Source: Allomeiothermus silvanus DSM 9946
Lineage (GTDB): Bacteria > Deinococcota > Deinococci > Deinococcales > Thermaceae
DNA length: 64,000 nucleotides
Direction of reading: 5' to 3'
Assembly: GCF_000092125.1 (NCBI RefSeq)
Contig: NC_014213.1
Span: 248,001-312,000 of the forward strand
Of this stretch, positions 1 through 64,000 are shown piece by piece; the stretch's first letter is position 1, and each line of letters starts with the position of its first letter. A program made the position numbers and the translations under genes. The notes below the pieces were generated by a model. The model ran no database searches, was not told where the DNA came from, and saw only the letters and a program-made list of their open reading frames with translations.

Positions 1-3
1 AGG

Positions 4-1584
4 TCATAGATCGCACCCCGCGTAGGAGAGGTCGAAGGATTTGTTGATGATGGGGAAGTCGGGCAGGCCCATCCCCCGCACGGCGAGCTCGAGGGCCCGC
101 CAGTTCTTGAAGCTGGGGTCGACGATCTTGACCCGCTCTACCCGGTTCCCCCGTAGCCGCACCCAGTAGAAAAGTTCACCCCGCCCGGCCTCCACCCGGC
201 TATAGGCCTCTGCTGTCGCAGGGACTGGGTCAACCCGGGGCGTAGTGGGCCCGTTGGCCACTTCTCCCTGGGGCAGCGCACCGAGGAAGCGGTCCAGGTA
301 GACAAAGCCCTGCCGGAGCTCCTCCGCATAGACCTGAGCCCGGGCCAGCACGTCGCCCCCGGAGCGCACCACCGGGGTGAACGTCTGGTACAGCGCGTCG
401 TCCTGGCGCAGGTCACGCCCCAGCCCACAGGCCCGGGCCGCCGGGCCCACCAGGCCCAGCCAGCGGGCCTGGGCCTGGGTGAGGGTGCCCACGTAGCGCA
501 GGCGGTCGAGGACCATGGGGTGCTTGAGGGCCGCGGCGAGGTGGGTCTCGGCCTCGGCCGCCAGCTTGGCGAGCGCCCCCCGCACCTCGACCTGGGTTTC
601 CGGGTCTATATCGAAGCCCACGCCCCCTACCGTGAGGGCGTTACGGCCGTAGCGATGTCCGGTCAGGCGCTCGAGCTGCCCCTGGAGCAGGGCCCGCACC
701 TTGCCCACCTGGGTAGCGGCGTAGGCGTAGCCGATATCGGTGAAAAGCCCCGCGAGGTGGCCCAGGTGACCAAATAGGCGCTCTAGCTCGAGGAGCACCC
801 GCCGGAGGCGATAGGCCCTGGGGGGCACCTCTACCCCCAAGGCGGCCTCCACCGCCTGGCAGAAGGCCAGGGCGTGGGCTACCGGCTCCCCGCCCGCCCG
901 CTCCGCCAGCAAGAGGGCCTGCTCGAGGCTTTTCCCCTGAAAAAGCTGCTCTACCCCCCGGTGCTGGTAGCCCAAGCGAACCTCCAGGTGGAGAATCCTT
1001 TCCCCCAGCACGCTGAAGCGGAAGTGGCCGGGTTCGATAATCCCCGCGTGTACCGGGCCTACGGGCACCTCGTGCAGCCCTTCCACCCGGTCGAAGGGGT
1101 AAGGGAGACGGACGATCCCCTTGGGGACAGCCTGACGGCTGTACACCGAGTGGTGGTTGCGGAGGGGCTTGAGGGAGGGGTGACCCTCGGGTACCAGGCC
1201 ATGATCTTCCCACAGCTCCCGTTCGAACCAGTCCAGCGCTGGGAACTCCTCCGCCAGGCTGGGAAAGCTCCCCTGGGCTTCCACACGGAACTCCTGTAAT
1301 GAGAAAGCCTCCCCGGGGGCAGATTCCCTTGGGGACGGGCTGACGCCCGTGCGCCCGGAGGCAGATTCCCTTGGGGGCGGACTGGCCTCCGTGCGCCCGG
1401 TTGACGAAGTCCCACCCCGCTGCGCGGCGAAAGAAGCGTCTGCGCTAGCAGAGGATCCTTCGACCAGGTAACGCAGGTGGGGACGATCCCCTTCGGGACG
1501 GACCAGGCTTTGTGCACCGGGGGGCGCATCGTACCAAAGGGCCACGGGCCGACCCGATGCCAGCGCTTGCTTCAGAGCTTCCAC
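4..1584 (-). CDS. HyfG/NuoCD-like large subunit of an energy-converting hydrogenase-related complex
   Basis: A 526-residue protein with a NuoC-like N-terminal part and a NuoD/HycE-like part (from about residue 175, with motifs VPVGPVHAGIIEPGHFRF and ERAGGEPVAHALAFCQAVE). The family catalyses or scaffolds electron transfer at a membrane-bound complex. The NiFe ligands of true group 4 hydrogenases are missing: the first CxxC region reads ERAGGEPVAH and the C-terminus ends NKSFDLSYAGCDL with no CxxC. That fits Ehr-type complexes or complex I rather than a working hydrogenase. Residues about 45-97 form a Ser/Pro/Arg-rich low-complexity stretch encoded by palindromic repeats and absent from the family as I know it. 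The start overlaps hyfF by 13 bp. The stop overlaps an ATG at positions 7-5, so another gene (a NuoB-like subunit would be expected) probably continues out of the window. Confidence 0.85.
   Translation of the reverse strand: MEALKQALASGRPVALWYDAPPGAQSLVRPEGDRPHLRYLVEGSSASADASFAAQRGGTSSTGRTEASPPPRESASGRTGVSPSPRESAPGEAFSLQEFRVEAQGSFPSLAEEFPALDWFERELWEDHGLVPEGHPSLKPLRNHHSVYSRQAVPKGIVRLPYPFDRVEGLHEVPVGPVHAGIIEPGHFRFSVLGERILHLEVRLGYQHRGVEQLFQGKSLEQALLLAERAGGEPVAHALAFCQAVEAALGVEVPPRAYRLRRVLLELERLFGHLGHLAGLFTDIGYAYAATQVGKVRALLQGQLERLTGHRYGRNALTVGGVGFDIDPETQVEVRGALAKLAAEAETHLAAALKHPMVLDRLRYVGTLTQAQARWLGLVGPAARACGLGRDLRQDDALYQTFTPVVRSGGDVLARAQVYAEELRQGFVYLDRFLGALPQGEVANGPTTPRVDPVPATAEAYSRVEAGRGELFYWVRLRGNRVERVKIVDPSFKNWRALELAVRGMGLPDFPIINKSFDLSYAGCDL
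1108..1150 (-). repeat. 39-bp palindromic repeat family A, copy in hyfG
   Basis: On the minus strand this reads GGTGTACAGCCGTCAGGCTG followed by TCCCCAAGGGGATCGTC. Similar units lie at 1319-1402 (two tandem units), 1480-1520 and 61476-61514. It encodes the residues VYSRQAVPKGIV, an insertion just before the conserved VPVGPVHAG block. Confidence 0.7.
1319..1402 (-). repeat. Two tandem units of repeat family A inside hyfG
   Basis: Two units 42 bp apart (14 codons), each carrying AGATTCCCTTGGGG followed by a GGGC-rich inverted repeat and GTGCGCCCGG. They encode the near-identical peptides GRTEASPPPRESAS and GRTGVSPSPRESAP, so the reading frame is preserved. Confidence 0.75.
1424..1443 (-). repeat. 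Repeat family B copy in hyfG
   Basis: The 20-mer GCGGCGAAAGAAGCGTCTGC on the plus strand. It recurs at 1607-1626 (end of hyfF) and, as one arm of a hairpin, at 62349-62367. In hyfG it encodes part of SADASFAAQRGG. Confidence 0.65.
1480..1520 (-). repeat. Repeat family A, copy near the hyfG start
   Basis: The minus strand reads GGTGCACAAAGCCTGGTCCG then TCCCGAAGGGGATCGTCC, matching the other family A units in length and in the GGGGATCGTCC end. It encodes residues about 23-33 of the HyfG-like protein. Confidence 0.6.
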
Positions 1585-3023
1585 GAGAGCACCTCCCCGC
1601 CTATCAGCGGCGAAAGAAGCGTCTGCGCCAGCCGCTCCACCACCCCTGTCGGGGGAAAGAGGCCCAGAATCAAGGCCAGCGCCACCAGCACGGCGGGTAC
1701 CACCACCAGTGTACGGGGGCGAGGATGCTCCCTTGCGAGACCGGGACCCGGTACGCCGGAAGGCAGCCCCTCCCCGCTATGCGGCAAAAGGGGCCCCTCG
1801 CCGAAGGCCATGCGGGAGAGGGGCCACAAGAGCCCGGCGAAAGCCCCCACCAGCCCCAGCAGGTAGAGCCCCATCGAGAGGGGGCTCGAGCGGAAGAGGG
1901 CCTGGAACTCGGTGTAGAACAGCCCAAAAGGGGGCAGGCCGGCTAGGGACAGCCAGGAGAGGACCAAAAGCCCAGCGCTGGCGGGCCAGGCCCGGTACAC
2001 CGCTCCCACCCGGGCGATGAGTTTGCTCTGGTAGGCCAGGAGCAGGTTGCCCGCCGAGAGGAAAGCCGCCGTCTTGATCAGGGAGTGGAACAGGGTGTGC
2101 AGCATGGCCAGCCAGGGAACCCCCAGGCTCAGGCCGTAGACCGCCAACCCCATGTGCTCCATGCTGGAGTAGGCCAGTAGCCGCTTGTAATCCCGCTGGG
2201 CAAAGAGGAAAAGGGCTGCGGCCAGCAGCGAGAAGAGCCCGAAGCCCTGCAACAGCCCCGCAGCGAAGTCGAATAACCCTGCGCTGCCCAGCAGCGCAGT
2301 GTAGCGCAAGAGGGCGTAGAAGGCCACGTTGAGCAGCGTTCCCGAGAGCAGGGCCGAGGCCGGGCTGGGGGCTTCGGAGTGGGCATCGGGTAACCAGGCG
2401 TGCAGGGGAAACAGGCCCACCTTGGTGCCAAAGCCCACCAGCAAAAAGGCAAAGGCCAGCTTGAGCTGGGCGGGTTCGGCTTTCCGGACCAACTCCCGGG
2501 CTTCCTGCCAGTCCAGCGTGGCCCCGCCCAAAAGGGCATAGACCAGGATCACCCCGATGAGCCCCAGGGCAATCCCCACGCTGCCGAGCATCAGGTACTT
2601 CCAGGTGGCCTCGAGGGCCCGGGCTCCCCCTCGGTGGTAGACCAGCAAGGCCGAGGCCAGGGTGCTGCTCTCCACGAAGATCCAGAGCAGGCCCAGGTTG
2701 TGGGCTAAGTAGGCTCCGTGCATCGCGAAGAGAAACAGGTTGCCGGCCGCGTAGAAGCGCCAGGCCTCCCCGTCCTGCGCCGCCTGGAAGTAAGCCCGGG
2801 CATACAGGGCCACCAGCGCGAAGAGGCAATCGGTGAGCAGCAGGTAAAAAAGCCCTACCCCGTCGAGGCGCAGGGGTCCAGCCAGCGGGTCGTGCGCCAG
2901 GAGCGCTAGCCCCAACGACAGCGCGGCACCGGCGGCGGTGCTACCCGCGAGCCGCCCGATCTCCCGCTCGCGCAGGGCATAGAGGGCGGGCAGAAGGGGA
3001 AGAAAAAGCAGCAAGTAGAGCAT
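1572..3023 (-). CDS. HyfF/NuoN-like proton-channel subunit
   Basis: A 483-residue polytopic protein of the Mrp/NuoL-M-N antiporter family. The segment FGTKVGLFPLHAWLPDAHSE (about residues 198-217) holds the conserved lysine and the HAWLPDAHSEAPSP loop, followed by a broken-helix region and further membrane segments. It would move protons (or Na+) as part of the membrane arm. It is followed directly by the hyfG-like gene (13-bp overlap) and preceded by the hyfE-like gene (1-bp gap), so they are co-transcribed. The last 20 residues and a Pro/Gly-rich loop near residues 410-430 contain repeat-derived DNA (1607-1626 and around 1740-1800). Confidence 0.88.
   Translation of the reverse strand: MLYLLLFLPLLPALYALREREIGRLAGSTAAGAALSLGLALLAHDPLAGPLRLDGVGLFYLLLTDCLFALVALYARAYFQAAQDGEAWRFYAAGNLFLFAMHGAYLAHNLGLLWIFVESSTLASALLVYHRGGARALEATWKYLMLGSVGIALGLIGVILVYALLGGATLDWQEARELVRKAEPAQLKLAFAFLLVGFGTKVGLFPLHAWLPDAHSEAPSPASALLSGTLLNVAFYALLRYTALLGSAGLFDFAAGLLQGFGLFSLLAAALFLFAQRDYKRLLAYSSMEHMGLAVYGLSLGVPWLAMLHTLFHSLIKTAAFLSAGNLLLAYQSKLIARVGAVYRAWPASAGLLVLSWLSLAGLPPFGLFYTEFQALFRSSPLSMGLYLLGLVGAFAGLLWPLSRMAFGEGPLLPHSGEGLPSGVPGPGLAREHPRPRTLVVVPAVLVALALILGLFPPTGVVERLAQTLLSPLIGGEVLSWKL
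1607..1626 (-). repeat. Repeat family B copy at the end of hyfF
   Basis: Exact match to the 20-mer at 1424-1443. Here it is read in a different frame (AQTLLSPL), which argues that the DNA, not the peptide, is what spreads. Confidence 0.65.
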
Positions 3024-3024
3024 C

Positions 3025-3609
3025 TCAACCCTTTAGATCGCGCATCCGCGCGGTATCGATGTGGCCGAAGGTGGACTGGATGCGAGAGATCAGCACCCCC
3101 GCGAGCACCACGGCGGCGAAGGCGTCGAGGGCTACCCCCAGCTCGATGAACAGCGGCAGGCCGTGGGTCTCGGCCAGAGCCAGCAGGAAGACCCCGTTTT
3201 CCAAAGCCAGAAAGCCCAGGACCTGGGTGACGGCCTTTTTACGGCTGGCCATGGAGAGCATCCCCAGCAGGATCAGGCCCAACGCCACCGGTACGGCCTC
3301 CGGCAGCCGAGCCCCTTCCAGGACGAAGCTGCTCCCTACGCGGAAGCCCACCGCCACCAAGACCCCACCCAGGAGCAGGGATAAGGGGATGGAGAGATAG
3401 GACTCCACCTCGTGGCTGATCCCCAGGCGCTCCAGCAGCCAGAACAGGTAGCGGGGGATGAACACCCCCTTGATGAGCAGCAGGGCCACCCCAGCCAGCA
3501 CCAAGTGCCGCTCCCCTTCGGCCAGTACCAACGCCAGGAGCGCCAGGAGCACATTCTGCAAGGCGTAGAGCCGGATCCATGCGTCCAGGCTCTTGCGGCC
3601 CACCATCAA
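3025..3609 (-). CDS. HyfE-like membrane subunit
   Basis: A 194-residue hydrophobic protein with about six membrane segments, matching HyfE/NuoK-like subunits (residues LYALQNVLLALLALV early; ENGVFLLAL near residue 138). It sits between the HyfC- and HyfF-like genes. The listed ATG at 3609 may be internal: the frame is open back to the end of the upstream gene and encodes AASLALAILAAGFL, which looks like the usual first membrane helix. A non-AUG start (TTG at 3612 or a CTG upstream) is therefore possible. Confidence 0.8.
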   Translation of the reverse strand: MMVGRKSLDAWIRLYALQNVLLALLALVLAEGERHLVLAGVALLLIKGVFIPRYLFWLLERLGISHEVESYLSIPLSLLLGGVLVAVGFRVGSSFVLEGARLPEAVPVALGLILLGMLSMASRKKAVTQVLGFLALENGVFLLALAETHGLPLFIELGVALDAFAAVVLAGVLISRIQSTFGHIDTARMRDLKG

Positions 3610-3647
3610 GAATCCCGCGGCCAGAATGGCCAGCGCCAGGCTAGCAG

Positions 3648-4505
3648 CTAGATCCGAAAGCGTAACACCACCCCCAGTACGGCCAGGATGCCTGTGAGCG
3701 TGCTGTAGCTCATCAGGTCGGGAAGCCTCAAGTAGCGCAGCTTGACCCCGTAGGTCTCCAGGTAGCCCAGCCCCAGCCAGGCCAGCAGGAGCGCTGCGGG
3801 GAAGGATAGCCCCCCAAAGGGCAGGAGCAGGGCGATGAGGCCGACGTATACCAGGAGCTTCATCCCCGCCGAGAGTTCGTAGAGGGCCAGGAGCGGTCCG
3901 GAGTGGTCCAGCAATTGGGCTTCGTGGATCATGGTGAGCTCGAGGTGGGTGGTGGGATCGTCCACCGGCATACGGGCTCCTTCGGCCAGCAGCGCCAACG
4001 ATAGCGCAACCAGGGCCAGGATATAGACCAGGGCGTTCTGCGGGGCCAGGGGGGCGAAGTGCGCCAGCGAGAGGCTTCCCGAAGCCAGCCCGGCGGCCCC
4101 TAGGGCCAGCACGGTGCCCGGCTCGGCCAATACCGTCAGCAACCCCTCGCGGTAGCTCCCCTGGCCTCCGAAAGCGCTGCCGGTATCCAGCGCGGCCAGG
4201 ACCTGAAAGAAGCGGCCCAGGTTCAGCAGGTAGACCAGCAGCAAAAAGTCCCCGGCGAAGGAAATCCCCGGCAGCGCCGGAAGAAAGGCTGCGGCGATGG
4301 CTACGCCGAGCAGACCCACCACGGGCGCCATCAGGAAGAGGGGGCTGGCCCCCCGGGGCCTAATCCAGGACTTGCGCCATAGCTTGAAGAGGTTTTTGTA
4401 GTCGTAGAGGGGATCTGGGCCCACCCGGTTTTGCAACCTGGCCTTGAGCCACTTGAGGCTGCCGGTGAAGAGCGGGGCCAGCAGGAGGAGCACCAGGGCG
4501 CTCAT
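3648..4505 (-). CDS. HyfC/NuoH-like membrane subunit
   Basis: A 285-residue protein of the NuoH/HycD family, which anchors the soluble arm and lines the quinone or electron entry site. Family signatures include RLQNRVGPDPLYDYKNLFKL (about residues 23-42), the acidic loop AEGARMPVDDPTTHLELTMIHE (near residue 180) and about eight membrane helices. It overlaps the upstream gene by 4 bp (ATGA). Together with the neighbours it completes a HyfB-C-E-F-G set. Confidence 0.9.
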   Translation of the reverse strand: MSALVLLLLAPLFTGSLKWLKARLQNRVGPDPLYDYKNLFKLWRKSWIRPRGASPLFLMAPVVGLLGVAIAAAFLPALPGISFAGDFLLLVYLLNLGRFFQVLAALDTGSAFGGQGSYREGLLTVLAEPGTVLALGAAGLASGSLSLAHFAPLAPQNALVYILALVALSLALLAEGARMPVDDPTTHLELTMIHEAQLLDHSGPLLALYELSAGMKLLVYVGLIALLLPFGGLSFPAALLLAWLGLGYLETYGVKLRYLRLPDLMSYSTLTGILAVLGVVLRFRI

Positions 4506-6310
4506 CGCCAGACCACCCCCAAAACGAAGAGCAGGGTCAGAAACTGCAACAGCAAGTAGAGGTGTAGGCTACCCGACTGCAGGAGCTGTACCCGGCGGAC
4601 GAAGGCGGTGTACCCCAGGGCCAGGCGGGTCTCGAGGGCCAAGAGCCAGTCGCCGACCTCGAGGCGCACCCTGGGTGGGTCCAGCAACCCCCCCCGAGAG
4701 AGGCGGAGGTTGAGCTCGACAAAGGGAAAAAGCCGCAGCAGCTGCTCACTGTAGCCGAGGGCGTGGGGCTGCATCTGGGGGGTGAGGGCGGAGCCCGCCA
4801 GGCCCGGCTGGTTGAAGCCGCAGTCCCAGGTGTCGTAGGCCCGCTGGGGCTTTCGACCCAGGAGATAGACCAGCCCGCCCCCCAGGCCTAGGAGCGCCAG
4901 GAACAGGGACAACACCGGGTACAGAGGGGGCTCGAGTGGCCTCAGAAGAGCTGCGGGGAAGAGGGAGAGGCCCGTGAGCAGCCCGGCCAAAATCCCCATG
5001 CCGAGCTGTCCGAAGATCCCCAGCTCGTGGGCTTCTCCGGCCTCGAGGCTCCGCGGCTGGCCCAAAAAGGCCAGGCCAAACAGGCGTACATAGGACACCG
5101 CCGCGAGCGCCCCCACCAGGGCCACCGCCCCGACCCCCAGCACCAGGAGGGAGAGCGCCCCGGTGCCTTTGGGGGCTGCCAGGAAGCCCTGGTAGAGGTA
5201 CCACTCGAAGAGGAAGCCCGCCAGGGGTGGCAAGCCTGCCGCCGCCAGCGCGGCCAGGAAACTCCAGGCCGCCGTGCGCGGCAAAAGCCGGTGCAGGCCG
5301 CCCAGACGGGAGAGCTCACGCACGGGAAGCGCTCCCGAACCCAGGAACAGTAGCCCCTTGAAGAGGGCGTGGGCCGCTTGGTGAAAGAAGAAAGCCAGCA
5401 AGAAGAAGGGGCTTTTCAGCAAGAAGTACGCCCCCAAAGCCGCCAGGAGCAGGTTGAGGTTCTCCACGCTAGAGTAGGCTAGCACCCCCTTGTAATCCTC
5501 CTCGGCCAGGCCGCGGACCAGGGCGTAGACAGCCCCCGCCAGGCCCAGCCCAACCAGGAGCCAGCCCACCCACCCTGGGGCCGGGCCTACCCAGGCTTGG
5601 GCGCGGTACAGCCCGTAGAGCCCCAGCTTGACCATACCCCCCGAGAGCAGGGCCGAGAGCGGGCTCATAGCTACCGGGTGGGCCTTGGGCAGCCAGGTGG
5701 AAAAGGGGAAGAGCGCTGCCTTGGTGCCAAAACCCAGTACGAGCCCGGCCCAGACCAAGTTTTCCAAGCCCCCGGAGAGCGGCTCTTTCCGGGTCAGCAG
5801 GACCAAGGCCAAAAACAGCCCGGCTCCTGAGAGGCGGCTGGCCAGGAAGAAGGCCCGGCTGCCCGCCAAGGCCGCCGGGCCCTCCAGGGCGATCAGGAGG
5901 TAGCCCAAAAGGGCCATGCCCTCCCATAGAAAGAGAAACGTATAGCCCGGCGGGGAGAGGACGACCCCTACCATAGCCGCGGCGAAGAGGGGGAGGAGGC
6001 AGGCTACAAGCTTAGCCCTGTCGGGCTGACCGAGGCCAGTGCGGCGGGGTTCGTGGTGGCTCAGGTACTCCCGGAGATAGGGCCCCACCCCCAGGTACAG
6101 CGCCCCCAGCAGGGCCACGTAGAAGCCCGCAGTAGCGTCCAAGGGGGCTCTCTGGGCGCCCGTAAGCCAGGCCTCGAGGCCCGCAACCACCAGCAGCAGC
6201 CCGCTGCCTCCCAGGCAGAGCGGCAGGAACCCGGTCGCGGGTGGGCGCAGCAGGGCCAGCAGGCTTTGCAGCCCCAGGAGGATCAAGGCGATGGTGATAA
6301 AAAGATTCAT
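4502..6310 (-). CDS. HyfB/NuoL-like proton-channel subunit
   Basis: A 602-residue antiporter-like subunit, first gene of the complex operon. It has the conserved FGTKAALFPFSTWLPKAHPV block with channel lysines and ends in the TWDCG motif and amphipathic tail seen in HyfB/HycC. It starts just downstream of the left end of the tnpB element, so any promoter further upstream (for example one shared with arsR at 7806) may have been separated from the operon by that insertion. Confidence 0.88.
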   Translation of the reverse strand: MNLFITIALILLGLQSLLALLRPPATGFLPLCLGGSGLLLVVAGLEAWLTGAQRAPLDATAGFYVALLGALYLGVGPYLREYLSHHEPRRTGLGQPDRAKLVACLLPLFAAAMVGVVLSPPGYTFLFLWEGMALLGYLLIALEGPAALAGSRAFFLASRLSGAGLFLALVLLTRKEPLSGGLENLVWAGLVLGFGTKAALFPFSTWLPKAHPVAMSPLSALLSGGMVKLGLYGLYRAQAWVGPAPGWVGWLLVGLGLAGAVYALVRGLAEEDYKGVLAYSSVENLNLLLAALGAYFLLKSPFFLLAFFFHQAAHALFKGLLFLGSGALPVRELSRLGGLHRLLPRTAAWSFLAALAAAGLPPLAGFLFEWYLYQGFLAAPKGTGALSLLVLGVGAVALVGALAAVSYVRLFGLAFLGQPRSLEAGEAHELGIFGQLGMGILAGLLTGLSLFPAALLRPLEPPLYPVLSLFLALLGLGGGLVYLLGRKPQRAYDTWDCGFNQPGLAGSALTPQMQPHALGYSEQLLRLFPFVELNLRLSRGGLLDPPRVRLEVGDWLLALETRLALGYTAFVRRVQLLQSGSLHLYLLLQFLTLLFVLGVVWR

Positions 6311-6423
6311 CTAAACGCTCCGTGGAAACCCCTGCCTTTAGGCATGGGGAGGAAACCGGGCCGCCGCGAAGCGGCGGGGAAGCCCCATAGACTCTTCAAC
6401 ACTTGAGGACTTCGTGCTATGCT

Positions 6424-7455
6424 ATGTTTGTGAAGCTCACCGCCAAGGTCAAGCTCTTGCCCACGCCCGAACAGCGGGGGTACTTGCTGGACACCCTGCG
6501 GCGCTTCAACGCGGCCTGCAACTACATCTCGGAGGTGGCCTGGGAGACCCGAACCTTTAAGCAGATTCCCCTGCACCACCGGGTCTACCACACGGTCAAA
6601 GACCGCTTCGACCTCTCGGCTCAGATGGCCGTGCGGGCCAACGCTAAGGTGGTGGACGCCTACAAGCTGGACAAGAGGGTCAAACGCTCCTTCCGAGAAC
6701 TCGGGGCCATCACCTACGACGACCGGGTACTCTCCTGGAAGCTGGCGGCTTCCACCGTGTCCATCTGGACCGTAGGGGGGCGGCAGACCATCCCCTTCGC
6801 CGCCGGGGAGTACCAGCGCCGTCTGCTGGCGACCCGGCAGGGCGAGACCGACCTGGCCTACGTGGGGGGTGAGTTCTACCTCTTCGCCACGGTCAACATC
6901 GAGGAGCCTGACCCTGTGGAGGTTAGGGGGGTCTTGGGGGTGGATCTGGGCATCTAGGGGGTGCGCGTAGCGCATACCGGCTCGCACGGGCAAAGCCCGG
7001 CCCTTTGGGCCTAGTGCTTTGCCGGTAACCTGGTCAACCTCGCCACCGACTCGGACGGGGAGGCCTACTCGGGCAAGCACCTCAACTCGGTTCGCCACCG
7101 CCACCGCCGCCTCCGTAAGAAGTTGCAGAAGAAAGGCACCAAGGGGGCCAAGCGCCGTTTGAAAAAGCTCTCGGGTAAAGAGCGGAGGTTTGCCCAACAT
7201 GTGAACCACACCATTACCAAGCGCATCGTGGAGAAGGCCCAACGCACGAATCGGGCGGTTGCTCTGGAAGACCTCCAGGGCATCCGTCAGAGGGTCAGGG
7301 TTAGATGCCGAGTCTGCGGGTTCGCTGACCCCGCGGATAAGGTGGCAGCCCTGAACCTTTCGGTTCGGGGCTGGGCTGCCGTAAACCAGCCGTACCTGGG
7401 GGAAGCGGAGAGTGCTATCTGGCATAATCCTGTCCCTGGAAGCCCCCGGCTTTAG
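6424..7455 (+). pseudogene. tnpB: tnpB (RNA-guided nuclease family), interrupted
   Basis: Starts MFVKLTAKVKLLPTPEQRGY and reads through VLGVDLGI, the first RuvC aspartate region. A 78-bp insertion (6955-7032) with in-frame stops follows, after which homology resumes in the same frame with VNLATDSDG and VALEDLQGIRQ. After RVRVR about 60 residues are missing, including the DPRxTSxxC half of the zinc finger and part of the RuvC core; only CRVCGFADPADKVAALNL remains. Two independent lesions make it non-functional. Confidence 0.85.
6955..7032. repeat. 78-bp hairpin element inserted in tnpB
   Basis: Removing 6955-7032 joins GVDLGI to VNLATDSDG in frame, so the insert boundaries are clear within a few bases. 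It contains GGCAAAGC and GCTTTGCC as an 8-bp inverted repeat around a CCGGCCCTTTGGGCC core. The same GCTTTGCC/GGCAAAGC arms occur at 60773-60822. Confidence 0.75.
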
Positions 7456-7467
7456 CCGTGGGGTAGT

Positions 7468-7806
7468 TTACGACTGGGGAGAGCTTTCCTGTAGCTCGGA
7501 CAGAAGGTCGCTTTGGGTCTTAAGCTGGCGCTCGAAAATGGCCCTTCCCAGATCGAGGAAGGCGTACACTTTGGGGTCGGCAGTACGGTAGTAGATGCTG
7601 GTACCCTCCTTGCGGGTCTCCACGAAGCCCCGCTGGCGCAATACGGAGAGCTGCTGCGAGATGCTGGGCTGCTCGAGCCCCAACTCCTCGGCCAGCCTTC
7701 CCACGCTCATCTCCCCCTCCCGCAGCGCGTCGAGGATGGCCAGGCGCACGGGATGGCCCAGGGCTTTGAAGAACTCGGCTTTGAACCGGTGCAAGGGCGA
7801 CTCCAT
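7468..7806 (-). CDS. ArsR-family winged-helix repressor
   Basis: A 112-residue protein with a typical ArsR/SmtB wHTH: KALGHPVRLAILDALREGE, then the recognition helix LEQPSISQQLSVLRQRGFVE and a wing (RKEGTSIYYR). There is no CxC in the recognition helix (no ELCVCDL), so a classical arsenic site is absent. It may sense another ligand or redox state; the C-terminal helix has no obvious metal ligands. The promoter overlaps a perfect dyad (7822-7840), pointing to autoregulation. The hyf-like operon is the nearest same-strand target, now beyond the tnpB element. Confidence 0.85.
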   Translation of the reverse strand: MESPLHRFKAEFFKALGHPVRLAILDALREGEMSVGRLAEELGLEQPSISQQLSVLRQRGFVETRKEGTSIYYRTADPKVYAFLDLGRAIFERQLKTQSDLLSELQESSPQS

Positions 7807-7814
7807 GTACGCCG

Positions 7815-7842
7815 ATTATATGCAATAGATAAAATATTGCAA
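7815..7842 (-). promoter_or_regulatory. arsR promoter with embedded operator
   Basis: On the minus strand TTGCAA (7842-7837) lies 16 bp from TATAAT (7820-7815). GCAATA (7822-7827) and TATTGC (7835-7840) form a perfect 6-bp dyad with a 7-bp spacer between the two boxes. The start codon is 8 bp after the -10 box, so the transcript is probably leaderless or nearly so. Confidence 0.7.
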
Positions 7843-7856
7843 TATACGAATGTTTA

Positions 7857-8071
7857 GAGCTTCAAGGCTGAGGGGAGCAGACGGGCCTGTCGGGCAAAAG
7901 ACGACCTTTGCGCTCCCATTGGCGCGAGGTCTGTGCCAAGACACCCAGCGCTGCCGCTAGCTGGGAAAGTCAAGCCCTGATTGCTTCTTGTTGTGGGGGT
8001 CCCCACCCGAAGCGTGTCCAGCTAGGGCGCTTTGCTTTGCCTGCAGGGGAACGCTTCGGGCGGGGTACGAA
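7857..8071. other. Intergenic region without a convincing gene
   Basis: No ORF with family features is visible. It holds GCTTTGCTTTGCC (about 8029-8041), which resembles one arm of the hairpin element found at 60773 and 6955, possibly a remnant. Confidence 0.4.
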
Positions 8072-9319
8072 TCACCAGGTGATGGTGCTTTGGAGGAGGG
8101 CGGCCTCGAGGTGCACGGGCCACATCCGGTCCAGGAAGAGGGTGTGTCCGTTGAAGGTTTCCCGGGGGATGGGCCGGGCGGCGAGGAGGGCGCTTAGGGG
8201 CTGGTCCCCGGCGAAGGCGGTGGCCCGAAGCTGGACGCTGCTCAAGGGGGAGGGCACCACCCCGGCAAAGCCGGGGGCGTTCTCCAGGTCAAGGTAGTAG
8301 CTCGTGGCGCTGCCCAAGGCCCCAGGACTCACGAAATGCCGCCAGTAGCGCACCCCTGGCTCGCTAAGGAAGAGGGCGTAGCCTAGGAAGCTGAGGCCGG
8401 GGCTAAATCCTCCCGAGGCGATGTTGCTGAAGGTGGGCAGGGCGCTTGGGGTGTGGGTCTGGCTGCCGGAAAGGCTTAAAGGAGGCACGGAGAGGCTGAG
8501 AGAGGCTCCCGGGGCTACTGCAAGATCGCTGGCGTCCTTGCGCAGGATGGCGCAGCTAGAGCCGTGGCAGGTCCAGAACTGGAAGAGGTCCCCGCCGGAG
8601 AGAGAACCGGGCCGGGCCACCGCCTGGGGGCTTCCCGTGCCCGTCCAGTTCGGGGGAACCAGGTCCACCGGGACGAAGGTGGAGAGGACGAGGCCAGCGT
8701 AGGAGAAGAAGGCGGGCGGGGTGGTGAGGCTGAGGGTACCCGTAGGGTTTACGCTGACGGTAACCGCGGCGGGCGGGATGCTGACGGGACCGGTGCGGCC
8801 GAAGTGGGGGGTGCTCCCGCTATCTCCGAAGACCGCTATCTCCCGCCCCGGCCCTGTGGGCGCGGTGAGCCCGGCAAAGCTTCCCCCGCTGAGGCTCAGC
8901 GCACCCCAGGCCGAGAAGGCGGTCCCGGAGCCGAGGCTCGGGGAGACGGTCCCACTTACCGCCGCCGTGGGGCTCGCATAGGCCACAGGACAGCGCACCA
9001 TCAGGTTGCTTCCCAGCTCATTGCGCTTCAGATCCAGGCTTACATAGAAGTCCACGCCCCCTACGCTAGGGCAGCGGAAGGCCACCTGGAAGCGGGCCCC
9101 AGAGGGGATGGGAAGGCTCCAGCTGGACAGCCCCGTGGGCAGGGCGTTCCAGGGGAGGCCCGAGGTGGAGGGGGGCGGGCCGACCCGCCAGGCCGCAGCC
9201 AGGGGCTGAAGGGGTTCTCCGATTCCATCCACCAGGATCACGTTCAGGGTCTGGACGCCGCCGCCCCCGCACGCCGCGAGGAGCAGCAGCAAAGGGAAAA
9301 AAAGCCAAGCGCGTTTCAC
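8072..9319 (-). CDS. Surface lipoprotein of unknown function, related to the two paralogues nearby
   Basis: A 415-residue protein with a lipobox signal (LLLLLAACGGGG, Cys at residue 17), so it is probably anchored to a membrane and exposed outside. The body is rich in Ser, Pro, Gly and Thr and looks all-beta. The C-terminal region (LGYALFLSEPGVRYWRHFVS, GATSYYLDLENA-like stretch) lines up loosely with the ends of the proteins at 10234-11460 and 12962-14176. The gene is 10 bp downstream of the LamG-like lipoprotein gene and shares its promoter. No enzymatic motif was seen. Confidence 0.7.
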   Translation of the reverse strand: MKRAWLFFPLLLLLAACGGGGVQTLNVILVDGIGEPLQPLAAAWRVGPPPSTSGLPWNALPTGLSSWSLPIPSGARFQVAFRCPSVGGVDFYVSLDLKRNELGSNLMVRCPVAYASPTAAVSGTVSPSLGSGTAFSAWGALSLSGGSFAGLTAPTGPGREIAVFGDSGSTPHFGRTGPVSIPPAAVTVSVNPTGTLSLTTPPAFFSYAGLVLSTFVPVDLVPPNWTGTGSPQAVARPGSLSGGDLFQFWTCHGSSCAILRKDASDLAVAPGASLSLSVPPLSLSGSQTHTPSALPTFSNIASGGFSPGLSFLGYALFLSEPGVRYWRHFVSPGALGSATSYYLDLENAPGFAGVVPSPLSSVQLRATAFAGDQPLSALLAARPIPRETFNGHTLFLDRMWPVHLEAALLQSTITW

Positions 9320-9329
9320 GGTTGCCTCC

Positions 9330-10091
9330 TTACTGGCCGCTAAAGATGGGGTTCACTGTGCCCACCCTCAGCTCGTCCAGGGCGATCTCGCAGGGAAAGA
9401 GGCCCGCCGGGGCCGTGTGCACCGCGCCGATCCAAAGGGGAAGGGTATTGGCGGTAGTCCCTGCAGGAGCGGTGAAGGTGCCCGCGGGGTTCCCGTTGAC
9501 GTAGAAGGTGCCGCTCGTCCCGTCCACCTTCACCGCCACCCTTGTCCAGGTGCCCGTAGAGGGGGGCTGAAAGTCGGCGGGGAAGGTTTGGCTGGAGGTG
9601 AAGGTTCCCCCGCCGAGCCTAAGGGCCACCTGCGCCTGCCCCGGACCCACGCCCTCCAGGTAGAGGGTATACCCGTTTGCGCTGTTCTTGTCCCACTTGT
9701 CCAGGATGGGGTAGTAGGCGCCCGCCCCGCACTGCACCGGGGCCACGTAGGCCTCCAGGTAGAGGCTTCCGTAGGAGAGGTTGAGGTCCGGGGTAGAGGG
9801 CACCTCCACGTAGGTGTCCCCGTTCCCCGGGAAGTAGAGGGCTCCCCCGGACTGCCCGCTGACCGAGGTGGGCCCGGAGAAGCCGGGCCAGGCCACCACA
9901 GACCCGGGCTTGGGCGTGCCGGTGTTGAAGAGGGGGTTCGCCACCACGTCCTGGACCGAGGTAGCCCCCGGGAGCTCGTTCAGGGGCCAGTGGGCCACGG
10001 GGCAGGGGGTGGTACAGGAGATCGTCGGGCTGGGGCTGCACGCACCCAGAAGCCCTGCTAGCAAGCCGGAAAGCCAGAGATGCCGTTTCAT
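9330..10091 (-). CDS. LamG/concanavalin-like lipoprotein
   Basis: A 253-residue lipoprotein (lipobox LLGACSP). The body matches the LamG/laminin-G jelly-roll pattern: AHWPLNE near the start, ALYFPGNGDTYVEVP, a FTxxYWVK-like strand replaced by LYLEAYV, WTRVAVKVDGTSGTFYVNGNPAGTF, and the closing IALDELRVG. Such domains bind carbohydrate or protein at the cell surface. It is the first gene of a two-gene unit preceded by an 11-bp-phased direct repeat (10151-10169). Confidence 0.8.
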   Translation of the reverse strand: MKRHLWLSGLLAGLLGACSPSPTISCTTPCPVAHWPLNELPGATSVQDVVANPLFNTGTPKPGSVVAWPGFSGPTSVSGQSGGALYFPGNGDTYVEVPSTPDLNLSYGSLYLEAYVAPVQCGAGAYYPILDKWDKNSANGYTLYLEGVGPGQAQVALRLGGGTFTSSQTFPADFQPPSTGTWTRVAVKVDGTSGTFYVNGNPAGTFTAPAGTTANTLPLWIGAVHTAPAGLFPCEIALDELRVGTVNPIFSGQ

Positions 10092-10150
10092 TGCTTTTAC
10101 CTCCTCCTTACAGACTTCTTCAGGAAGCCTGCCGCCAGGGTAGCGCAGGG

Positions 10151-10169
10151 GGCCTTAATTCAGCCTGAA
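10151..10169 (-). promoter_or_regulatory. SARP-type direct repeat upstream of the LamG lipoprotein gene
   Basis: On the minus strand TTCAGGCT then, exactly 11 bp later, TTAAGGCC, followed by CCCTGCGCTACCCTGG. The same pattern precedes the genes at 11460 and 14176. Heptamer repeats phased by 11 bp close to the -10 box are the known binding mode of SARP/BTAD regulators; one is encoded at 14213-15901. Confidence 0.65.
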
Positions 10170-10184
10170 TGCCCGCCAAACCAA

Positions 10185-10215
10185 GGAGGCCCCGGGAGTG
10201 AATCCCTGGGCCTCC
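10185..10215 (-). terminator. Intrinsic terminator after the lipoprotein gene ending at 10234
   Basis: On the minus strand GGAGGCCC and GGGCCTCC form a GC-rich stem followed by TTGGTTT, shortly after the stop codon. The T-run is imperfect. Confidence 0.55.
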
Positions 10216-10233
10216 CTCCTAACCCAGGTACAG

Positions 10234-11460
10234 CTAGGGGAAGTTTATAGACCCAGACCCTACCGTATAAGAGCTAATGCTGGCCATAGCCTCCTGGTAG
10301 TGATCCCCGGTCTGGAAACCACTGATGCTGGTAAGCACAAAGACGGGCTTATTGCTCAGGATGGCGCGGATATCAAAGCTCCCATTAGGACCCGTCGGAG
10401 GGGTGTAGCCCAACAGGCTGGCAGCAGAGAGGTCGGGGAAGGCATAGCTGGTGGTGCTGCCCAGCCAGCCTTTGGTCACGATAGCGGTGTAGTAGATCTG
10501 GCCCGGTATCTGGAAGTATAACTGGTAGCTGCGCAGGGTGCTCTCGGGGCGATTGAGGCCGGCCACAGAGGGGTGGGCGCTCGGTGTGAAGGTCAGGCCG
10601 CCGGTTGCCCAGGGGTTGGGGAAGCTCAGGCTGGGGGCGCCGGAGTTGAAGAACCTCGCATCTGTTACTGAAGAACCCCCTGAGGTTGCGATAGCAAAAG
10701 CCGCGTAGAGATCGCTACCCCCAAAACCGCTCACAGGCCGGTAGCTGGAGGGCGGCACAAACACAAATCCACTAGCCCCATTTGGGCTCGCGTACAAGGC
10801 CCCCCCACTCGAGGGGGTGTAGCCCGCTGGCGGGGACGGCGGGGTGACTGAAACAGGGGCGAGCTGGTCCGCAGTAGCAAGTGTAACGCTGGTATTGCCC
10901 CCGGAGCTCACGCTCACATTTTTGACCACCTTAGCCACTTTGGGGCTGTTGCTCGAGTCGACCAGGGTCACCAGGATATCCCGGTTGCTCCCGGGCTCGA
11001 GGTTGGTGGAGAGGCTAACAGAAACAGCTGCAGATGCGCAGGACATACCGTTCACGCACACCTGATCCCCAGCTGCAAGCAAGCCGGCAGCCACACTTAC
11101 GTTCACCGTGAAAGGAACGGTACTGGGTGGGGTGCTGCTGCACTCCAGCGTTGGATTGGCCAGCTCGCTGGCATCAGCCTGGATCACCTTGACCTCCAGG
11201 TTGCTGCATCGCACTGCCACCCCGTACTTGGTATTCCCGCTCAGATTGAAGCTCCCCGTAAGGGTGCCGGTTCCGCTCATGCTCAGGGCCTGCCAGCTTC
11301 CCGAGCCCACCTGGTAGGCTGCCGCGTTGAAGTTACCCGCGGGGTCTTTCACGGTCAGGGTGATGGAGCTGGGGGGCGGAGAGGAACTACCTCCACACCC
11401 CGCAAGAAGCCCTGCTGCCAGGAGACCTAAAGCGCCTAGAAGCCAACCGTACCTTTTCAT
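10234..11460 (-). CDS. Surface lipoprotein, paralogue of the 12962-14176 product
   Basis: A 408-residue lipoprotein; ATG at 11460 is chosen because it opens the signal peptide MKRYGWLLGALGLLAAGLLAGCGG. After the lipobox come a Ser/Pro linker and SSITLTVKDPAGNFNAAAYQ, which is nearly identical in the paralogue, then repeated beta-rich stretches and the conserved end region QIPGQIYYTAIVTKGWLG. The function is unknown; the related pair and the neighbouring regulator suggest a regulated cell-surface protein family. Its promoter has three 11-bp-phased repeats. Confidence 0.75.
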   Translation of the reverse strand: MKRYGWLLGALGLLAAGLLAGCGGSSSPPPSSITLTVKDPAGNFNAAAYQVGSGSWQALSMSGTGTLTGSFNLSGNTKYGVAVRCSNLEVKVIQADASELANPTLECSSTPPSTVPFTVNVSVAAGLLAAGDQVCVNGMSCASAAVSVSLSTNLEPGSNRDILVTLVDSSNSPKVAKVVKNVSVSSGGNTSVTLATADQLAPVSVTPPSPPAGYTPSSGGALYASPNGASGFVFVPPSSYRPVSGFGGSDLYAAFAIATSGGSSVTDARFFNSGAPSLSFPNPWATGGLTFTPSAHPSVAGLNRPESTLRSYQLYFQIPGQIYYTAIVTKGWLGSTTSYAFPDLSAASLLGYTPPTGPNGSFDIRAILSNKPVFVLTSISGFQTGDHYQEAMASISSYTVGSGSINFP

Positions 11461-11516
11461 CGCCTTCTCCTTTCTGGCTTTCTCTTTAGGAAGCCTGGCC
11501 ACAGGGTAGCTAGGGG

Positions 11517-11546
11517 GGGCTTAACCGGGCCTTAATGGGGTCTGAA
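11517..11546 (-). promoter_or_regulatory. Three 11-bp-phased direct repeats (SARP box) upstream of the lipoprotein gene at 11460
   Basis: On the minus strand TTCAGACC (11546-11539), TTAAGGCC (11535-11528) and TTAAGCCC (11524-11517), each exactly 11 bp apart, then CCCTAGCTACCCTG, which is shared with the 10151 site. This is the best example of the motif in the window. Confidence 0.75.
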
Positions 11547-11579
11547 AAAAACCAGGCCCCTGGGAAACCGGGGGCCTGG
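11545..11579 (-). terminator. Intrinsic terminator of the subtilase gene
   Basis: On the minus strand CCAGGCCCC and GGGGCCTGG form a 9-bp perfect stem followed by seven T. It lies 12 bp after the stop codon of the subtilase gene and abuts the SARP box of the next gene. Confidence 0.85.
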
Positions 11580-11590
11580 GGGGATCGCCT

Positions 11591-12898
11591 TTAGGGTTTG
11601 ACCGAAAGGTCCACCATCCCCTTCCCGACCTCCTGGGGGGGGAAGGGGATGGGCTTGGCGTGCTGCTCCAGGTTCTGTTGCAACTGGGCCGGGGTGAGGT
11701 TGGGCTGGGCCGAAAGCCACAGGGCCATGGCCCCGGCCACCAGGGGGGTGGCAAAGGAGGTGCCGGTGCAGCTCCCCATACCGCCCCCTGGGGTGGTGCA
11801 CTCCAAGGCGGTGCCGGGGGCGGCCAGGTCCACATAGGTCCCTCGGGTGCTATAGGGGGCGGGTTTGAGGCCGGAGGGGCTTTGCTCCAAGGCCGCCACC
11901 GCCACCAGCCCCGGCAGGTCCAAGGCCGCGGGGTAGTGGGCCGGACTGCCCTGGTTGCCCTGGTTCCCCGCGGCGGCGGCCACCGGGATGCCCTGGCCTA
12001 GGGCGGCCTGGAGGGCGATCTTGAGGGCCTCCACCGGGGTGTCCCCCCCCAGGCTCAGGCTCAGCACGGTGGGCCCCGAGCGGTGTTGCAACACCCAGCA
12101 CACCCCCCGCACCACCCGGCTGGCGCGGCAGACGCCCGAAGCGTCGCAGACCCGTACCGGGACGATCTGGGCATCCGGGGCTACCTCCTTCACCAGGCCT
12201 GCCGCCCCGGTGCCGTGCCCCCCGGGGAAGGCGTCCTGGGGGGCGGCGTCCTCCTCCACGAAGTCGTAGCCGGGTAGCTGGGGGATGGCCGGATCCACCC
12301 CGGTGTCCAGGACCGCTACCCGCACCCCACCCCCGCGCCGGCCCCGGTTGTGGGCTAGGGGCGCGCCAATGGCCTCACCCCCCCAGCTGGAAAGGCTCCA
12401 CAGGCTCTCCGGGTCGGCCTTGTAGCTGGGGTCCTGGGCCTCTAGCTCCGCCAGGGCCTGGCCCAGGGCCTCACCCGCATACCCCAGCTCGGCCAGGGTG
12501 AAGCCGCAGGAGGCCAGATCGCTTTTACGTTCCAGGGTGAAGCCCGAGGGAAGCCTGGGGGTCTGGTTCAGGGGTAGCCGCAGGAGTATACGCTGGCGGT
12601 CTACCTGGCCCAACACCCCCAGGGTGGCCCGGACCTCCTGCCCCCCGGCCACCACCCGCACCACCTGGGGGCCACCGGAGACATTCGGCACCTGGAAGCG
12701 CAGGGTGTTTCCCTCACGCGCCGTCACCGTGGCGATGGCCCCGCCCACAAAGACCTGAGCTCCCTCCGAGCCCATCCCGCTGAGCCGGGCCACCACCTCC
12801 TCCCCCAGGGCGGCCCGGGTGGGGGAGAGGGTCAGGCTGGGGCCTGAGGGCGCACAGGCCGAAACCACCAACAAGGCTAACCAAAACCATCTGCGCAT
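11591..12898 (-). CDS. Subtilisin-family (S8) serine protease lipoprotein
   Basis: A 435-residue protein. The ATG at 12898 is preferred over 12910 because GAGGTG precedes it. It has a lipobox (VVSACAP), an IPT/TIG-like N-terminal domain (about residues 20-90), then the S8 catalytic domain with Asp in VAVLDTGVD, His in GGHGTGAAG and Ser in GTSFATPLVAGAMALW, all three present. It probably cleaves proteins outside the cell or processes neighbouring surface lipoproteins. It has its own terminator and lacks the SARP repeats of its neighbours. Confidence 0.88.
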   Translation of the reverse strand: MRRWFWLALLVVSACAPSGPSLTLSPTRAALGEEVVARLSGMGSEGAQVFVGGAIATVTAREGNTLRFQVPNVSGGPQVVRVVAGGQEVRATLGVLGQVDRQRILLRLPLNQTPRLPSGFTLERKSDLASCGFTLAELGYAGEALGQALAELEAQDPSYKADPESLWSLSSWGGEAIGAPLAHNRGRRGGGVRVAVLDTGVDPAIPQLPGYDFVEEDAAPQDAFPGGHGTGAAGLVKEVAPDAQIVPVRVCDASGVCRASRVVRGVCWVLQHRSGPTVLSLSLGGDTPVEALKIALQAALGQGIPVAAAAGNQGNQGSPAHYPAALDLPGLVAVAALEQSPSGLKPAPYSTRGTYVDLAAPGTALECTTPGGGMGSCTGTSFATPLVAGAMALWLSAQPNLTPAQLQQNLEQHAKPIPFPPQEVGKGMVDLSVKP

Positions 12899-12961
12899 GG
12901 GACACCTCATCGCTGCAAAGGACGCTGTAGCCGCTTAGGTCAAGCAGTCGGGTCGGCATGG

Positions 12962-14176
12962 CTACGGTAAGGTGACGGTGCCGCCGCCGACAGTGTAGTT
13001 GGTGATCTGGGCTGTGGCTTCCTGGGCGTAATCCCCTGCACTGAGGAGACCTGGGTTGCTGGGATCGAGGGAAAGCAGGGGGGTATTGCTGAGCAGGGCG
13101 GATACGCTAAAAGAACCGCTACCCGACGGTGGCGTGTACCCCAGTAGGCCGGTGGCGGAAAGGTCGGGTAGGGTGTAGCTGGGGCCGCTTAGCCAGCCTT
13201 TGCTCACGGTGGCGGTGTAGTAGATCTGGGCAGGTATCTGTAAGTACATCTGGTAGCCGCGCAGGTCAGAATCGGTGCGGGAAAGGCCGCTCACGATTGG
13301 ATGGGCTTGCTGGCTTACGCTCAGGCTTCCTGTGGGCCAGGGCGCGGGCAGGCTCAGGCTAGGGGTGCTGGTGAAGAGTTGGCTATGGGTCAGAAAGCCG
13401 GTAGATCCGGTGGAAGCATTGACTTCCGCGTAATAGAGGTCGCCGCTTGCATACCCGCTCACCGGACGGTAGGCGCTAGGGGGGATAGAGACATCTGCGA
13501 AGCTGCCGCCGGTGGCTCGGTAGAGGATGGCCACGCTGGGAGGAGCGTAGCCTGAGGGCGAGGTAGGGAGGGTGAAGGAGACCGGTGGCAGCTGGTCCGA
13601 TAAGGTGAGGCTAGCAGAGGTATTTCCCCCGTTAGTGACATTCACGTTGCGCACTACCTTGGCAGCTTTGACGCTGGTGAAGCTGCTGTCGCGCAGGGTC
13701 AGCACAAGATCCTGGGGGCCGCTTTGGAGCGTGGGACTTAGGGTGACTGAGGTCGCGGCGGGCTGGCAAGAAGCACCGTTCAGACAGACCCAATCCCCCG
13801 GAGAGAACAGGGCCGGAGCTACAGCCACAGTGACGCTAAAGGAAACTGGGGATGGGGTTGTTTGGCTGCAGGTCACCTTGGGGTTGGATAGTTCGACGCT
13901 GGTGGCCTGGATGACCTTGACCTTCAGGCCGCCGCACCGTACCGCCACCCCGTATTTGCTCTGGCTGCCCAGGCTGAAGGTGCCAGTCTTGGTGACGGTG
14001 CCGCTCATGTTGAGGGATTGCCAGCTCCCGGAGCCCACCTGATAAGCAGCTGCGTTGAAGCTCCCCATTGGGTCTTCCACGGTGAGGGTGATGCTACTGG
14101 GGGGTGGGGGTGTACCCCCGCCACAGGCAGCCAGGAAGAAGGCCAGCAGGCCGGAGAGGATCGCGTACGTTTTCAT
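12962..14176 (-). CDS. Surface lipoprotein, paralogue of the 10234-11460 product
   Basis: A 404-residue lipoprotein (lipobox FFLAACGGG). It shares SSITLTVxDPxGxFNAAAYQ, the VAVRCxxLxVKVIQA segment and the QIPxQIYYTA(I/T)VxKGWL end region with the 10234 product throughout its length. Beta-rich; no catalytic motif. It is the gene nearest the SARP regulator, and its operator lies inside the last codons of that regulator. Confidence 0.75.
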   Translation of the reverse strand: MKTYAILSGLLAFFLAACGGGTPPPPSSITLTVEDPMGSFNAAAYQVGSGSWQSLNMSGTVTKTGTFSLGSQSKYGVAVRCGGLKVKVIQATSVELSNPKVTCSQTTPSPVSFSVTVAVAPALFSPGDWVCLNGASCQPAATSVTLSPTLQSGPQDLVLTLRDSSFTSVKAAKVVRNVNVTNGGNTSASLTLSDQLPPVSFTLPTSPSGYAPPSVAILYRATGGSFADVSIPPSAYRPVSGYASGDLYYAEVNASTGSTGFLTHSQLFTSTPSLSLPAPWPTGSLSVSQQAHPIVSGLSRTDSDLRGYQMYLQIPAQIYYTATVSKGWLSGPSYTLPDLSATGLLGYTPPSGSGSFSVSALLSNTPLLSLDPSNPGLLSAGDYAQEATAQITNYTVGGGTVTLP

Positions 14177-14208
14177 TCTTCACCTCCAAGGGGAAAGGTA
14201 GCGGAGGG

Positions 14209-14227
14209 GGTCTTAACTGGGTCTGAA
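14209..14227 (-). promoter_or_regulatory. SARP-type direct repeat overlapping the end of the regulator gene
   Basis: On the minus strand TTCAGACC (14227-14220) and TTAAGACC (14216-14209) are exactly 11 bp apart, followed by CCCTCCGCTACCTT. The repeat covers the codons F-R-P-S-stop of the regulator itself, so coding end and operator are shared. Confidence 0.7.
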
Positions 14228-15901
14228 CGCCTCGAGCCGGCTCCGGTAACGCTCGGCCAGCACGGTGTAGCGCGCTTCCTCCAAAAGGGCGATGGCCTCT
14301 TCTAAGCTGGCCCGCTCGCCGGTGAGTTCGGCCAGGTTGGCCAGCACTGCCGCGGTCAGCACCCACTCCTGGCCCGCCTTGGCCAGGCGTAAGGCCTCCT
14401 GGTAGGCCGCCTTGGCCTCCGCCAGCCGCCCCTGGCGGTGGTAGAGGGCTCCCAGGTTGTTCCAGGCCCGCCCCATGGCCTCGAGGTTGCCCTCGGCCAG
14501 GGCCAGCGACTCCCGGTACAGCCGCTCGGCCTCGGCGGGCTGACCCTGGCGCTCCTTGATCACCCCCAGGTTGAGGAAAAGCCGTGCCCGCAGCCCCTCC
14601 CGCTCTCCGACGGCCTCGAGCACCTCGGCAAACGCCCCTTCTCCCTGGCCCAGCTCGGCCATCGCCACCGCCCGGTTGCCCAAAGCCCCCAGGTGGCGCA
14701 CCTCCTCCCCGGCCATCAGAAAGCGCACCGCTGCGCGGCTAAAGGCCTCGGCGGCCTCCTGGAAGCGGCCCTGGCCCAAAAGCATCATGCCCTGCAGGTT
14801 GAGGGACTCAGCCTGGGCGTATACCCCTCCACCGGCAGCCCGTTCCGCCTCGGCCCGGGCCTCGGCAAACTGCCCCAGGCGCAAAAGCACACTCCCGCGC
14901 AGGGCGCTTTTCTCGGGGCTATCGGGCAGCTCGTCCAGCATCTCCAGGGCTTCCCTGTACCGGCCCAGCCGCTCCAAAGCCCGCGCCCGCAAGAGCAGGA
15001 GTTCCGCGTCGGGGGCCAGCTCCGCGAGCAGGGCTAGCGCTTCCTGGGGCCGCTCTTCCGCCTGGGCCCTGGCCAGGCGCAGCAGGGCACTGCGTCCGCG
15101 GGGCAGGTCGGAGGCTTCCCAGTGCGCGCGGGCCAGCTGGTACAGGGGAGCAGCCTCCCCAAGGGGAAGCTTGCGGGCCAGTTCCAAAGCCACCCTGCGG
15201 CCCTCCACCGAAAGGGGCACCGCCAGCTTGGGCTGGCCCTGGGTGTCGAGCAGCCCGCGTCCGATGAGAAAATCCAGGGCCTCCGCGCCCAGACCCAGAA
15301 GCTCCACCGCGCGGGTCAGCCCCACCAGCTGCACGGCGAAAAAAGTCCGCTGCACCTCCGGTGCGAAGACTGCTAGCTCCGGCTCAGCCTCTATCACGTC
15401 AGCCACACCTGGCAGGGCGCGGGCCTGCTGCACAAGGTCTCTAGCCTCTTCGGCCCAGCCCAGGCCAAAAAGCGCCTCGGCCTGCCGCACATGGGCCGCC
15501 CACAGCGCTTGGGCTAGGGCCTCGCGCTTGGCCCAGACCCACTCCTCCAGCTCTACCGGTAGCCCGTCGTCGGCCCCCTCCAGGAATCGGCCCTGGTAGA
15601 GGCGGCGGGCTTCCGAAAGCTGCCCCCGTGCAAGGGCGCTTTGTAGCTCGAGGGCGTCACAGGCCACCTCGGCCCGCAGCACCTCCTCGCCTTCTAGCCG
15701 CACACCCGCCGTGCGAAGCTGGGTCAGGGCCACCGAGAGGCTGTTGAGGCCGTCGCTGGCCCCCGGCCAGAACAGCTCGGCCAGGTGGCGCCTCGAACGG
15801 GGGCCCTCCAAAGTCAGATAAACCAGCAGCAACAAGGGCTTCTTCTTACGGAAAGGAGTTTCCGGCCCCTCCAGCGACAACTCCCCCAACGTGCGCAGCA
15901 T
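14213..15901 (-). CDS. SARP-like regulator: BTAD plus tetratricopeptide repeats
   Basis: A 562-residue protein. The first 90 residues look like a compact OmpR-type wHTH of SARP proteins (RSRRHLAELFWPGASDGLNS, typical of BTAD regulators), followed by the bacterial transcriptional activator (BTAD) helices (FLEGADDGLPVELEEWVWAK) and many TPR units from about residue 260 onward. It has no ATPase domain. It probably activates the lipoprotein genes downstream, whose promoters carry 11-bp-phased repeats. Its own promoter region (15902-15930) has CGGTT and AACCG as an inverted repeat. Confidence 0.8.
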   Translation of the reverse strand: MLRTLGELSLEGPETPFRKKKPLLLLVYLTLEGPRSRRHLAELFWPGASDGLNSLSVALTQLRTAGVRLEGEEVLRAEVACDALELQSALARGQLSEARRLYQGRFLEGADDGLPVELEEWVWAKREALAQALWAAHVRQAEALFGLGWAEEARDLVQQARALPGVADVIEAEPELAVFAPEVQRTFFAVQLVGLTRAVELLGLGAEALDFLIGRGLLDTQGQPKLAVPLSVEGRRVALELARKLPLGEAAPLYQLARAHWEASDLPRGRSALLRLARAQAEERPQEALALLAELAPDAELLLLRARALERLGRYREALEMLDELPDSPEKSALRGSVLLRLGQFAEARAEAERAAGGGVYAQAESLNLQGMMLLGQGRFQEAAEAFSRAAVRFLMAGEEVRHLGALGNRAVAMAELGQGEGAFAEVLEAVGEREGLRARLFLNLGVIKERQGQPAEAERLYRESLALAEGNLEAMGRAWNNLGALYHRQGRLAEAKAAYQEALRLAKAGQEWVLTAAVLANLAELTGERASLEEAIALLEEARYTVLAERYRSRLEAFRPS

Positions 15902-15967
15902 AGCTTCGGTTTTAGAGTCTAACCGATGGCCCGGAAAAAAGTAGTGCCATGTGGACCACGGCGTTCG

Positions 15968-16636
15968 CTAGAGCCGGTCTTGCAGCCAGTCCGGGGTGAT
16001 TTTGAGAAAGAAGCTATTGAGAACGGAATAGGTTCCGGTGAGCAGCAGCAAGCCCACCACCACCAGCACGGCCCCTGCCGCGAGTTCCGCCCCGTGCGAG
16101 AAGCGGGCCATACGGCGCAGCCAGGGCCGCATCCGGTCGGTGAAGGCAGCCACCAGGAGGAACGGCAGCGCCAGCCCCAGGATGTAGGCCAGGAGCAGCC
16201 CTACCCCTCCACCCGCGGCCGTAAGGGTGAGGATGCCGCCCAGCACTGGGCCGATACAGGGGGTCCAGCCCAGCCCCAGCACGGTTCCGAGGACAAAGGC
16301 CCCCCAAGGACGGGTGGTGTCACCGCCATAGCGGAGGCTTACCCCCCAGCGCGGCCTGAGGCCCAGCATGTAGGCCCCCAGCAGGACCATGAACCCCCCT
16401 CCTACCCGGCTCAGCACCTCGCGGTAGTCAAACAGCAGGCTTCCCAACAGGGTGAAGGGGAGTCCCAGCGCGAGGAAGACCGCCGAGAAGCCCATCACGA
16501 AAAAACCGGCGTTGACAAGCGGGCGACCCCGCTCGCCCCCCAGGTAGAGCAAATAGGTAGGCACCAGCGGCAAGACACAGGGCGATAGAAACGAAAGCAA
16601 CCCCGCGAGGAAGGCGATGGGCAGGCTCAGGGTCAT
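15968..16636 (-). CDS. ccdA: CcdA-type thiol-disulfide transmembrane carrier
   Basis: A 222-residue protein with six membrane helices. The first helix contains SPCVLPLVPTYLLYLGG and the fourth GWTPCIGPVLGG, the two conserved Pro-Cys motifs of CcdA. It passes reducing electrons across the membrane to thioredoxin-like partners, here most likely the thioredoxin at the head of the operon, to keep SoxY and cytochrome cysteines reduced. It is the last gene of the sox operon, 8 bp after soxD. Confidence 0.9.
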   Translation of the reverse strand: MTLSLPIAFLAGLLSFLSPCVLPLVPTYLLYLGGERGRPLVNAGFFVMGFSAVFLALGLPFTLLGSLLFDYREVLSRVGGGFMVLLGAYMLGLRPRWGVSLRYGGDTTRPWGAFVLGTVLGLGWTPCIGPVLGGILTLTAAGGGVGLLLAYILGLALPFLLVAAFTDRMRPWLRRMARFSHGAELAAGAVLVVVGLLLLTGTYSVLNSFFLKITPDWLQDRL

Positions 16637-16644
16637 GGGCGTAC

Positions 16645-17193
16645 CTAAGGCAGTTTGAGCCAGGGGAAGCGTTTGTGGGTTTCGGGGTCCAGCTGCAACA
16701 GGGCTCGAGCCGGCATCGCCACCTTGGGCAGGGTCTGGGCGTTCATCGGCTGGCTGCCATCGGTGATGCCGTTTTGGTAGAGCAGCCAGGCCACCAGGGC
16801 ATATACCTCGTCTGCGCTCAGGCTGCCCGCATTCCCGTAGGGCATGGCCCGGCGGATGTAGTCGAAGAGGGTGGTGGGGTACTGCCAGTAGTTGCCGATG
16901 GCGAACTGGCTGGACTCGGTCTCGGGGGTGATGGGGAAAGGCTCCGCCACCAGGCGGTTAAAAGGGTAACCCTCCCCGCTTTTCCCGTGACAGCTGGCGC
17001 AGCGCTCCGCGTAAATCCTGGCCCCTTCCTCCACTCCCCCCTGGCCGGGGGGAAGGCCGCGGCCATCCGGCAACACCGCCGGGCGCAGGTCGTACTGGCC
17101 CACCTGCTCCGGGGTGAGGGGGGTGCCCAAGTGGTAGCGGGCGGCCATGGCCAGGCCCAGGGCCAGCAGACCTACCAGAAGCCGCTTATACAT
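16645..17193 (-). CDS. soxD: SoxD cytochrome c subunit of sulfane dehydrogenase
   Basis: A 182-residue exported monohaem cytochrome c. It starts MYKRLLVGLLALGLAMA (signal peptide) and binds haem at CASCHG (about residue 62), with a likely Met ligand in RAMPYGNAG. It accepts the electrons removed by SoxC from SoxY-bound sulfane. The start at 17193 overlaps soxC by 8 bp. Compared with diheme SoxD of Paracoccus it is shorter and has one haem. Confidence 0.85.
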   Translation of the reverse strand: MYKRLLVGLLALGLAMAARYHLGTPLTPEQVGQYDLRPAVLPDGRGLPPGQGGVEEGARIYAERCASCHGKSGEGYPFNRLVAEPFPITPETESSQFAIGNYWQYPTTLFDYIRRAMPYGNAGSLSADEVYALVAWLLYQNGITDGSQPMNAQTLPKVAMPARALLQLDPETHKRFPWLKLP

Positions 17194-18472
17194 CGAACAC
17201 CTCCCCGCCGCAGCCGCCCGCCGGGCGCTGCGCAACCCCACCCAGGGGGCGGTCCCCGTTCGTCACCCGGCCGTCGGGGGTGATCCGCCAGGCCTGGATG
17301 GCGTTGTAGTGGTAGCGGTTGTTCCTTCCCCACTTCCGGAAGAACTCCTCCCGGGTGGGCTGGGTGTTCCCCCCCTCGTCCCAGGCCCGGCTCCACAGCA
17401 CCACCTCCCGGCCGTCCCAGTACCACGGCAGCTTGAAGCGCACAAAGGCGTGTCGCTCCACCGGGGGCTCGAGATCGGCCTGGCGCCAGCTGCGCCCCTC
17501 GTCGAAGGAGACCTCCACCTTGCGGATGCGGCCATACCCGCTCCAGGCCAGGCCCCGGATCTCGTGGAATCCGGGCTGGATGCGCTGTAGCCCGGAGGGG
17601 TAGGTGATGATGGACTCGGGGTCCATGATCCAGGTGAAAGCCAGGAGCTTTCCGTCGGCCATGACGTCGGTGTACTCGCTGGTCTCGTCCTTGCTCATGG
17701 TGGGCAGGTCGGTGACCAGGATGCGCCTTAGCCACTTCACCTGGATGCTCCCCTCCCACCCCGGCACCACCAGCCGCACCGGATAGCCCTGCTCGGGGCG
17801 CAGCGCCTCTCCGTTTTGCGCGTAGGCCACCAATACGTCCTCCATGGCCTTGTCCAGGGGCAGGCTGCGGGTGTAGGCCACCGCGTCCACGCCTTCGGGG
17901 ATGAGCCAGCGGGCCTCGGGTCGGAGCCCTGCTTCCTTCAGCAGCAGGGCTAGGGGTACCCCGGTCCAACTGGCGTTGGAGGCCAGCCCCCGGCTGCGGG
18001 TAGCGGTGAGGTTGGGGTCGGGGGGGTTGCGGTAGCCGTTTTGCCCGTTGCCCGCGCACTCGATGAAGTAGGTGCGGGTCACCGAAGGAAAGCGCCGGAG
18101 CTCTTCTAAGGTGAATACCAGGGGAGTTTCCACCAGGCCGTGAATCACCAACCGGTAGCTCTGGGGATCCACCTGGGGCACCCCCCCGTGGTGCCGCTCG
18201 AAGTGCAGGCCGTTGGGGGTGATGACCCCGCTAAGGCGCTCCAGCGGGGTAAAGTCGGCTCCGCTGGTGCGGGTGCGCAGGTTGGGGGAGATGTAGCGCA
18301 CCACCTCGGCTTCAAAAGGGGAGCGCTCCCCGTACTCGGATAGGGGAGACCCCAGGGTGCGCAGGGGCTCGAGGGTTTTTTCCTCCCAGGCCTTGGGCTG
18401 GGCTTGGGCTTTGAGCAAGGGGGAGAGGAGCACCCCTCCCCCCAGCAGCCGAAAGAACTTCCTCCGGTCCAT
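17186..18472 (-). CDS. soxC: SoxC sulfane dehydrogenase, molybdopterin subunit
   Basis: A 428-residue protein of the sulfite oxidase family. It has an RRKFF twin-arginine signal, the molybdenum-ligand region RTYFIECAGNGQNGYRNP, and the dimerisation domain (SWRQADLEPP, WYWDGREVVLWSRAWDE). Together with SoxD it oxidises the outer sulfur on SoxY, allowing complete oxidation of thiosulfate to sulfate. It lies 9 bp after soxF. Confidence 0.92.
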   Translation of the reverse strand: MDRRKFFRLLGGGVLLSPLLKAQAQPKAWEEKTLEPLRTLGSPLSEYGERSPFEAEVVRYISPNLRTRTSGADFTPLERLSGVITPNGLHFERHHGGVPQVDPQSYRLVIHGLVETPLVFTLEELRRFPSVTRTYFIECAGNGQNGYRNPPDPNLTATRSRGLASNASWTGVPLALLLKEAGLRPEARWLIPEGVDAVAYTRSLPLDKAMEDVLVAYAQNGEALRPEQGYPVRLVVPGWEGSIQVKWLRRILVTDLPTMSKDETSEYTDVMADGKLLAFTWIMDPESIITYPSGLQRIQPGFHEIRGLAWSGYGRIRKVEVSFDEGRSWRQADLEPPVERHAFVRFKLPWYWDGREVVLWSRAWDEGGNTQPTREEFFRKWGRNNRYHYNAIQAWRITPDGRVTNGDRPLGGVAQRPAGGCGGEVFDV

Positions 18473-18481
18473 TCCACCTCC

Positions 18482-19777
18482 TCACGCGCGCGGACCAAAC
18501 ATGTCCTGCCACAGGCTTTGGGCCCAGCCGTAGGCGGCGGTGCTGTTGGCCGCGGAGCGCTGGTTGTCCACGGTACTTTGGGCCTTGATCTGTTTCGCCG
18601 CCTCATCCCAGGAGTAAGCGTTCGACACCCAGATGGCCTCCTCCGAGTCCACAAACGAGTAACAGACGTTGGTCGGCAGCTCCGGAGGGATCTCGGCCAG
18701 GGCCTTGCCCCCTAGCCGCTGGCTGATGTGCCGGGCTACGATGTTGCCGGAGACGTAGGCGATCATGCCGCTTTTGGGGTAGGGGGTGTTGCCGGTGATG
18801 TCCCCCACCAGGTAGACCCGCTCGTCCTTCTCGGAAAGGAAGTAGGGGGGTTGCACGTTGGCCCAGCGCTCCCCGAGCCCCACCTGCCGCACGATCTCGG
18901 CGGCCTTCATGGGGGGGATCAGGTCGGCCAGGGTGAAGGGTACGTCCCCCAGTTCGGTCTTCACCCGCTTCTTCTCGTAGTCCAGGCCGGTGATGCGGGT
19001 ATTGGGAATGTACTCGAGCTGGTTTTTGTAGAGATCGTTATAGGCGGCAAGGAAGCCGGGGGCCTTGGAGATGGGCTGGGGATTGGCGTCCAGCACGATG
19101 ACCTTTCCCTTTACCCCTTTGGTCTTCAGCCGCCAGGCCAGCATGGCCGCCCGCTCGTAGGGCCCGGGGGGACAGCGGTAGGGGGGGTTGGGGATGTACA
19201 TGACCAACTCCCCCCCGGTCTCGTCGAACCGGTCCAGCATTCGCCGCAAGGCCACGTGCTCGAAGGGCTTGAACCCCACCGGCAGGAGGTGCTTCACCTC
19301 GGCGTAGCCGGGGATGGCCTCGTACATGTAGTCGATGCCGGGTGCGAGCACCAGGAAGTCGTAGGCCAGGTAGCCCCCGGTAGTCCGGACCAGCCGCCGG
19401 TCGCGGTTGATATCTAACACCCTTTCCTGGACGAAGACCACCCCATCGTTGACCACCTGGGTGTAATCGAAGACCAGAAACTCCAAGGGCTTGACCCCCG
19501 CTAGGAAGAGGTTGGACATGGGGCAGGACATGAACAGGGGCTTCGGCTCAATGAGCACCACCTCGGCCTCAGGGCGCTGCTGCTTGACCTTGCGGGCCAC
19601 GGTGGTGCCACCCCAGCCTCCACCCACTACTACCACCCGGGCCGTGCGACGGGCCGGGAGCAGGGTGGGGGGGCGTGCGTAAAACTCCTGTTGAGCGAAG
19701 GCCTGGCTGGCCAGAGTACCGGCCGCGGTGAGGGCGGCTCCTGCTTTGAGAAGCTGACGGCGGTTGAGTTTGGACAT
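18482..19777 (-). CDS. soxF: SoxF/FccB flavoprotein (sulfide dehydrogenase flavin subunit)
   Basis: A 431-residue FAD protein. It has a twin-arginine signal (NRRQLLKAG), an N-terminal dinucleotide fold (VVVVGGGWGGTTVAR), the redox cysteine in LFMSCPMSNLFLAG, and the C-terminal FCSD flavin-binding region (NVCYSFVDSEEAIWV). It probably oxidises sulfide or reactivates SoxY. No separate fccA gene was seen beside it; the electron acceptor may be one of the Sox cytochromes. Confidence 0.9.
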   Translation of the reverse strand: MSKLNRRQLLKAGAALTAAGTLASQAFAQQEFYARPPTLLPARRTARVVVVGGGWGGTTVARKVKQQRPEAEVVLIEPKPLFMSCPMSNLFLAGVKPLEFLVFDYTQVVNDGVVFVQERVLDINRDRRLVRTTGGYLAYDFLVLAPGIDYMYEAIPGYAEVKHLLPVGFKPFEHVALRRMLDRFDETGGELVMYIPNPPYRCPPGPYERAAMLAWRLKTKGVKGKVIVLDANPQPISKAPGFLAAYNDLYKNQLEYIPNTRITGLDYEKKRVKTELGDVPFTLADLIPPMKAAEIVRQVGLGERWANVQPPYFLSEKDERVYLVGDITGNTPYPKSGMIAYVSGNIVARHISQRLGGKALAEIPPELPTNVCYSFVDSEEAIWVSNAYSWDEAAKQIKAQSTVDNQRSAANSTAAYGWAQSLWQDMFGPRA

Positions 19778-19787
19778 TCTCCCCTCC

Positions 19788-20642
19788 TTACTGCCCCGGA
19801 CGGTAGGGGACCCCTCCGGTGCTTTCCAGAACCTCGCGAATGGTTTTTCTAGCCTCCTGGAGCATGGCCACCGCGGGCGAGCCCATCACGCCGGGCATGA
19901 TGGTCATGAGCATGGGCTCGATCGCCCCCACCAGCGCTCCGCCGGGCATATCCACGGCGAAGAAGCGGCAGGGGGCGGCAAATCCTCCGGCCGGCTGCGC
20001 ACTGAACATAATCCGGGCCCACTCGCTCTTGCAGGGCATGATCACCGTGGCCGGGCCGACTTTAATATTTGGGGTGAGGTTGAGGCCGCGAGAGGTGAGT
20101 TCCCCCTCCAGCAGCAGTACCATGTCCTCAGCCTTGGCCCCGCTCACGAAGTAGAGCAAGGCCGGCATCATCCCCGACTTGGGATCGGGCATCATGGCCG
20201 GAGCGATGCGCTCGAGCTTGCCCAACCGGCCCAGGCTGGCCTCGAGCCGGGAGGTAAGCCCGTCGGTTTCGGGGCCAGCCACGCCGAGCAGGCTAAACAT
20301 CAGGCGTCCGTCAAAGGTTCCCACCGTGGTCACCCCGGCCTTGGCCGCGTGCACGTAGACCGTGGGGGGGAGGACGATGGCCGCCATGGGGTTTTTGGAG
20401 GCCGCGGCCAGGCTTCCGGCCTCGGGCTTGAGCACCACCAGGTGGTAGTCGGGAAACGCGGCCCCGGTGATCTGCCGGATCTGCCCCCCCAGGTTCAAGA
20501 TGCGGTCGGGCTCGAGGCCGTTGGCCTTCAAGGCCGCCAGGGCCTGCGTCTCGACCTGGGCCAGTTCCCCCTTCACCTCTACCTGGATGGACTGCGCCCA
20601 GGCCAAACCTAACACCACTCCCAAAACCCAGAAACGCTTCAT
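19788..20642 (-). CDS. Exported DUF302-like protein, possibly a tandem of two domains
   Basis: A 284-residue protein with a signal peptide (WVLGVVLGLAWAQS). The pattern LNLGGQIRQITGAAFPDYHL followed by NPMAAIVLPPTVYVH fits a DUF302 domain, and PNIKVGPATVIMPCKSEWARI looks like a second, weaker copy. DUF302 proteins often sit in sox and fcc clusters but have no defined reaction. It overlaps the rhodanese gene by 4 bp. Confidence 0.65.
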   Translation of the reverse strand: MKRFWVLGVVLGLAWAQSIQVEVKGELAQVETQALAALKANGLEPDRILNLGGQIRQITGAAFPDYHLVVLKPEAGSLAAASKNPMAAIVLPPTVYVHAAKAGVTTVGTFDGRLMFSLLGVAGPETDGLTSRLEASLGRLGKLERIAPAMMPDPKSGMMPALLYFVSGAKAEDMVLLLEGELTSRGLNLTPNIKVGPATVIMPCKSEWARIMFSAQPAGGFAAPCRFFAVDMPGGALVGAIEPMLMTIMPGVMGSPAVAMLQEARKTIREVLESTGGVPYRPGQ

Positions 20643-21079
20643 GGTCGCTCTCCTTCCACGGGCAGACCGGCATCCAGCCAGCCCTTGAATCCGTGTGCGA
20701 TATTCTTTGCGTTGGCGTAGCCCAACGATTGTAGATAGGCCGCGATCACCGCGCTCACGCTGCCGCTGGCACAGTAGACCAAGACCAGGGCGCTACGGTC
20801 CTTAGGTAGTTCGGAAAGCCGCTTGGGTACCTCTCCCGCGTAGATGTGTACCGAGCGCGGGATGTACCCCCGGCCCCGCTCCTCCCGGGTGCGCACGTCC
20901 AGGATGAAAGGATCGAACAGCAGCAGGTCGCGCGCCTCGGTAGGGTAGACCAGGTAGCTGGCGGGGGGTACCCGCTCGATGAACTCCCCGAAACGCACCG
21001 TCCAATCCTCACACCCGGCCTGGGCCTGGGCCCAAGGGAGCAGGGGGAGGAGGGCGAGGAGCCGTCTGCGGGAGAGCAT
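20639..21079 (-). CDS. Exported rhodanese-domain protein
   Basis: A 146-residue protein with a signal peptide and one rhodanese domain: FDPFILDVRTREERGRGYIP, and the active-site loop VYCASGSVSAVIAAYL with the nucleophile Cys. It probably moves sulfane sulfur between Sox intermediates in the periplasm. The start at 21079 follows the upstream stop by 2 bp and the end overlaps the next gene by 4 bp. Confidence 0.85.
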   Translation of the reverse strand: MLSRRRLLALLPLLPWAQAQAGCEDWTVRFGEFIERVPPASYLVYPTEARDLLLFDPFILDVRTREERGRGYIPRSVHIYAGEVPKRLSELPKDRSALVLVYCASGSVSAVIAAYLQSLGYANAKNIAHGFKGWLDAGLPVEGERP

Positions 21080-21081
21080 GG

Positions 21082-21873
21082 CTAGCGGGTGAAGAAGGGC
21101 AGCTCCTGGAAGCTGTGCCCGGCCTTGCTGGCTTCGGTCAGGATGTACATGGTGAGGGCGATCTGCGGCTCGGAGTAGAAAGCCGGGGCCGGGATGCCCA
21201 CCGAGGTGTAGCAGAATTGGATACGGTTCTCGAAGGTATACATCCGGTCCTCCTCGAAGCGGTAGGCCGGCCACTCGCTCCCCAGCCCCTGCTTGGGGCT
21301 CATCACCGGGGAGAGCCGTACCCGCTTCCCGGCGTAGTTGTCGTGGCAGATCGCGCAGCTCATGTCCCGGGGGCCGGCGCGGGTGTACCAGAGTTCGCGA
21401 CCCAGGGTGTACATGGCCAGCTCGGCGGGGTGTTGGGGGCGGACGGCGATCTTGGCTTTGGTGGATTTTGAGGCCACGAATGTGGTCAGGGCCACCACCT
21501 CGTCGCGTTTGATCACCTCCGGCTTGAAGCCCTGAATACGCTCCATGCAGCTCACAATCCGGGTCTCCAGGTCCTCTACCTTGCCGGTATCGGGGAAGTA
21601 GCGGGGGAGGCGGGCATAGGCCCCCTCGAGCTTGCCCGGCCCGAGGCCGAAGTCACATTCCTCCAGGCTCTTCCCTTTGGGGCCCCGCTTGGCGTGAAAC
21701 AGCTCCTCTCCCTGCGAGGCAAAGAGATCCCCGGGGAGGATGCCAAAGTTTTGCAGGTACTGCTGGCGCTGTTTCATGGCCTCCTCGAAGGGATCGAGGG
21801 GTTTTTCCTGCTGGGACAGAGCGAATAGCGCCGTAGCAGACAGCAGGAAGGTCAAGATCAGGCTCTTGCGCAT
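21082..21873 (-). CDS. soxA: SoxA-type cytochrome, second copy
   Basis: A 263-residue monohaem SoxA: signal peptide, haem site SCAICHDNY (about residue 169), and the catalytic haem-ligand cysteine in RIQFCYTSVG. It partners SoxX in joining thiosulfate to the SoxY cysteine. It is about the same length and layout as the copy at 24726-25505 (ACDFGLGPG, ARLPRYF shared) but clearly diverged. It is paired with the adjacent soxX copy in X-A order. Confidence 0.88.
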   Translation of the reverse strand: MRKSLILTFLLSATALFALSQQEKPLDPFEEAMKQRQQYLQNFGILPGDLFASQGEELFHAKRGPKGKSLEECDFGLGPGKLEGAYARLPRYFPDTGKVEDLETRIVSCMERIQGFKPEVIKRDEVVALTTFVASKSTKAKIAVRPQHPAELAMYTLGRELWYTRAGPRDMSCAICHDNYAGKRVRLSPVMSPKQGLGSEWPAYRFEEDRMYTFENRIQFCYTSVGIPAPAFYSEPQIALTMYILTEASKAGHSFQELPFFTR

Positions 21874-21876
21874 CGC

Positions 21877-22431
21877 TCACCTCTGGTTGATGGGGGAGTG
21901 GGGGTCGACCAGGAACGCTACCAGGTCGGCGGTCTCCTCCGGGGTGAAAAGCCCGTGCACGCCGCCGCGGTACATCAGCGAGCAGGGCACGTAGGCCCAG
22001 GAGTTGTAGATCTTCTCGTAGGTGTAGCGGAGCACCGCCTCCGAGGCGCCCCGGGATCCGTACCCGGTCAGGCTGGGCCCCATGGTGCCGTAGGCCAGCT
22101 CCTTGGAGTCACCCTGGTGGCAGGCATAGCAGTTGCCCCGCTTGGGGTCGGTGAACACCTTTTGTCCGTTTTGCCACTCTCCCAGCAGCTTGTCCCCCTG
22201 GGGGTAGCGGATCAGGGCCTTCTGCGCTTGGATGAACTGCGGGACCAGCGCAGGAGGAAGCTGGCCGCGGTACTGGGTACACAGCTGCTGGGCCGGGTCC
22301 TGGCTCAGGAGCACCTGGGCGTAGGTATCTCCGCCAGAGCGGATCGCGCTCTCGAGGCGAGCCTTGAAAGGACTCGGTTGGGATGTGGCCAGCCCCAAAA
22401 GGGCCAAGACGCCGATGATCAGTCGCTTCAT
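21877..22431 (-). CDS. soxX: SoxX-type cytochrome, second copy
   Basis: A 184-residue exported cytochrome c. Haem site NCYACHQGD, then GTMGPSLTGYG and WAYVPCSLMYRGGVHGLFTPEE, where the Met is the probable axial ligand. It overlaps soxB by 4 bp. Aligns with the copy at 24143-24715 across its whole length. Confidence 0.88.
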   Translation of the reverse strand: MKRLIIGVLALLGLATSQPSPFKARLESAIRSGGDTYAQVLLSQDPAQQLCTQYRGQLPPALVPQFIQAQKALIRYPQGDKLLGEWQNGQKVFTDPKRGNCYACHQGDSKELAYGTMGPSLTGYGSRGASEAVLRYTYEKIYNSWAYVPCSLMYRGGVHGLFTPEETADLVAFLVDPHSPINQR

Positions 22432-24146
22432 TCGGTTCCTCCAGGAACAGGAAGATGGTAGTTGCGCTCCGGTACGCGCACATTGGGCCTCGGGGGTAGC
22501 TGTATCCGGCCCTCCCCCTTGGCATAGGCCACGATGAGGTCGTATACCGGGCGCGGGGTGTGGCCGGGTATAGGCTTGCCCAGCCGCTGGAGCCTGCCTC
22601 CGTAGGCGGCCACCCGGTACTCCCGGTTTGGGTCCAGCGGACGCCCCCGGACGGCTATGTCTTGGATCCGCTGGCCTGAGGGGGCATCGATCCGCAGGGT
22701 GTAGGTGATCCCATACGTCCGGCTCATGTCCCCGCCCTGCTGGTAGAAGGGGTCGGGGGTGAAGACATTGGCCGCTACGTCCTCGAGGAGGCCCTTGATC
22801 TGCTCCCCCCGGAGCTTGAATACGTACACCTCGGGATAGGTGAAGCCAGTATAGGCCAGGATGCGGTCTAGGGTCAGCGCTTCCCCCGGCAGCAGGGTGG
22901 TGCCCCAGCGAGTGCCTGGGCTGAAGATCACCTCGGTCTCTGGATAATGGGCCTCGATGGCCCGGCAGGCCAGCTCGTCGAGGGTGGAGTACAGCGTATC
23001 CCGCTTGTAGAGGAGGCTCTCCACCGTTGCGATGGGCTCGAGCAGGTCGGGGTTCTCCCGGTAGACCCGTTCAACCAGGGCCTTGGCCGCTGGGTCCTCC
23101 GGCAGCACCCGGGAGAGTACGGGGAGCAGCCGCAGCCGGAGATTGGCGATGCCCCCCCGCTTGAGGGCGAGGTCGATCCGCGCCAGCACCTTGCCCCCGG
23201 AGCCCCCGGCTACCAGGAAGGTATTGCCCACCCGCAGGCGCACCGGGGTGAGGTCGTGGGTATGGCCCGAGAGGATCAGATCGATGCCCCGGATGCGCCG
23301 GGCCAGGGCAGTGTCCAAGGGCAGGCCGCCGTGGGAGAGCAGGACCACCGCGTCCACCCCCTTGGAGCGCAACTCCTCCACGGTTTGCTGCAGCCGTTCC
23401 TCTTTGATGCCGAAGGAGAGCCCCTCTGTGAACTCCTCGGGATGGGAGACCTTGACATAGGGGTAGGTGAGCCCGATGACCCCCACGGTGTAACGCCCTG
23501 CGGGATGGATCGCGTACGCGGGGTAGACCGGATCGCCGAAGGTGTCATCGGTGGTGTTGTAGCTCAGGACCTGGGCTTTGAGCTTCTTTTCCAGCTCCTC
23601 CACCCGCGCCCGACCCAGGGTGTACTCCCAGTGGTAGACCATGTGTTGAAAACCGCTGAGGTTCATCCAGTCCACCAGCGCCTCGCCCCGTGTCCGCAGG
23701 GAGGGACCGGAGTTCATCCAGTCGTCGCCCCCGTCCAGGATCAGCACCGGCCTTTCCGCAGCCTGCTGTTGGCTGCGGATCAGTGCGGTGATCTGGGGAG
23801 CGCCCCCGATGAGTCCGAAGCGCTTGGCCAGGGTCGCGAAGTCCAGGTAGCTGCCCAGGTAGGCCAGGAGGCTATCCGGCTGGATGCCGTAGTAGCGCAG
23901 GAAGGCCGCGCCGGTGATGTAGCCGGGCTGCCCCAGCAGGGGCTGGGGCGCGAGGAGGTTAGGTGGCTCCATGTAGTAGTGGGGTCGGAGCTGGCCGTGC
24001 AGATCGGTGAGGTACAGCAGGGTGCAATCCCCGTAGGGGGGCAGGTCGTATAGGCGCTGCGGCTGCTCTACAGCGCGCGCCAGCGCCTTCGGGGAGGTTA
24101 TCCCCAGGGCCAGGAGTAAGCTGATGAGTTCGCGTCGGGTTATCAT
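22428..24146 (-). CDS. soxB: SoxB sulfate thiohydrolase
   Basis: A 572-residue dinuclear-manganese hydrolase of the 5-nucleotidase superfamily. Metal-site motifs in order: YLTDLHGQLRPHY, LILDGGDDWMNSG, LSYNTT, LLSHGGLPLD and LSGHTHDL. It releases sulfate from SoxY-bound thiosulfate. The N-terminus (MITRRELISLLLALG) is a twin-arginine-like signal. It overlaps both neighbouring soxX genes by 4 bp, so the cluster is one tightly coupled transcript. Confidence 0.95.
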   Translation of the reverse strand: MITRRELISLLLALGITSPKALARAVEQPQRLYDLPPYGDCTLLYLTDLHGQLRPHYYMEPPNLLAPQPLLGQPGYITGAAFLRYYGIQPDSLLAYLGSYLDFATLAKRFGLIGGAPQITALIRSQQQAAERPVLILDGGDDWMNSGPSLRTRGEALVDWMNLSGFQHMVYHWEYTLGRARVEELEKKLKAQVLSYNTTDDTFGDPVYPAYAIHPAGRYTVGVIGLTYPYVKVSHPEEFTEGLSFGIKEERLQQTVEELRSKGVDAVVLLSHGGLPLDTALARRIRGIDLILSGHTHDLTPVRLRVGNTFLVAGGSGGKVLARIDLALKRGGIANLRLRLLPVLSRVLPEDPAAKALVERVYRENPDLLEPIATVESLLYKRDTLYSTLDELACRAIEAHYPETEVIFSPGTRWGTTLLPGEALTLDRILAYTGFTYPEVYVFKLRGEQIKGLLEDVAANVFTPDPFYQQGGDMSRTYGITYTLRIDAPSGQRIQDIAVRGRPLDPNREYRVAAYGGRLQRLGKPIPGHTPRPVYDLIVAYAKGEGRIQLPPRPNVRVPERNYHLPVPGGTE

Positions 24147-24715
24147 TGGCCCCCAGTGGCGGCGGGCTTGGTGTTGAAGTCCGAGGCGGGATCCAAGAGA
24201 TAGGCCACCACGTCGGCGATCTCCTCCGGGGTGAGCAGGCCGTGCACGCCGAAGCGGTACATCACCGTGCAGGGGAAGTAGGCCCAGGGGTTGTAGATCA
24301 CCTCGTAGGTGTAGCGCTGGATGGCCTCCGACTGGCCCCGCTGCCCGTACTTCTCCAGGCTAGGCCCCACGTTCCCCCCCCAGTGCACTGGGGAGCCATA
24401 GTGGCAGCTGAAGCAGTTAGCCTTGGCCATGTCGTTGAAGATGGCCCCGCCCCTTTTCCAATCCCCCATGAGCTTTGCCGGGTATTTGATCTTGGCCCGC
24501 TGCTCTTGCAAGAACCCCGGGAGCTGATCCGCAGGGAGCTTATTTTTGTACAGCGAGCAGAGGGCTTGATCCTTGGGTTGCTCTGCCAACGCTGTGTAGA
24601 ACTCCTTGCCCGCGGTCTGTAGGAGCTTTTGCTCCTCCGGGGTGAACAGGCTGCTGCTTTGCCCCAGGGCCAGCAGCAGCGAAAACCCCAACAGCGCCAG
24701 GACAATTCTGTGCAT
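24143..24715 (-). CDS. soxX: SoxX-type cytochrome, first copy
   Basis: A 190-residue exported cytochrome c. ATG at 24715 opens the signal peptide MHRIVLALLGFSLLLALG; longer frames upstream have no signal. Haem site NCFSCHYGS, then GNVGPSLEKYG and YFPCTVMYRFGVHGLLTPEE. The partner is soxA 10 bp upstream. Confidence 0.9.
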   Translation of the reverse strand: MHRIVLALLGFSLLLALGQSSSLFTPEEQKLLQTAGKEFYTALAEQPKDQALCSLYKNKLPADQLPGFLQEQRAKIKYPAKLMGDWKRGGAIFNDMAKANCFSCHYGSPVHWGGNVGPSLEKYGQRGQSEAIQRYTYEVIYNPWAYFPCTVMYRFGVHGLLTPEEIADVVAYLLDPASDFNTKPAATGGQ

Positions 24716-24725
24716 GCTCTCCTCC

Positions 24726-25505
24726 CTAGCGCACGAAGGCGGGGGACTCCTCGATCCTGGCCCCGGTATTCTTCTGGGCCATGAACAGCTCGAGGGCGAT
24801 GATGGGGGCCGAGTAGAAATCGGGCCGCGGATGGCTGAGGTTGCTATAGCAGGCGCGGATGCGATCCTCCATAGTCCAGCTCTGGTCGTTGGAGTAGCGA
24901 TAGGCGGGCCAGTGGGTCCAGGATTTGTCCTGCCCCAGCACATCGGCGTAGAACAGTGGGCCCGCCCGCCGGCCCACATGGTCCACGTGGCAGGCCGCGC
25001 AGCCCATATCCCGGTTGCCGCTGCGGGCGAAGAAAAGCTTTTCTCCCAGGGTGTACATCGCCTGCTCTTCCGGGGTGGTGGCCTTGACCTGGACCTGCTC
25101 TCCCTGAGACTGGCTAGCGATGTAAAACGCTGCTGCTACCACGTCGGGGCGCTTGACCTGCTCCGGCTTGTATCCTTGCACCTGGGTCATACAGTAGACG
25201 ATGCGGGTGTCCAGGTCGTCCACCCGCTGGGTGTCGGCAAAGTAGCGGGGGAGCCGGGCGTTGGCCCCCCGGATCACCCCGGGGCCCAGGCCGAAGTCGC
25301 AGGCCTCCATGGTCTTGCCGCTGGGTCCCTTACGGAAAAAGCTCTCCTTGCCTTGCTCGGTAACCAGCTCGGTGGGGAGGATCCCCATGGTCTGACGCAG
25401 GAGTTCTTTCTGCCGGGCCAGCTCCTCTTTGGCGCTTTGGGCGCTGTCCCCTTGGGCCAAAACCAGGGCCAGCGGGAAGGATAGCAGCCAAATCCATCTG
25501 CGCAT
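24726..25505 (-). CDS. soxA: SoxA-type cytochrome, first copy
   Basis: A 259-residue monohaem SoxA with signal peptide, haem site GCAACHVDH (about residue 168) and catalytic Cys in RIRACYSNLS. In the N-terminal half the first haem site of diheme SoxA is replaced by ACDFGLGPG. A strong hairpin (25519-25548) sits directly before its ribosome-binding site. Confidence 0.9.
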   Translation of the reverse strand: MRRWIWLLSFPLALVLAQGDSAQSAKEELARQKELLRQTMGILPTELVTEQGKESFFRKGPSGKTMEACDFGLGPGVIRGANARLPRYFADTQRVDDLDTRIVYCMTQVQGYKPEQVKRPDVVAAAFYIASQSQGEQVQVKATTPEEQAMYTLGEKLFFARSGNRDMGCAACHVDHVGRRAGPLFYADVLGQDKSWTHWPAYRYSNDQSWTMEDRIRACYSNLSHPRPDFYSAPIIALELFMAQKNTGARIEESPAFVR

Positions 25506-25518
25506 ACCGCCTCCTTTG

Positions 25519-25548
25519 GGCAGTGCTCAGGGGGCCCTGAGCACTGCC
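25519..25548 (-). promoter_or_regulatory. Strong hairpin between soxZ and soxA
   Basis: GGCAGTGCTCAGGG and its exact complement are separated by two bases: a perfect 14-bp arm on each side. No T-run follows; the ribosome-binding site AAAGGAGG follows instead. It is more likely an mRNA processing or stabilising element than a full terminator. Confidence 0.75.
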
Positions 25549-25549
25549 G

Positions 25550-25876
25550 CTAGGCCAGCTCCAGCTTGACGGAGGTCTCCCCGGTATCTCCCTTGTTGTC
25601 CTTGAGCTTGATGGTGAAGGTACCCGGCTGCCCGGCCTGAAAGGCCAGCCCGAAGAGGGGGTTGGCGCTCACCCCGGGTTCGGGCAGGATGCTCGCTACC
25701 TTCTGCCCTTCGAAGTACACCTCCACCAGGTCGATATAGTACGCGGGGATGAGGTTACCCTTCTCGTCCTTGCGGGTGCCTGGCTCCATGGGGTGCTGGG
25801 CAACTATCTGGAGCTTGAATACTTCTCCCGCTTTGGGTTTGGGGGGTGTCAGGCGTGCTAAGGTGCGGATTGCCAT
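25550..25876 (-). CDS. soxZ: SoxZ, partner of the sulfur carrier SoxY
   Basis: A 108-residue immunoglobulin-like protein without a signal peptide, so it is probably exported in complex with SoxY. Features: RTLARLTPPKPKAGEVFKLQ at the start, QHPMEPGTRKDEKGNLIPAY in the middle, FQAGQPGTFTIKLKDNKGDT near the end. It stabilises SoxY. Confidence 0.93.
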   Translation of the reverse strand: MAIRTLARLTPPKPKAGEVFKLQIVAQHPMEPGTRKDEKGNLIPAYYIDLVEVYFEGQKVASILPEPGVSANPLFGLAFQAGQPGTFTIKLKDNKGDTGETSVKLELA

Positions 25877-25895
25877 GGGTATTCACCTCCTTCCA

Positions 25896-26351
25896 CTAGC
25901 CGCACCCGCCTACGGTGACGCGGGTACTGGCTGAGGCCAGGAGCAGCTTGCCGTCTTGGGTCTCCACCACCGCCCGTACCGCCGAGGTCTCGGCCATCCG
26001 GGTGCGGGAGGCGTAGTAGGGCATGGCCTGCCCTACCTCTAGCTTGACGATGTGGGGCGAGGGATTTTTGTCCACGAAGAGGTGGATGGCCCGCACCTGG
26101 TCCTTGGGCAGAGCGACCTCGATCTCGAAGGGCACGTTGGCCCCGGACTCGGCGATGGTGGGCATGGTGAGCTTCACCTGGCCTGAGGGGGTGAGATCCT
26201 TGAACCCTTTGCCCAAGACCTTCTGTAGGGTGGGTTCCAGATGGGCGATATCCTCCCCCTCCAGACCCCCTCCCTGCGCTACGGCCAGCCGGGGAGCCAT
26301 CAAGGCCCCGGCTAGCACACCTGCTGCTTTGAGAAACCTTCTTCTATCCAC
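25896..26351 (-). CDS. soxY: SoxY, sulfur-carrier protein
   Basis: A 151-residue protein with a twin-arginine signal (DRRRFLKAAG) and the C-terminal swinging arm ending VTVGGCG, whose cysteine carries the sulfur intermediates. Middle segment MPTIAESGANVPFEIEV is typical of SoxY. It overlaps the thioredoxin gene upstream by 8 bp and precedes soxZ by 19 bp. Confidence 0.94.
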   Translation of the reverse strand: MDRRRFLKAAGVLAGALMAPRLAVAQGGGLEGEDIAHLEPTLQKVLGKGFKDLTPSGQVKLTMPTIAESGANVPFEIEVALPKDQVRAIHLFVDKNPSPHIVKLEVGQAMPYYASRTRMAETSAVRAVVETQDGKLLLASASTRVTVGGCG

Positions 26352-26781
26352 AACCGCTACCTCCTTGGGTGGAAACCTGCTGCAACTCTGCCAGAAACTG
26401 CGCCCGGGGTCTGCTGCCGAGAAGCCGCCCGGTTTCCTGCCAGCGGCCCCCGCTATAGGCCAAGAACACGAACGTGGGGGTACCCAGCGCCCGCAGCTGG
26501 CGGGCCAAAGGGATTCCCTCCGGGCTTTGGCTGTCTACGCTAGCTACTACGAAACAGCGCTCCAGCGTCCGCGAGACCGCTGGATCGGAGAAGACGAAGG
26601 TGTTCATCTGCTCGCAGTAGGGGCAGCCGTGGCTCCAGAAGTAGACCAGGAGGGTGCGCCCCTCTTGCTGGGCCAGCCGGCTGGCCTCGGCATAGGCGTA
26701 CCAGCGGCTGAAGTCCGCACCCAACGCTAGGGAAAACACGCAGTAGACGAAGCCGATGAGCCCAAGGATGCCCGTTCGCAT
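26344..26781 (-). CDS. Exported thioredoxin-like protein (SoxW-like), first gene of the sox operon
   Basis: A 145-residue protein. ATG at 26781 opens a membrane-anchor or signal segment (MRTGILGLIGFVYCVFSLAL). The thioredoxin motif is FWSHGCPYCEQM, followed by TFVFSDP and GTPTFVFL with the cis-Pro. Likely keeps periplasmic Sox cysteines reduced using electrons from CcdA, which closes the same operon. Confidence 0.82.
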   Translation of the reverse strand: MRTGILGLIGFVYCVFSLALGADFSRWYAYAEASRLAQQEGRTLLVYFWSHGCPYCEQMNTFVFSDPAVSRTLERCFVVASVDSQSPEGIPLARQLRALGTPTFVFLAYSGGRWQETGRLLGSRPRAQFLAELQQVSTQGGSGCG

Positions 26782-27137
26782 AATTGGCGTACATGTACAT
26801 GATAGCACCTGGGGGTATCCCTGATCAAGCGCGTATTTGTGAAATATCTCCACAAGGACTGGAAAATGGCCCCCTTTCCAAGCTTTGTAGAGGTGGCGGG
26901 CTTAGATCGTCAGGGCAAAGCCAATGCTGCAATATATTCCTTTGGAAAGGGTATGTTCTAGAATGCAACACTGCTTGCTAATATACCCTATACCGGTATT
27001 TATAATTATAAACAGCCGCGCCGACTTTCTCATCCCTGTTCAAGTCAGCCCCTAGCAGAGCACACATAGCTCTCCATTCCCCCCCTGGCGGGTTCCCCTA
27101 GATGGGGTATAGTAGGGTAGCAGGAGAAACTAACGCT
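26782..27137. promoter_or_regulatory. AT-richer divergent control region between the sox operon and the TlpA-like gene
   Basis: No gene is evident. The sox side has TATCAT and a GTACATGTAC palindrome (about 26789-26800) within 25 bp of the start codon. CCCTTTCCAA (about 26872-26881) and TTGGAAAGGG (26942-26951) form a 10-bp inverted repeat spaced by about 60 bp. On the plus strand TATAGT (27108-27113) is a plausible -10 box for the TlpA-like gene, with AGGAG before its ATG. Confidence 0.5.
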
Positions 27138-27641
27138 ATGGGCAGGAGATCTGTTGGCGTTGTGCTCGCGGTGCTGAGCCTAGCGGCGACATGGGCGGCC
27201 AAACCCGGGGAAAAGGCTCCGGATTTCCGCCTGGCGGATGCGGGGGGTACTCCGTATACCTTGGCCAGCTTCAAGGGTAAGCCGGTGGTCATCACGTTTT
27301 GGGCCAGTTGGTGCACGGTGTGCAAAGCGGAGTTCCCCAAGCTGCACCGGCTGGCCCAGGAGTACCGGGTACCCTTCGTGGTCATTAGCCGTGAGCCCCG
27401 CGACACCACGCAGGTGGTGCTTTCCTACATGAAGGCATACCCCGCCTTCTTGCCCCTGGTGGCCGCGCCGGGGGGGGACATCCCGGCCGCCGTCGCCGAC
27501 CGCTTCAAGGTGCTGGGCCAGCCTTGGACCTTTGTGCTGGATGGTGAGGGCCGGATCGTCAACCTCTACGCCGGGCGGGTGGAGGTAGAGGCGATCCGAG
27601 ACGACCTGGCTCTGGCAGGGTACCGGGGGGCTACGCCATGA
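27138..27641 (+). CDS. TlpA-like exported thiol-disulfide oxidoreductase
   Basis: A 167-residue protein with a signal peptide (RRSVGVVLAVLSLAATWAA), then the AhpC/TSA-thioredoxin fold: GEKAPDFRLADAGG, active site FWASWCTVCKAEFPKL (CxxC), and LGQPWTFVLDGEGRIV with cis-Pro. It probably reduces apocytochrome or SoxY cysteines. Divergent from the sox operon. Confidence 0.88.
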   Translation: MGRRSVGVVLAVLSLAATWAAKPGEKAPDFRLADAGGTPYTLASFKGKPVVITFWASWCTVCKAEFPKLHRLAQEYRVPFVVISREPRDTTQVVLSYMKAYPAFLPLVAAPGGDIPAAVADRFKVLGQPWTFVLDGEGRIVNLYAGRVEVEAIRDDLALAGYRGATP

Positions 27642-27768
27642 ACCGCAGAGGGTGCGGGATAGGCAGCGGTGCTAGTCTGGCAGTGCCTCCTACAGGAAGG
27701 TCGATGGGCGCTCGCTGCTTGTTGGGTATATACCGCGGCTGTAGCACCTGTGATTCGAGCGCTAACCG

Positions 27769-28167
27769 CTATTCGGTGGTAGGACGTCGCCGTTTCCCCT
27801 CCCGGTACCGCTGCAGGTACTCGAGGTCCTCTGCTACCAGGTCGTCGCGCCCGGCCAGGAACTCCAGGTGGTGGCGCAGCTCGTGGAGGAGGGTTTCCCA
27901 GATTTCCCCCTCCCAGTCGAAGCCAGGATAAGCCACGGCGTGGAAGGAGCCGTAGTACAGGGCGATATGGCGGCCCAGGCCTTCGAAGCCGCCCAGCACG
28001 GTGGGGTAGCCGGGGCTCAGGTATTCACCTAGCCAGAACAGCTCCGGCTCGTTGGGGTCACGTTTGGGGTTCTCGAGGACGTGCATGCCGTGTAACCCCC
28101 GTTTGAACACCTCAGGGATCTGGCTCCACAGATGATTGGCGGTGTCGTGGAACTCGCTAAAGGTCAT
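27769..28167 (-). CDS. Zincin-like metallopeptidase-family protein
   Basis: A 132-residue protein. ATG at 28167 (MTFSEFHDTANHLWSQIPEV) is chosen because the N-terminus matches the family start. The HExxH zinc site is in LLHELRHHLEFLAGRDDL; the segment GRHIALYYGSFHAV is also typical. The substrate is unknown; such small zincins are common in Deinococcota and Actinobacteria. Confidence 0.75.
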   Translation of the reverse strand: MTFSEFHDTANHLWSQIPEVFKRGLHGMHVLENPKRDPNEPELFWLGEYLSPGYPTVLGGFEGLGRHIALYYGSFHAVAYPGFDWEGEIWETLLHELRHHLEFLAGRDDLVAEDLEYLQRYREGKRRRPTTE

Positions 28168-28257
28168 CGCCTCTAGTGTGGGACCGGATGATGAAGCGCG
28201 GGTAAAGTGGCGCTCCAAAGGTGCGGTGGGGGCGTAGCGCGGGCGGTGTGGCGGGTG

Positions 28258-28285
28258 TACAATGTGCTGGCTTCAAAAAAGGAGG
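28258..28285 (+). promoter_or_regulatory. -10 box and ribosome-binding site of the dodecin gene
   Basis: TACAAT at 28258-28263 and AAGGAGG at 28279-28285, 6 bp before the ATG at 28292. No clear -35 box. Confidence 0.5.
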
Positions 28286-28291
28286 CCGGAT

Positions 28292-28528
28292 ATGGCGGTA
28301 GTGAAGGTCATCGAGATCATCGCTGAATCGACAAAGAGCTGGGAGGATGCGGCCCAGCAGGCCCTCGAGGAAGCCTCCAAGACGGTGCGCGGCATCCGCA
28401 GCATCTGGGTGCAGGACCTGCAGGCCATCGTGGAGGACGGTAACATCGTGGCTTACCGCGCTAACTGCAAGCTCTCCTTCGTGGTCGAGAGTGAGGCCAA
28501 GAAGGCTCCGGCCCGCAGCCGCAAATAA
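28292..28528 (+). CDS. Dodecin, flavin-binding storage protein
   Basis: A 78-residue protein. Start at 28292 (MAVVKVIEIIAESTKSWEDA) follows AAGGAGG. The family pattern is complete: SxxSWEDAAQQALxEASKTVRGI, SIWVQDLQAIVEDGNIVAYR. It forms a hollow dodecamer that binds riboflavin, FMN or FAD. Its position 2.4 kb from the riboflavin operon fits flavin buffering. Confidence 0.92.
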   Translation: MAVVKVIEIIAESTKSWEDAAQQALEEASKTVRGIRSIWVQDLQAIVEDGNIVAYRANCKLSFVVESEAKKAPARSRK

Positions 28529-28544
28529 TCCCAGCCCTGGCCAG

Positions 28545-29135
28545 CTACTTCACTGCCTCGGCGATGTGGCCATAGTAGGCCATTACCCCGGTGACAAAAG
28601 CCGTCAAGGCCATGAGGCCAAGGACCAAAGCCCCCAGGTAGGCCCAGGTCCTTTTGGCTTCAGGGCGGCTGTAAGCGAAAGGAAGGATACCGAGGCTGGC
28701 CAGGCCGGCAGCGGCCCACATGAGGGCGGTAAGGGCGGGGTTGCGGGTGAGGCCAAAGTCCAAAGCAGCCCGCGCTCCCTGCAGCAGGAACAACCCCAGG
28801 AAAAGGCTCGGCCAGGCCAGCGCCCTAAGCTCGAGTCCTTGGTAAAGGTAGAAGCCCGCTAGAAGCATCATGAAAGCGAACAGCCCGGTTCCCACCCCAA
28901 ACAGTTCCGTGTACTGAGGCACCGGTCGCCCCGCCCAGTTCGTCCAGTAAAGCTGGGCCACCCCCCCGAGGGCGAAGAGCCCCAGGGCCACGAAGATGGG
29001 GCCGTACTCCCGCCCCAACACCCTGCTCTCCCCACCCCGTGCGAGCGCCAGCAGGTAGGCTACCCCCGTGACCCCCGCTGCCGTGACCAGACCGAGGACG
29101 AAGACCAGAGGGTTGTAGCTGCCCATCCTCATCAC
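28545..29135 (-). CDS. Six- or seven-helix membrane protein (DUF981-like)
   Basis: A 196-residue integral membrane protein. The central loop VAQLYWTNWAGRPVPQYTEL followed by FGV resembles DUF981 proteins. No catalytic motif; function unknown. Faces the dodecin gene convergently with a 16-bp gap. Confidence 0.6.
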   Translation of the reverse strand: MMRMGSYNPLVFVLGLVTAAGVTGVAYLLALARGGESRVLGREYGPIFVALGLFALGGVAQLYWTNWAGRPVPQYTELFGVGTGLFAFMMLLAGFYLYQGLELRALAWPSLFLGLFLLQGARAALDFGLTRNPALTALMWAAAGLASLGILPFAYSRPEAKRTWAYLGALVLGLMALTAFVTGVMAYYGHIAEAVK

Positions 29136-29227
29136 CTCCTCCCCCTGAGGATAGGTCCTAGCTGATAGGACAGGTGTCCCTCTCAGGAAGCTCCGCTCGA
29201 CGCGCTAAGCTGTTGCCTGTACGCGTT

Positions 29228-29668
29228 TTAGCCCAAGCAAGCCTCGAGCTGCTGGATGATCTCGCGCTGTTGACGCAGTAGTCCCTGCCCGATAAACACC
29301 ATTTCTGTGGGCTCTTGCTGGATGGCTTCTAGTATAGCCAAGCAGTGGGCTTGCTCCTCTTGGGGGAGGGCTCGCAGCTCGTGCTCGTGCAGGAGTTCGA
29401 TGCGTGGCTCGAGCACAATCTGCTTGCCGGCCTGCGAAAAGGCGACGGGCGCCTGGTCTACGAATTTGACCCAGCCTTTGGCCCGGATCACCCCCTTGGG
29501 CCAGTTGTGCAGAAATCGTTCGAAGGCTTGGGAATCGAAGCCCCGGTCACTCCGGTACACAAAGCTCTGGAAGCCGTACTCCTCGGCCTCGCTGCCTTGT
29601 TTGTGCCACTCAGCTTCCCAGTCGGGGTGGGCTAGACCCTCCTGATAGTTGTATAGACCGGTACTCAT
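29228..29668 (-). CDS. CobW C-terminal domain as a separate protein
   Basis: A 146-residue protein matching the CobW_C domain: RGFDSQAFERFLHNWPKGVI, RAKGWVKFVD, EMVFIGQGLLRQQREIIQQL. In most COG0523 proteins this domain is fused after the GTPase domain. Here it begins on an ATG that overlaps the stop of the GTPase ORF (TGATG), so the two are translationally coupled. Confidence 0.82.
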   Translation of the reverse strand: MSTGLYNYQEGLAHPDWEAEWHKQGSEAEEYGFQSFVYRSDRGFDSQAFERFLHNWPKGVIRAKGWVKFVDQAPVAFSQAGKQIVLEPRIELLHEHELRALPQEEQAHCLAILEAIQQEPTEMVFIGQGLLRQQREIIQQLEACLG

Positions 29669-30282
29669 CAGTTTTTCGGGCTCAATTTGCCCCCTACCGT
29701 GCGGTAGACCTGGACGTAGGGGTTGAGTTCGCGTACGAACGACTCCAGTCGATCCAGCGCCTCCTCGTCAACGGTATCTGCTTTGTTGAGCAACACAATG
29801 GAGGTGAACTCGAGCTGGTCAGCCAGCAGGGGGGCTAGGGGTGCTTGCATGGGGTCTGCGTCTTCCCTCTGATCCACGTGGTTCCAGGTCTCCCAAAAAT
29901 TTTTCGCATCCACCACAGTGATGATCGAGTCGAGCTGTACCCGTTGGGGCATGTCTTCCATGTGGAAGGTCTGGGCGATGGGCAACGGCTCGCCAATCCC
30001 GGTGGACTCGATCAGAATGTAGTCCAGATCTAGCTCGGACAGCGCGCGCAGCTCATGCAATAGGTCTTCGCGCAGGGTGCAGCAGATGCAGCCGTTCGAC
30101 ATCTCGACCATCTTCTCCGAGGTGTGCCGCACCAGCGCGGCATCCACATTGACCTGGCCGAATTCGTTTACGATTACCGCGATCTTCTTGCCGTGTTGGT
30201 GGTGCAAAAGATGGTTTATATGGGTAGTTTTACCAGCTCCCAGGAAACCGACCAGTACCGAGGTGGGGATAGGCTTTCCCAT
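29668..30282 (-). CDS. CobW/COG0523 GTPase domain (metal chaperone family)
   Basis: A 204-residue protein. Start [20 protein letters not shown] at 30282 puts the P-loop at the usual position. It has NEFGQVNVD, the metal-binding CxCC ([13 protein letters not shown]), ESTGIGEP and NKADTVDEE. It ends right after the GTPase domain. The family delivers zinc or cobalt to client enzymes. A Fur/Zur-like dyad overlaps its -10 box, which would fit induction under metal shortage. Confidence 0.85.
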
Positions 30283-30289
30283 AAGAAAA

Positions 30290-30305
30290 TGGGAATGCAT
30301 TATCA
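30290..30305 (-). promoter_or_regulatory. Fur/Zur-like operator overlapping the CobW promoter
   Basis: TGATAATGCATTCCCA on the minus strand is a 16-bp dyad with 6 of 8 pairs matching and an ATGCAT core. GATAAT inside it is the likely -10 box, placed 11 bp before the start codon. No Shine-Dalgarno sequence is seen, consistent with a leaderless transcript. Confidence 0.45.
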
Positions 30306-30333
30306 ATAGTGGGCTGTCAAGCCCGGCTATCAA

Positions 30334-30757
30334 CGCCTTGGAGGGCCAAAGGAGTATCCGCGGTGAAGATTCTCATCTGAACCCCGCCCCAAGCGTTCCG
30401 CAAAGCGCCAGCAAAAGCTCATCTACGACCGCTTCGAAGGGCAGCGCTACCCGGCTATCGCCGCAAACATACGCCGCGGGCGGGGAACCAAAAATAAGAA
30501 CCGACCTAGCGGATTTCTCCTCCGCCTAAAGGTCACTGAACCCGTGACTGTTTTTGGCAAGAGGGTGGAAGCGAACTTTGCAGCAATGGCCATCAAGCAC
30601 CGTTTCGACGTGGGGGGCACCTCAGCCAGCATGGCTTGGTTGTGGGTCTAGGCATACAGCACTGAGTGCCCGCTCACCTAAAGCGCGCCCCAGGGTAGCC
30701 AGACAAACCTGAGCCTCGAGCCTGTGCTATGCTTGCGCCGAGCCGCAAGGCTCGTAC
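30334..30757. other. Region with gene debris and a repeat remnant
   Basis: No intact gene. CTACCCGGCTATCGCCGC (about 30450-30468) matches repeat family C (62209-62250). The plus-strand frame ending at 30652 (VEANFAAMAIKHRFDVGGTS) looks like the tail of a lost gene that I could not name. Confidence 0.35.
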
Positions 30758-30930
30758 TCTTCCTTCGGGGCGGGGTGAAACTCCCCACCGGCGGTGAGCC
30801 CTCGGCCTCTTTTAGGCCGCGGGAGAAGCCCGCGAAGCCCAGGAAGTCTGCAGCATCTTGGGCCCGATTCGGTGAGAATCCGAAGCCGACCGTGATGCCT
30901 ATTTATGGCTGAGTCGGGATGGGAGAAGGA
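30758..30930 (+). ncRNA. FMN riboswitch (RFN element)
   Basis: The conserved core is complete: TTCGGGGCGGGGTGAAACTC, CCCACCGGCGGTGAGCCC, then GCCCGCGA, then the second half GATTCGGTGAGAATCCGAAG, CCGACCGTGATGCC, and the closing strand AGTCGGGATGGGAGAAGGA. It precedes ribD by about 35 bp and should lower expression of the whole rib operon when FMN is plentiful. TATGCT at 30728-30733 is a possible -10 box. Confidence 0.95.
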
Positions 30931-30965
30931 GGCAAGCTCGGGCATCCCTGTGCTCGGGCGCGAAA

Positions 30966-32147
30966 GTGTGTGAACCCCTAGACTCAGGTGTACAGATCCG
31001 TGACGGCCCGGACGTGGCGTTTATGCGCCAGGCTTTGGAGCTTGCCGCGCAGGGCATTGGCCGCACCAGCCCCAATCCCCCGGTTGGATGTGTGTTGGTG
31101 CGCGGAGCAGAGGTGGTAGGGCGGGGTTTTCATCCCCGTGCCGGGGAGCCCCACGCCGAGGTCCTGGCCCTTCGCCAGGCAGGAGAGCGGGCTCAGGGAG
31201 CCACCGCCTACATCACCCTCGAGCCCTGCGCCCACTACGGGCGCACCCCACCCTGTGCCCAGGCCCTCATCGAGGCCGGGGTGGCGCGGGTAGTAGTGGC
31301 GACCACCGATCCCAATCCCCAGGTAAGTGGCCGTGGGCTCGAGCAGTTGGCGCGGGCCGGGGTGGCGGTGACGACAGGGCTTCTTCGGGACGAAGCCGAG
31401 CGGCAACAGGAGGTCTTTCGCCACTGGATCGCTCACCGCGAGCCCTTCGTGGTGTTCAAGACCGCCCTGAGCCTAGACGGAAAAACCGCCACCGTGGCCG
31501 GTGATGCGCGCTGGGTGAGCGGCGAGGCAGCACGGGAGCGGGTTCAGTTGCTGCGCGATGAGCTGGATGCGGTGGTGGTGGGGGTCGGGACAGTCTTGAC
31601 CGATGACCCCTGGCTTACCTGTCGCCTAAGGGAACCGGCGGTTCCCCACCGTGTCCCCCGCGACCCGGTCAAAGTGGTGTTCGACACGCACGCCCGGACC
31701 CCTCCCCGGGCCCGCTTGTTCGCCCCGGGTCCGCGGGGAGAAGCGGCGCGGGTGCTTCTCCTGATTGCTGAAGGGGCCGATCCTGCGCGGGTAGAGGAGT
31801 TGCGCCAGGCGGGCGCCGAGGTGGTGCGGTTAGAGGCTGGCCCCGACGGCAGGCCCCGCCTGGAAGCGGCTTTGCAAGCCCTGGAAGCACGGGGATTGAC
31901 CGGGTTGCTGCTGGAGGGGGGCTCGGTCCTGGCGGGTAGCTTTTTCGATGCGGGCAAGGTGCACAAGGTAGTAGCCTTCGTCGCCCCCAAGCTGGTAGGT
32001 GGCCGCGGTCCTACGCCCTTGGCCGGGAACGGGGTGGCGCGGATGTCCCAGGCTAGGCACCTCGAGCGCGTTCGGGTCGAGCCTCTGGGAACGGACGTGC
32101 TGGTAGAGGGGTATCTCTTAGAAGCTTGGTCTCGCGCCGATGCCTAG
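30966..32147 (+). CDS. ribD: RibD, bifunctional deaminase/reductase of riboflavin synthesis
   Basis: 393 residues from GTG at 30966. Deaminase domain: GRTSPNPPVGCVLV, HAEVLAL and TLEPCAHYGRTPPC hold the zinc ligands (His, Cys, Cys). Reductase domain follows: FKTALSLDGKTA, GDARWVSG, EGGSVLAGSF. It converts the pyrimidine product of GTP cyclohydrolase II in two steps. No good ribosome-binding site precedes the GTG; ATG at 31023 would also leave the deaminase domain intact. First gene of the operon after the riboswitch. Confidence 0.92.
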   Translation: MCEPLDSGVQIRDGPDVAFMRQALELAAQGIGRTSPNPPVGCVLVRGAEVVGRGFHPRAGEPHAEVLALRQAGERAQGATAYITLEPCAHYGRTPPCAQALIEAGVARVVVATTDPNPQVSGRGLEQLARAGVAVTTGLLRDEAERQQEVFRHWIAHREPFVVFKTALSLDGKTATVAGDARWVSGEAARERVQLLRDELDAVVVGVGTVLTDDPWLTCRLREPAVPHRVPRDPVKVVFDTHARTPPRARLFAPGPRGEAARVLLLIAEGADPARVEELRQAGAEVVRLEAGPDGRPRLEAALQALEARGLTGLLLEGGSVLAGSFFDAGKVHKVVAFVAPKLVGGRGPTPLAGNGVARMSQARHLERVRVEPLGTDVLVEGYLLEAWSRADA

Positions 32148-32228
32148 CGGAGGCGGTCAGACCTGTTTGGGTGGGTTTTGATTGCTGGCCCCCGATGGGT
32201 CCGCAGACGGGTAATTGGAGGGAGTCCG

Positions 32229-32828
32229 ATGTTTACAGGTATCGTAGAGGAAGTGGGCCAGGTGGTGGCGGCCCGCCAGGCAGGGGAAAATCGGGTGGTT
32301 ACCATCCACGCCCGGAAGGTTGTGGAGGATTTGCGGGTGGGGGATTCGGTGGCCTGTAGCGGCGCGTGCCTCACGGTGGTGGCCTGCGAGCCTGAGGGCT
32401 TTACCGTAGAGCTCTCCCAGGAGACGCTGGCCAAGACCGCGCCGCGCTGGAGCGTGGGTGCGCGCCTCAACCTAGAGCGGGCCTTGCGGGCGGATGGACG
32501 TTTGGGCGGCCACGTAGTCACCGGGCACGTAGACGGCACCGGCAAGGTGCGTGGGGTACGGCCCAACCCGGGAGCCATGGAGGTGACGATCCAGGTTCCC
32601 CAGGGGCTCAGGCCCTATCTGGTCCCCAAGGGCTCGGTGTGTGTAGATGGGGTTTCGCTCACGGTGGTGGAGGTGAAGGAGGAGGCTTTCTCAGTATGGC
32701 TCATCCCCCACACCCTGGCGGTCACCACCCTGGGCCAGCTGGAGCCGGGGGCAGTGGTCAACCTCGAGGCGGACATCCTGGCCAAATACCTCGAGCGGAT
32801 GCTGGAAGCCCGGGAGGTGTTGCGATGA
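32229..32828 (+). CDS. ribE: Riboflavin synthase, alpha chain
   Basis: 199 residues with the two-fold repeated lumazine-binding domain: [12 protein letters not shown] and [14 protein letters not shown] in the first half, [16 protein letters not shown] and [16 protein letters not shown] in the second. It dismutates two lumazines to riboflavin. Start at ATG 32229 after GGAGG; it overlaps ribBA by 4 bp. Confidence 0.95.
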
Positions 32829-34036
32829 GCGGGGTTGCCCCCATCGAGGAGATTCTCGAGGAAATTCGGCAGGGCCGACCCGTGCTGATGGTGGACGATG
32901 AATATCGCGAGAACGAAGGGGATTTTGTCCTGGCAGCGGAGCATGCTACCCCGCAGATGATCAACCTGATGCTGCGGGAGGGACGGGGCCTGGTCTGTCT
33001 GGCCCTCACCGCCCCGCGGGCCCAGGCCTTGGGCTTGGAACCGATGGTTGCCTACAATACCGACCCCAACGGCACGGCTTTTACCGTCTCGGTGGACCAC
33101 CGCTCCGCTGGCACCGGGATCAGCGCCTTCGACCGCGCCCTCACCATTCGGGCTTGCCTGGACCCCACCACCCGTCCTAGCGACCTGCGCCGACCGGGGC
33201 ATCTTTTCCCCCTGGTGGCGCGCGAGGGTGGGGTGTTGCGGAGGGCTGGCCACACCGAGGCTGCGGTCGATTTGGCGCGGCTGGCCGGGCTCGAGCCCGC
33301 GGGCGTCATCTGTGAGGTAGTCGCCGAGGACGGGCGGATGGCCCGGCTGCCCCAACTCCTCGAGCTTGCCCGTCGGCTAGGCCTTAAGTTGGGTACCGTG
33401 CGCGACCTCATCGCTTACCGCCAGCGAAGGGAGCCCCTTGTCCGAAGGGAGGCCGAGGCGTTTCTGCCTACCGCGCATGGGGAGTTTCGGCTTTTTGGCT
33501 ACGTAGACCCGCTGAATGGGGGAGAGCACCTGGCGCTGGTGATGGGTGAGGTAGCCGATGGACGCCCAGTCCTGGTGCGCGTGCACAGCGAGTGCCTCAC
33601 CGGCGACGCCTTGCACTCGCTGCGCTGTGACTGTGGGGCCCAGCGCGACGCGGCCTTGGCGGCCATTGCCGCAGAGGGGCGGGGTGCGCTGCTATACCTG
33701 CGCCAAGAGGGGCGGGGAATCGGTCTGATCAACAAGATCCGGGCCTACGCCCTCCAGGATCAAGGGGCTGACACGGTCGAGGCCAACGAGCGCCTGGGTT
33801 TTGCCGCCGACCTGCGCGATTACGGGGTGGGCGCGCAAATCCTGCTCGACCTGGGGGTGCGCCGCCTGCGCCTGCTGACCAATAACCCGCGTAAGGGGGC
33901 GGCTCTGGCCAGGTTTGGTCTGGAGGTCGTAGAGGAGGTGCCCCTTTGGGCGGGCCACAACCCCTACAACCGGCGGTATCTGCGGACCAAACAGCTCCGG
34001 CTCGGGCACCGTCTGTGGCAGGAGGACGTGCGATGA
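32825..34036 (+). CDS. ribBA: RibBA: DHBP synthase plus GTP cyclohydrolase II
   Basis: 403 residues. RibB half (about 1-203): [55 protein letters not shown]. RibA half: [20 protein letters not shown] with the zinc-binding cysteines, [19 protein letters not shown]. It feeds both branches of riboflavin synthesis. Start ATG 32825 overlaps ribE and the end overlaps ribH. Confidence 0.95.
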
Positions 34037-34503
34037 GGGAGTATGAGGGGAAGCTGATTGGTACCGGGATGCGCTTTGGCCTGGTGGTCTCCCGCTGGAA
34101 TGACCTGGTCACCCGGCGGCTGCTGGAAGGCGCGGTGGGCGCGCTGCGCGCCCACGGCGTAGAGGAAGAGGCCCTCGAGGTAGCCTGGGTTCCCGGCTCC
34201 TTCGAACTGCCCCTGCTGGCTCGGCAGATGGCCCGCAGTGGGCGCTATGAGGCTGTGATCGCGCTGGGCTGCTTGATTCGGGGGGCTACCGATCACTACT
34301 CCCTGATTGCGGCGGCGGTGACCCATGCCCTCCAACACACCATGCTGCAATCCGATATTCCCATCGCTTTTGGCGTCCTAACCACCGATACCCTCGAGCA
34401 GGCCCTCGAGCGCGCCGGCACCAAGGCGGGCAACAAGGGAGCGGAGGCGGCACTAGCGGCGCTCGAGGTAGCCAACCTGATGAAGGCCTACCGGGGTGGG
34501 TAG
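34033..34503 (+). CDS. ribH: Lumazine synthase
   Basis: 156 residues: [46 protein letters not shown] (catalytic His) and [20 protein letters not shown], ending [16 protein letters not shown]. It condenses the DHBP product with the pyrimidine to form lumazine. Start ATG 34033 overlaps ribBA by 4 bp. The family usually has HFD where this one has HYS. Confidence 0.95.
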
Positions 34504-34660
34504 GCTCTACCTCCGGCGCGGATTGGGTTCGCAGACGGCTTCGCTGGCGAGGTCCCCACTTTGTCCCGCCGCTCATCTACGCGCTTTTCGGCCTGCTCAT
34601 CCTGGTGGCAGGAGCGGGGGTAATCTTCCTCCTGCGCCGGGTCCGGGAGAGCGGGCCCCT
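34504..34660 (+). other. Possible remnant of a small single-pass membrane protein
   Basis: The plus strand encodes FVPPLIYALFGLLILVAGAG then VIFLLRRVRESGP, a clear membrane helix, in one frame, but no start codon is in that frame; the preceding frame (GTG at 34498) would need a frameshift. It may be a broken last gene of the rib operon. Confidence 0.3.
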
Positions 34661-35820
34661 TCACCCTGATCGCAGAGCGGCGAGCAGGTGCTGGGCCTCG
34701 GCCGCATGCGCCTGCTGGCCGGGGAGCTGGGCCAGGTTGGAGAGCACCAGCGCAAGGTCGTAGGCGTGGCCCAGATCGCGGAAGAGGGACGCGGCCTCGG
34801 TGAAGGCGGCCTGGGCTTCTTCTATCTGGCCCTGGGCGGCCAGAGCCCGCCCCTCCACCCAGCGAGCCTGGGCCCGGCCGGGCTGGTTCTGGAAGCTTTC
34901 GGCGAACTTCTGGGCCTTCCGCGCGTAGGCTAGGGCGTCCTCGAGCTCGCCCTGCTCGAGTCGGAAGGCTGCCAGGGCAGGGTAGAACTGCACGCTGCAC
35001 ACCGGGCACAGCGTGCCCTGGGCCTCTAGATCCAGACCCGCCCGGGCCAGGCGCTCGGCCCGCGGGCGGTCGCGGGCTTCCAGGCGGTTCCACAGTCCCG
35101 CGGCATAGAGGCGCATCAGGCAGTGGTCGCGCACCGCGGCCTGCGCGGCGGCCTCGAGGCCCCGCTCCACCGCCCGCCAGCCAGCCTCGAGCTCCCCCGC
35201 GCGGTGTGGAGAAGGGCTTCGCGGGCCAAGGTGTAGGCCTCGCCGGCCGGGGAGCCGATCTTGTGGTGGAGCTCGAGGGCGCGCCCCAGGTGGCGGGTGG
35301 CCTCCTGGAGGTTGGTGCGCAGGAACTCCATGCTCCCCAGCGCGTAGTGGCACACCGCCACGCAGCGCAGGTCGCCTACGGCCTGGGCGTGCTCCTGCAC
35401 CTGGTGAATGAAGGCCCGGGCCTGCTGGTAGGGGTCTTCGCCGTAGATGTGGTACTCCCACAGGCACAGGTGGGCGTCGGTGGCCAGGGCCACCTCCGGC
35501 GACCAGCCGGCCAGCCCGCGCTTGAGCTCGTAGCGTAAGCCCTCCTCCCAGCGTCCCATGGGCAAGTAGGAGAGGGCGAGCAGCTCGTAGGCCTGCTGGA
35601 CCTCCACCCCGGCGCCCTGGGCCTCGGCGAGCTGCAGGGCCTCGTGGGCTTCGGCGGCGGCCTGCTCGAGCTCGTGCCAGTGCCAGTGGTAGAGGGCCTG
35701 CACCAGCAGGAGCCGGGCGCGCTCGAGCCCGACCATGCCCCCGACCATGGCGTTGACCAGCATTAACAGCGCGAACTGCCCGGCGTTCTCGCGCAGCCCG
35801 AGCCGGGGGAGGGAATTCAT
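34661..35820 (-). pseudogene. TPR-repeat protein with a frameshift
   Basis: Two minus-strand frames give one continuous TPR protein: from 35820 (MNSLPRLGLRENAGQFALLM) to about 35205, then the other frame from ELEAGWRAVERGLEAAAQAA to 34661. The shift is at a run of five C on the plus strand (AGCTCCCCCGCG), where one more base restores GELEAGWRAV. The helices resemble the TPR half of SARP/LuxR-type regulators such as the one at 40684, but no DNA-binding domain is present. It may be a true pseudogene or a sequencing error. Confidence 0.65.
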
Positions 35821-35845
35821 GCGCTCTCCCCGCCCGCTGCCCCCC

Positions 35846-36517
35846 TCATGCGTTCCCCTCAGCCACCACCGGATATCCGGCCTCTCGCCAGTCCGGCAGG
35901 CCCAGCTCCAGGCGTCGGGCCTGGAAGCCTCTGGCCCGCAGCAACTCTACAGCCTCATCGGCGAAGGTGCAGTACGGCCCGCGGCAGTACGCGATGACCT
36001 CCACTCCCCGGGGCAGGGAAGGCAGCAGCGCCTCGAGTTCCTCGATGGGTGCAGGGATCGCCCCGGGAATGTGCCCAGCTGCGAACTCCTGGCGCGGGCG
36101 CACGTCGAGCAGCACGGCGTCGCCCCGCTCGAGCTTGGAGGAGAGCGCCTCGAGGCTTACCACGTCGCCCTCGCGCTCCAGGGTGCGCGCGACCAGGCGC
36201 TCGACCTCGGCCAGGTGCCGCCGGGCCAGGTCGCGCAGGGCCCGCCAGAGGGGAAACGTGCTCTCGCTCAGGCGGTAGTAGACGAACACGCCCTGGCGGC
36301 GCTGCTCGACCAGCCCAGCCGAATAGAGGACTTGCAGGTGCTGGCTGGCATTGGCCACGGAGAGGTCAGCCTCCCTGGCCAGGCTCTCCACGCTGCGCTC
36401 TCCCTGGGCGAGGAGTTCGATAAGCTCGAGGCGGTGATTGTTGGCCAGGGCCTTGCCGATACGGGCGAACTGCGCGAAGAGCTGGTCCTTGTAGCGGCGC
36501 TTTTGGGCAAGATCCAT
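35846..36517 (-). CDS. ArsR-type repressor fused to a rhodanese domain
   Basis: A 223-residue fusion. Residues 1-105: ArsR wHTH (GKALANNHRLELIELLAQGE, DLSVANASQHLQVLYSAGLV). Residues 115-215: rhodanese domain (AVLLDVRPRQEFAAGHIPGA, active loop VIAYCRGPYCTFADEAVELL). Two cysteines lie in the active loop. The architecture suggests a repressor that responds to persulfide or sulfane sulfur through its own domain. The promoter contains a CTTGA/TCAAG dyad, fitting autoregulation. It could also act on the sox operon 10 kb away. Confidence 0.88.
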   Translation of the reverse strand: MDLAQKRRYKDQLFAQFARIGKALANNHRLELIELLAQGERSVESLAREADLSVANASQHLQVLYSAGLVEQRRQGVFVYYRLSESTFPLWRALRDLARRHLAEVERLVARTLEREGDVVSLEALSSKLERGDAVLLDVRPRQEFAAGHIPGAIPAPIEELEALLPSLPRGVEVIAYCRGPYCTFADEAVELLRARGFQARRLELGLPDWREAGYPVVAEGNA

Positions 36518-36538
36518 GATAAAGAACTCTATTGACTA

Positions 36539-36555
36539 CTTGATAATGCGTCAAG
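36539..36555 (-). promoter_or_regulatory. Putative operator upstream of the ArsR-rhodanese gene
   Basis: CTTGA and TCAAG (36539-36543 and 36551-36555) form a perfect 5-bp dyad with a 7-bp spacer, 22 bp before the start codon. This is the same layout as the operator of the other ArsR gene (7822-7840). Confidence 0.55.
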
Positions 36556-36644
36556 ACACCGGTGGCAGCGAGCCCATCGAGATCGAACGGGACCAGCGTC
36601 ACGGCCGAGAGCCCACCGACATGGACCCTGCCTACTGAGCACGG

Positions 36645-36754
36645 CTCGAGTACGGCCTCAGCGGCCTCAACGGCGCGGTGCCCTCCGCCCCTTCGGCGGG
36701 GTCAAGCACAGCGGTTTGGGCCGCGAAGGCGGGCACTGGGGGCTCGAGGAGTAG
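36645..36754 (+). pseudogene. C-terminal remnant of an aldehyde dehydrogenase
   Basis: The plus strand encodes EYGLSGLNGAVPSAPFGGVK then HSGLGREGGHWGLEE and a stop, the standard aldehyde dehydrogenase C-terminus, if one base is added in the CCCC run near 36691. Nothing of the rest of the enzyme is present. Confidence 0.65.
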
Positions 36755-37143
36755 AAGTATATTTCAGCGGGGCTTTAGGGGTCGCCGGTATTGTGTAGTT
36801 GGGCTATAGGGCCAGCGCCCCCAAGTACCCAAGTTAGCACCCAGGACCCCTGACGGAACGCAGGGAAGTGCCTCGGGTGTTGTTTGCGTCCGAGCAAAAC
36901 TGGGTTGGATGGCTGGAGCATACGAGGCCCATCATGAGCACCAGGTCGTCCTGGACGAGGTGTAGCGGATATCTGGTCTCTTTCCCGTCCTCCCCAGCCC
37001 GATCGACCACACCCGGGGGACAGCACAGAGGGTGGGGTGCGCTCTGGCTCGGTACATATGGGGTATACAGGAGCAATCCCCGGCTAGACCGGTGAGGTTG
37101 GCCGGGGTAATTAATTTCTCGATGCTCCAGCCGATAGCACCCG
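36755..37143. other. Intergenic region without a convincing gene
   Basis: Short frames on both strands lack family features or good starts. The minus-strand stretch HLVQDDLVLMMGLVCSSHPT (about 36890-36960) may be old coding debris. No repeat from the other families was recognised. Confidence 0.35.
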
Positions 37144-37437
37144 CTAAACCTGAAGGAATACCTCGAACTGTTCCAGGCTGGGCGGTGCGGTGAAGAGCTG
37201 GGCAAAATGTGCGATGACTTCCTGATACTTGCCGCTGCTGTTCCAGTAGGCGGCATCGGCCTCGGTTTCCCAAAACGTGACGGCCACGCCCTTACCCGTC
37301 TGGCGGTCGCCGGTCATATAGCCCGATTTAAAACCTTGGGCACCTTTGAGGGTAGGAATGACCTTTTCCCGCCAAATCTGGATGGCTTCATCTATTTTGC
37401 CGACTTGAATGTGCGAGGTGACAATTCTGGCGTGCAT
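37144..37437 (-). CDS. Small antibiotic-biosynthesis-monooxygenase-like protein
   Basis: A 97-residue dimeric alpha/beta-barrel (ferredoxin-like) protein: MHARIVTSHIQVGKIDEAIQ, GFKSGYMTGDRQTGKGVAVT, FWETEADAAYW. ATG 37437 follows GGAGG. The fold is used by small monooxygenases and by stress proteins with no known reaction. Last gene of the small-protein operon and separated from it by about 110 bp. Confidence 0.7.
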   Translation of the reverse strand: MHARIVTSHIQVGKIDEAIQIWREKVIPTLKGAQGFKSGYMTGDRQTGKGVAVTFWETEADAAYWNSSGKYQEVIAHFAQLFTAPPSLEQFEVFLQV

Positions 37438-37548
37438 AAAACCTCCTATGAGTGTGGGTGTCGCTGGCACTCCCCGAGTAGTCTTCTTGGAGTTTGAGGC
37501 TATGGGGACGGCGCGTGCCCTGAACATTCCTTCTAAGCCCAGCAGGGC

Positions 37549-38061
37549 TCAGTACGCTGGGTCGGGGTCGTCCAGGTTGGGGAAGCCGAAGCCTTTGGGG
37601 GTCTCGGCCATCACCTCGAGCACGACCCCGTTGGGATCGGCGAAGAAAAAGGCCCGCACCACGCCCTGGAGGGTCTGAATCTCGCTTAGATGGCTGGCTT
37701 GGCCTTGCAAGCGGGTGTGCCAAGCCTCCAAAGCCGCCTCGCTCTCGACGAAAAAGGCAATGTGGTCGAGGGTGCGCCCGGTCTTAGGCTGGATCGGCGG
37801 CTGGTAGGCGGGAAGCTCCGCCTCGGGGGTTTCGAAGAAGGCCAAGACGGTGTTGGGCGCGACGGTGATGAAGTAGTGCCTGCGCCCATCGTCTGCGGGT
37901 AGACGATGGGCCATGGCCACCTGTGCCCCCAGCACATCACGGTAAAAGGCCACGGTCTTTTTCATGTCGCTGGTGACCAGGGCCACGTGGTGGATGGCGG
38001 CGAAGGGGGCCTTCAGGCCCCAGCGGTCGGGGAGTGCGAGAGCGGGTTGAATGCTGGACAT
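37549..38061 (-). CDS. VOC (glyoxalase/dioxygenase) family protein
   Basis: A 170-residue protein with two VOC half-modules: IHHVALVTSDMKKTVAFYRD, LDHIAFFVESEAALEAWHTR and VVRAFFFADPNGVVLEVMAE. His (HHVAL), His (LDHIAF) and Glu (LEVM) are at the usual metal-ligand positions. The reaction is unknown. 12 bp after the cytochrome gene. Confidence 0.82.
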   Translation of the reverse strand: MSSIQPALALPDRWGLKAPFAAIHHVALVTSDMKKTVAFYRDVLGAQVAMAHRLPADDGRRHYFITVAPNTVLAFFETPEAELPAYQPPIQPKTGRTLDHIAFFVESEAALEAWHTRLQGQASHLSEIQTLQGVVRAFFFADPNGVVLEVMAETPKGFGFPNLDDPDPAY

Positions 38062-38073
38062 GGAGCGTTCCTT

Positions 38074-38469
38074 TCAGGGCTGAAATAGTACGAGCTGTTC
38101 CAGGCTCTGGGGCGTGAGGTCTTGTTCGCCGCTGGGGTATCCGTTGCTGTGCAAGATGAAGGCGATCAGCTCGAGGATCTGGGTTTGGCTCAGATGACCG
38201 GCCCGACCCAGGGGCATATTTTGGGAAATGAAGAGCTGAAGCTCTTTTCCCTTACGTCCGCGCCAACGGTCGGTGAAGCGCGCTCCGGAAAGCGGCGGGC
38301 CGTAGCGCCCCTCGAGCTGTGCGCCGTGGCAGGCCGCGCATTGCTGCAACACCAGGGTTTGACCGCTCTTGACCTGGGTTGTGCTGAACCAGGGCGCAGC
38401 TCCTTTTTGAGCCATAAGGACGCTCGAGCCCATCAGCGCCACCGAAGCCCAGAACAAAGTCGCTCGCAT
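38074..38469 (-). CDS. Exported monohaem cytochrome c
   Basis: A 131-residue protein with a signal peptide (ATLFWASVALMGSSVLMA), one haem site QQCAACHGAQLEG and a likely Met ligand in SQNMPLGRAGHLS. It probably passes electrons from an oxidation in this operon to the respiratory chain. Seven bp after the 38477 gene. Confidence 0.85.
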   Translation of the reverse strand: MRATLFWASVALMGSSVLMAQKGAAPWFSTTQVKSGQTLVLQQCAACHGAQLEGRYGPPLSGARFTDRWRGRKGKELQLFISQNMPLGRAGHLSQTQILELIAFILHSNGYPSGEQDLTPQSLEQLVLFQP

Positions 38470-38476
38470 GGGCTCC

Positions 38477-39304
38477 CTACTGACCCGCTACGAAACCGCT
38501 GTAGACCAGGTTGTAGGCATTAGCCTGGGGGTCGAAGCTCAGGCTGAAGCGGGTAGGGTAGAGGGTGGTGCGCCCAACCGTCACGGGGCGGCTCACGGCT
38601 TCGCTAAACCCCTGCTTCTTGAGCAAGAAGGCTTTGGTGATCATGGGCTCAGTGAAGATGTACTGGTTGTTGTAAAAGCCCGAGATCAGGGTGTAGTCGA
38701 AGAGGCCGGGCTTGAGCTGGCCGGGGGCGGCGAACTCCGAGAGGGGCAGCCCGTGGAAGCCCATCAACGGCACGCAGAACTCGGCGGCGTTGGCGCCGGG
38801 GGGCACCGCGGGGGCGTAGCCCTTGGGGGTCAGCTCCAGAGCGGGCGGGGTCAGGTTCTTGCAGTCAATTTTGTCCACAGCAGCGCTGGGCACTCCGAAG
38901 AAGTGAATGTCGAAGTGGGGGGTGAGGTAGCGATCTGGAGGATGTCCGAACTTCTCCCAGTAAAGATCTACGTGGTCGAGGAACGTGCTCTGTTTGACCG
39001 CCTCCGGCAGTTCCAGCCGCAGGGTCGGCCCCTGCATCATGATGGCCATCATGGCGTCGGTTTGGGTGGGGGGTGCTTCGCCCGCGCTGGGTTCGGGGGC
39101 GTTCTGAATGGCCTGCAAAGGAATGCTGAGGCCCACCTCTTGAACCACTTTTTGTGCGTTTAGTTTGGCCCAGCTCGTTACCTTGGCGCCAAACAAAACC
39201 CCGGATGCCCCCATTACGGTCTGGCTTTGGGTCTGGGCCAATACCCAGACGCTCGCCAAGCCCAGTCCAGCTAGGATGGTGCCAATCCAAAACGACTTCT
39301 GCAT
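38477..39304 (-). CDS. Exported protein of unknown function, possibly TTHB210/DUF5602-like
   Basis: A 275-residue protein with a signal peptide (FWIGTILAGLGLASVWVLAQ). The conserved-looking core is TFLDHVDLYWEKFGHPPDRY, TPHFDIHFFGVPSAAVDKID and FCVPLMGFHGLP. The HFDIHF motif and the overall layout recall TTHB210-type domains of Thermus (established family, recalled, not searched). The function is unknown. It has its own GGAGG and sits between the SRPBCC gene and the cytochrome gene. Confidence 0.55.
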   Translation of the reverse strand: MQKSFWIGTILAGLGLASVWVLAQTQSQTVMGASGVLFGAKVTSWAKLNAQKVVQEVGLSIPLQAIQNAPEPSAGEAPPTQTDAMMAIMMQGPTLRLELPEAVKQSTFLDHVDLYWEKFGHPPDRYLTPHFDIHFFGVPSAAVDKIDCKNLTPPALELTPKGYAPAVPPGANAAEFCVPLMGFHGLPLSEFAAPGQLKPGLFDYTLISGFYNNQYIFTEPMITKAFLLKKQGFSEAVSRPVTVGRTTLYPTRFSLSFDPQANAYNLVYSGFVAGQ

Positions 39305-39370
39305 ACCAACCTCCTTCTAACTCGCAACTACCGAATAGCACCGGTTCAGCGACCCCTCCTGCATTTCGTT

Positions 39371-39799
39371 TCAAGGAAATATGGACGGGTCGTTGGGCGC
39401 GCTCCAACTGCCGGCTTCCAAGAGCTGTACCCCCAGATACCGGGCCAGCCCCCGAGCGCCTGCGGACATGGCCTGAGCGAAGCGTTCCCGGTCATCACAG
39501 CCCCAGGCGCTGAGGTGCAGCAAAGTGGTGCCTTCTTCGAAGCGCAGGGTCCAGCGGGCCAGCACGGTCTCGGTGTGGAACTCGAGGCTCTCCGGCGGCT
39601 TCACCCCACACACCCGCAGCTCCACCTTGCCACCCAGGCGGTAAACTGCTTCGCTGCCGTCTGCTCGGCCGGGCTTCAGCGGCTGAACCGATGCCACGAC
39701 CGGCCACCAGGCTGGCCACCGTTCAAGGTCGGAGAGGGCGACCCAGACTGCCTCCAGGGGGGCGGCCAGAGCCCAGGTGCTCTCGAGGGAGTACTCCAT
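39371..39799 (-). CDS. SRPBCC/polyketide-cyclase-like ligand-binding protein
   Basis: A 142-residue START/SRPBCC protein: MEYSLESTWALAAPLEAVWV, DLERWPAWWPVVASV, then alternating strands ending in a long helix (FAQAMSAGARGLARYLGVQL). Such proteins bind hydrophobic ligands. ATG 39799 has GGAGGGG before it; the longer frame overlaps the GYD gene. Confidence 0.78.
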   Translation of the reverse strand: MEYSLESTWALAAPLEAVWVALSDLERWPAWWPVVASVQPLKPGRADGSEAVYRLGGKVELRVCGVKPPESLEFHTETVLARWTLRFEEGTTLLHLSAWGCDDRERFAQAMSAGARGLARYLGVQLLEAGSWSAPNDPSIFP

Positions 39800-39815
39800 C
39801 TCCCCTCCAAGAGGG

Positions 39816-40136
39816 TTACTGCCCGGGTGCCCGGTAGCTGGGGCTGAGTTTGGCAGCTGCATCCATGTCTTCGGGGGTCAACAACACGGTGGTCTTGATG
39901 CTCACCCGCCCGCTGGCGTTGAGGGTCATGGACAGTGCGGCGGCGGTGGGGTGGTCGGGCACTTCAGCAATGACATAGCAGTCAGCGTCACCAAAGGCGT
40001 AATACATGGCCTCGATACGCCCACCCACGGATTTGACCGCAGCCTCGGCCGCGGCCTTGCGGCTCGTCCCGCCCTCCTTGAGTAAACCGCGAATTCCTTC
40101 GCCGACATAGTTCACCTGCAACAGGTACTTGGGCAT
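39816..40136 (-). CDS. GYD-domain protein
   Basis: A 106-residue protein: MPKYLLQVNYVGEGIRGLLK, AVKSVGGRIEAMYYAFGDAD, AALSMTLNASGRVSIKTTVL, the GYD family pattern (dimeric alpha/beta barrel). No reaction is known. 18 bp after the first gene of the operon. Confidence 0.85.
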   Translation of the reverse strand: MPKYLLQVNYVGEGIRGLLKEGGTSRKAAAEAAVKSVGGRIEAMYYAFGDADCYVIAEVPDHPTAAALSMTLNASGRVSIKTTVLLTPEDMDAAAKLSPSYRAPGQ

Positions 40137-40154
40137 GGTCTTCTCCTTTGACCG

Positions 40155-40439
40155 CTAGTAGGGGGTAACCTCAACGTCCTCGGCGAACCAGAATTCCGGC
40201 TTGCTGATTACCCCGGCTTTGTCCATGGCGGTTTTCAGCTCTTCCGAGTTGGCAAACTCCTGGGCGGAGTGGGCGTTGTTGAAGCGGTGGGTGATCACGA
40301 CGGTGTGCGGGTGGCCCACCTCACGGTGAACGCTGGCGGCTGTCACACCTTTTTCCTTGCGCACCGGGCCAAGCGCATCGTAGACGCGCTTCCACTTAGT
40401 GTAATCCCCGATATCGTGCCGAACGAACAGGGTGGTCAT
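40155..40439 (-). CDS. Small dimeric alpha/beta-barrel protein, first gene of the operon
   Basis: A 94-residue protein: MTTLFVRHDIGDYTKWKRVY, GVTAASVHREVGHPHTVVIT, FANSEELKTAMDKAGVISKP. The fold is like the ABM and GYD proteins in the same operon. AAGGAG precedes the ATG. The promoter 90 bp upstream contains an 11-bp-phased direct repeat. Confidence 0.72.
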   Translation of the reverse strand: MTTLFVRHDIGDYTKWKRVYDALGPVRKEKGVTAASVHREVGHPHTVVITHRFNNAHSAQEFANSEELKTAMDKAGVISKPEFWFAEDVEVTPY

Positions 40440-40527
40440 GGCTTTCTCCTTTTTAGTTAGAGGGCTGGGGGCCGAACAGCTATGGGTGGGCGGTTCCTCC
40501 TTGGTGCCGCCAGTATGCCAAAGAGGG

Positions 40528-40547
40528 CGTCGCGTGAGCGTCGCGTG
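40528..40547 (-). promoter_or_regulatory. SARP-type direct repeat upstream of the small-protein operon
   Basis: The 9-mer CACGCGACG on the minus strand is present twice, exactly 11 bp apart (40547-40539 and 40536-40528), and CATACT follows 10 bp downstream as a likely -10 box. The geometry matches the boxes at 10151, 11517 and 14209, but the sequence is different, as expected for a different SARP (40684-43674). Confidence 0.7.
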
Positions 40548-40683
40548 GAGACTCGACTACGGTATATTCCTGGGTGTCGAGCGCTACGAGACGATGGATC
40601 ACCTCGAGGGCGCATAACCGCGCGCCTTCTTCCAGCCCCACAGACCTACAACGTGGGCGGGTCCAGCAGCGCGCGAGGCTGCC

Positions 40684-43674
40684 TTAGCCGTACAGCAGCG
40701 GTTCCACCACCTCTTCCAGCGGGGGCAACGCTGGGGGGGCGAGGTTGGCTTCATAGCCCCTCAAAATACGTTGGGCACGGTCTTTGTCGGAGCTAAGGGT
40801 GGCGGGATGCCGGCTGGTCAGCCACAGCAGCTGCAAGGCGGGGGAAGGCTGGGCCTGGGCCAAGAAGTAATCTGCCCAGCCAACCAGGGTTTTCATTATC
40901 AGGGGTAGGTGCTGGATGGACCAAGCCCCCTCGAGGGCTTGGCGGAGGTACTCTTTGGATTGGAGGGGTTGCTGCTGGGCTGCCGCAATCGTGCTCAACG
41001 AGAGGTGGATCTCGATCTCCAAGGGAAGGTCTAGCTCATCCTTGGCCAGCTCGAGGGCCGAAAGGCTATACCTGGCGGCTTCTGAGTAGCGACCTAGTTG
41101 CTGGCAGGCACTTCCCAGGCGCATCAAAATCTCGCCCTCCAGCGAGCGGGTGCCGGTGAGGCGGGCTTGCTCCAGGGCCTCGAGGGCCAACGTCCTGGAT
41201 TCCTCCGGATGGCCTTGGTCGAGGCTCAGGGCGGACAGGTTGTTGAGGTTGTACAAGGCCCCGATGCGGTTGCCCAGCTTCCTGAAGAGGCGGATGGCCT
41301 GGCGGTAGTGCGCTTTGGACCGCTCGTAGTGGCCCAGGTTGTCCTCGGTGATCGCCAGCCAGCCCCAGCAGACCGCTGTCAACCGCTCGCTGCCGATGGA
41401 TTGGGCTAGGCTCAGGGCCTCCTCTTTATGGGCTAGGGCTCGAGGGTGGTTGCCGCCAAACGCGGCGGTTTCGCCCAGCGTGCCCAGCCCCCAGATGACC
41501 GGCTCAAACTCCTCCAAAGGGCGCAGCAGGGCCAAGGCTTGGAGGGTGAGCGCTTCGGCGGTGTCGTAGTGCCCCTGCCGCAGGAACATCTTGGCCTGAT
41601 GCACCAGCAAGGTACCCAGCGCGGCTCGGTGCTCGGGCTGTTCCGGGCTCAGTCCGGCGATGGCCTCGGCAAACACCTCGATGCCCTCCTGATAGCGCTT
41701 TCGCGCGTCGAAAAAACGCATCAGGGCTTCGGCCCCGGCTTTGATCAAGTGGGCTTTGCTTTCGCCGATCGCCCAGCGCCAAGCCGATCGCAGGTTCTCC
41801 AGCTCGGCTTCCATCAGGGCGAAGGTGGCTTTGGGGTTGGCCCCGCGAATCTCCTCGAGGCAGCGTTGCAACACGCGCAGATAGTAACCTGCGTGTTCGG
41901 AACGGGCTTCTTGCTCCAGAAGGGGGTCTTCGGCGAGTTTTTCCCCCATGTATTGGAATAGCAAGGCGTGGCGGAAGAAGCGCCCCTCGGCGTCAGTGTA
42001 GAGCAGGGATTTGTCGGTTAAGCTGGCGAGAACGGGTAATGGGACCCGCGCCGCCAGCTTGGCGGCTTCGCGGCTAAACCCGCCCTTAAAAACCGAGAGG
42101 CGGTTGAGCGCTTGCTGCTCGTCGGAGGTCAGCAGACGCCAGGAATGCTCAAAAACCTGGCGGATGCTCTGATGCCTGCGGGCGAGGTCGGGGCTTTGAG
42201 CAGCGAGAAAGTCGGTATCCCGTCGGATCTCGACGCTGATGGCCCCCAACGGCAGCACCCGGGCCCAGGCTGCCGCCAGCTCGATGCCGAGAGGCGAGCC
42301 CTCGACCAGGCGGCAAATCTCCAGGATGCTGGAGACATTGCCCTCCTCAAGCCGGAAGCGGGGCCGCAGGCGCTGCACGCGCAGGGAGAAAAGCTGCACG
42401 GCGTCGCTGTGGACGGCCTGGGCAGGGTCGGCGGGGAGAGGGAACCCCGCGATGGGCAATATCTGCTCGGCTTCCAGACCTAGCCGCTCGCGCGAGGTGA
42501 CCAGCACCCGTAACCCAGGGCACTGCGCCAGCAGTTCGGCCACCTGAGGAGCGGCCTCCAACAGGTGCTCGAAGTTGTCCAGCACCAGGAGCACCTCCCC
42601 TTCGGCGATGTGCCGGGCGAGTTGCTCGAGGGGGGGCTGGCTCCCCTGAAAACCAAACCCCAGGGCCTCGGCCAGCGCCGCCGCTAGCGAGTTCGGCGAG
42701 GACAGGGCTACCAGTGAGGCAAAATAGACCCCTCCGGCGAATCGCTCCCTTTGCTGGTAGGCAGTTTGCAGCGCTAGGCGGGTCTTGCCAACCCCGCCGG
42801 GGCCGATCAGGGTTAGCAGGCGGTATTCGCCGCGGTGCAGCAGCTGGGCAATCTCCGCCAGCAGCGCGTTCCGCCCCACGAAGGGCGTGGCGGGGATGGG
42901 CAAGGAACGGTTGCGGGCGATGGGAGCTTCGTGCTGGGGAGCGGGCGCGACGGCCAAGAGGCTGGGGTCTTCCTGACGAATGGCATGGGCGAGCTGTTCA
43001 AGGGCTACCGTGGGCCGTAGGTCCAGCTCCTGCGAGAGCCTTTCACAGAACTTCCCGTAGGCCTTGAGCGCCTGACCCCGCCTTCCCGCCTCCACCGTAG
43101 TCCACAGGTACGCCTCTAGAGCCTCTTCGTCGAGTTCGTCGTGTTCCAGCAGCTTCGCCAGCAACTGGCTGGCCTCCTGGGGGTTTCCCGCGTTCCTGAG
43201 CGTCTCGGCGCGTTTGAGTACCGCACTGCGCCAACACCCGCTCAGGTGCTCCCGCTCGGTCTCGAGCCAGGCCGAGAACTCCGCAGACCCATCCCCCCAG
43301 AAGCCCTCCAGGAGTGTACCCCCGTACAGCTCTAACGCCCGTTCCCAGTAGCTTTCCTGGATGGCTTTCAGGAACGCCTGCACGTCGGTCGGCACTGACC
43401 AACGCAGGCGTTCGCCCTCGGCCTCGAGGTGGTTATCGAGCCACTCCAAGCCCCGCACCCGTCCCAGAAGATGGCGCAAATCCTTGCGGGCGGTGCTCGT
43501 ATCCGCCTCTGGCCAGAACATATAGGCCAACGCTTCCCGGCGCACCCAGTCGCCCGTGAAGGCCAGGTAAGCCAAGAGCTGGTAGCGCTTGTCATCGCAG
43601 AAGGCCCATGTTCGAGCGCCGATGCGGACATGGGGCATCCCCATCAGCCTGACATGGCCTATGGCGGTGTTCAT
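40684..43674 (-). CDS. SARP-NTPase-TPR regulator (AfsR/BTAD type)
   Basis: A 996-residue protein: an N-terminal wHTH (RREALAYMFWPEADTSTARK DNA-binding region), a BTAD domain (about 95-235), an NB-ARC/LuxR-type NTPase domain with Walker A LIGPGGVGKTRLALQTAYQQ and Walker B VLLVLDNFEHL, then TPR repeats from about residue 620. It likely integrates a signal through the TPRs and activates the operon at 37144-40439 through the 11-bp repeat. It is the next same-strand gene upstream of that operon. TAATAT is a possible -10 box near 43790. Confidence 0.85.
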   Translation of the reverse strand: MNTAIGHVRLMGMPHVRIGARTWAFCDDKRYQLLAYLAFTGDWVRREALAYMFWPEADTSTARKDLRHLLGRVRGLEWLDNHLEAEGERLRWSVPTDVQAFLKAIQESYWERALELYGGTLLEGFWGDGSAEFSAWLETEREHLSGCWRSAVLKRAETLRNAGNPQEASQLLAKLLEHDELDEEALEAYLWTTVEAGRRGQALKAYGKFCERLSQELDLRPTVALEQLAHAIRQEDPSLLAVAPAPQHEAPIARNRSLPIPATPFVGRNALLAEIAQLLHRGEYRLLTLIGPGGVGKTRLALQTAYQQRERFAGGVYFASLVALSSPNSLAAALAEALGFGFQGSQPPLEQLARHIAEGEVLLVLDNFEHLLEAAPQVAELLAQCPGLRVLVTSRERLGLEAEQILPIAGFPLPADPAQAVHSDAVQLFSLRVQRLRPRFRLEEGNVSSILEICRLVEGSPLGIELAAAWARVLPLGAISVEIRRDTDFLAAQSPDLARRHQSIRQVFEHSWRLLTSDEQQALNRLSVFKGGFSREAAKLAARVPLPVLASLTDKSLLYTDAEGRFFRHALLFQYMGEKLAEDPLLEQEARSEHAGYYLRVLQRCLEEIRGANPKATFALMEAELENLRSAWRWAIGESKAHLIKAGAEALMRFFDARKRYQEGIEVFAEAIAGLSPEQPEHRAALGTLLVHQAKMFLRQGHYDTAEALTLQALALLRPLEEFEPVIWGLGTLGETAAFGGNHPRALAHKEEALSLAQSIGSERLTAVCWGWLAITEDNLGHYERSKAHYRQAIRLFRKLGNRIGALYNLNNLSALSLDQGHPEESRTLALEALEQARLTGTRSLEGEILMRLGSACQQLGRYSEAARYSLSALELAKDELDLPLEIEIHLSLSTIAAAQQQPLQSKEYLRQALEGAWSIQHLPLIMKTLVGWADYFLAQAQPSPALQLLWLTSRHPATLSSDKDRAQRILRGYEANLAPPALPPLEEVVEPLLYG

Positions 43675-43858
43675 AAGGCGGGCAATGCAGAAAAATGCCG
43701 TTCAATCCACAGCCGTGCTGGGCATACTCAGGAGCCAGCGCCTATCAAGACCACTACGGGCATGTGTTCCTAGCATATTACCACAAAACCGGGAGCCATC
43801 GGCTATGGATGTTGGTCCATCCACCAACGCGGAGGATGTTCGAACCGGAAGACAGGGT

Positions 43859-44956
43859 TCAACGGGCCTTTTCCACCGCCTCGAGCACCCGCATCATCTC
43901 CCGCACCCACTTCGGGAAGGAGAAGCCCTGCTCCATAAGCCTGCGCTCGCGATAGGCCGTGAGCAGCTCTCGGACGCCTAAGAAAGCCATGTCGGGGGTG
44001 AGCCGCCGCAGGAATTGCCAGCCAGCCTCCCAGCGCTGGTGGGTGAGCGTGCTGAGCACGGCGGCCACCACGCCGTACATCAGGGTATACAGTTGATCCT
44101 GCCGCAGAGGCAACGCCATCTCTGGATCCGCCAGCAGGGCTTCTGGATCGGGTATCTCCTGCTCCTGCAACCAGGCGGCGAAGGTGAGGCCGTAGGGACC
44201 CAGCGCCCCCAGCAAAAAGATCTGCAGGGCTTCCCGCATCGTCTCGGGGCTTCCCATGGCCAGCCAGGCTGCGAGACCTCTGGCCGCGATGGACTCCCAG
44301 GTTCTGGGGTTGGGCCATCCCCAGACCGTATCTCCTGGCTTAGGTATGGGTGCGACTGCCTGGGGCTGGCGCATCAAGATGAGGGCCTTGGCTCTCGGCA
44401 GATGGGTTGCAACGGCCTGGGGGGTGGGTAGCTCGAGGCCCGCCAGCGGATCTTCCCAGCCTTGCACCAGGGCCCGGGTGAAGTGGGCTGCGCTGGGCGG
44501 GGAGATGGGGATATGCACCATGCGGGTCTTCATCGCCAGACTCCATACCTCCGCCCCGTCCCCCTCGCCCCACTCGCCCGGGTTGGAGGCCGCCACCACG
44601 ACCGTCTCCCGGGGCAGGGGGGTATCTCCCACCACGCGCTCGTCGATCACCTTCAGCAGGCTGGGCCGCACATCCAAAGGCGTACCCCCGATCTCGTCGA
44701 TGAAGAGGATGGCCTGGCGGGCCGCCAGCAGCCGCTCCACCCAGGGCAGGTGGGCCAGCTCCAGCCTTCCGTCCTTGACCAGCGGAATGCCGCCGAAATC
44801 GGTGCGGTCCCGGTTGGCGGCGATCATCACCTCCAGGTGCCAGCCCAGCTTGCGGGCAATCGAACGCACCAGCGCGGTCTTCCCGATCCCGGGCATCCCG
44901 ATCAGGTGGGTAGGCACCTGGGCTGCGACGGCGATAGCGAACGCTTGTTGCTCCAC
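43859..44956 (-). CDS. MoxR-type AAA+ ATPase
   Basis: 365 residues from GTG at 44956, 2 bp after the upstream stop. Walker A is GMPGIGKTALVRSIAR, Walker B ILFIDEIGGTPLDVRPSLLK, with the sensor NPGEW. The C-terminal half is a helical domain (PDPEALLADPEMALPLRQDQ) not found in standard MoxR. MoxR proteins act as chaperones for VWA-domain partners; the next upstream gene encodes one. Confidence 0.85.
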   Translation of the reverse strand: MEQQAFAIAVAAQVPTHLIGMPGIGKTALVRSIARKLGWHLEVMIAANRDRTDFGGIPLVKDGRLELAHLPWVERLLAARQAILFIDEIGGTPLDVRPSLLKVIDERVVGDTPLPRETVVVAASNPGEWGEGDGAEVWSLAMKTRMVHIPISPPSAAHFTRALVQGWEDPLAGLELPTPQAVATHLPRAKALILMRQPQAVAPIPKPGDTVWGWPNPRTWESIAARGLAAWLAMGSPETMREALQIFLLGALGPYGLTFAAWLQEQEIPDPEALLADPEMALPLRQDQLYTLMYGVVAAVLSTLTHQRWEAGWQFLRRLTPDMAFLGVRELLTAYRERRLMEQGFSFPKWVREMMRVLEAVEKAR

Positions 44957-44958
44957 CT

Positions 44959-46218
44959 TCAAAACTCCTCTGGAATGCGGATGGTCCACACGTATTCCGG
45001 CGTGTCCGGCGGAAGTTCGCCCAGGATTCCCGCGATCACCGGTATCCCCGGAGGGGTCTCTGGCCAGGGGGTGAGGCCATCGGTAAGCACCACCACCGCC
45101 ACCGGGCAGGGCCTTAGCTGGAGCGCTGCCTCGATCCCGAGCCGCATATCGGTTCCCCCACCCCCCTGCAACCGTAGCTGCCGGGCCCGGTGGACACGTT
45201 GTGCGGTGTAAACAGCCGCGTCCACGCACAGTACGGTGACCTCCACCTTGGCCCACCGCAAGATGCCGTCTACCTCCGCGAGGGCCTGGCCCAGCATGGC
45301 CTCGCCCACCGAGCCTGAGGTATCCAGCACCACTGCCACGTGTGGCTTTAGGTCGTAGGTTCCGGGCAGGATTACGTCCCGGTAGACGCCCTGGCGGCGG
45401 TGGGGCCGTTCGTAGGAGGGGCGAACACGTCCGGCCCCTAGCCGCACCCCTCGGTGCACAAAGTGCCTTAACAGGTGTTGCCAGGGCACCGTGGGGTTAC
45501 CCACCGCCTGGGCCCAGCGGAGCACGCCCAGGGGCAGATCGCCGCGCCCGAGGTGGTACTCGAGGGCCGCGCGGGCCACTTCCCGGCGCAGGATGTTCAG
45601 GTCGGTGGGGCTTAGCGCGGGGTACTCGGAGTGGTCCTGGGGCAGCTCCCAAGCCTGCCGTTCCTCGGCCGGGGCGTGGGTGTGGGTCATGCCCGGGGTG
45701 CGCGGACCGGTTGCGGTACAACCCCCAGCCTCCTGTCCCGACGGTTCGGTCTGGCCCTGGGTCGGTGGATCCTCGTGGTTTTGAGGATATTTTGGCTCGA
45801 GCCGCTGTTTGAGTGTCCAGTAATAATGCTCGTCCAGGCCACCCGGCTCGAGGCCGAAGCGCTGGGGGTAGAGCCCACCCGGCGGCAGCGCTAACCGGGC
45901 GGCTTTGGCGTCGTCGTTGATCGCACAGTCGCAAGCGATATTCCATAGCCGCTGCTCGTGGACGTCCAGCAGCTCCAGGGTATCCCCCCGCTCTAAATGG
46001 TGACGAAGCAGGTGCTCCAGCTCGTGCCAGAGCAGGCCGGTGACTTGCTTAGGAAGCACTCTGGCCACGAATTGCGGGTTGTAGTACAGCCTGCCACCCC
46101 GGTCCACCGCCGCCGTCGGCACCTGCTCGCGCTCCACCAGGCGGAGCGACCACAGGGCGGGCGCGTAGAAGGGAAATTTTTGTATCAGCGCCAATCGGGC
46201 GATTTGCATGGGATTCAC
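44959..46218 (-). CDS. VWA-like/DUF2201-type protein with an HExxH site
   Basis: A 419-residue protein. N-terminal metallopeptidase-like domain: LLWHELEHLLRHHLERGD (HExxH) and WNIACDCAINDD. A Pro/Gln/Thr-rich linker (about residues 150-190). C-terminal VWA-like domain with a MIDAS-type motif VAVVLDTSGSVGEAM and VVVLTDG. This matches DUF2201 proteins. Likely the client of the AAA ATPase downstream. Confidence 0.85.
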   Translation of the reverse strand: MNPMQIARLALIQKFPFYAPALWSLRLVEREQVPTAAVDRGGRLYYNPQFVARVLPKQVTGLLWHELEHLLRHHLERGDTLELLDVHEQRLWNIACDCAINDDAKAARLALPPGGLYPQRFGLEPGGLDEHYYWTLKQRLEPKYPQNHEDPPTQGQTEPSGQEAGGCTATGPRTPGMTHTHAPAEERQAWELPQDHSEYPALSPTDLNILRREVARAALEYHLGRGDLPLGVLRWAQAVGNPTVPWQHLLRHFVHRGVRLGAGRVRPSYERPHRRQGVYRDVILPGTYDLKPHVAVVLDTSGSVGEAMLGQALAEVDGILRWAKVEVTVLCVDAAVYTAQRVHRARQLRLQGGGGTDMRLGIEAALQLRPCPVAVVVLTDGLTPWPETPPGIPVIAGILGELPPDTPEYVWTIRIPEEF

Positions 46219-46258
46219 GGGCTGCTAACCCCCATGGTTTGGGTGAGGCGTCTCGTCG

Positions 46259-47443
46259 CTATGGCTCTTCCTTGCGGAGCCCCTGTATTGCCCTGATGGT
46301 ATCGGAGGCCATCCGCGCCATATTAGGCCCCTCCGTCAAGGCCAGTAAGACCAGCACCTCTTCGGGCGTGAAGGGGTTTCTGGCCACCTCCTGGCGCACG
46401 ACATAAACCTCATCCTCCGCCAGCCGGGTCAGCACCTCCGGGGGTGTGCGCAGGTTGCGTGCGACTTCCCTGCGTACAAAAAGGTCTTCGTCTTCCGCTA
46501 GCTGAGCCAGCACCTCTTCCAGCACCTCTTTGGGAGTGTGGGGATTTTGTGCGACCTCGGAGCGTACCCGGCTGTTCTGGTCCCTGGCCAGCCCGACCAG
46601 CGCCTCTGCCGGCGCGGAGGGGTTTCTCGCCACACCAACACGAATGGACAGGTCTTCGTGGCGAGCCAAACAGAGGAGCGCAGCCCCGCTGAGAGCGGGG
46701 TTCACCCCCACCCGCTCACGCACCTCCCGATCCTCGTCACGGCTCAGCTGTAGCAGGACAGCCTCGGGGGTGGAGGGGTTTTTGGCCACCTCACGGCGCA
46801 TTTCCGGATTGCTGCTCTTCGCAAAACGGGCCAACCAGTCTTCCGGGGTCTGCGGGTGGCGGGCCACCAGTAAGCGCACCTCTGGGTCAGGATCCTTGGC
46901 CAGACGCCGCAGAGCCTCCTTGGGCGCGAGGGGATGGCTGGCCACCGCCTTGCGCACCTCCGGGGCGAAATCCCGGCTCAGCCGCGCCAGTACCGATGGC
47001 TGTGCGCTGGAGTTGCTGGCCACCGCCTCGCGCACTTCCGGGGCGGGATCCTGACATAGCCTGGCCAGAACCGACGCGGGTGTATTGGGGTTGTTGGCCA
47101 CCATTTTGCGTATTTCCCAGAGGGGGTCCTGGCCGAGCCACGCCAGGGCCTTGGGAACATCGCTGCGCGCGGCCACTCGAGCCCGCACGTAGGGATTATC
47201 GTCCCTGGCCAGCCGCAACAGCAGCCTCTTGGGAGCGCGGGGATTTCCCGCTACCGCTTCGCGCACCCGGTAGTCACCATCCTCGGCCAGCCGGGCCAGG
47301 GCCTTTAGGGGGGTTTGTTCGCATCGGGCCAGCTCATGGCGCACCCACCGTTCTTTATGTTCGATCAGTTCGGCCAGCATCCGGGGAGAGGGCTTCCGGC
47401 GACGAACCGGCGTGGTCGGCGAAAGGTAGAGAGCTTGCGCCAT
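46259..47443 (-). CDS. Leucine-rich-repeat-variant (LRV) protein
   Basis: A 394-residue protein made almost entirely of about 13 repeats of 24-25 residues with the pattern (V/L)RxxVAxNPxTPxEVLxxLAxD. Such alpha-alpha/3-10 solenoids bind other proteins. It has no catalytic domain. It sits upstream of the VWA and AAA genes in the same operon, so it may be the substrate adaptor of that pair. Confidence 0.88.
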   Translation of the reverse strand: MAQALYLSPTTPVRRRKPSPRMLAELIEHKERWVRHELARCEQTPLKALARLAEDGDYRVREAVAGNPRAPKRLLLRLARDDNPYVRARVAARSDVPKALAWLGQDPLWEIRKMVANNPNTPASVLARLCQDPAPEVREAVASNSSAQPSVLARLSRDFAPEVRKAVASHPLAPKEALRRLAKDPDPEVRLLVARHPQTPEDWLARFAKSSNPEMRREVAKNPSTPEAVLLQLSRDEDREVRERVGVNPALSGAALLCLARHEDLSIRVGVARNPSAPAEALVGLARDQNSRVRSEVAQNPHTPKEVLEEVLAQLAEDEDLFVRREVARNLRTPPEVLTRLAEDEVYVVRQEVARNPFTPEEVLVLLALTEGPNMARMASDTIRAIQGLRKEEP

Positions 47444-47451
47444 CGGGTGCT

Positions 47452-47691
47452 TCAGTACTCCTTACGGCCCTTACGGTCGCGGTAGACCTGGCTGGAGAGG
47501 GTCTTGCGGGTGCGGGTGGGGGAGGTCTCCAGATCCAGGAGCGCCTGCCTGAGTTCTTCGGCTTCGGCGGCCAGCGCCGGGCCGTGTTCGGCGACGCTGG
47601 GAGCGGCCCGTAGGAGCGAGGTCCGCGCGGCCTCAGCGGCGGCGCGGCTTGAGGGCCTCGAGCCGTTGGCGCAGGCGCTGCATGAGCGCAT
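47452..47691 (-). CDS. Small hypothetical protein in the MerR-LRV-VWA-AAA operon
   Basis: Up to 79 residues; the reading ends GPALAAEAEELRQALLDLET then SPTRTRKTLSSQVYRDRKGR. The start is unclear: the ATG at 47691 is inside the end of the MerR gene, and no other good start was seen. The charged tail and its conservation of spacing (8 bp to the LRV gene) suggest it is real, but no family was recognised. Confidence 0.4.
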   Translation of the reverse strand: MRSCSACANGSRPSSRAAAEAARTSLLRAAPSVAEHGPALAAEAEELRQALLDLETSPTRTRKTLSSQVYRDRKGRKEY

Positions 47692-48241
47692 CGCCCTCGC
47701 CGGGGGTCTTGGGAAAGCGGAAGTCCTCGCGCACGTGCAGTTCCAGGCCGGGGGCCACCTCCAGGCGGTGCCAGCGCAGCTCGGGGGTGGGGTCTGGGGT
47801 GAGCGCCTCGAAGAGGGGGGTAGGAGAAGCCGTCCGGTACTGCTCCCGCAGCCCGGATAGGTAGCTCAGGGCAGAGGTAGGCGGGTTGGCGGTCAGGGCC
47901 ACCCCCCCTTCGAGCATCGCCAGAAGCTCCGCGTCGCTCTTGCGGCGGGCCAAGTCGCCCAGGGCGCTGGCCCCGTGGCCTTCGGCCATCAGCCGCCGCA
48001 CCAGCAAAAGCTGCAGCAGGTGCCGCGCCGAATAGCGGGCCTCCCGCCCGGCCCGCAAGGGCTCATCGAGCATACCCAACCCTGTATAATGGCGCACCAA
48101 ACGCGCGGTGACGGCCTCGCGGACCCGCAGACTGCCGGGGTCTTGGGGCAGATAACGGGGTAGGCGGGCGTTGGCTTCGCGCACCAAGCCCTCCAAGTCC
48201 CACTCTGCGCCACGGTGCAGCAAGGCCTCGAGGTCTTCCAT
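47633..48241 (-). CDS. MerR-family regulator
   Basis: A 202-residue protein. A MerR-type wHTH is present (RVREAVTARLVRHYTGLGML then YSARHLLQLLLVRRLMAEGH). No B12-binding motif is visible. First gene of the operon; its promoter region carries TTGACA and a dyad (48258-48276), also positioned to control the divergent HipA-like gene. Confidence 0.75.
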   Translation of the reverse strand: MEDLEALLHRGAEWDLEGLVREANARLPRYLPQDPGSLRVREAVTARLVRHYTGLGMLDEPLRAGREARYSARHLLQLLLVRRLMAEGHGASALGDLARRKSDAELLAMLEGGVALTANPPTSALSYLSGLREQYRTASPTPLFEALTPDPTPELRWHRLEVAPGLELHVREDFRFPKTPGEGDALMQRLRQRLEALKPRRR

Positions 48242-48257
48242 ATCCGGAGGATAACTA

Positions 48258-48276
48258 TTACAATCAGAATTGTCAA
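48258..48276. promoter_or_regulatory. Putative MerR operator in the divergent promoter region
   Basis: TTACAAT (48258-48264) and ATTGTCAA (48269-48276) form an imperfect dyad; TTGACA on the minus strand overlaps its right half. The region is short (about 90 bp between start codons). Confidence 0.5.
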
Positions 48277-48329
48277 TGTCATCTCAAATGTTCATTTGCG
48301 GCGCTAGCGAAAGCGTAGGTACGGGTACC

Positions 48330-49145
48330 ATGGCTCCCATGAGCGGGAGCATCTCTAGGGACCGGGGCTCGGTGCTGCCCCCTGGCTGGCAAACCCGGCT
48401 ACCGGAGCGGCGGCGTTTCCAGGAGTTCGCGGTGCTTGAGCCGGGCGGCCGGGGGCGTAACGGCCCGGTATTGGTAGGGCGGCTAGGCAAAGAGCGCTGG
48501 GTGCTCAAGTCAAGCGACCTCGCCGGTGCAGCCAACGAGATCATCGCCAGCGTGGTGGGCCGCAGCCTGGGCCTCCTGGTTCCCCCGGCGATGGCGGTGG
48601 ACAAGGGAGGGGATCTCTGGGCGGCCTCGATGCACGTGTTTGGCCTCCAACACCACCCCCGGGTGGGCTTTAACGACCGTAACCCCTTCCGCTTCGGCCC
48701 CGATGGACCGGCGGATATTCCCAACTACTGGCCTCAGGTGGCGCTTGGCAAGCTGCTGGGCGACCACGACCGCAAAGGCGGCAACTGGGGGATCGATCAG
48801 TATGGTCAGCGCTGGGACTTCGACTTTTCCTTGAGCGAGAACGCCCACCTCTTCATCGGCCCTGACGCGCCGGACTGGAACCACTACCGCAGGGAGTTCT
48901 TCCGGGAGGGTATTGAAGGGATGCAAGCCCGCGGTATCTCTCCTTCCGCTTTAGAGGGCTTCCTCATACCCTACCGAGCACTGGCGCAGAGCGACCCGGA
49001 AAAGCTCTATGGCTGGACGAGCGAGGTGGGGGATTTGGGCGGGCTGTTTATGGGGCAGCGACCCCTCGGTCCCGCGCTTATCGAAGCCGCTCGGGCCAAC
49101 CGCCAGGCGATGAGGGAAGCGCTCGAGGATCTGGGATTAGACTAA
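48330..49145 (+). CDS. HipA-like kinase-fold protein
   Basis: About 271 residues from ATG 48330 (alternative starts at 48270, 48276 and 48339). Features of HipA-type kinases: GRLGKERWVLKSSDLAGAAN with a lysine, VVGRSLGLLVPPAMAV, the catalytic-like loop KLLGDHDRKGGNWGID and metal-binding RWDFDFSLS. It may phosphorylate a protein; the classic HipB antitoxin is absent, and the next gene (95 residues) is the likely partner. Confidence 0.65.
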   Translation: MAPMSGSISRDRGSVLPPGWQTRLPERRRFQEFAVLEPGGRGRNGPVLVGRLGKERWVLKSSDLAGAANEIIASVVGRSLGLLVPPAMAVDKGGDLWAASMHVFGLQHHPRVGFNDRNPFRFGPDGPADIPNYWPQVALGKLLGDHDRKGGNWGIDQYGQRWDFDFSLSENAHLFIGPDAPDWNHYRREFFREGIEGMQARGISPSALEGFLIPYRALAQSDPEKLYGWTSEVGDLGGLFMGQRPLGPALIEAARANRQAMREALEDLGLD

Positions 49146-49154
49146 ACTGGGGCG

Positions 49155-49442
49155 ATGATTCTCTGGCTCAGTCTCTACCTCCCCAGCCGCACCAACCGCG
49201 ACGCTATTGGCGTCGAGGATGGGCGGGTGGTGATGAGCGTGCACTTTCCTACCGCGTGGCTCGAGGCGGCCAAGACCTATATCCCCGGCATCCCCGAGTA
49301 CCTGAGCGTGATGGCCTGGATGTTTGCTGTACACGAGGGAAAGATCCAGGTAGAAGACCGCATCCCGGGATGGGCTTGGGGCGACGAGGAGGAAGCTCGC
49401 GCTTACCTGAAGGCAGCCCTGGCGGAGCGGGGCATAGAGTGA
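49155..49442 (+). CDS. Hypothetical protein co-transcribed with the HipA-like kinase
   Basis: A 95-residue protein starting MILWLSLYLPSRTNRDAIGV, 9 bp after the kinase gene, with an alpha/beta pattern and an acidic C-terminus (GWAWGDEEEARAYLKAALAE). I do not recognise a family. Small partners next to HipA-like kinases are common and may be regulators. Confidence 0.5.
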   Translation: MILWLSLYLPSRTNRDAIGVEDGRVVMSVHFPTAWLEAAKTYIPGIPEYLSVMAWMFAVHEGKIQVEDRIPGWAWGDEEEARAYLKAALAERGIE

Positions 49443-49619
49443 GCTGCCCATAGTCCCTCTTTTGCCGATGCTTCGATGCAACCCGTGGAGGGGCTGGATT
49501 GACGTCCTCCCCGGCCTGAAGGTCAGAGATTCCTGCGGTGCTGGAGAATGGGTGGGGTTCTGGGTCGAGCGCTTACCGCCACCCGCGTTGCTTTTCCGGG
49601 CCCTTGTCATACCAGATTC

Positions 49620-49653
49620 GGTTGATTCGTTACTGTTCGGTAACGAATCAACC
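49620..49653. repeat. Perfect 14-bp hairpin
   Basis: GGTTGATTCGTTAC and GTAACGAATCAACC flank the loop TGTTCG. No T-run follows on either side, so it is not a standard terminator. Confidence 0.75.
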
Positions 49654-49740
49654 CGACCGAAGTTATCCGCGTAGCGGTGGCGTAGTTTCGCCGAGCGAAG
49701 CGAGGGGTGGGCGATACCGCCCCTTGGAAGGGAGTGCTCT

Positions 49741-49796
49741 GGATTCAAAAAGACAGCCTCTGGGTTTTGGGTTTTGTAAACTGTCTTTTTGAATCC
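49741..49796. terminator. Perfect 16-bp inverted repeat next to the IS insertion site
   Basis: GGATTCAAAAAGACAG and CTGTCTTTTTGAATCC flank a 24-bp spacer. It could be a two-way terminator between the kinase operon and the response regulator gene, or a small mobile element end pair. The IS at 49800 landed at its right edge. Confidence 0.5.
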
Positions 49797-49799
49797 GGT

Positions 49800-50891
49800 T
49801 AGGAGTTACGCAGTTGCAGTTGACTGGACATTCTTCTGTGTGCTAGGAGGAGAGTGCTTAGCCAAGCTTCTCCAAAGGGGGTGATGCCCATGAACCCACC
49901 GAAGTGCGATGACCTGGACTACATCCACTTTCTCATCGCCGCTCAGCGGGTCTTCACCTGTACCGAGGCCGCTCGCTGTAGTCCAAAGGAGAAGAGCCCT
50001 CCCGCCCATGATGCCTTTACCCGCCTGCTGCAAAGACAGCCGCCCGACACGGCGGCGCTGTGGCAGGAGGCCAAGGCCTTCGTGAAGCTCAGGGAGGGGC
50101 TGCTGATCCTGGACGACACCACCCTGGATAAGCCCTACGCTCGGGACATGGATCTGGTGAGTTACCACTGGAGCGGCAAACACCAAAGGGTGGTTAGGGG
50201 CATCGCCCTCATGACCCTGCTGTGGACGGAGGGGCAGGCCCTGATCCCCTGCGACTTTCGGGTCTACGACAAGCCCCAGGATGGGAAGAGCAAAAACGAC
50301 CACTTTCAGACCATGCTCCAGAAAGCGAAGGAGCGGGGGTTTCAGCCGGAATATGTCCTGATGGACAGCTGGTATGCCAGCTTGGAGAACCTCAAGGCCA
50401 TAGTCAGCTTTGGCTGGCGGTTTCTGACGCGGCTGAAGGGCAACCGCCTGGTCAACCCGGAGGGGAAGGGAAATGTACCCATCCGTGAGGTGGAAATCCC
50501 TGGGGAGGGGAGGGTGGTTCATCTTCGGGGTTTTGGGTTCGTGAGGGTGTTCCGAACGCTCTCCAAGGACGGGGAGGCGGAGTACTGGGCCACGAACCAT
50601 CTGGGGATGAGCGAAGAGAAGCGGGCGGAGTTAGAGCGGCAAGGATGGGGGATCGAAGTGTACCATCGGGGGCTCAAGCAGTGCTGTGGGGTGGAGCGGG
50701 CCCAGGTGAGGAAGGCGGTCTCCATCCTGCGGCACCTCCTCCTGGCTTTGCGGGCCTTCCTCCGGCTGGAGGTCTACCGGCTGCGCAGGGGGGTGAGCTG
50801 GTACGAGGCCAAGGCGTCCATTGTTCGCGAGGCAATACGAAGTTATCTCGCCCATCCCCTCCACATCCTTCAGCCAACTGCGTAAGTCCTA
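49800..50891 (+). mobile_element. Intact insertion sequence with terminal repeats and target duplication
   Basis: Terminal inverted repeats TAGGAGTTACGCAGTTG (49800-49816) and CAACTGCGTAAGTCCTA (50875-50891) match 16 of 17. The flanks repeat TCCGGT or ATCCGGT (49793-49799 and 50891-50897), a 6-7 bp target duplication. It holds one full-length transposase gene and is probably a recent insertion. Confidence 0.88.
49890..50885 (+). CDS. DDE transposase (IS701/DDE_5-like)
   Basis: 331 residues from ATG 49890, preceded by GGGGGTG. Motifs: GLLILDDTTLDKPYARDMDL (first Asp), YVLMDSWYAS (second Asp) and QGWGIEVYHRGLKQCCG (Glu region). The frame is open and full length. The nearest family by memory is IS701; IS4-group naming cannot be excluded without a search. 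Confidence 0.82.
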   Translation: MNPPKCDDLDYIHFLIAAQRVFTCTEAARCSPKEKSPPAHDAFTRLLQRQPPDTAALWQEAKAFVKLREGLLILDDTTLDKPYARDMDLVSYHWSGKHQRVVRGIALMTLLWTEGQALIPCDFRVYDKPQDGKSKNDHFQTMLQKAKERGFQPEYVLMDSWYASLENLKAIVSFGWRFLTRLKGNRLVNPEGKGNVPIREVEIPGEGRVVHLRGFGFVRVFRTLSKDGEAEYWATNHLGMSEEKRAELERQGWGIEVYHRGLKQCCGVERAQVRKAVSILRHLLLALRAFLRLEVYRLRRGVSWYEAKASIVREAIRSYLAHPLHILQPTA

Positions 50892-50898
50892 TCCGGTA

Positions 50899-51519
50899 TC
50901 AAAGCAAACCCTGTCGCACCGCTTTGATCGCGGCTTGGGTTCGATCGGAAGCGGAGAGTTTGGCCAGCAACTCCTCGATGTGGGTTTTGACGGTGCTGAG
51001 GGAGATGCCCAAACGCTGGGCGATTTCCTTATTCGACAGCCCTTCGGCGATGAGCCGCAGCACCTCCAGTTCCCTGGGGGAAAGCTGGGCCTGGCCTCCG
51101 CTGAGCACGCTGAGCTGGCCCAGCACGATGTGGGCGATCTGAGGGTCGAGGTAGGTCGAGCCTATCGCTGCGGCTCGGATGGCCAGCAACAGCGAGGCCG
51201 GGTCGGTAGACTTGAGGCAGTAAGCATCCGCTCCCGCGGTCATTGCGGCCAGCACTTCGGCCTCGAGCTGGTGCACGGTGAGCACCACCACCCGTACCCC
51301 GAAGCGCTCCTTGACCAGCTTGGTGGCCTCGATGCCATCCATGCCGGGCAGGCCGATGTCCATGAGCACCACGTCGGCCGAGGTGTGTGCGAGCTGCTCT
51401 ATACCCTCTTCGGCGCTTCTGGCCTCACCTACCACCTGCAAATCCGGCTCCCGGCCCACGGCCACCCGTAAGCCATCGCGGGTAAAAGCATGATCTTCAA
51501 CGATGAACACTCGGGTCAT
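50899..51519 (-). CDS. NarL/LuxR-family response regulator
   Basis: A 206-residue protein: receiver domain with VFIVEDHAFTRDGLR, phospho-acceptor Asp in VVLMDIGLPGMDGIEA and Lys in AYCLKSTDPAS; LuxR-type HTH (LSPRELEVLRLIAEGLSNKE then IAQRLGISLSTVKTHIEELL). 12 bp after the histidine kinase gene. It stands divergent from kdp and probably replaces KdpE, which belongs to the OmpR family elsewhere. The IS at 49800-50891 lies just past its stop. Confidence 0.88.
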   Translation of the reverse strand: MTRVFIVEDHAFTRDGLRVAVGREPDLQVVGEARSAEEGIEQLAHTSADVVLMDIGLPGMDGIEATKLVKERFGVRVVVLTVHQLEAEVLAAMTAGADAYCLKSTDPASLLLAIRAAAIGSTYLDPQIAHIVLGQLSVLSGGQAQLSPRELEVLRLIAEGLSNKEIAQRLGISLSTVKTHIEELLAKLSASDRTQAAIKAVRQGLL

Positions 51520-51531
51520 AGCGGACCGGGG

Positions 51532-53031
51532 CTACTTCGCTTGGAGGGCTTCTTCAGAGGGCGCGGAGGAGGGAGGGAGGAGAGGGAGCTCTACCCGGAA
51601 GAGGCTACCCCCACCGGGGCGCTCGAGGTAGCGGATGCTTCCACCGTGGGACTGGGCGATCTGGCGGGCCAGGTACAGCCCCAGCCCCTTGCCGCCCCCG
51701 GCGCGGTGGCTGGAAAAGCGCGTGAACAGCCGCTCCCTAGCCTCCGGCGGGATGCCCGGACCCCGGTCAGCCACCTCGAGCACGGCCATATCCCCCACCC
51801 TCTCCAGCCGCACCTCGACCTCGCTTTCCGGCGGGGCGAACTTGGCTGCGTTATCCAGCAGGTTTTGCAGCATCCTGCGCACGTCGCCCTCCCTTCCCAG
51901 GATCTCCAAGCGCTCCGGGGCCGATACGCGGATCCCCAGGCGCCGTTCGCGCCATAGCCCCTCCAGCCGCTCCACACCTTCGCGCACCAGCCGGGCCAGA
52001 TCCACCGGGCGCTTAGGGGGCAGGGCTTCCCCGCTTTCCAGTTGGGCCAGCAAGAGCAGTTCCTCGGCCAGCTCGAGCAGGTCCTGGTTGGCCTCGAGGC
52101 CATTGCGCAGGCTTTTTTTGAACTCCTCCGGAAGCTCCCCGTAAGCGCCCTCCAGGGCCAGGCGCAAATTCATGGCGTTGGCCATGAGGGGGGTACGCAG
52201 GTCGTGGGAGAAGGCGTAGATCAGGTCGCGGATCACCGCATTGCGCTGGGCAACCTCCGCTTGTTGTTCCTGCAGCCGGGCGAAGAGCCGGGCCTTACCC
52301 CAGAGGGCTTGCAAGGGGGGCAGAAGCTCCAGGAGAAACGCCGCCGCGCCTTCGTGGCGGGGATGCTCAAAGAGCAGGAGCAGATCGGGCTGCAGCTGCC
52401 CCAGGAGAAAGCCCCTCCCCGAGAGCAACACCTGGCGCACGGGCTGGGGGCTCGAGGCCGGGGCCTCCTGGGGGGCTTCCCAGCCCTTGGGCGTGGCAAA
52501 CAGCCGCTCGCCCCAGCGCCCGCCCCGCAGGGTTAGGACTGCGGCGGCATCGGCCTCGAACAGGTTCTTGAGCACCCGCGCGGCCCGCTCCAGCAGCTCG
52601 GGTGGGGTGAGGGGTCCGGAGAGATCCTCTACCAGCTGGCGCAACTGCCGTTCCCGCCGGGCGCGGCGCTCCTCCGCCCGGGCCAGGGCCAGGCGGCTGG
52701 AAGACTCCCCGGCCTTGAGCGAGAGCAGCGCCACCAGCAAAAAGGAGAGCGCGCAGAATAGCCGGTTGAGTACGGCGATGCTCTCAAAGCCCCCCGCGGC
52801 TTGGGCGTTGAGCAGGCCAGCGATGAGGTTGGCCAGCAAAGCCAGCAGGGTCATGCCCAGGGTCAGGCGGCGGGAGAGGGCTAGCCCAGTAAGGGCGATG
52901 GGCACGTTATAGAGGATGGCCACCACCAAGGCCTGCGGGGTCAGCACGTCGGCCAGAAACACCCCGCCGATCAAAAGGGCGCTCAACAGCGCCTGAGCGC
53001 GCATCGAAACCAGTATAGCTCCCGGCCTCAT
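51532..53031 (-). CDS. Membrane histidine kinase with GAF-like region, KdpD C-terminal-half-like
   Basis: 499 residues from ATG 53031, which overlaps the USP gene stop (ATGA); the longer upstream frame is non-coding. Four short membrane helices (about 12-100: LIGGVFLADVLTPQALVVAI, GMTLLALLANLIAGLL), a GAF-like domain (ELLERAARVLKNLFEADAAA), then H-box AFSHDLRTPLMANAMNL, N-box MLQNLLDNAAKFAPPESE, G-boxes DRGPGIP and GKGLGLYLARQ. This is the layout of the second half of KdpD without its N-terminal KdpD/USP domains. Confidence 0.85.
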   Translation of the reverse strand: MRPGAILVSMRAQALLSALLIGGVFLADVLTPQALVVAILYNVPIALTGLALSRRLTLGMTLLALLANLIAGLLNAQAAGGFESIAVLNRLFCALSFLLVALLSLKAGESSSRLALARAEERRARRERQLRQLVEDLSGPLTPPELLERAARVLKNLFEADAAAVLTLRGGRWGERLFATPKGWEAPQEAPASSPQPVRQVLLSGRGFLLGQLQPDLLLLFEHPRHEGAAAFLLELLPPLQALWGKARLFARLQEQQAEVAQRNAVIRDLIYAFSHDLRTPLMANAMNLRLALEGAYGELPEEFKKSLRNGLEANQDLLELAEELLLLAQLESGEALPPKRPVDLARLVREGVERLEGLWRERRLGIRVSAPERLEILGREGDVRRMLQNLLDNAAKFAPPESEVEVRLERVGDMAVLEVADRGPGIPPEARERLFTRFSSHRAGGGKGLGLYLARQIAQSHGGSIRYLERPGGGSLFRVELPLLPPSSAPSEEALQAK

Positions 53032-53617
53032 GCCGTTACCACCAGCACGCCCAAAGCTCCCCTGCTGAGCAAGGAGCACACCCGGCTGGCCCACCCCCAG
53101 CGAAGGCCCGGCTGAGGCAGCCCCAGCACCACCAGGCCTTGCCGCTGGGCCTCGCGCAAGAACTCCTGGCCAGAGTACAGCCCGCCCCGAGCGATCACCC
53201 CGGCCTTGCGGGCTTCCTCGAGCGGGCCTTCCAGCGCCTGCCAGGCCCGCCTCCGGGCCGCTTGCCACAGGCTTTGGGAGAAGTAGGGCCCCTCCAGGTA
53301 CCCTGGCTCCTCTTCCCAGGCCCAAGCCAGGGTGAGGGGTAAGCCCCTGAGTACCGGCATCGCCGGGCCGCGGGTGCGGCTCCAATGCCGCGCTAGCCAG
53401 ATGCCCTCTTGCGCTACCCGGGGGTGGAGGGGGGGCCCAGCAGGGCCAGCACCCCTCGGGCTTCGTGGAGATCTTTTCCCGGGGCAAAGAAAAATGTGGG
53501 CTGTTGCAAACGAAATACCCGCGCCCAGACCGCGAGGCTTCCTCCCGGCAGGGCGGCGATTCCCCGCGCCCGCAGAGCGGGCTCGAGGTGGGGTTCGGGG
53601 GGAAAGACCAGCGCCAT
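53028..53617 (-). pseudogene. Universal-stress-like protein, frameshifted
   Basis: From ATG 53617 (MALVFPPEPHLEPALRARGI) the frame runs to GVLALLGPP, then continues in another frame from PRVAQEGIWLARHWSRTRGP to the stop at 53028. The shift is at a run of seven C (minus strand, about 53430); one more C restores LALLGPPLHPRVAQEG. The C-terminal part (GGLYSGQEFLREAQRQGLVV, LSRGALGVLVV) resembles USP domains, as in KdpD. It precedes and overlaps the kinase gene, so the order matches USP-kinase of a KdpD split in pieces. A sequencing error is possible. Confidence 0.6.
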
Positions 53618-53668
53618 AGCCAAGGCCTCTGCTCATCCTGCGCGGTTACCGGTGTGTGGCCTAGGGGT

Positions 53669-53716
53669 CAGACGGCCCGCGGGGTCGGTCAGATGACCGA
53701 TCCCCGCCGCCGTCTG
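53669..53716. promoter_or_regulatory. Nested dyad in the divergent kdp control region
   Basis: CAGACGG (53669-53675) pairs with CCGTCTG (53710-53716), and TCGGTCA (53685-53691) pairs with TGACCGA (53694-53700), giving two nested perfect 7-bp arms with GC-rich bulges between. It lies about 50 bp before the first kdp ORF and 50 bp before the USP gene, so it is a candidate operator for the NarL-type regulator. Confidence 0.55.
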
Positions 53717-53768
53717 GCGGCTGCCGCGGTGCGACAGGGGGGTCTAGCCTAGGCGGAGGAGGTGTCGG

Positions 53769-53849
53769 ATGGCCTGGATACTGATCGGTCTTTCCCTACT
53801 CATAGGCCTTTACCTCGTCTACACGCTGTTGCGACCGGAGGACTTCTGA
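53769..53849 (+). CDS. kdpF: KdpF small membrane subunit
   Basis: A 26-residue peptide MAWILIGLSLLIGLYLVYTL then LRPEDF, one membrane helix with the xxYLVYxLLxPExF end typical of KdpF, which stabilises the KdpABC complex. It overlaps the next small ORF by one base (TGATG). Confidence 0.8.
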   Translation: MAWILIGLSLLIGLYLVYTLLRPEDF

Positions 53850-53932
53850 TGGAACACCTGCTGGCTATTCTGGTTCTGCTGCTGCTGTTTTCGCTGTGCG
53901 CAGCGCTGGTCTGGGGGGCGGATCGCCTATGA
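53849..53932 (+). CDS. Second small membrane peptide in the kdp operon
   Basis: A 27-residue peptide MEHLLAILVLLLLFSLCAAL then VWGADRL, one membrane helix. It overlaps kdpF (TGATG) and kdpA (ATGA), so translation is coupled to both. It is not a copy of KdpF; I know no family for it. It could be an additional accessory subunit. Confidence 0.65.
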   Translation: MEHLLAILVLLLLFSLCAALVWGADRL

Positions 53933-55638
53933 CCGACGTGATCCTGATCCTCCTCCTGGTGCTGCTGCTGGCCTGGCCGCTGGGAGGCTATCTGGCCCGG
54001 GTCTTCAGCGGTGAGCGTACCCTGCTGGACTTTCTAGCCCCCCTCGAGCGCGGCATCTACCGGCTCCTGGGGGTCAACCCCGAGCGCGGCATGGACTGGC
54101 GGGGCTATGCCAAGGCGCTGCTGGGCAGCAACCTGCTGCTGGCCCTGGCCGCTTACGGGGTGCTGGTGTTGCAGGGCAAGCTACCCCTAAACCCCGACGG
54201 GGTTCCCTCCATGAGCTGGCACCTGGCGCTGCACACCGTGGCCAGCTTCATCACCAACACCAACCAGCAGCACTACTCGGGCCAGGCGCAGCTTTCCTAT
54301 CTGGCCCAGATGCTGGCCATTACCGCCCTTCAGCTCATCACCCCTGCCGCGGGGCTGGCCACGTTGGTGGCCATCCTGCGGGCCTTGCGCCCTCCGGCGG
54401 GGCGTAAGGCCGGGGATCTGGGCAACTACTTTGTCGATGTCACCCGAGCCCTTACCCGCGTCCTGATCCCCTTGTCGGTGGCGTGGGCCCTGCTCCTGAC
54501 CTGGCAGGGGGTTCCCAGTACCTTTTCCGGGGCGAAGGTAGCCGAGCTGCTCGAGCCCCAGACCCTCACCGTGGAGGGTAAGCCGCAGACGGTGCGCGAA
54601 CAGGTGATCCCGGTGGGGCCGGTGGCGGCCATGGTGGCCATCAAGCAGCTCGGCACCAACGGGGGTGGCTGGTACGGACCGAACTCGGCGTTTCCGCTCG
54701 AGAACCCCACGCCCTTTTCCAACCTGCTCGAGACCGTGGCCATCTTGCTTTTGCCGGTGGCCCAGGTCTTCATGATCGGCCACTTGTTGCGCAACCTGGC
54801 TTTTGCCCGCCTGGTCTTCGGGGTGATGGCGGCCTTCTCGGTGCTCTTCATCGCCCTCATCCTCCCCATGGAGCAGGCCCCCAACCCGGCGTTTGCCCAG
54901 CTCGCGGCCCCCGGGCCCAACTGGGAGGGTAAGGAACTGCGCCTGGGCCCCCTGCCCTCGGCGCTATGGGCCACGCTCACCACCCAGACCTCCAACGGCT
55001 CGGTCAACGCCATGCACGACTCGCTCCAACCCCTATCCATTCTGATTGCCTTGGTAGACATGTTCATCAACGCCACCTGGGGCGGGGTGGGGGTGGGGGC
55101 CATCAACTTCCTGCTGTATGTGGTGCTGGCGGTATTCATCGCCGGGCTGATGGTAGGGCGCACCCCGGAGCTGTTTGGGAAGAAGCTCGAGGCCCGCGAG
55201 ATCAAGCTAGCCAGCATCGCCATCCTGCTGCAGCCGCTGTTGGTCCTGGTGCCCACCGCCCTGGCCCTGGGGAGCGGGCTGGCTAACACCTCCAACCCCG
55301 GCTTTCACGGCTTGTCCCAGGTGCTTTACGAGTACACCTCGGCCTACGCCAACAACGGATCAGGGTTGGCTGGATTGGGTAATACCACCGTCTGGTGGAA
55401 CCTGAGCTGCGCGGTGGTGCTGATCTTGGCCCGCTACATCCCCATGATCGCCCCGCTGGCCATCGCCGCGTTCCTGGCGGCCAAGCGCACCGCACCCCAG
55501 ACCGTGGGTACCCTGCGCACCGAGACCCCCACCTTTGGCCTCACCGTTTTCTCCATCATCGTCATCGTGCAGGGGCTCAACTTCTTCCCCTATCTGATCC
55601 TGGGCCCCATCGCCGAGCAATTGGTAGGTGTGCGATGA
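53929..55638 (+). CDS. kdpA: KdpA potassium-channel subunit
   Basis: 569 residues from ATG 53929 ([20 protein letters not shown]). It has the four selectivity-filter-like loops, including [25 protein letters not shown] and [11 protein letters not shown], and about ten membrane helices. The first filter loop reads TNTNQQ. It overlaps the small ORF and kdpB by 4 bp each. Confidence 0.95.
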
Positions 55639-57686
55639 ACCAAGCAGAACTCAAGCTAGCCCGCAAGCGGAGCCGGCGAGGCCTGGTCGAGCGCGGCCAG
55701 CTGGCCGAGGCCCTGCGCCAGGCTTTCGTGTACCTTTCCCCCCGCCGCCAGCTAAAAAACCCGGTGATGTTCGTGGTCTACGTGGGAACTTGGGTGACGC
55801 TCTACCTGGCGGCGGCCAACCTCGTCAGCGGACGGAGTTGGGGTTATGAGTTGGGCGTGGCGGTGTGGCTCTTCCTGACCGTGCTCTTCGCCAACTTCGC
55901 CGAGGCCCTGGCCGAGGCGCGGGGCCGGGCCCAGGCCCAGAGCTTGCGCACCGCTCGGACCGACCTCAAGGCCTTGCGGCTGACGGAGGACGGGGTCGAG
56001 GAGGTCCCCAGCACCCGGCTGCGCAAAGGGGATCGGGTGCAAGTGGGCGAGGGAGCGTTCATCCCCGCCGACGGGGAGGTGGTCGAAGGGTTGGCGGTGG
56101 TGGACGAGTCGGCCATCACCGGAGAGTCGGCGCCGGTAGTGCGCGAGGCCGGCAGCGATTTCAACGGGGTGACCGCGGGAACCCGGGTGCTCACCGGCCA
56201 CATCGTGGTGGAGGTGACCTCCAACCCGGGGGAGAGCTTTCTCGACCGCATGATCGCCCTGGTCGAGGGGGCCACCCGGCAGAAGACCCCCAACGAGATC
56301 GCCCTCTCGGTTTTGCTCTCGGCCCTTACTTTGATCTTTTTGCTGGTGGTGGTCACCCTACCCTTCGCCGCCGGATTTCTAGGGATCAGCGTGAGCGTCA
56401 CCACCCTGGTGGCCCTCCTGGTCTGCCTGATCCCCACCACCATCGGCGGCCTTCTGCCAGCCATCGGCATCGCGGGCATGGACCGGGCCCTCAAAGCCAA
56501 CGTGCTGGCCAAGTCGGGCCGGGCAGTGGAGGTCGCGGGGGACATCGATACCCTCTTGCTGGATAAAACCGGGACGATTACCTTAGGGGACCGCCAGGCT
56601 ACCGAGTTTCGCCCGGTGGGGGGAGTTTCCCGGGAGCGGCTGGCCTGGGCAGCTTTGGGCGCCTCGTTGCACGATACCACCCCGGAGGGCAAGAGCATCG
56701 TGCGGCTGGCCCGCGAGCAGGGGGCCCGGGTGGAAGAAGCGCTCATCGCGGGATCCAAGGGCCTCGAGTTCACCGCCCAGACCCGCATGTCCGGCACCGA
56801 CCTGCCGGGGGGGGTGCGGCTGCGCAAAGGCTCCCCCGACCGCATGACGGAGCTGGTGGAGCAGGCGGGGAACAAGGTTCCCCCCGACCTCGCCCCCTTG
56901 GTGGAAGAAGTCGCCCGGCAGGGAGCTACTCCGCTGGTGGTGTGCGAGAACGAGCAACCTTTGGGGGTGGTGGCCCTTTCGGATGTGGTCAAGCCGGGGA
57001 TTCGCGAGCGCTTCGCCCAGCTTCGGCGTATGGGCTTACGCACGGTGATGGTCACCGGCGACAACCCCCTCACCGCCCGGGCCATCGCCCAGGAGGCGGG
57101 GGTGGATGAGTTCATCGCCCAGGCCAAGCCGGAGGACAAGCTCCGGCTCATCCGCGAGGAGCAGGCCAAGGGCCGATTGGTGGCGATGATGGGCGATGGT
57201 ACCAACGACGCCCCGGCGCTGGCCCAGGCCGATGTGGGCCTGGCCATGAACTCGGGGACCCAGGCCGCTAAAGAGGCCGCCAACATGATCGACCTGGACT
57301 CCGATCCCACCAAGCTGCTGGAGGTCGTCGAGATCGGCAAGCAGCTTCTGATCACCCGCGGCGCACTCACCACCTTCTCCATCGCCAACGATGTGGCCAA
57401 ATACTTTGCCATCCTCCCGGCCATGTTCGTCAGCGCCATTCCTCAGCTGCAGGCACTCAACGTGATGCGGCTGGAGAGCCCCACCAGCGCGGTGCTCTCG
57501 GCGGTGGTCTTCAACGCCCTGGTCATCCCGGCCTTGGTACCCCTGGCCCTGCGCGGGGTGCGCTTTGCCCCCAGCAGCGCCGACGGGCTGTTGCTGCGCA
57601 ACCTGCTGGTCTATGGCCTGGGCGGGCTCCTCCTGCCCTTCGTCGGCATCAAGCTCATCGATTTGCTCATCGGACGCTTCGTCTAG
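55635..57686 (+). CDS. kdpB: KdpB P-type ATPase subunit
   Basis: 683 residues from ATG 55635 (overlap ATGA with kdpA). P-type motifs: [12 protein letters not shown], phosphorylation site [29 protein letters not shown] and [12 protein letters not shown]. Length is normal for KdpB. It drives K+ uptake with ATP at low external K+. Confidence 0.96.
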
Positions 57687-57698
57687 GGAAAGGAAGCT

Positions 57699-57754
57699 AT
57701 GGACTACGAACTCGACTCGCGGGGCGGTAGCCCCAGCACCTGGTTGCGTTTCAC
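57699..57754 (+). pseudogene. kdpC: Original 5-prime end of kdpC, cut off by an IS
   Basis: ATG 57699 with AAGGAAG before it starts MDYELDSRGGSPSTWLRF, which continues perfectly into TAVFLLLCGLLYP after 58922 once the IS and one target copy are removed. As it stands the frame runs into the IS and stops at 57770. Confidence 0.85.
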
Positions 57755-58913
57755 CAGGCTTTTATCATAAAGCCATATGAAAACTGCTTCCATTCCCTCT
57801 CCGTTGCCATACCTAGCCCAGATACCCGATCCCCGCGAGTACCTGAAGACCCAGCATCGCTGGCAAGACCTGCTGCTGATCTGCTTGATGGCGGTGGGCT
57901 CGGGACGGCACAATATCCTGGCCGTCAGCCAGTGGGTGCAAGACCAGCGACGCTTCTTGCTGGACGAGGTCCATATCCGTACCCGCCGGGGTGAGCGCAA
58001 ACTACCCGGGCAAGCCACCCTCTACCGCCTCTTTTGGTCCTTGAGCAAGGACCTACAACCCTTGCAAAAGGCCTTACTATCCTGGGCTCGGGAGGTACTC
58101 AAGGCCCTGGGCAAGGAGGGCGATGAACCCTTGCCCGTAGCCGTGGACGGTAAACACCTCCGGGGCACCCGGTGTGCTTGGCGAGGGGAAGAGGCGCTGG
58201 TCTTTTTGTCGGCGTTGGTTCAGGGGCTGGGGCTCTCCTTGGGGAGCCAGGCGATTGCCGACGGTGAGGCAGCGGCGGCGCAGGGACTGGTGGTACACAT
58301 GGAGGGGCTGGGGGTGGACTGGGTACTGACGGGGGATGCGGCCTTGTGCACCCAGGAGTTGGCGGCAGTGGTGGTGGAGCAAAAGGGGGGTATCTGTTCA
58401 GCGTCAAAGGGAACCAGGCAGAGCTCAAGGAACTGATCCAGTGGGCCTTTGCCAACTACCAGGCGACCGACCACTACATCCAGCACCAGGTTCGGGGTGG
58501 AGAGGTCTGGATATGGCACCTGGAAGGGCTCCCCCTGCCGGAGGGGGTGAGCGGCTGGCGGGGCTCGCGGATGGCCTTGCGGATGCGACGGCGGGTGGTG
58601 CGCAAGAATAGCGGGGAGCTACGGGAGGAGACCGCCTATGCCCTGACCAGCCTACAGGCCCCGGCCAAGCGGCTGTATGCCCTGTGGCGGGGACACTGGG
58701 AGGTAGAGAATCGCTTACACCATAAACGAGACACGGTGTTGGGAGAAGATGCCTCCCGCAGCCGCAAGGGGGCGGCGGGGCTGATGTACCTACGGGATGT
58801 GATCCTGAACCTCCTGCATCTCAAAAGGTGGCCGGTGTTGCGCTCGGTTAGAAAGTTCTCGGCTGATCCCAAAGTTCTGCTGAGGCTAATCCGAGGGTTG
58901 TGATAAAAGCCTG
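57755..58913 (+). mobile_element. ISAs1-like insertion sequence in kdpC
   Basis: 1159 bp. Ends CAGGCTTTTATCA (57755-57767) and TGATAAAAGCCTG (58901-58913) are perfect inverted repeats of 13 bp. The flanks repeat GCGTTTCAC (57746-57754 and 58914-58922), a 9-bp target duplication. The insertion separates kdpB from most of kdpC. Confidence 0.93.
57777..58903 (+). pseudogene. ISAs1-family transposase, frameshifted
   Basis: First frame MKTASIPSPLPYLAQIPDPR to VVVEQKGG (57777 to about 58395), second frame YLFSVKGNQAELKELIQWAF to the stop at 58903. ISAs1 features: H-repeat type N-terminus, VAVDGKHLRGTRC (Asp), VLTGDAALC (Asp) and HWEVENRLHHKRDTVLGEDA (Glu). The shift lies in a run of six G at about 58386; one added G restores EQKGGYLFSVKGN. 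This could be a programmed shift, a mutation or a base-calling error. Confidence 0.8.
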
Positions 58914-59442
58914 GCGTTTCACGGCGGTCTTCCTCCTGCTGTGCGGCCTGCTGTACCCTGTCCTGACCACCTGGCTGGCGCGGGGCCTCTTTCCCCACCA
59001 GGCCGAGGGCAGCCTGATCGTGAAAGACGGGCGCGTCCTGGGCTCCGAACTCCTGGGGCAGCCCTTCAGCGGCGCGCGCTACTTCATCGGGCGGCCTTCG
59101 GCGGCGGGCTACGACCCCCGGGTGGCGGCCGGCTCCAACCTGGCGGTCTCCAACCCCGCCCTGCGCGAGCGGGTGCGACAAGACGCCCAGGCGATCGCCC
59201 AGCGGGAGGGGGTGCGCCCGGAGCAGATCCCTCCGGACCTGCTGGCGGCCTCGGGTTCCGGCCTTGACCCCCACATCAGCCCCGAGTCCGCCCGCCTGCA
59301 GGTAGCCCGGGTGGCGAAAGCCCGTGGCCTCTCCCCCCAGGCGGTGCAGCAGATGGTCGACCAGTACACCGAGCGGGGTCTCCTCGGCCAGCCCAGGGTC
59401 AACGTGTTGCGGCTCAACCTGGCCCTGGACGGGGTACGCTAG
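58900..59442 (+). CDS. kdpC: KdpC, with a start codon supplied by the IS end
   Basis: 180 residues from GTG 58900, read MIKAWRFTAVFLLLCGLLYP. The first five residues come from the IS right end; the rest is standard KdpC (membrane helix, then GLFPHQAEGSLI, LGSELLGQPFSGARYFIGRP, SGSGLDPHISPESA). GTGA overlaps the transposase stop, so translation may be coupled. The original N-terminus of about 18 residues is replaced; only the cytoplasmic tail before the membrane helix changes, so function may be kept. Confidence 0.85.
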   Translation: MIKAWRFTAVFLLLCGLLYPVLTTWLARGLFPHQAEGSLIVKDGRVLGSELLGQPFSGARYFIGRPSAAGYDPRVAAGSNLAVSNPALRERVRQDAQAIAQREGVRPEQIPPDLLAASGSGLDPHISPESARLQVARVAKARGLSPQAVQQMVDQYTERGLLGQPRVNVLRLNLALDGVR

Positions 59443-59447
59443 GATCT

Positions 59448-60560
59448 GTGGAACCGGCGGCGCCCGACCCCCAGCAGTTGCTCGAGGCCATCCTGAAAAG
59501 CGGGAGGGGCCGCCATAAGATCTACGTGGGGGCCGCCGCCGGGGTGGGCAAGACCTACCGGGCCTTGCAGGAGTTGCGCGAGCGCCTGGAGGCCGGGGTG
59601 GACGCGGTGGTGGGCTACCTCGAGACCCACGGGCGCGCCGACACCGCCCGCATGGCCGAGGGCTTGCCGATCTTCCCGCGCAAGCAGCTGGAGTACAAGG
59701 GGGTGGTCCTGCCGGAGATGGACCTGGAGGGGCTGCTCGCGCGCCGCCCGGCGCTGGTGTTGGTGGACGAGCTGGCCCATACCAACGTCCCCGGCTCCAA
59801 GAACGCCAAGCGCTACCAGGACGTGGAGGAACTGCTGCAAGCGGGGATCAGCGTGATCTCCACCATGAACATCCAGCATCTGGAGTCCTTGAATGACCTG
59901 GTGGCCCGCCTCACCGGGGTGCGGGTGAAAGAGCGGGTCCCCGACCGGGTGCTCTTGGAGGCCGACGAGGTGATCCTGGTGGACGTGACCCCGGAGGTGC
60001 TCCAGGAGCGGCTCCGGGCGGGCAAGATCTATCCCAAGGCCAAGATCGAGCAGGCCCTGGCCAACTTCTTCACCGCGGAGAACCTGGCCGTGCTGCGCGA
60101 GCTGGCCCTGCGCAGCGTGGCCGACAAGGTCGAGGAAGACGCCTCGGTAGGGGAGGACTCCCCGGCCATCAAGGAGCGCATCGCGGTGGCGGTGACCCCC
60201 AGTCCCAAAGACGCCTTGCTCATCCGCCGCGGGGCCCGCATGGCCCAGCGGATGCGTGGTGAACTGCACGTGGTGCACGTGAGGAACCGCCGCCTCTCGC
60301 GGGAGGAAGAACGGGTGCTGGACAGCCACCGCATCATCACCGAGAGCCTCGAGGGCCGCTTTCATAGCCTCGAGGGCCGCGACGTCGCCAAAGCCCTGGC
60401 GGATTTTGCCAAGGAATACGGCATCACCCAGCTTGTCTTGGGGGAGAACTCCAACCCCACCTGGCGCGACTTCTTCCGACTCTCCATCATCCAGCGCTTG
60501 ATCTACCTCACCCACGACATCGACATCCACATCATGGACCGACGGGCCGAGGAGCGCTAG
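59448..60560 (+). CDS. kdpD: KdpD N-terminal sensor protein without kinase domain
   Basis: 370 residues from GTG 59448. KdpD domain with Walker A YVGAAAGVGKTYRALQELRE, VGYLETHGRADTARM, ALVLVDELAHTNVPGSKNAK, then a USP domain (about 245-365) ending LTHDIDIHIMDRRAEER. It stops before the membrane and histidine kinase regions present in E. coli KdpD. Stand-alone forms like this are known in some bacteria. The missing half may be the kinase at 51532-53031. Confidence 0.9.
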   Translation: MEPAAPDPQQLLEAILKSGRGRHKIYVGAAAGVGKTYRALQELRERLEAGVDAVVGYLETHGRADTARMAEGLPIFPRKQLEYKGVVLPEMDLEGLLARRPALVLVDELAHTNVPGSKNAKRYQDVEELLQAGISVISTMNIQHLESLNDLVARLTGVRVKERVPDRVLLEADEVILVDVTPEVLQERLRAGKIYPKAKIEQALANFFTAENLAVLRELALRSVADKVEEDASVGEDSPAIKERIAVAVTPSPKDALLIRRGARMAQRMRGELHVVHVRNRRLSREEERVLDSHRIITESLEGRFHSLEGRDVAKALADFAKEYGITQLVLGENSNPTWRDFFRLSIIQRLIYLTHDIDIHIMDRRAEER

Positions 60561-60772
60561 GGCAGGTGTAGCGGCCTTTCCCCGGGCGGTGTGGTGCCAC
60601 TTCATGTGGTGGCCCAGGAGGGAACCATCCAGGTACTTCCCTGATCTTCAACGTTCGGGGTGCGGGGTGAGAGTCCCCGACCGACCACGAAGGCGGTGGG
60701 CCGGGGAGGCGCTTTAAAACGTGTTTGCCCAATGGGCATACGTGTTTGCCCTTCCCCGCTGTGGGGCGAAAA
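60561..60772 (+). ncRNA. Riboswitch-like structured leader, FMN-like in part
   Basis: GATCTTCAACGTTCGGGGTG then CGGGGTGAGAGTCCCCGACC (about 60632-60680) resembles the first half of an RFN element (compare TTCGGGGCGGGGTGAAACTC at 30764), but the segment ACCACGAAGGCGGTGG replaces the usual GCGGTG part and no second half is clear. A direct repeat ACGTGTTTGCCC occurs twice (about 60719 and 60740). Cobalamin-type leaders were considered but no B12 box was found. Confidence 0.35.
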
Positions 60773-60822
60773 TTGCTTTGCCTGCTAGGCGCACCCGTCT
60801 TGCAGCATCTCGGGCAAAGCAA
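60773..60822. repeat. Hairpin element (GCTTTGCC family) in the leader
   Basis: TTGCTTTGCC (60773-60782) and GGCAAAGCAA (60813-60822) are perfect 10-bp arms around a 30-bp loop. The arms match those of the 78-bp element in tnpB at 6955-7032. Confidence 0.6.
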
Positions 60823-60846
60823 CCCAGTGGCTTCAACCCTGGGTTG
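60820..60846 (+). promoter_or_regulatory. Hairpin just before the ribosome-binding site of the truncated ORF
   Basis: CAACCCAG (60820-60827) and CTGGGTTG (60839-60846) form a perfect 8-bp stem 4 bp before GGAGGT. Its place fits control of translation start by the leader. Confidence 0.45.
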
Positions 60847-60860
60847 CCGGAGGTCATTTT

Positions 60861-60926
60861 ATGAAGAAGCACTGGATCGGTCTTTTCGGGGCTTTAGAGA
60901 AAAGAGGGGGCGTGGGGGAGCTATAA
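60861..60926 (+). pseudogene. Start of a gene cut off by palindromic or IS DNA
   Basis: ATG 60861 after a good GGAGGT starts MKKHWIGLFGALEKRGGVGE, a signal-peptide-like beginning that breaks off after about 13 residues where repeat DNA begins. Probably the first codons of an exported or membrane protein, for example a transporter binding protein. The identity is lost. Confidence 0.45.
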
Positions 60927-60944
60927 TCCCCCGGACTCTCAGTC

Positions 60945-61016
60945 CGTGGGAGGGACTCGCAGACATGCCGCCGGGATTGGCGGCATGCTCGTCTGCGTTA
61001 CATGGACTCCCCCACG
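60945..61016. repeat. Composite palindromic element upstream of the decayed tnpB
   Basis: CGTGGGAGGGACT and GGACTCCCCCACG are the outer arms; CGCAGACATGCCGCC and GGCGGCATGCTCGTCTGCG the inner arms. The whole forms a long imperfect hairpin of about 72 bp. Confidence 0.65.
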
Positions 61017-61475
61017 TCCGCCGGAGGCGGACATAGCATAGTGGGCGGCGGATGTGCTCTGCTGTACACAGAAACGGCCCGGCGGTGCCGAGCCCGGCAT
61101 CACCTGAATAGGAGGCGACGCCCATCGAGCATACCACCCACAAAAAAGCCTTCAAGTACCGCCTCTATCCGACCCAGCCCCAGCACAAAGACCTGGAGCG
61201 CACTCTCTCGCTGTGCCGCCAGTTGTACAACGCGGCCTTGCAGGAGCGTAGAGAAGGCCGGGAGGACGGTCGGCTTCTACGAACAGAGGAGGTATCTGCC
61301 CGAGATACGCACCGAGCTGCCGGAGTACAAGGGCATTCATTCCCAGGTCCTGCAGAACGTCATCGAGCGGGTAGATAAAACCTTCCAGGGATTTTTCCGT
61401 AGGGTCAAACAGGGCCAGACCCCTGGTTACCCCCGCTTCAAGGGGCAGGGGCGCTACGACTCCTTCACCTTCCCC

Positions 61476-61514
61476 TGGGTGTACGGGCGATAGCCCGTCC
61501 CGATAGGGGATCGT
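61476..61514 (+). repeat. 39-bp palindromic element (family A) inserted in tnpB
   Basis: Removing 43 bp (element plus a 4-bp CCCC duplication) restores FTFPQAGTTGVKLQ, so both ends are defined. GGTGTACGGGCGATAGCCCG then TCCCGATAGGGGATCGT matches the four units inside hyfG (1108-1520). Confidence 0.8.
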
Positions 61515-62208
61515 CCCCCAGGCCGGGACTACCGGGGTCAAGCTCCAGGAGGGGGGGAAGCGGGAAGGCGAACATCGGTACATCGTTTTCAGTTGCGAGG
61601 TAGAGCCCAGGCCGCTTCCTGAAAACCAAGACGCTGTTGGAATAGACCTGGGCACCAACCCCAACTTTCTGATTACCTCCGACGGGGAGCTGGTCGAGGC
61701 CCCCCGGTACTTCCAGAAGGCCCAGGCCAGGCTCGCCACCGCCCAGCGTAGCCTGTCCCGGAAGAAGTGGGGTAGCAACCGCCGCCGTCAGGCCAGAAGG
61801 CGGGTAGCCAAGCTGCACCGCAAAATCGCCAACCAGCGCAAAGACTTCCACCACAAACTCGCCCGGAGGCTCGTAAACCGCTATGGCACCATCGTCCACG
61901 AAGACCTGAACATCCTCGGACTGGCCCGCTCCCGCACCGCCAAGGGGGTGCAGGACGCGGGGTGGGCACAGTTTCTGCAAATCCTCGCCTACAAAGCGGA
62001 AGAAGCTGGTAGGCGGGTGGTGGGGGTAGACCCCAGGCATACCAGCCAGGACTGCCCGGTGTGAGGGCATCGGGAGAAGAAACCCTTGTGGGTCAGGGAG
62101 TTCACCTGCCCCGCTTGTGGGGCCTCTCTTCACCGGGATGTGGCTGCGGCCATCAACATCCTGGCACGGTCGGGGCGTGTACCCGACCGCAGATGGGCTC
62201 GGACGGAG

Positions 62209-62250
62209 TATCGCCGCGAAACTACGCCACCCGGCTATCGCCGCGAAACT
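62209..62250 (+). repeat. Tandem family C repeat
   Basis: TATCGCCGCGAAACT occurs twice with a 27-bp period (62209 and 62236). GGTGGCGTAGTTTCGC (its complement side) recurs at 49676-49691 and a weaker match at about 30450. Confidence 0.6.
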
Positions 62251-62293
62251 GCACCTCGGGGATGGGTGCTGCACTGGCAGCCCCATGAGAACC

Positions 62294-62367
62294 GAGATGC
62301 TCCTTTCGCCGCGAAGCGGGGTGAAGCCCCGCTCTACCCCGCCTACCGGCGGCGAAAGAAGCGTCTC
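62294..62367. repeat. 74-bp palindromic element (family B) with 19-bp terminal arms
   Basis: GAGATGCTCCTTTCGCCGC (62294-62312) and GCGGCGAAAGAAGCGTCTC (62349-62367) are inverted copies matching at 17 of 19 positions. The right arm equals the 20-mer found in hyfF and hyfG. A small non-coding mobile element is the simplest reading. Confidence 0.7.
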
Positions 62368-62401
62368 AGAACGGGGAGTCGTCACCCACCCCGCGGAAAT
62401 G

Positions 62402-63715
62402 TCAAGGCGTAGGGCTAGGCACTTCCTCGTTCTTGTACAGCACCCCGGCGTTATAGTCGTACTCAAAAAGTTCCGCGTAGCGTCCCCAATCGATGGCTGT
62501 GGCTAGCACTGCCTCGGCGTCCTCGGTGGACATGTAATCTTCCAGTTCCCTCAAGAAGCGCTCCTCGGGAGCCCGCCCGGTGGGGCGCGTCTGCAACACC
62601 CGGTGAATGTGCCCTACCAAGGGCACATGGAGCAGAAGACGCTCGGCAAAGATCTTCTTGCGCTCCTCCAAATCGGCCTGCGCGAAGCGCTGGCCCTCCG
62701 GGGTAAGGCGGACATCACCTTCCTGCAAGACCGCTAGGCCTAGCAATTCGGCGGCATCCAGCAAGGGGAAGAGGTCATCTACCTCGAGGCGCATCTCCTC
62801 GGCCAGGCGGGGCAGGTCCTCCTTGCCGTAGTCGGGGCCTTCGGCCACCCGCTCTAAGAGCCCGGTCAGGGCCCCTACTGGGGCTTTGGGCAGGCGGTGG
62901 CCCAGCGTTAGAGGTTCGGGGGTGGCCCGCTCGGGGGTGGGGCGGGTGGTCAAGATGCGGTAGACCTCCTCGACCAGCTCCTGGAAAGCAAAATCCTCGC
63001 GCTCCCGCGGGTGCGGTAGCCTCACCGCCACCTCGGCCCGGATGCGGCCGGGGTTGGCCGCAAGCACCAGGATGCGATCGGCCAGCAACACCGCCTCTTC
63101 GATGTTGTGGGTCACCAGCAGGATGCTTTGGATGGGGATGCGCCCACTCCCCCACAGCTCGAGCAGCTCGCTGCGCAAAGTCTCGGCGGTAAGCACATCC
63201 AAGGCGCTAAAGGGTTCATCCATGAACAGCACCTCGGGCTCCGTGACCAGCGCCCGGGCAAAACCCACCCGTTGGCGCATCCCCCCGGAAAGCTCTTTGG
63301 GAAAGGCCTTCTCGAAACCGTCCAGCCCGATGAGGTCGATGGCCTCCAGGGCCCGACGGCGGCGCTCGGGGGCGGGAATGCCCATCGCCTCCAGGCCCAG
63401 CTCCACGTTTTGCTGCACGGTCAACCAGGGGAAAAGGGCGAAGCTCTGGAAGACCATGGCCATGCCCGGCATGGGCCCGCGCACGGCCTGGCCCCGGTAG
63501 CGCACCTCGCCCTCGGAGGGCAGCAAAAGCCCGCTCAGGCAGCGCAAGAGGGTGCTCTTACCCGAGCCGCTGCGGCCCAAGAGGGCCACGATCTCGCCCT
63601 CCTTGAGCTCGAGGTTGATCCCGTCCAAAACGGTAAAGGGTTTGCCCTCGGGGGTGGTGAAGCGCTTGGTGAGGTGGGTGGCTTGTAGCAGGGTATCGCG
63701 GGTCGCTTGCACCAT
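62402..63715 (-). CDS. NitT/TauT-type ABC transporter ATPase with AAA-associated C-terminal domain
   Basis: About 437 residues from ATG 63715 (alternative 63736). ATPase domain: Walker A ALLGRSGSGKSTLLRCLSGL, Q-loop VFQSFALFPWLTV, signature ELSGGMRQRVGFARALV, Walker B VLFMDEPFSALD, H-loop LVTHNIEEAV. From about residue 300 comes the AAA-associated domain (DLPRLAEEMRLEVDDLFPLL, AERLLLHVPLVGHIHRVLQT), typical of a nitrate/sulfonate-like subgroup. The substrate is unknown; sulfonate, metal or vitamin import are options. Confidence 0.85.
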   Translation of the reverse strand: MVQATRDTLLQATHLTKRFTTPEGKPFTVLDGINLELKEGEIVALLGRSGSGKSTLLRCLSGLLLPSEGEVRYRGQAVRGPMPGMAMVFQSFALFPWLTVQQNVELGLEAMGIPAPERRRRALEAIDLIGLDGFEKAFPKELSGGMRQRVGFARALVTEPEVLFMDEPFSALDVLTAETLRSELLELWGSGRIPIQSILLVTHNIEEAVLLADRILVLAANPGRIRAEVAVRLPHPREREDFAFQELVEEVYRILTTRPTPERATPEPLTLGHRLPKAPVGALTGLLERVAEGPDYGKEDLPRLAEEMRLEVDDLFPLLDAAELLGLAVLQEGDVRLTPEGQRFAQADLEERKKIFAERLLLHVPLVGHIHRVLQTRPTGRAPEERFLRELEDYMSTEDAEAVLATAIDWGRYAELFEYDYNAGVLYKNEEVPSPTP

Positions 63716-63744
63716 GGTGTATGCCTCCATAAGCAAGGGGTTAT

Positions 63745-64000
63745 TCAGTCCAGGCGGTAACGCTCCTCGGCTAGCTGGTACAGCCGCCGCCAGATCAGCC
63801 GGTTGTACGCCAGCACCAGCAGGCCCATCACCAGCATCCCTAGCCCCACGTGGGGGTTGAACTCGCCGGTGCTCCAGCGGGCGATATAGGCCCCTAAGCC
63901 GGTGGCAACCAGGGTGGTGTTGCCCCAGCGCACCACCTCGGCCACGATGCTGGCATTCCAGCTCCCGCCGGTGGCGGTGATGCCTCCGGTCACGAAAGCA
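63745..64000 (-). CDS. ABC transporter permease, partial
   Basis: The last 85 or so residues of a NitT/TauT-family permease: TGGITATGGSWNASIVAEVV, HVGLGMLVMGLLVLAYNRLI, WRRLYQLAEERYRLD. The frame is open to the window edge, so the gene starts beyond 64000. It is followed by the ATPase gene on the same strand. Confidence 0.85.
   Translation of the reverse strand, partial: AFVTGGITATGGSWNASIVAEVVRWGNTTLVATGLGAYIARWSTGEFNPHVGLGMLVMGLLVLAYNRLIWRRLYQLAEERYRLD

Follow-up and report, generated by a model that had tools for sequence, protein, structure and literature searches.

Pairs of a MoxR-type ATPase and a VWA protein are widespread, few of them have a known client, and the known pairs frequently adjoin the genes of their client, as in NorQ-NorD and CoxD-CoxE. 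The window analyzed here (64,000 nucleotides, positions 248,001 to 312,000 of contig NC_014213.1 of Allomeiothermus silvanus DSM 9946) holds such a pair next to a gene for an LRV solenoid. NorQ-NorD is one published precedent (PMC9976466, PMC13036017) and, like CbbQ-CbbO and RavA-ViaA, shares with the window a MoxR ring ATPase and a MIDAS-bearing VWA protein; in the window, however, the N-terminal domain of the latter is of the DUF2201_N/zincin-like type, the VWA domain is compact (about 130 aa), and the linked gene encodes an LRV protein instead of an enzyme client. Closer still is the MoxR/vWA-metallopeptidase chaperone-cochaperone pair published for jumbo phages (Iyer et al. 2021, PMC7824862), for example that of Atu_ph07 (ASV44729.1, ASV44728.2), which consists of the same MoxR-like ATPase and a VWA protein with an N-terminal metallopeptidase domain; the window DUF2201 protein directly matches the Atu_ph07 protein. 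An LRV partner is found in none of the 80 viral loci, whereas the window pair resides on a bacterial megaplasmid together with one. Finally, the vWA-MoxR-VMAP type of published MoxR-vWA ternary conflict systems (Kaur et al. 2020, PMC7159879) likewise combines MoxR and VWA proteins with a third, variable protein, but no VMAP match was obtained here and the ATPase stays below the bpMoxR cut-off (19.1 vs 27 bits).

Taken together, we give roughly even odds (a probability of about 0.5) to the reading that the LRV, DUF2201, and MoxR proteins constitute one three-part AAA+ machine, in which MoxR-VWA remodelling is combined with a built-in metallopeptidase-like domain and an LRV client adaptor. MoxR would, as its family suggests, form the ring ATPase, on which the VWA domain of the DUF2201 protein would dock so that its MIDAS metal grips the client, by analogy with NorQ-NorD. 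The N-terminal zincin-like domain, judged by its conserved zinc-site residues, would cut or otherwise process the remodelled client, and the LRV solenoid, in view of its fold and of its repeated gene linkage, would be the client-binding adaptor that supplies the target. Such a chaperone/adaptor reading, which was already part of the original prediction, is plausible and agrees with the published MoxR-VWA pairs.

The genes in question are real and lie, together with a MerR-like gene, on the minus strand of the megaplasmid; two further genes, one of them kinase-like and the other small, are on the plus strand. The MoxR-type ATPase (43859–44956, minus strand; 365 aa) scores above the cut-off of AAA_5 (PF07728, 38.8 vs 22 bits, E 1.1e-9), retains intact Walker A (GMPGIGKT) and Walker B (FIDE) motifs, and is invariant in the GxPGxGK, DE, N, and R columns (alignment A2). 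It furthermore matches the phrog_1297 ATPase at 2e-30 (PHROGs) and NorQ structures at 5e-11 in profile comparison. Its best start is the GTG at 44956, which is preceded by GAGGAG 8 nt upstream; the end of the open reading frame at 45256 was rejected as a start. Only 2 nt separate this gene from the stop of the adjacent DUF2201 gene (44959–46218, minus strand), the product of which comprises an N-terminal zincin-like, putative metallopeptidase domain (DUF2201_N, PF13203, 113.5 bits, 1.8e-32) and a C-terminal VWA domain (DUF2201, PF09967, 81.0 bits, 1e-22), both above the curated cut-offs. As had been proposed, the protein carries both an HExxH motif (HELEH, residues 65–69) and VWA motifs, the latter in the form of a complete MIDAS (D299/S301/S303, T356, and D380).

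The zinc-site histidines and the metal site of the VWA domain are conserved: H65, H69, H74, D299, S301, S303, and T356 are each kept in 112 of 113 relatives, D97 in all 113, D380 in 111, and E66 in 103. Nine of the 113 have Q, H, or L in place of E66 (as read from an alignment without inspection by eye), and the N-terminal domain may therefore not be catalytic everywhere. Around the HExxH motif, the M48 peptidase 3c37 was obtained as a weak profile match (E 5.5e-4). The AlphaFold model (pLDDT 86.8) recovers a VWA fold (Z 13.8); a fold search with this model returned a listing filled by VWA matches with no zincin chain among the matches listed and is thus uninformative on the N-terminal domain. 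Foldseek matches to Ro60 were discarded as not meaningful, as they reflect the common VWA domain only (rmsd about 20). A bolder version of the three-part machine, which we regard as rather unlikely, is that the trio represents an undescribed class of ATP-dependent metalloproteases, with the protease residing in the VWA co-chaperone, the LRV protein selecting the substrate, and the adaptor having been acquired independently by two deep lineages.

The LRV gene (46259–47443, minus strand; 394 aa) is the only one of its kind in the genome and is located 40 bp from one of the two DUF2201 genes present. Its assignment is confirmed (PF01816, 188.6 vs 21.6 bits, E 1.4e-57), and the predicted number of about 13 repeats agrees with the 12 found by the local model and the 13 units of about 26 aa counted by eye. 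PF01816 repeats are also found in the LRV protein of Azotobacter vinelandii, an Fe-S protein encoded near nif genes, but the window protein lacks the Cys cluster: it contains 3 Cys, no CxxC, and nothing else that would point to a metal or Fe-S site. This bears on a further option, namely that the LRV protein is not the adaptor but the client, with maturation or repair of this protein being the task of the MoxR-VWA pair. The frequent linkage of known pairs to their clients' genes would be in keeping with this, yet the missing metal or Fe-S signature, together with the existence of stand-alone LRV genes without the pair, makes it highly improbable.

Support for the LRV protein as part of the machine also comes from other genomes. 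In Meiothermus, as well as in a second family of the order, LRV, DUF2201, and MoxR genes form a conserved same-strand operon in the order MoxR-LRV-DUF2201 or LRV-MoxR-DUF2201, at a chromosomal locus with metabolic flanks. In the tree, LRV adjoins MoxR-DUF2201 in 18 of the 24 rows of this clade (clade I) as well as in the window. The window pair itself belongs to a different clade (II) of mobile-element type, apart from the other 18 linked rows, and the LRV link therefore looks like a second, independent association; on the tree, LRV linkage must have changed twice or more. Among 111 genomes, 26 bear LRV, and 23 of these have DUF2201 as well (Fisher p 5e-13, uncorrected for kinship). A nearby MoxR is seen at 90 of 99 bacterial loci and at 70 of 80 viral loci, and the two genes of the paralogous pair on C3, although unlinked, have stayed on a single replicon. 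On the opposing side, no adjacent MoxR is seen in the three closest DUF2201 relatives. LRV is absent from the vicinity of the pair in nearly all other clade-II loci, the actinobacterial loci, and all 80 viral loci, from which it follows that the pair works without LRV. Another clade-II pair, that of Thermus sp. 2.9, has fragments of an LRV gene on the same strand some 3.3 kb upstream. As regards other phyla, LRV genes on other plasmids are mostly not near MoxR or DUF2201, and our literature search found no paper on LRV as a third component or on a link of LRV or pSYSA with MoxR.

Upstream of the trio, the picture is different. The MerR-like protein (47633–48241, minus strand; 202 aa) does carry the predicted helix-turn-helix domain (MerR_1, PF13411), weak yet above the cut-off (26.1 vs 21.6 bits), but its proposed membership in the operon did not hold up, as its gene is the upstream member of a two-gene MerR-VWA module. 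It is 63–96 % identical to the MerR proteins of such modules in Meiothermus and Thermus (L170–L174), where MerR adjoins its own VWA gene of 412 aa. This VWA gene is intact in L170, the MerR protein of which is 95.5 % identical, whereas in the window it was gutted when 1,088 bp were lost between 9-bp repeats. A single copy of TCCGCGCGG (plus-strand reading) marks the deletion joint at 47622–47630 on the minus strand; L170 has two copies, 1,088 bp apart. The open reading frame between MerR and LRV (47452–47691, minus strand) was accordingly rejected as a gene and is the C-terminal remnant of the deleted VWA gene, with its last ~59 residues 86 % identical. The original prediction had been staked beforehand on the conservation of both LRV and MerR with the AAA-VWA pair, which applies to LRV in the 18 clade-I rows and does not apply to MerR, which in other genomes with both never comes closer than 10 kb to DUF2201 (as far as contigs allow). 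A role as dedicated operon regulator was rejected in view of the identity of its partner and this lack of proximity. Nevertheless, the LRV-DUF2201-MoxR trio may by now be transcribed from the MerR promoter as well: a promoter-like TTGACA-N17-TATCCT is located at 48248–48276 (minus strand) in an upstream region conserved in L170, although the call is weak because two such sites were found vs 1.0 expected by chance.

A second recombination joint is placed at 48344–48357, as MerR-side homology ends at 48344 and kinase-side homology begins at 48357. The kinase-like open reading frame (48270–49145, plus strand) shares DNA homology with relatives from ~48357 onwards and is 5'-truncated at this joint. 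It had been taken for a HipA-like kinase, and it carries a kinase-like motif set (K80, E90, DRKGGN 167–172, and DFD 183–185) that is invariant in three homologues. Searches of Pfam, NCBIfam, PADLOC, and PHROGs and a profile search of the PDB gave nothing above threshold; ''HipA-like'' therefore denotes motif resemblance only, and the HipA identity was rejected for want of a profile match. The AlphaFold model from three sequences is too poor to use (pLDDT 45). The gene is succeeded by a small conserved partner without a family (49155–49442, plus strand; 95 aa), which has homologues directly behind the kinase-like gene in L178 (70 %) and L179 (52 %). The assumption that this gene pair shares a control unit with the trio was not borne out, given that the kinase-like homologues occupy other loci in relatives and that the window copy lacks its 5' end. 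The shared control region lies beside the joint. Judged from these comparisons, the MerR and kinase-like genes are outside the LRV-DUF2201-MoxR machine and represent what rearrangement has left of other gene sets. A transposase-like open reading frame was read by eye at 49854–50885.

The two joints make this region a mosaic, and gene order here is therefore weak evidence by itself. It is conceivable that the MoxR-DUF2201 pair is a stand-alone mobile unit, to which the LRV, MerR, and kinase-like genes were brought by rearrangement in a decaying neighbourhood, functionally unlinked in this plasmid. The joints, the gutted VWA gene adjoining LRV, the transposase-like frame, and the many clade-II loci without LRV would all agree with this, as would the best match of the window LRV protein, which is a stand-alone LRV protein (43 % identity vs 32–36 % to trio LRV proteins). 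However, the position of the genome's only LRV gene right next to DUF2201, the operon of the same three families in the sister clade, and the fragments in Thermus sp. 2.9 speak against mere chance, and we consider this explanation doubtful.

Another scenario is a defence or conflict system, in which a signal of invasion or stress would be perceived by the LRV protein and answered by the MoxR-VWA-peptidase pair through cleavage or remodelling of an effector. MoxR-DUF2201 pairs are common on plasmids and phages, and on pSYSA of Synechocystis, an LRV gene and the pair are found about 4 kb apart between type I-D CRISPR genes and genes of toxin-antitoxin type; the published ternary systems mentioned above provide a precedent. 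A defence island was rejected for the window, however, where PADLOC gave no more than weak generic ATPase matches for the core proteins, and a scan of 27 flanking open reading frames yielded scattered matches. With the subthreshold bpMoxR score and the chromosomal, metabolically flanked trio of clade I also opposing it, this scenario appears quite unlikely.

The interest of the three-part machine lies in a conserved third gene of client-adaptor-like character beside a VWA partner that bears a protease-like domain. If the reading is true, the trio would offer a tractable thermophilic system for asking whether members of this group act as AAA+ proteases and by what means they select their targets.

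Four genes on the minus strand follow one another in the order of transcription and encode a MerR-like protein (47633-48241; Pfam MerR_1, 26.1 bits with a cut-off of 21.6), an LRV protein (46259-47443; Pfam LRV, 1.4e-57), a DUF2201 protein (44959-46218; Pfam DUF2201_N, 1.8e-32, and DUF2201, 1e-22) and a MoxR-type ATPase (Pfam AAA_5, 1.1e-9), the best start of the latter being a GTG at 44956 that is immediately preceded by the DUF2201 stop and has GAGGAG 8 nt upstream. The same strand continues, 184 bp beyond the MoxR gene, with a 996-residue BTAD/STAND-like regulator with TPRs (40684-43674). On the plus strand, a kinase-like ORF (48270-49145) and a small ORF (49155-49442) gave no family matches above threshold. 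The window covers bases 248001-312000 of a contig of 347,854 bp, presumably the megaplasmid pMESIL01, in a genome of 3.72 Mb with two other contigs.

The LRV, DUF2201 and MoxR genes form a genuine, recurrent trio. Among 111 genomes of the phylum, DUF2201 relatives were found in 33 and LRV repeats in 26; the two co-occur across genomes, with both present in 23 (Fisher p = 5e-13, uncorrected for kinship), and the trio itself recurs in relatives. The order is MoxR-LRV-DUF2201 on Meiothermus chromosomes, where the LRV protein has about 900 residues and more than 20 repeats, and likewise in another family of the order, with one locus reading LRV-MoxR-DUF2201 (genus names are our assumption from kinship codes and general knowledge of the phylum). 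Trio genes in relatives share a single strand, often with small or zero gaps. Shared flanking genes, for example those for a PLP enzyme and an amine oxidase, occur among close relatives only; in G033 the trio was inferred over a contig break and in G024 it contains an assembly gap. In Thermus sp. 2.9, a case related to that of the window, LRV (broken at the contig edge), TROVE, two YbjN genes, MoxR and DUF2201 all point in one direction. Further neighborhoods include a TROVE gene about 7 kb from the trio in G008, the Synechocystis plasmid pSYSA (11908-30900), where LRV lies about 4 kb from MoxR and DUF2201 with type I-D CRISPR and toxin-antitoxin-type genes on either side, and a region of another genome (G006:C3:1-20000) in which several LRV-repeat genes cluster on the same strand with neither MoxR nor DUF2201 nearby.

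MerR, the remaining gene of the predicted operon, fared differently. In a relative's locus (L170), MerR is 95.5 % identical to that of the window and is followed by a 412-residue VWA gene, a pairing also seen in L171-L174 and more widely. The window retains just the final ~59 residues of this VWA gene downstream of MerR, and no intact orthologue is left in the source genome; TCCGCGCGG occurs twice in L170 (at 6181 and 7269, 1,088 bp apart) but once in the window (at 47622), marking the deletion point. Other genomes with MerR and DUF2201 carry them on separate contigs or at a distance of over 30 kb, and MerR, to judge from these comparisons, does not belong to the trio. Since its upstream promoter-like TTGACA-N17-TATCCT is conserved with L170 and a weak scan (2 sites found, 1 expected) gave none directly before LRV, read-through from MerR into LRV is possible. 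Together with the TROVE gene of G008, the cases in which TROVE and YbjN genes neighbour MerR-VWA pairs (three genomes) or DUF2201 genes (two genomes) suggest a loose guild of VWA-type proteins in mobile regions (L170, L171, L172, L047, L050, L208). The same megaplasmid also bears an RNA-processing module (174000-190000 of the contig, there minus strand 1-8171) of TROVE (Ro60-like), RNase II-type RNB, YbjN and exonuclease-helicase genes; its TROVE, YbjN and exonuclease are 92-98 % identical to those upstream of a DUF2201 gene in G026 (L047).

Nor does the kinase-like pair belong to the trio. Homologues with the small partner occur at other loci in G025 (71 %) and G023 (60 %) and have ~45 extra N-terminal residues that are unaligned in the window, and homology stops at 48344 on the MerR side and starts at 48357 on the kinase side; the divergent shared control region is therefore, on sequence comparison, a product of rearrangement. 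Conserved K80, E90, DRKGGN and DFD suggest a kinase, the model (pLDDT 45) being too poor to tell its type.

A tree of 51 DUF2201 proteins has two well-supported groups: clade I, LRV-linked in 18 of 24 rows and including pSYSA and Thermus phage phiFa, and clade II, with Thermus, plasmid, actinobacterial, Bacillota and Bacteroidota rows, of which the window alone has an adjacent LRV. Because the starred branches require at least two changes of LRV linkage, that of the window is best read as having arisen separately from clade I. Its LRV gene, the only one in the genome, is separated by 40 bp from one of the genome's two DUF2201 genes, and its best match among the LRVs compared is a stand-alone protein (43 %; trio LRVs, 32-36 %), which fits recruitment.

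The MoxR-DUF2201 pair is already known. Of 99 bacterial DUF2201 loci, 90 have a MoxR gene close by, as do 70 of 80 viral ones, where the distance is at most 2 kb in 56. On C3 of the source genome the two genes of the paralogous pair, though about 14 kb apart, are kept on one replicon. The published phage form, in which a MoxR chaperone is accompanied by a vWA cochaperone bearing an N-terminal metallopeptidase domain (PMC7824862), is the same pair, its ASV44729.1 and ASV44728.2 sitting at the DUF2201 hit in Atu_ph07; however, LRV was near none of the 80 viral loci, and no description of it as third component was found in the literature searched, which left most subscription journals outside. 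Phrog_1314 and phage hits H45, H47-H49, H51, H53, H56 and H61 are labelled HNH or homing endonuclease (PHROGs, GenBank), which looks like a propagated error, as the matched proteins are DUF2201 relatives. On actinobacterial plasmids (Rhodococcus, Xylanimonas, Mycobacterium; L190-L192), MoxR-DUF2201 is succeeded by a ~60-residue gene and by genes for a ~390-residue protein, which in the single case searched matched nothing in Pfam, and for an AAA-type ATPase, possibly another conserved cassette.

In DUF2201, H65, H69, H74, D299, S301, S303 and T356 are retained in 112 of 113 relatives, D97 in all 113, D380 in 111 and E66 in 103. In the AlphaFold model (pLDDT 86.8), residues 289-419 form a VWA domain (Z 13.8 to 6pyo, rmsd 2.5 over 126 residues), and a helix of the N-terminal domain carries HExxH. 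The profile match to M48 peptidase around this motif is weak (5.5e-4) and the fold-search list was filled by VWA matches; this domain is therefore a putative peptidase.

NorQ-NorD combines a ring motor with a VWA partner; the VWA protein of the window has a protease-like domain at its N-terminus. NorD MIDAS mutants keep NorQ binding but lose target activation, and the NorD N-terminal domain was proposed as the source of specificity (PMC9976466). The main rival reading is that the window arrangement arose by chance through rearrangement; others would make LRV the client, or give the trio a defence role, which the original prediction had considered possible besides stress. By analogy with NorQ-NorD, the most likely scheme is that MoxR would act as ring motor into which the VWA partner plugs, with the MIDAS touching the client and LRV serving as putative adaptor.
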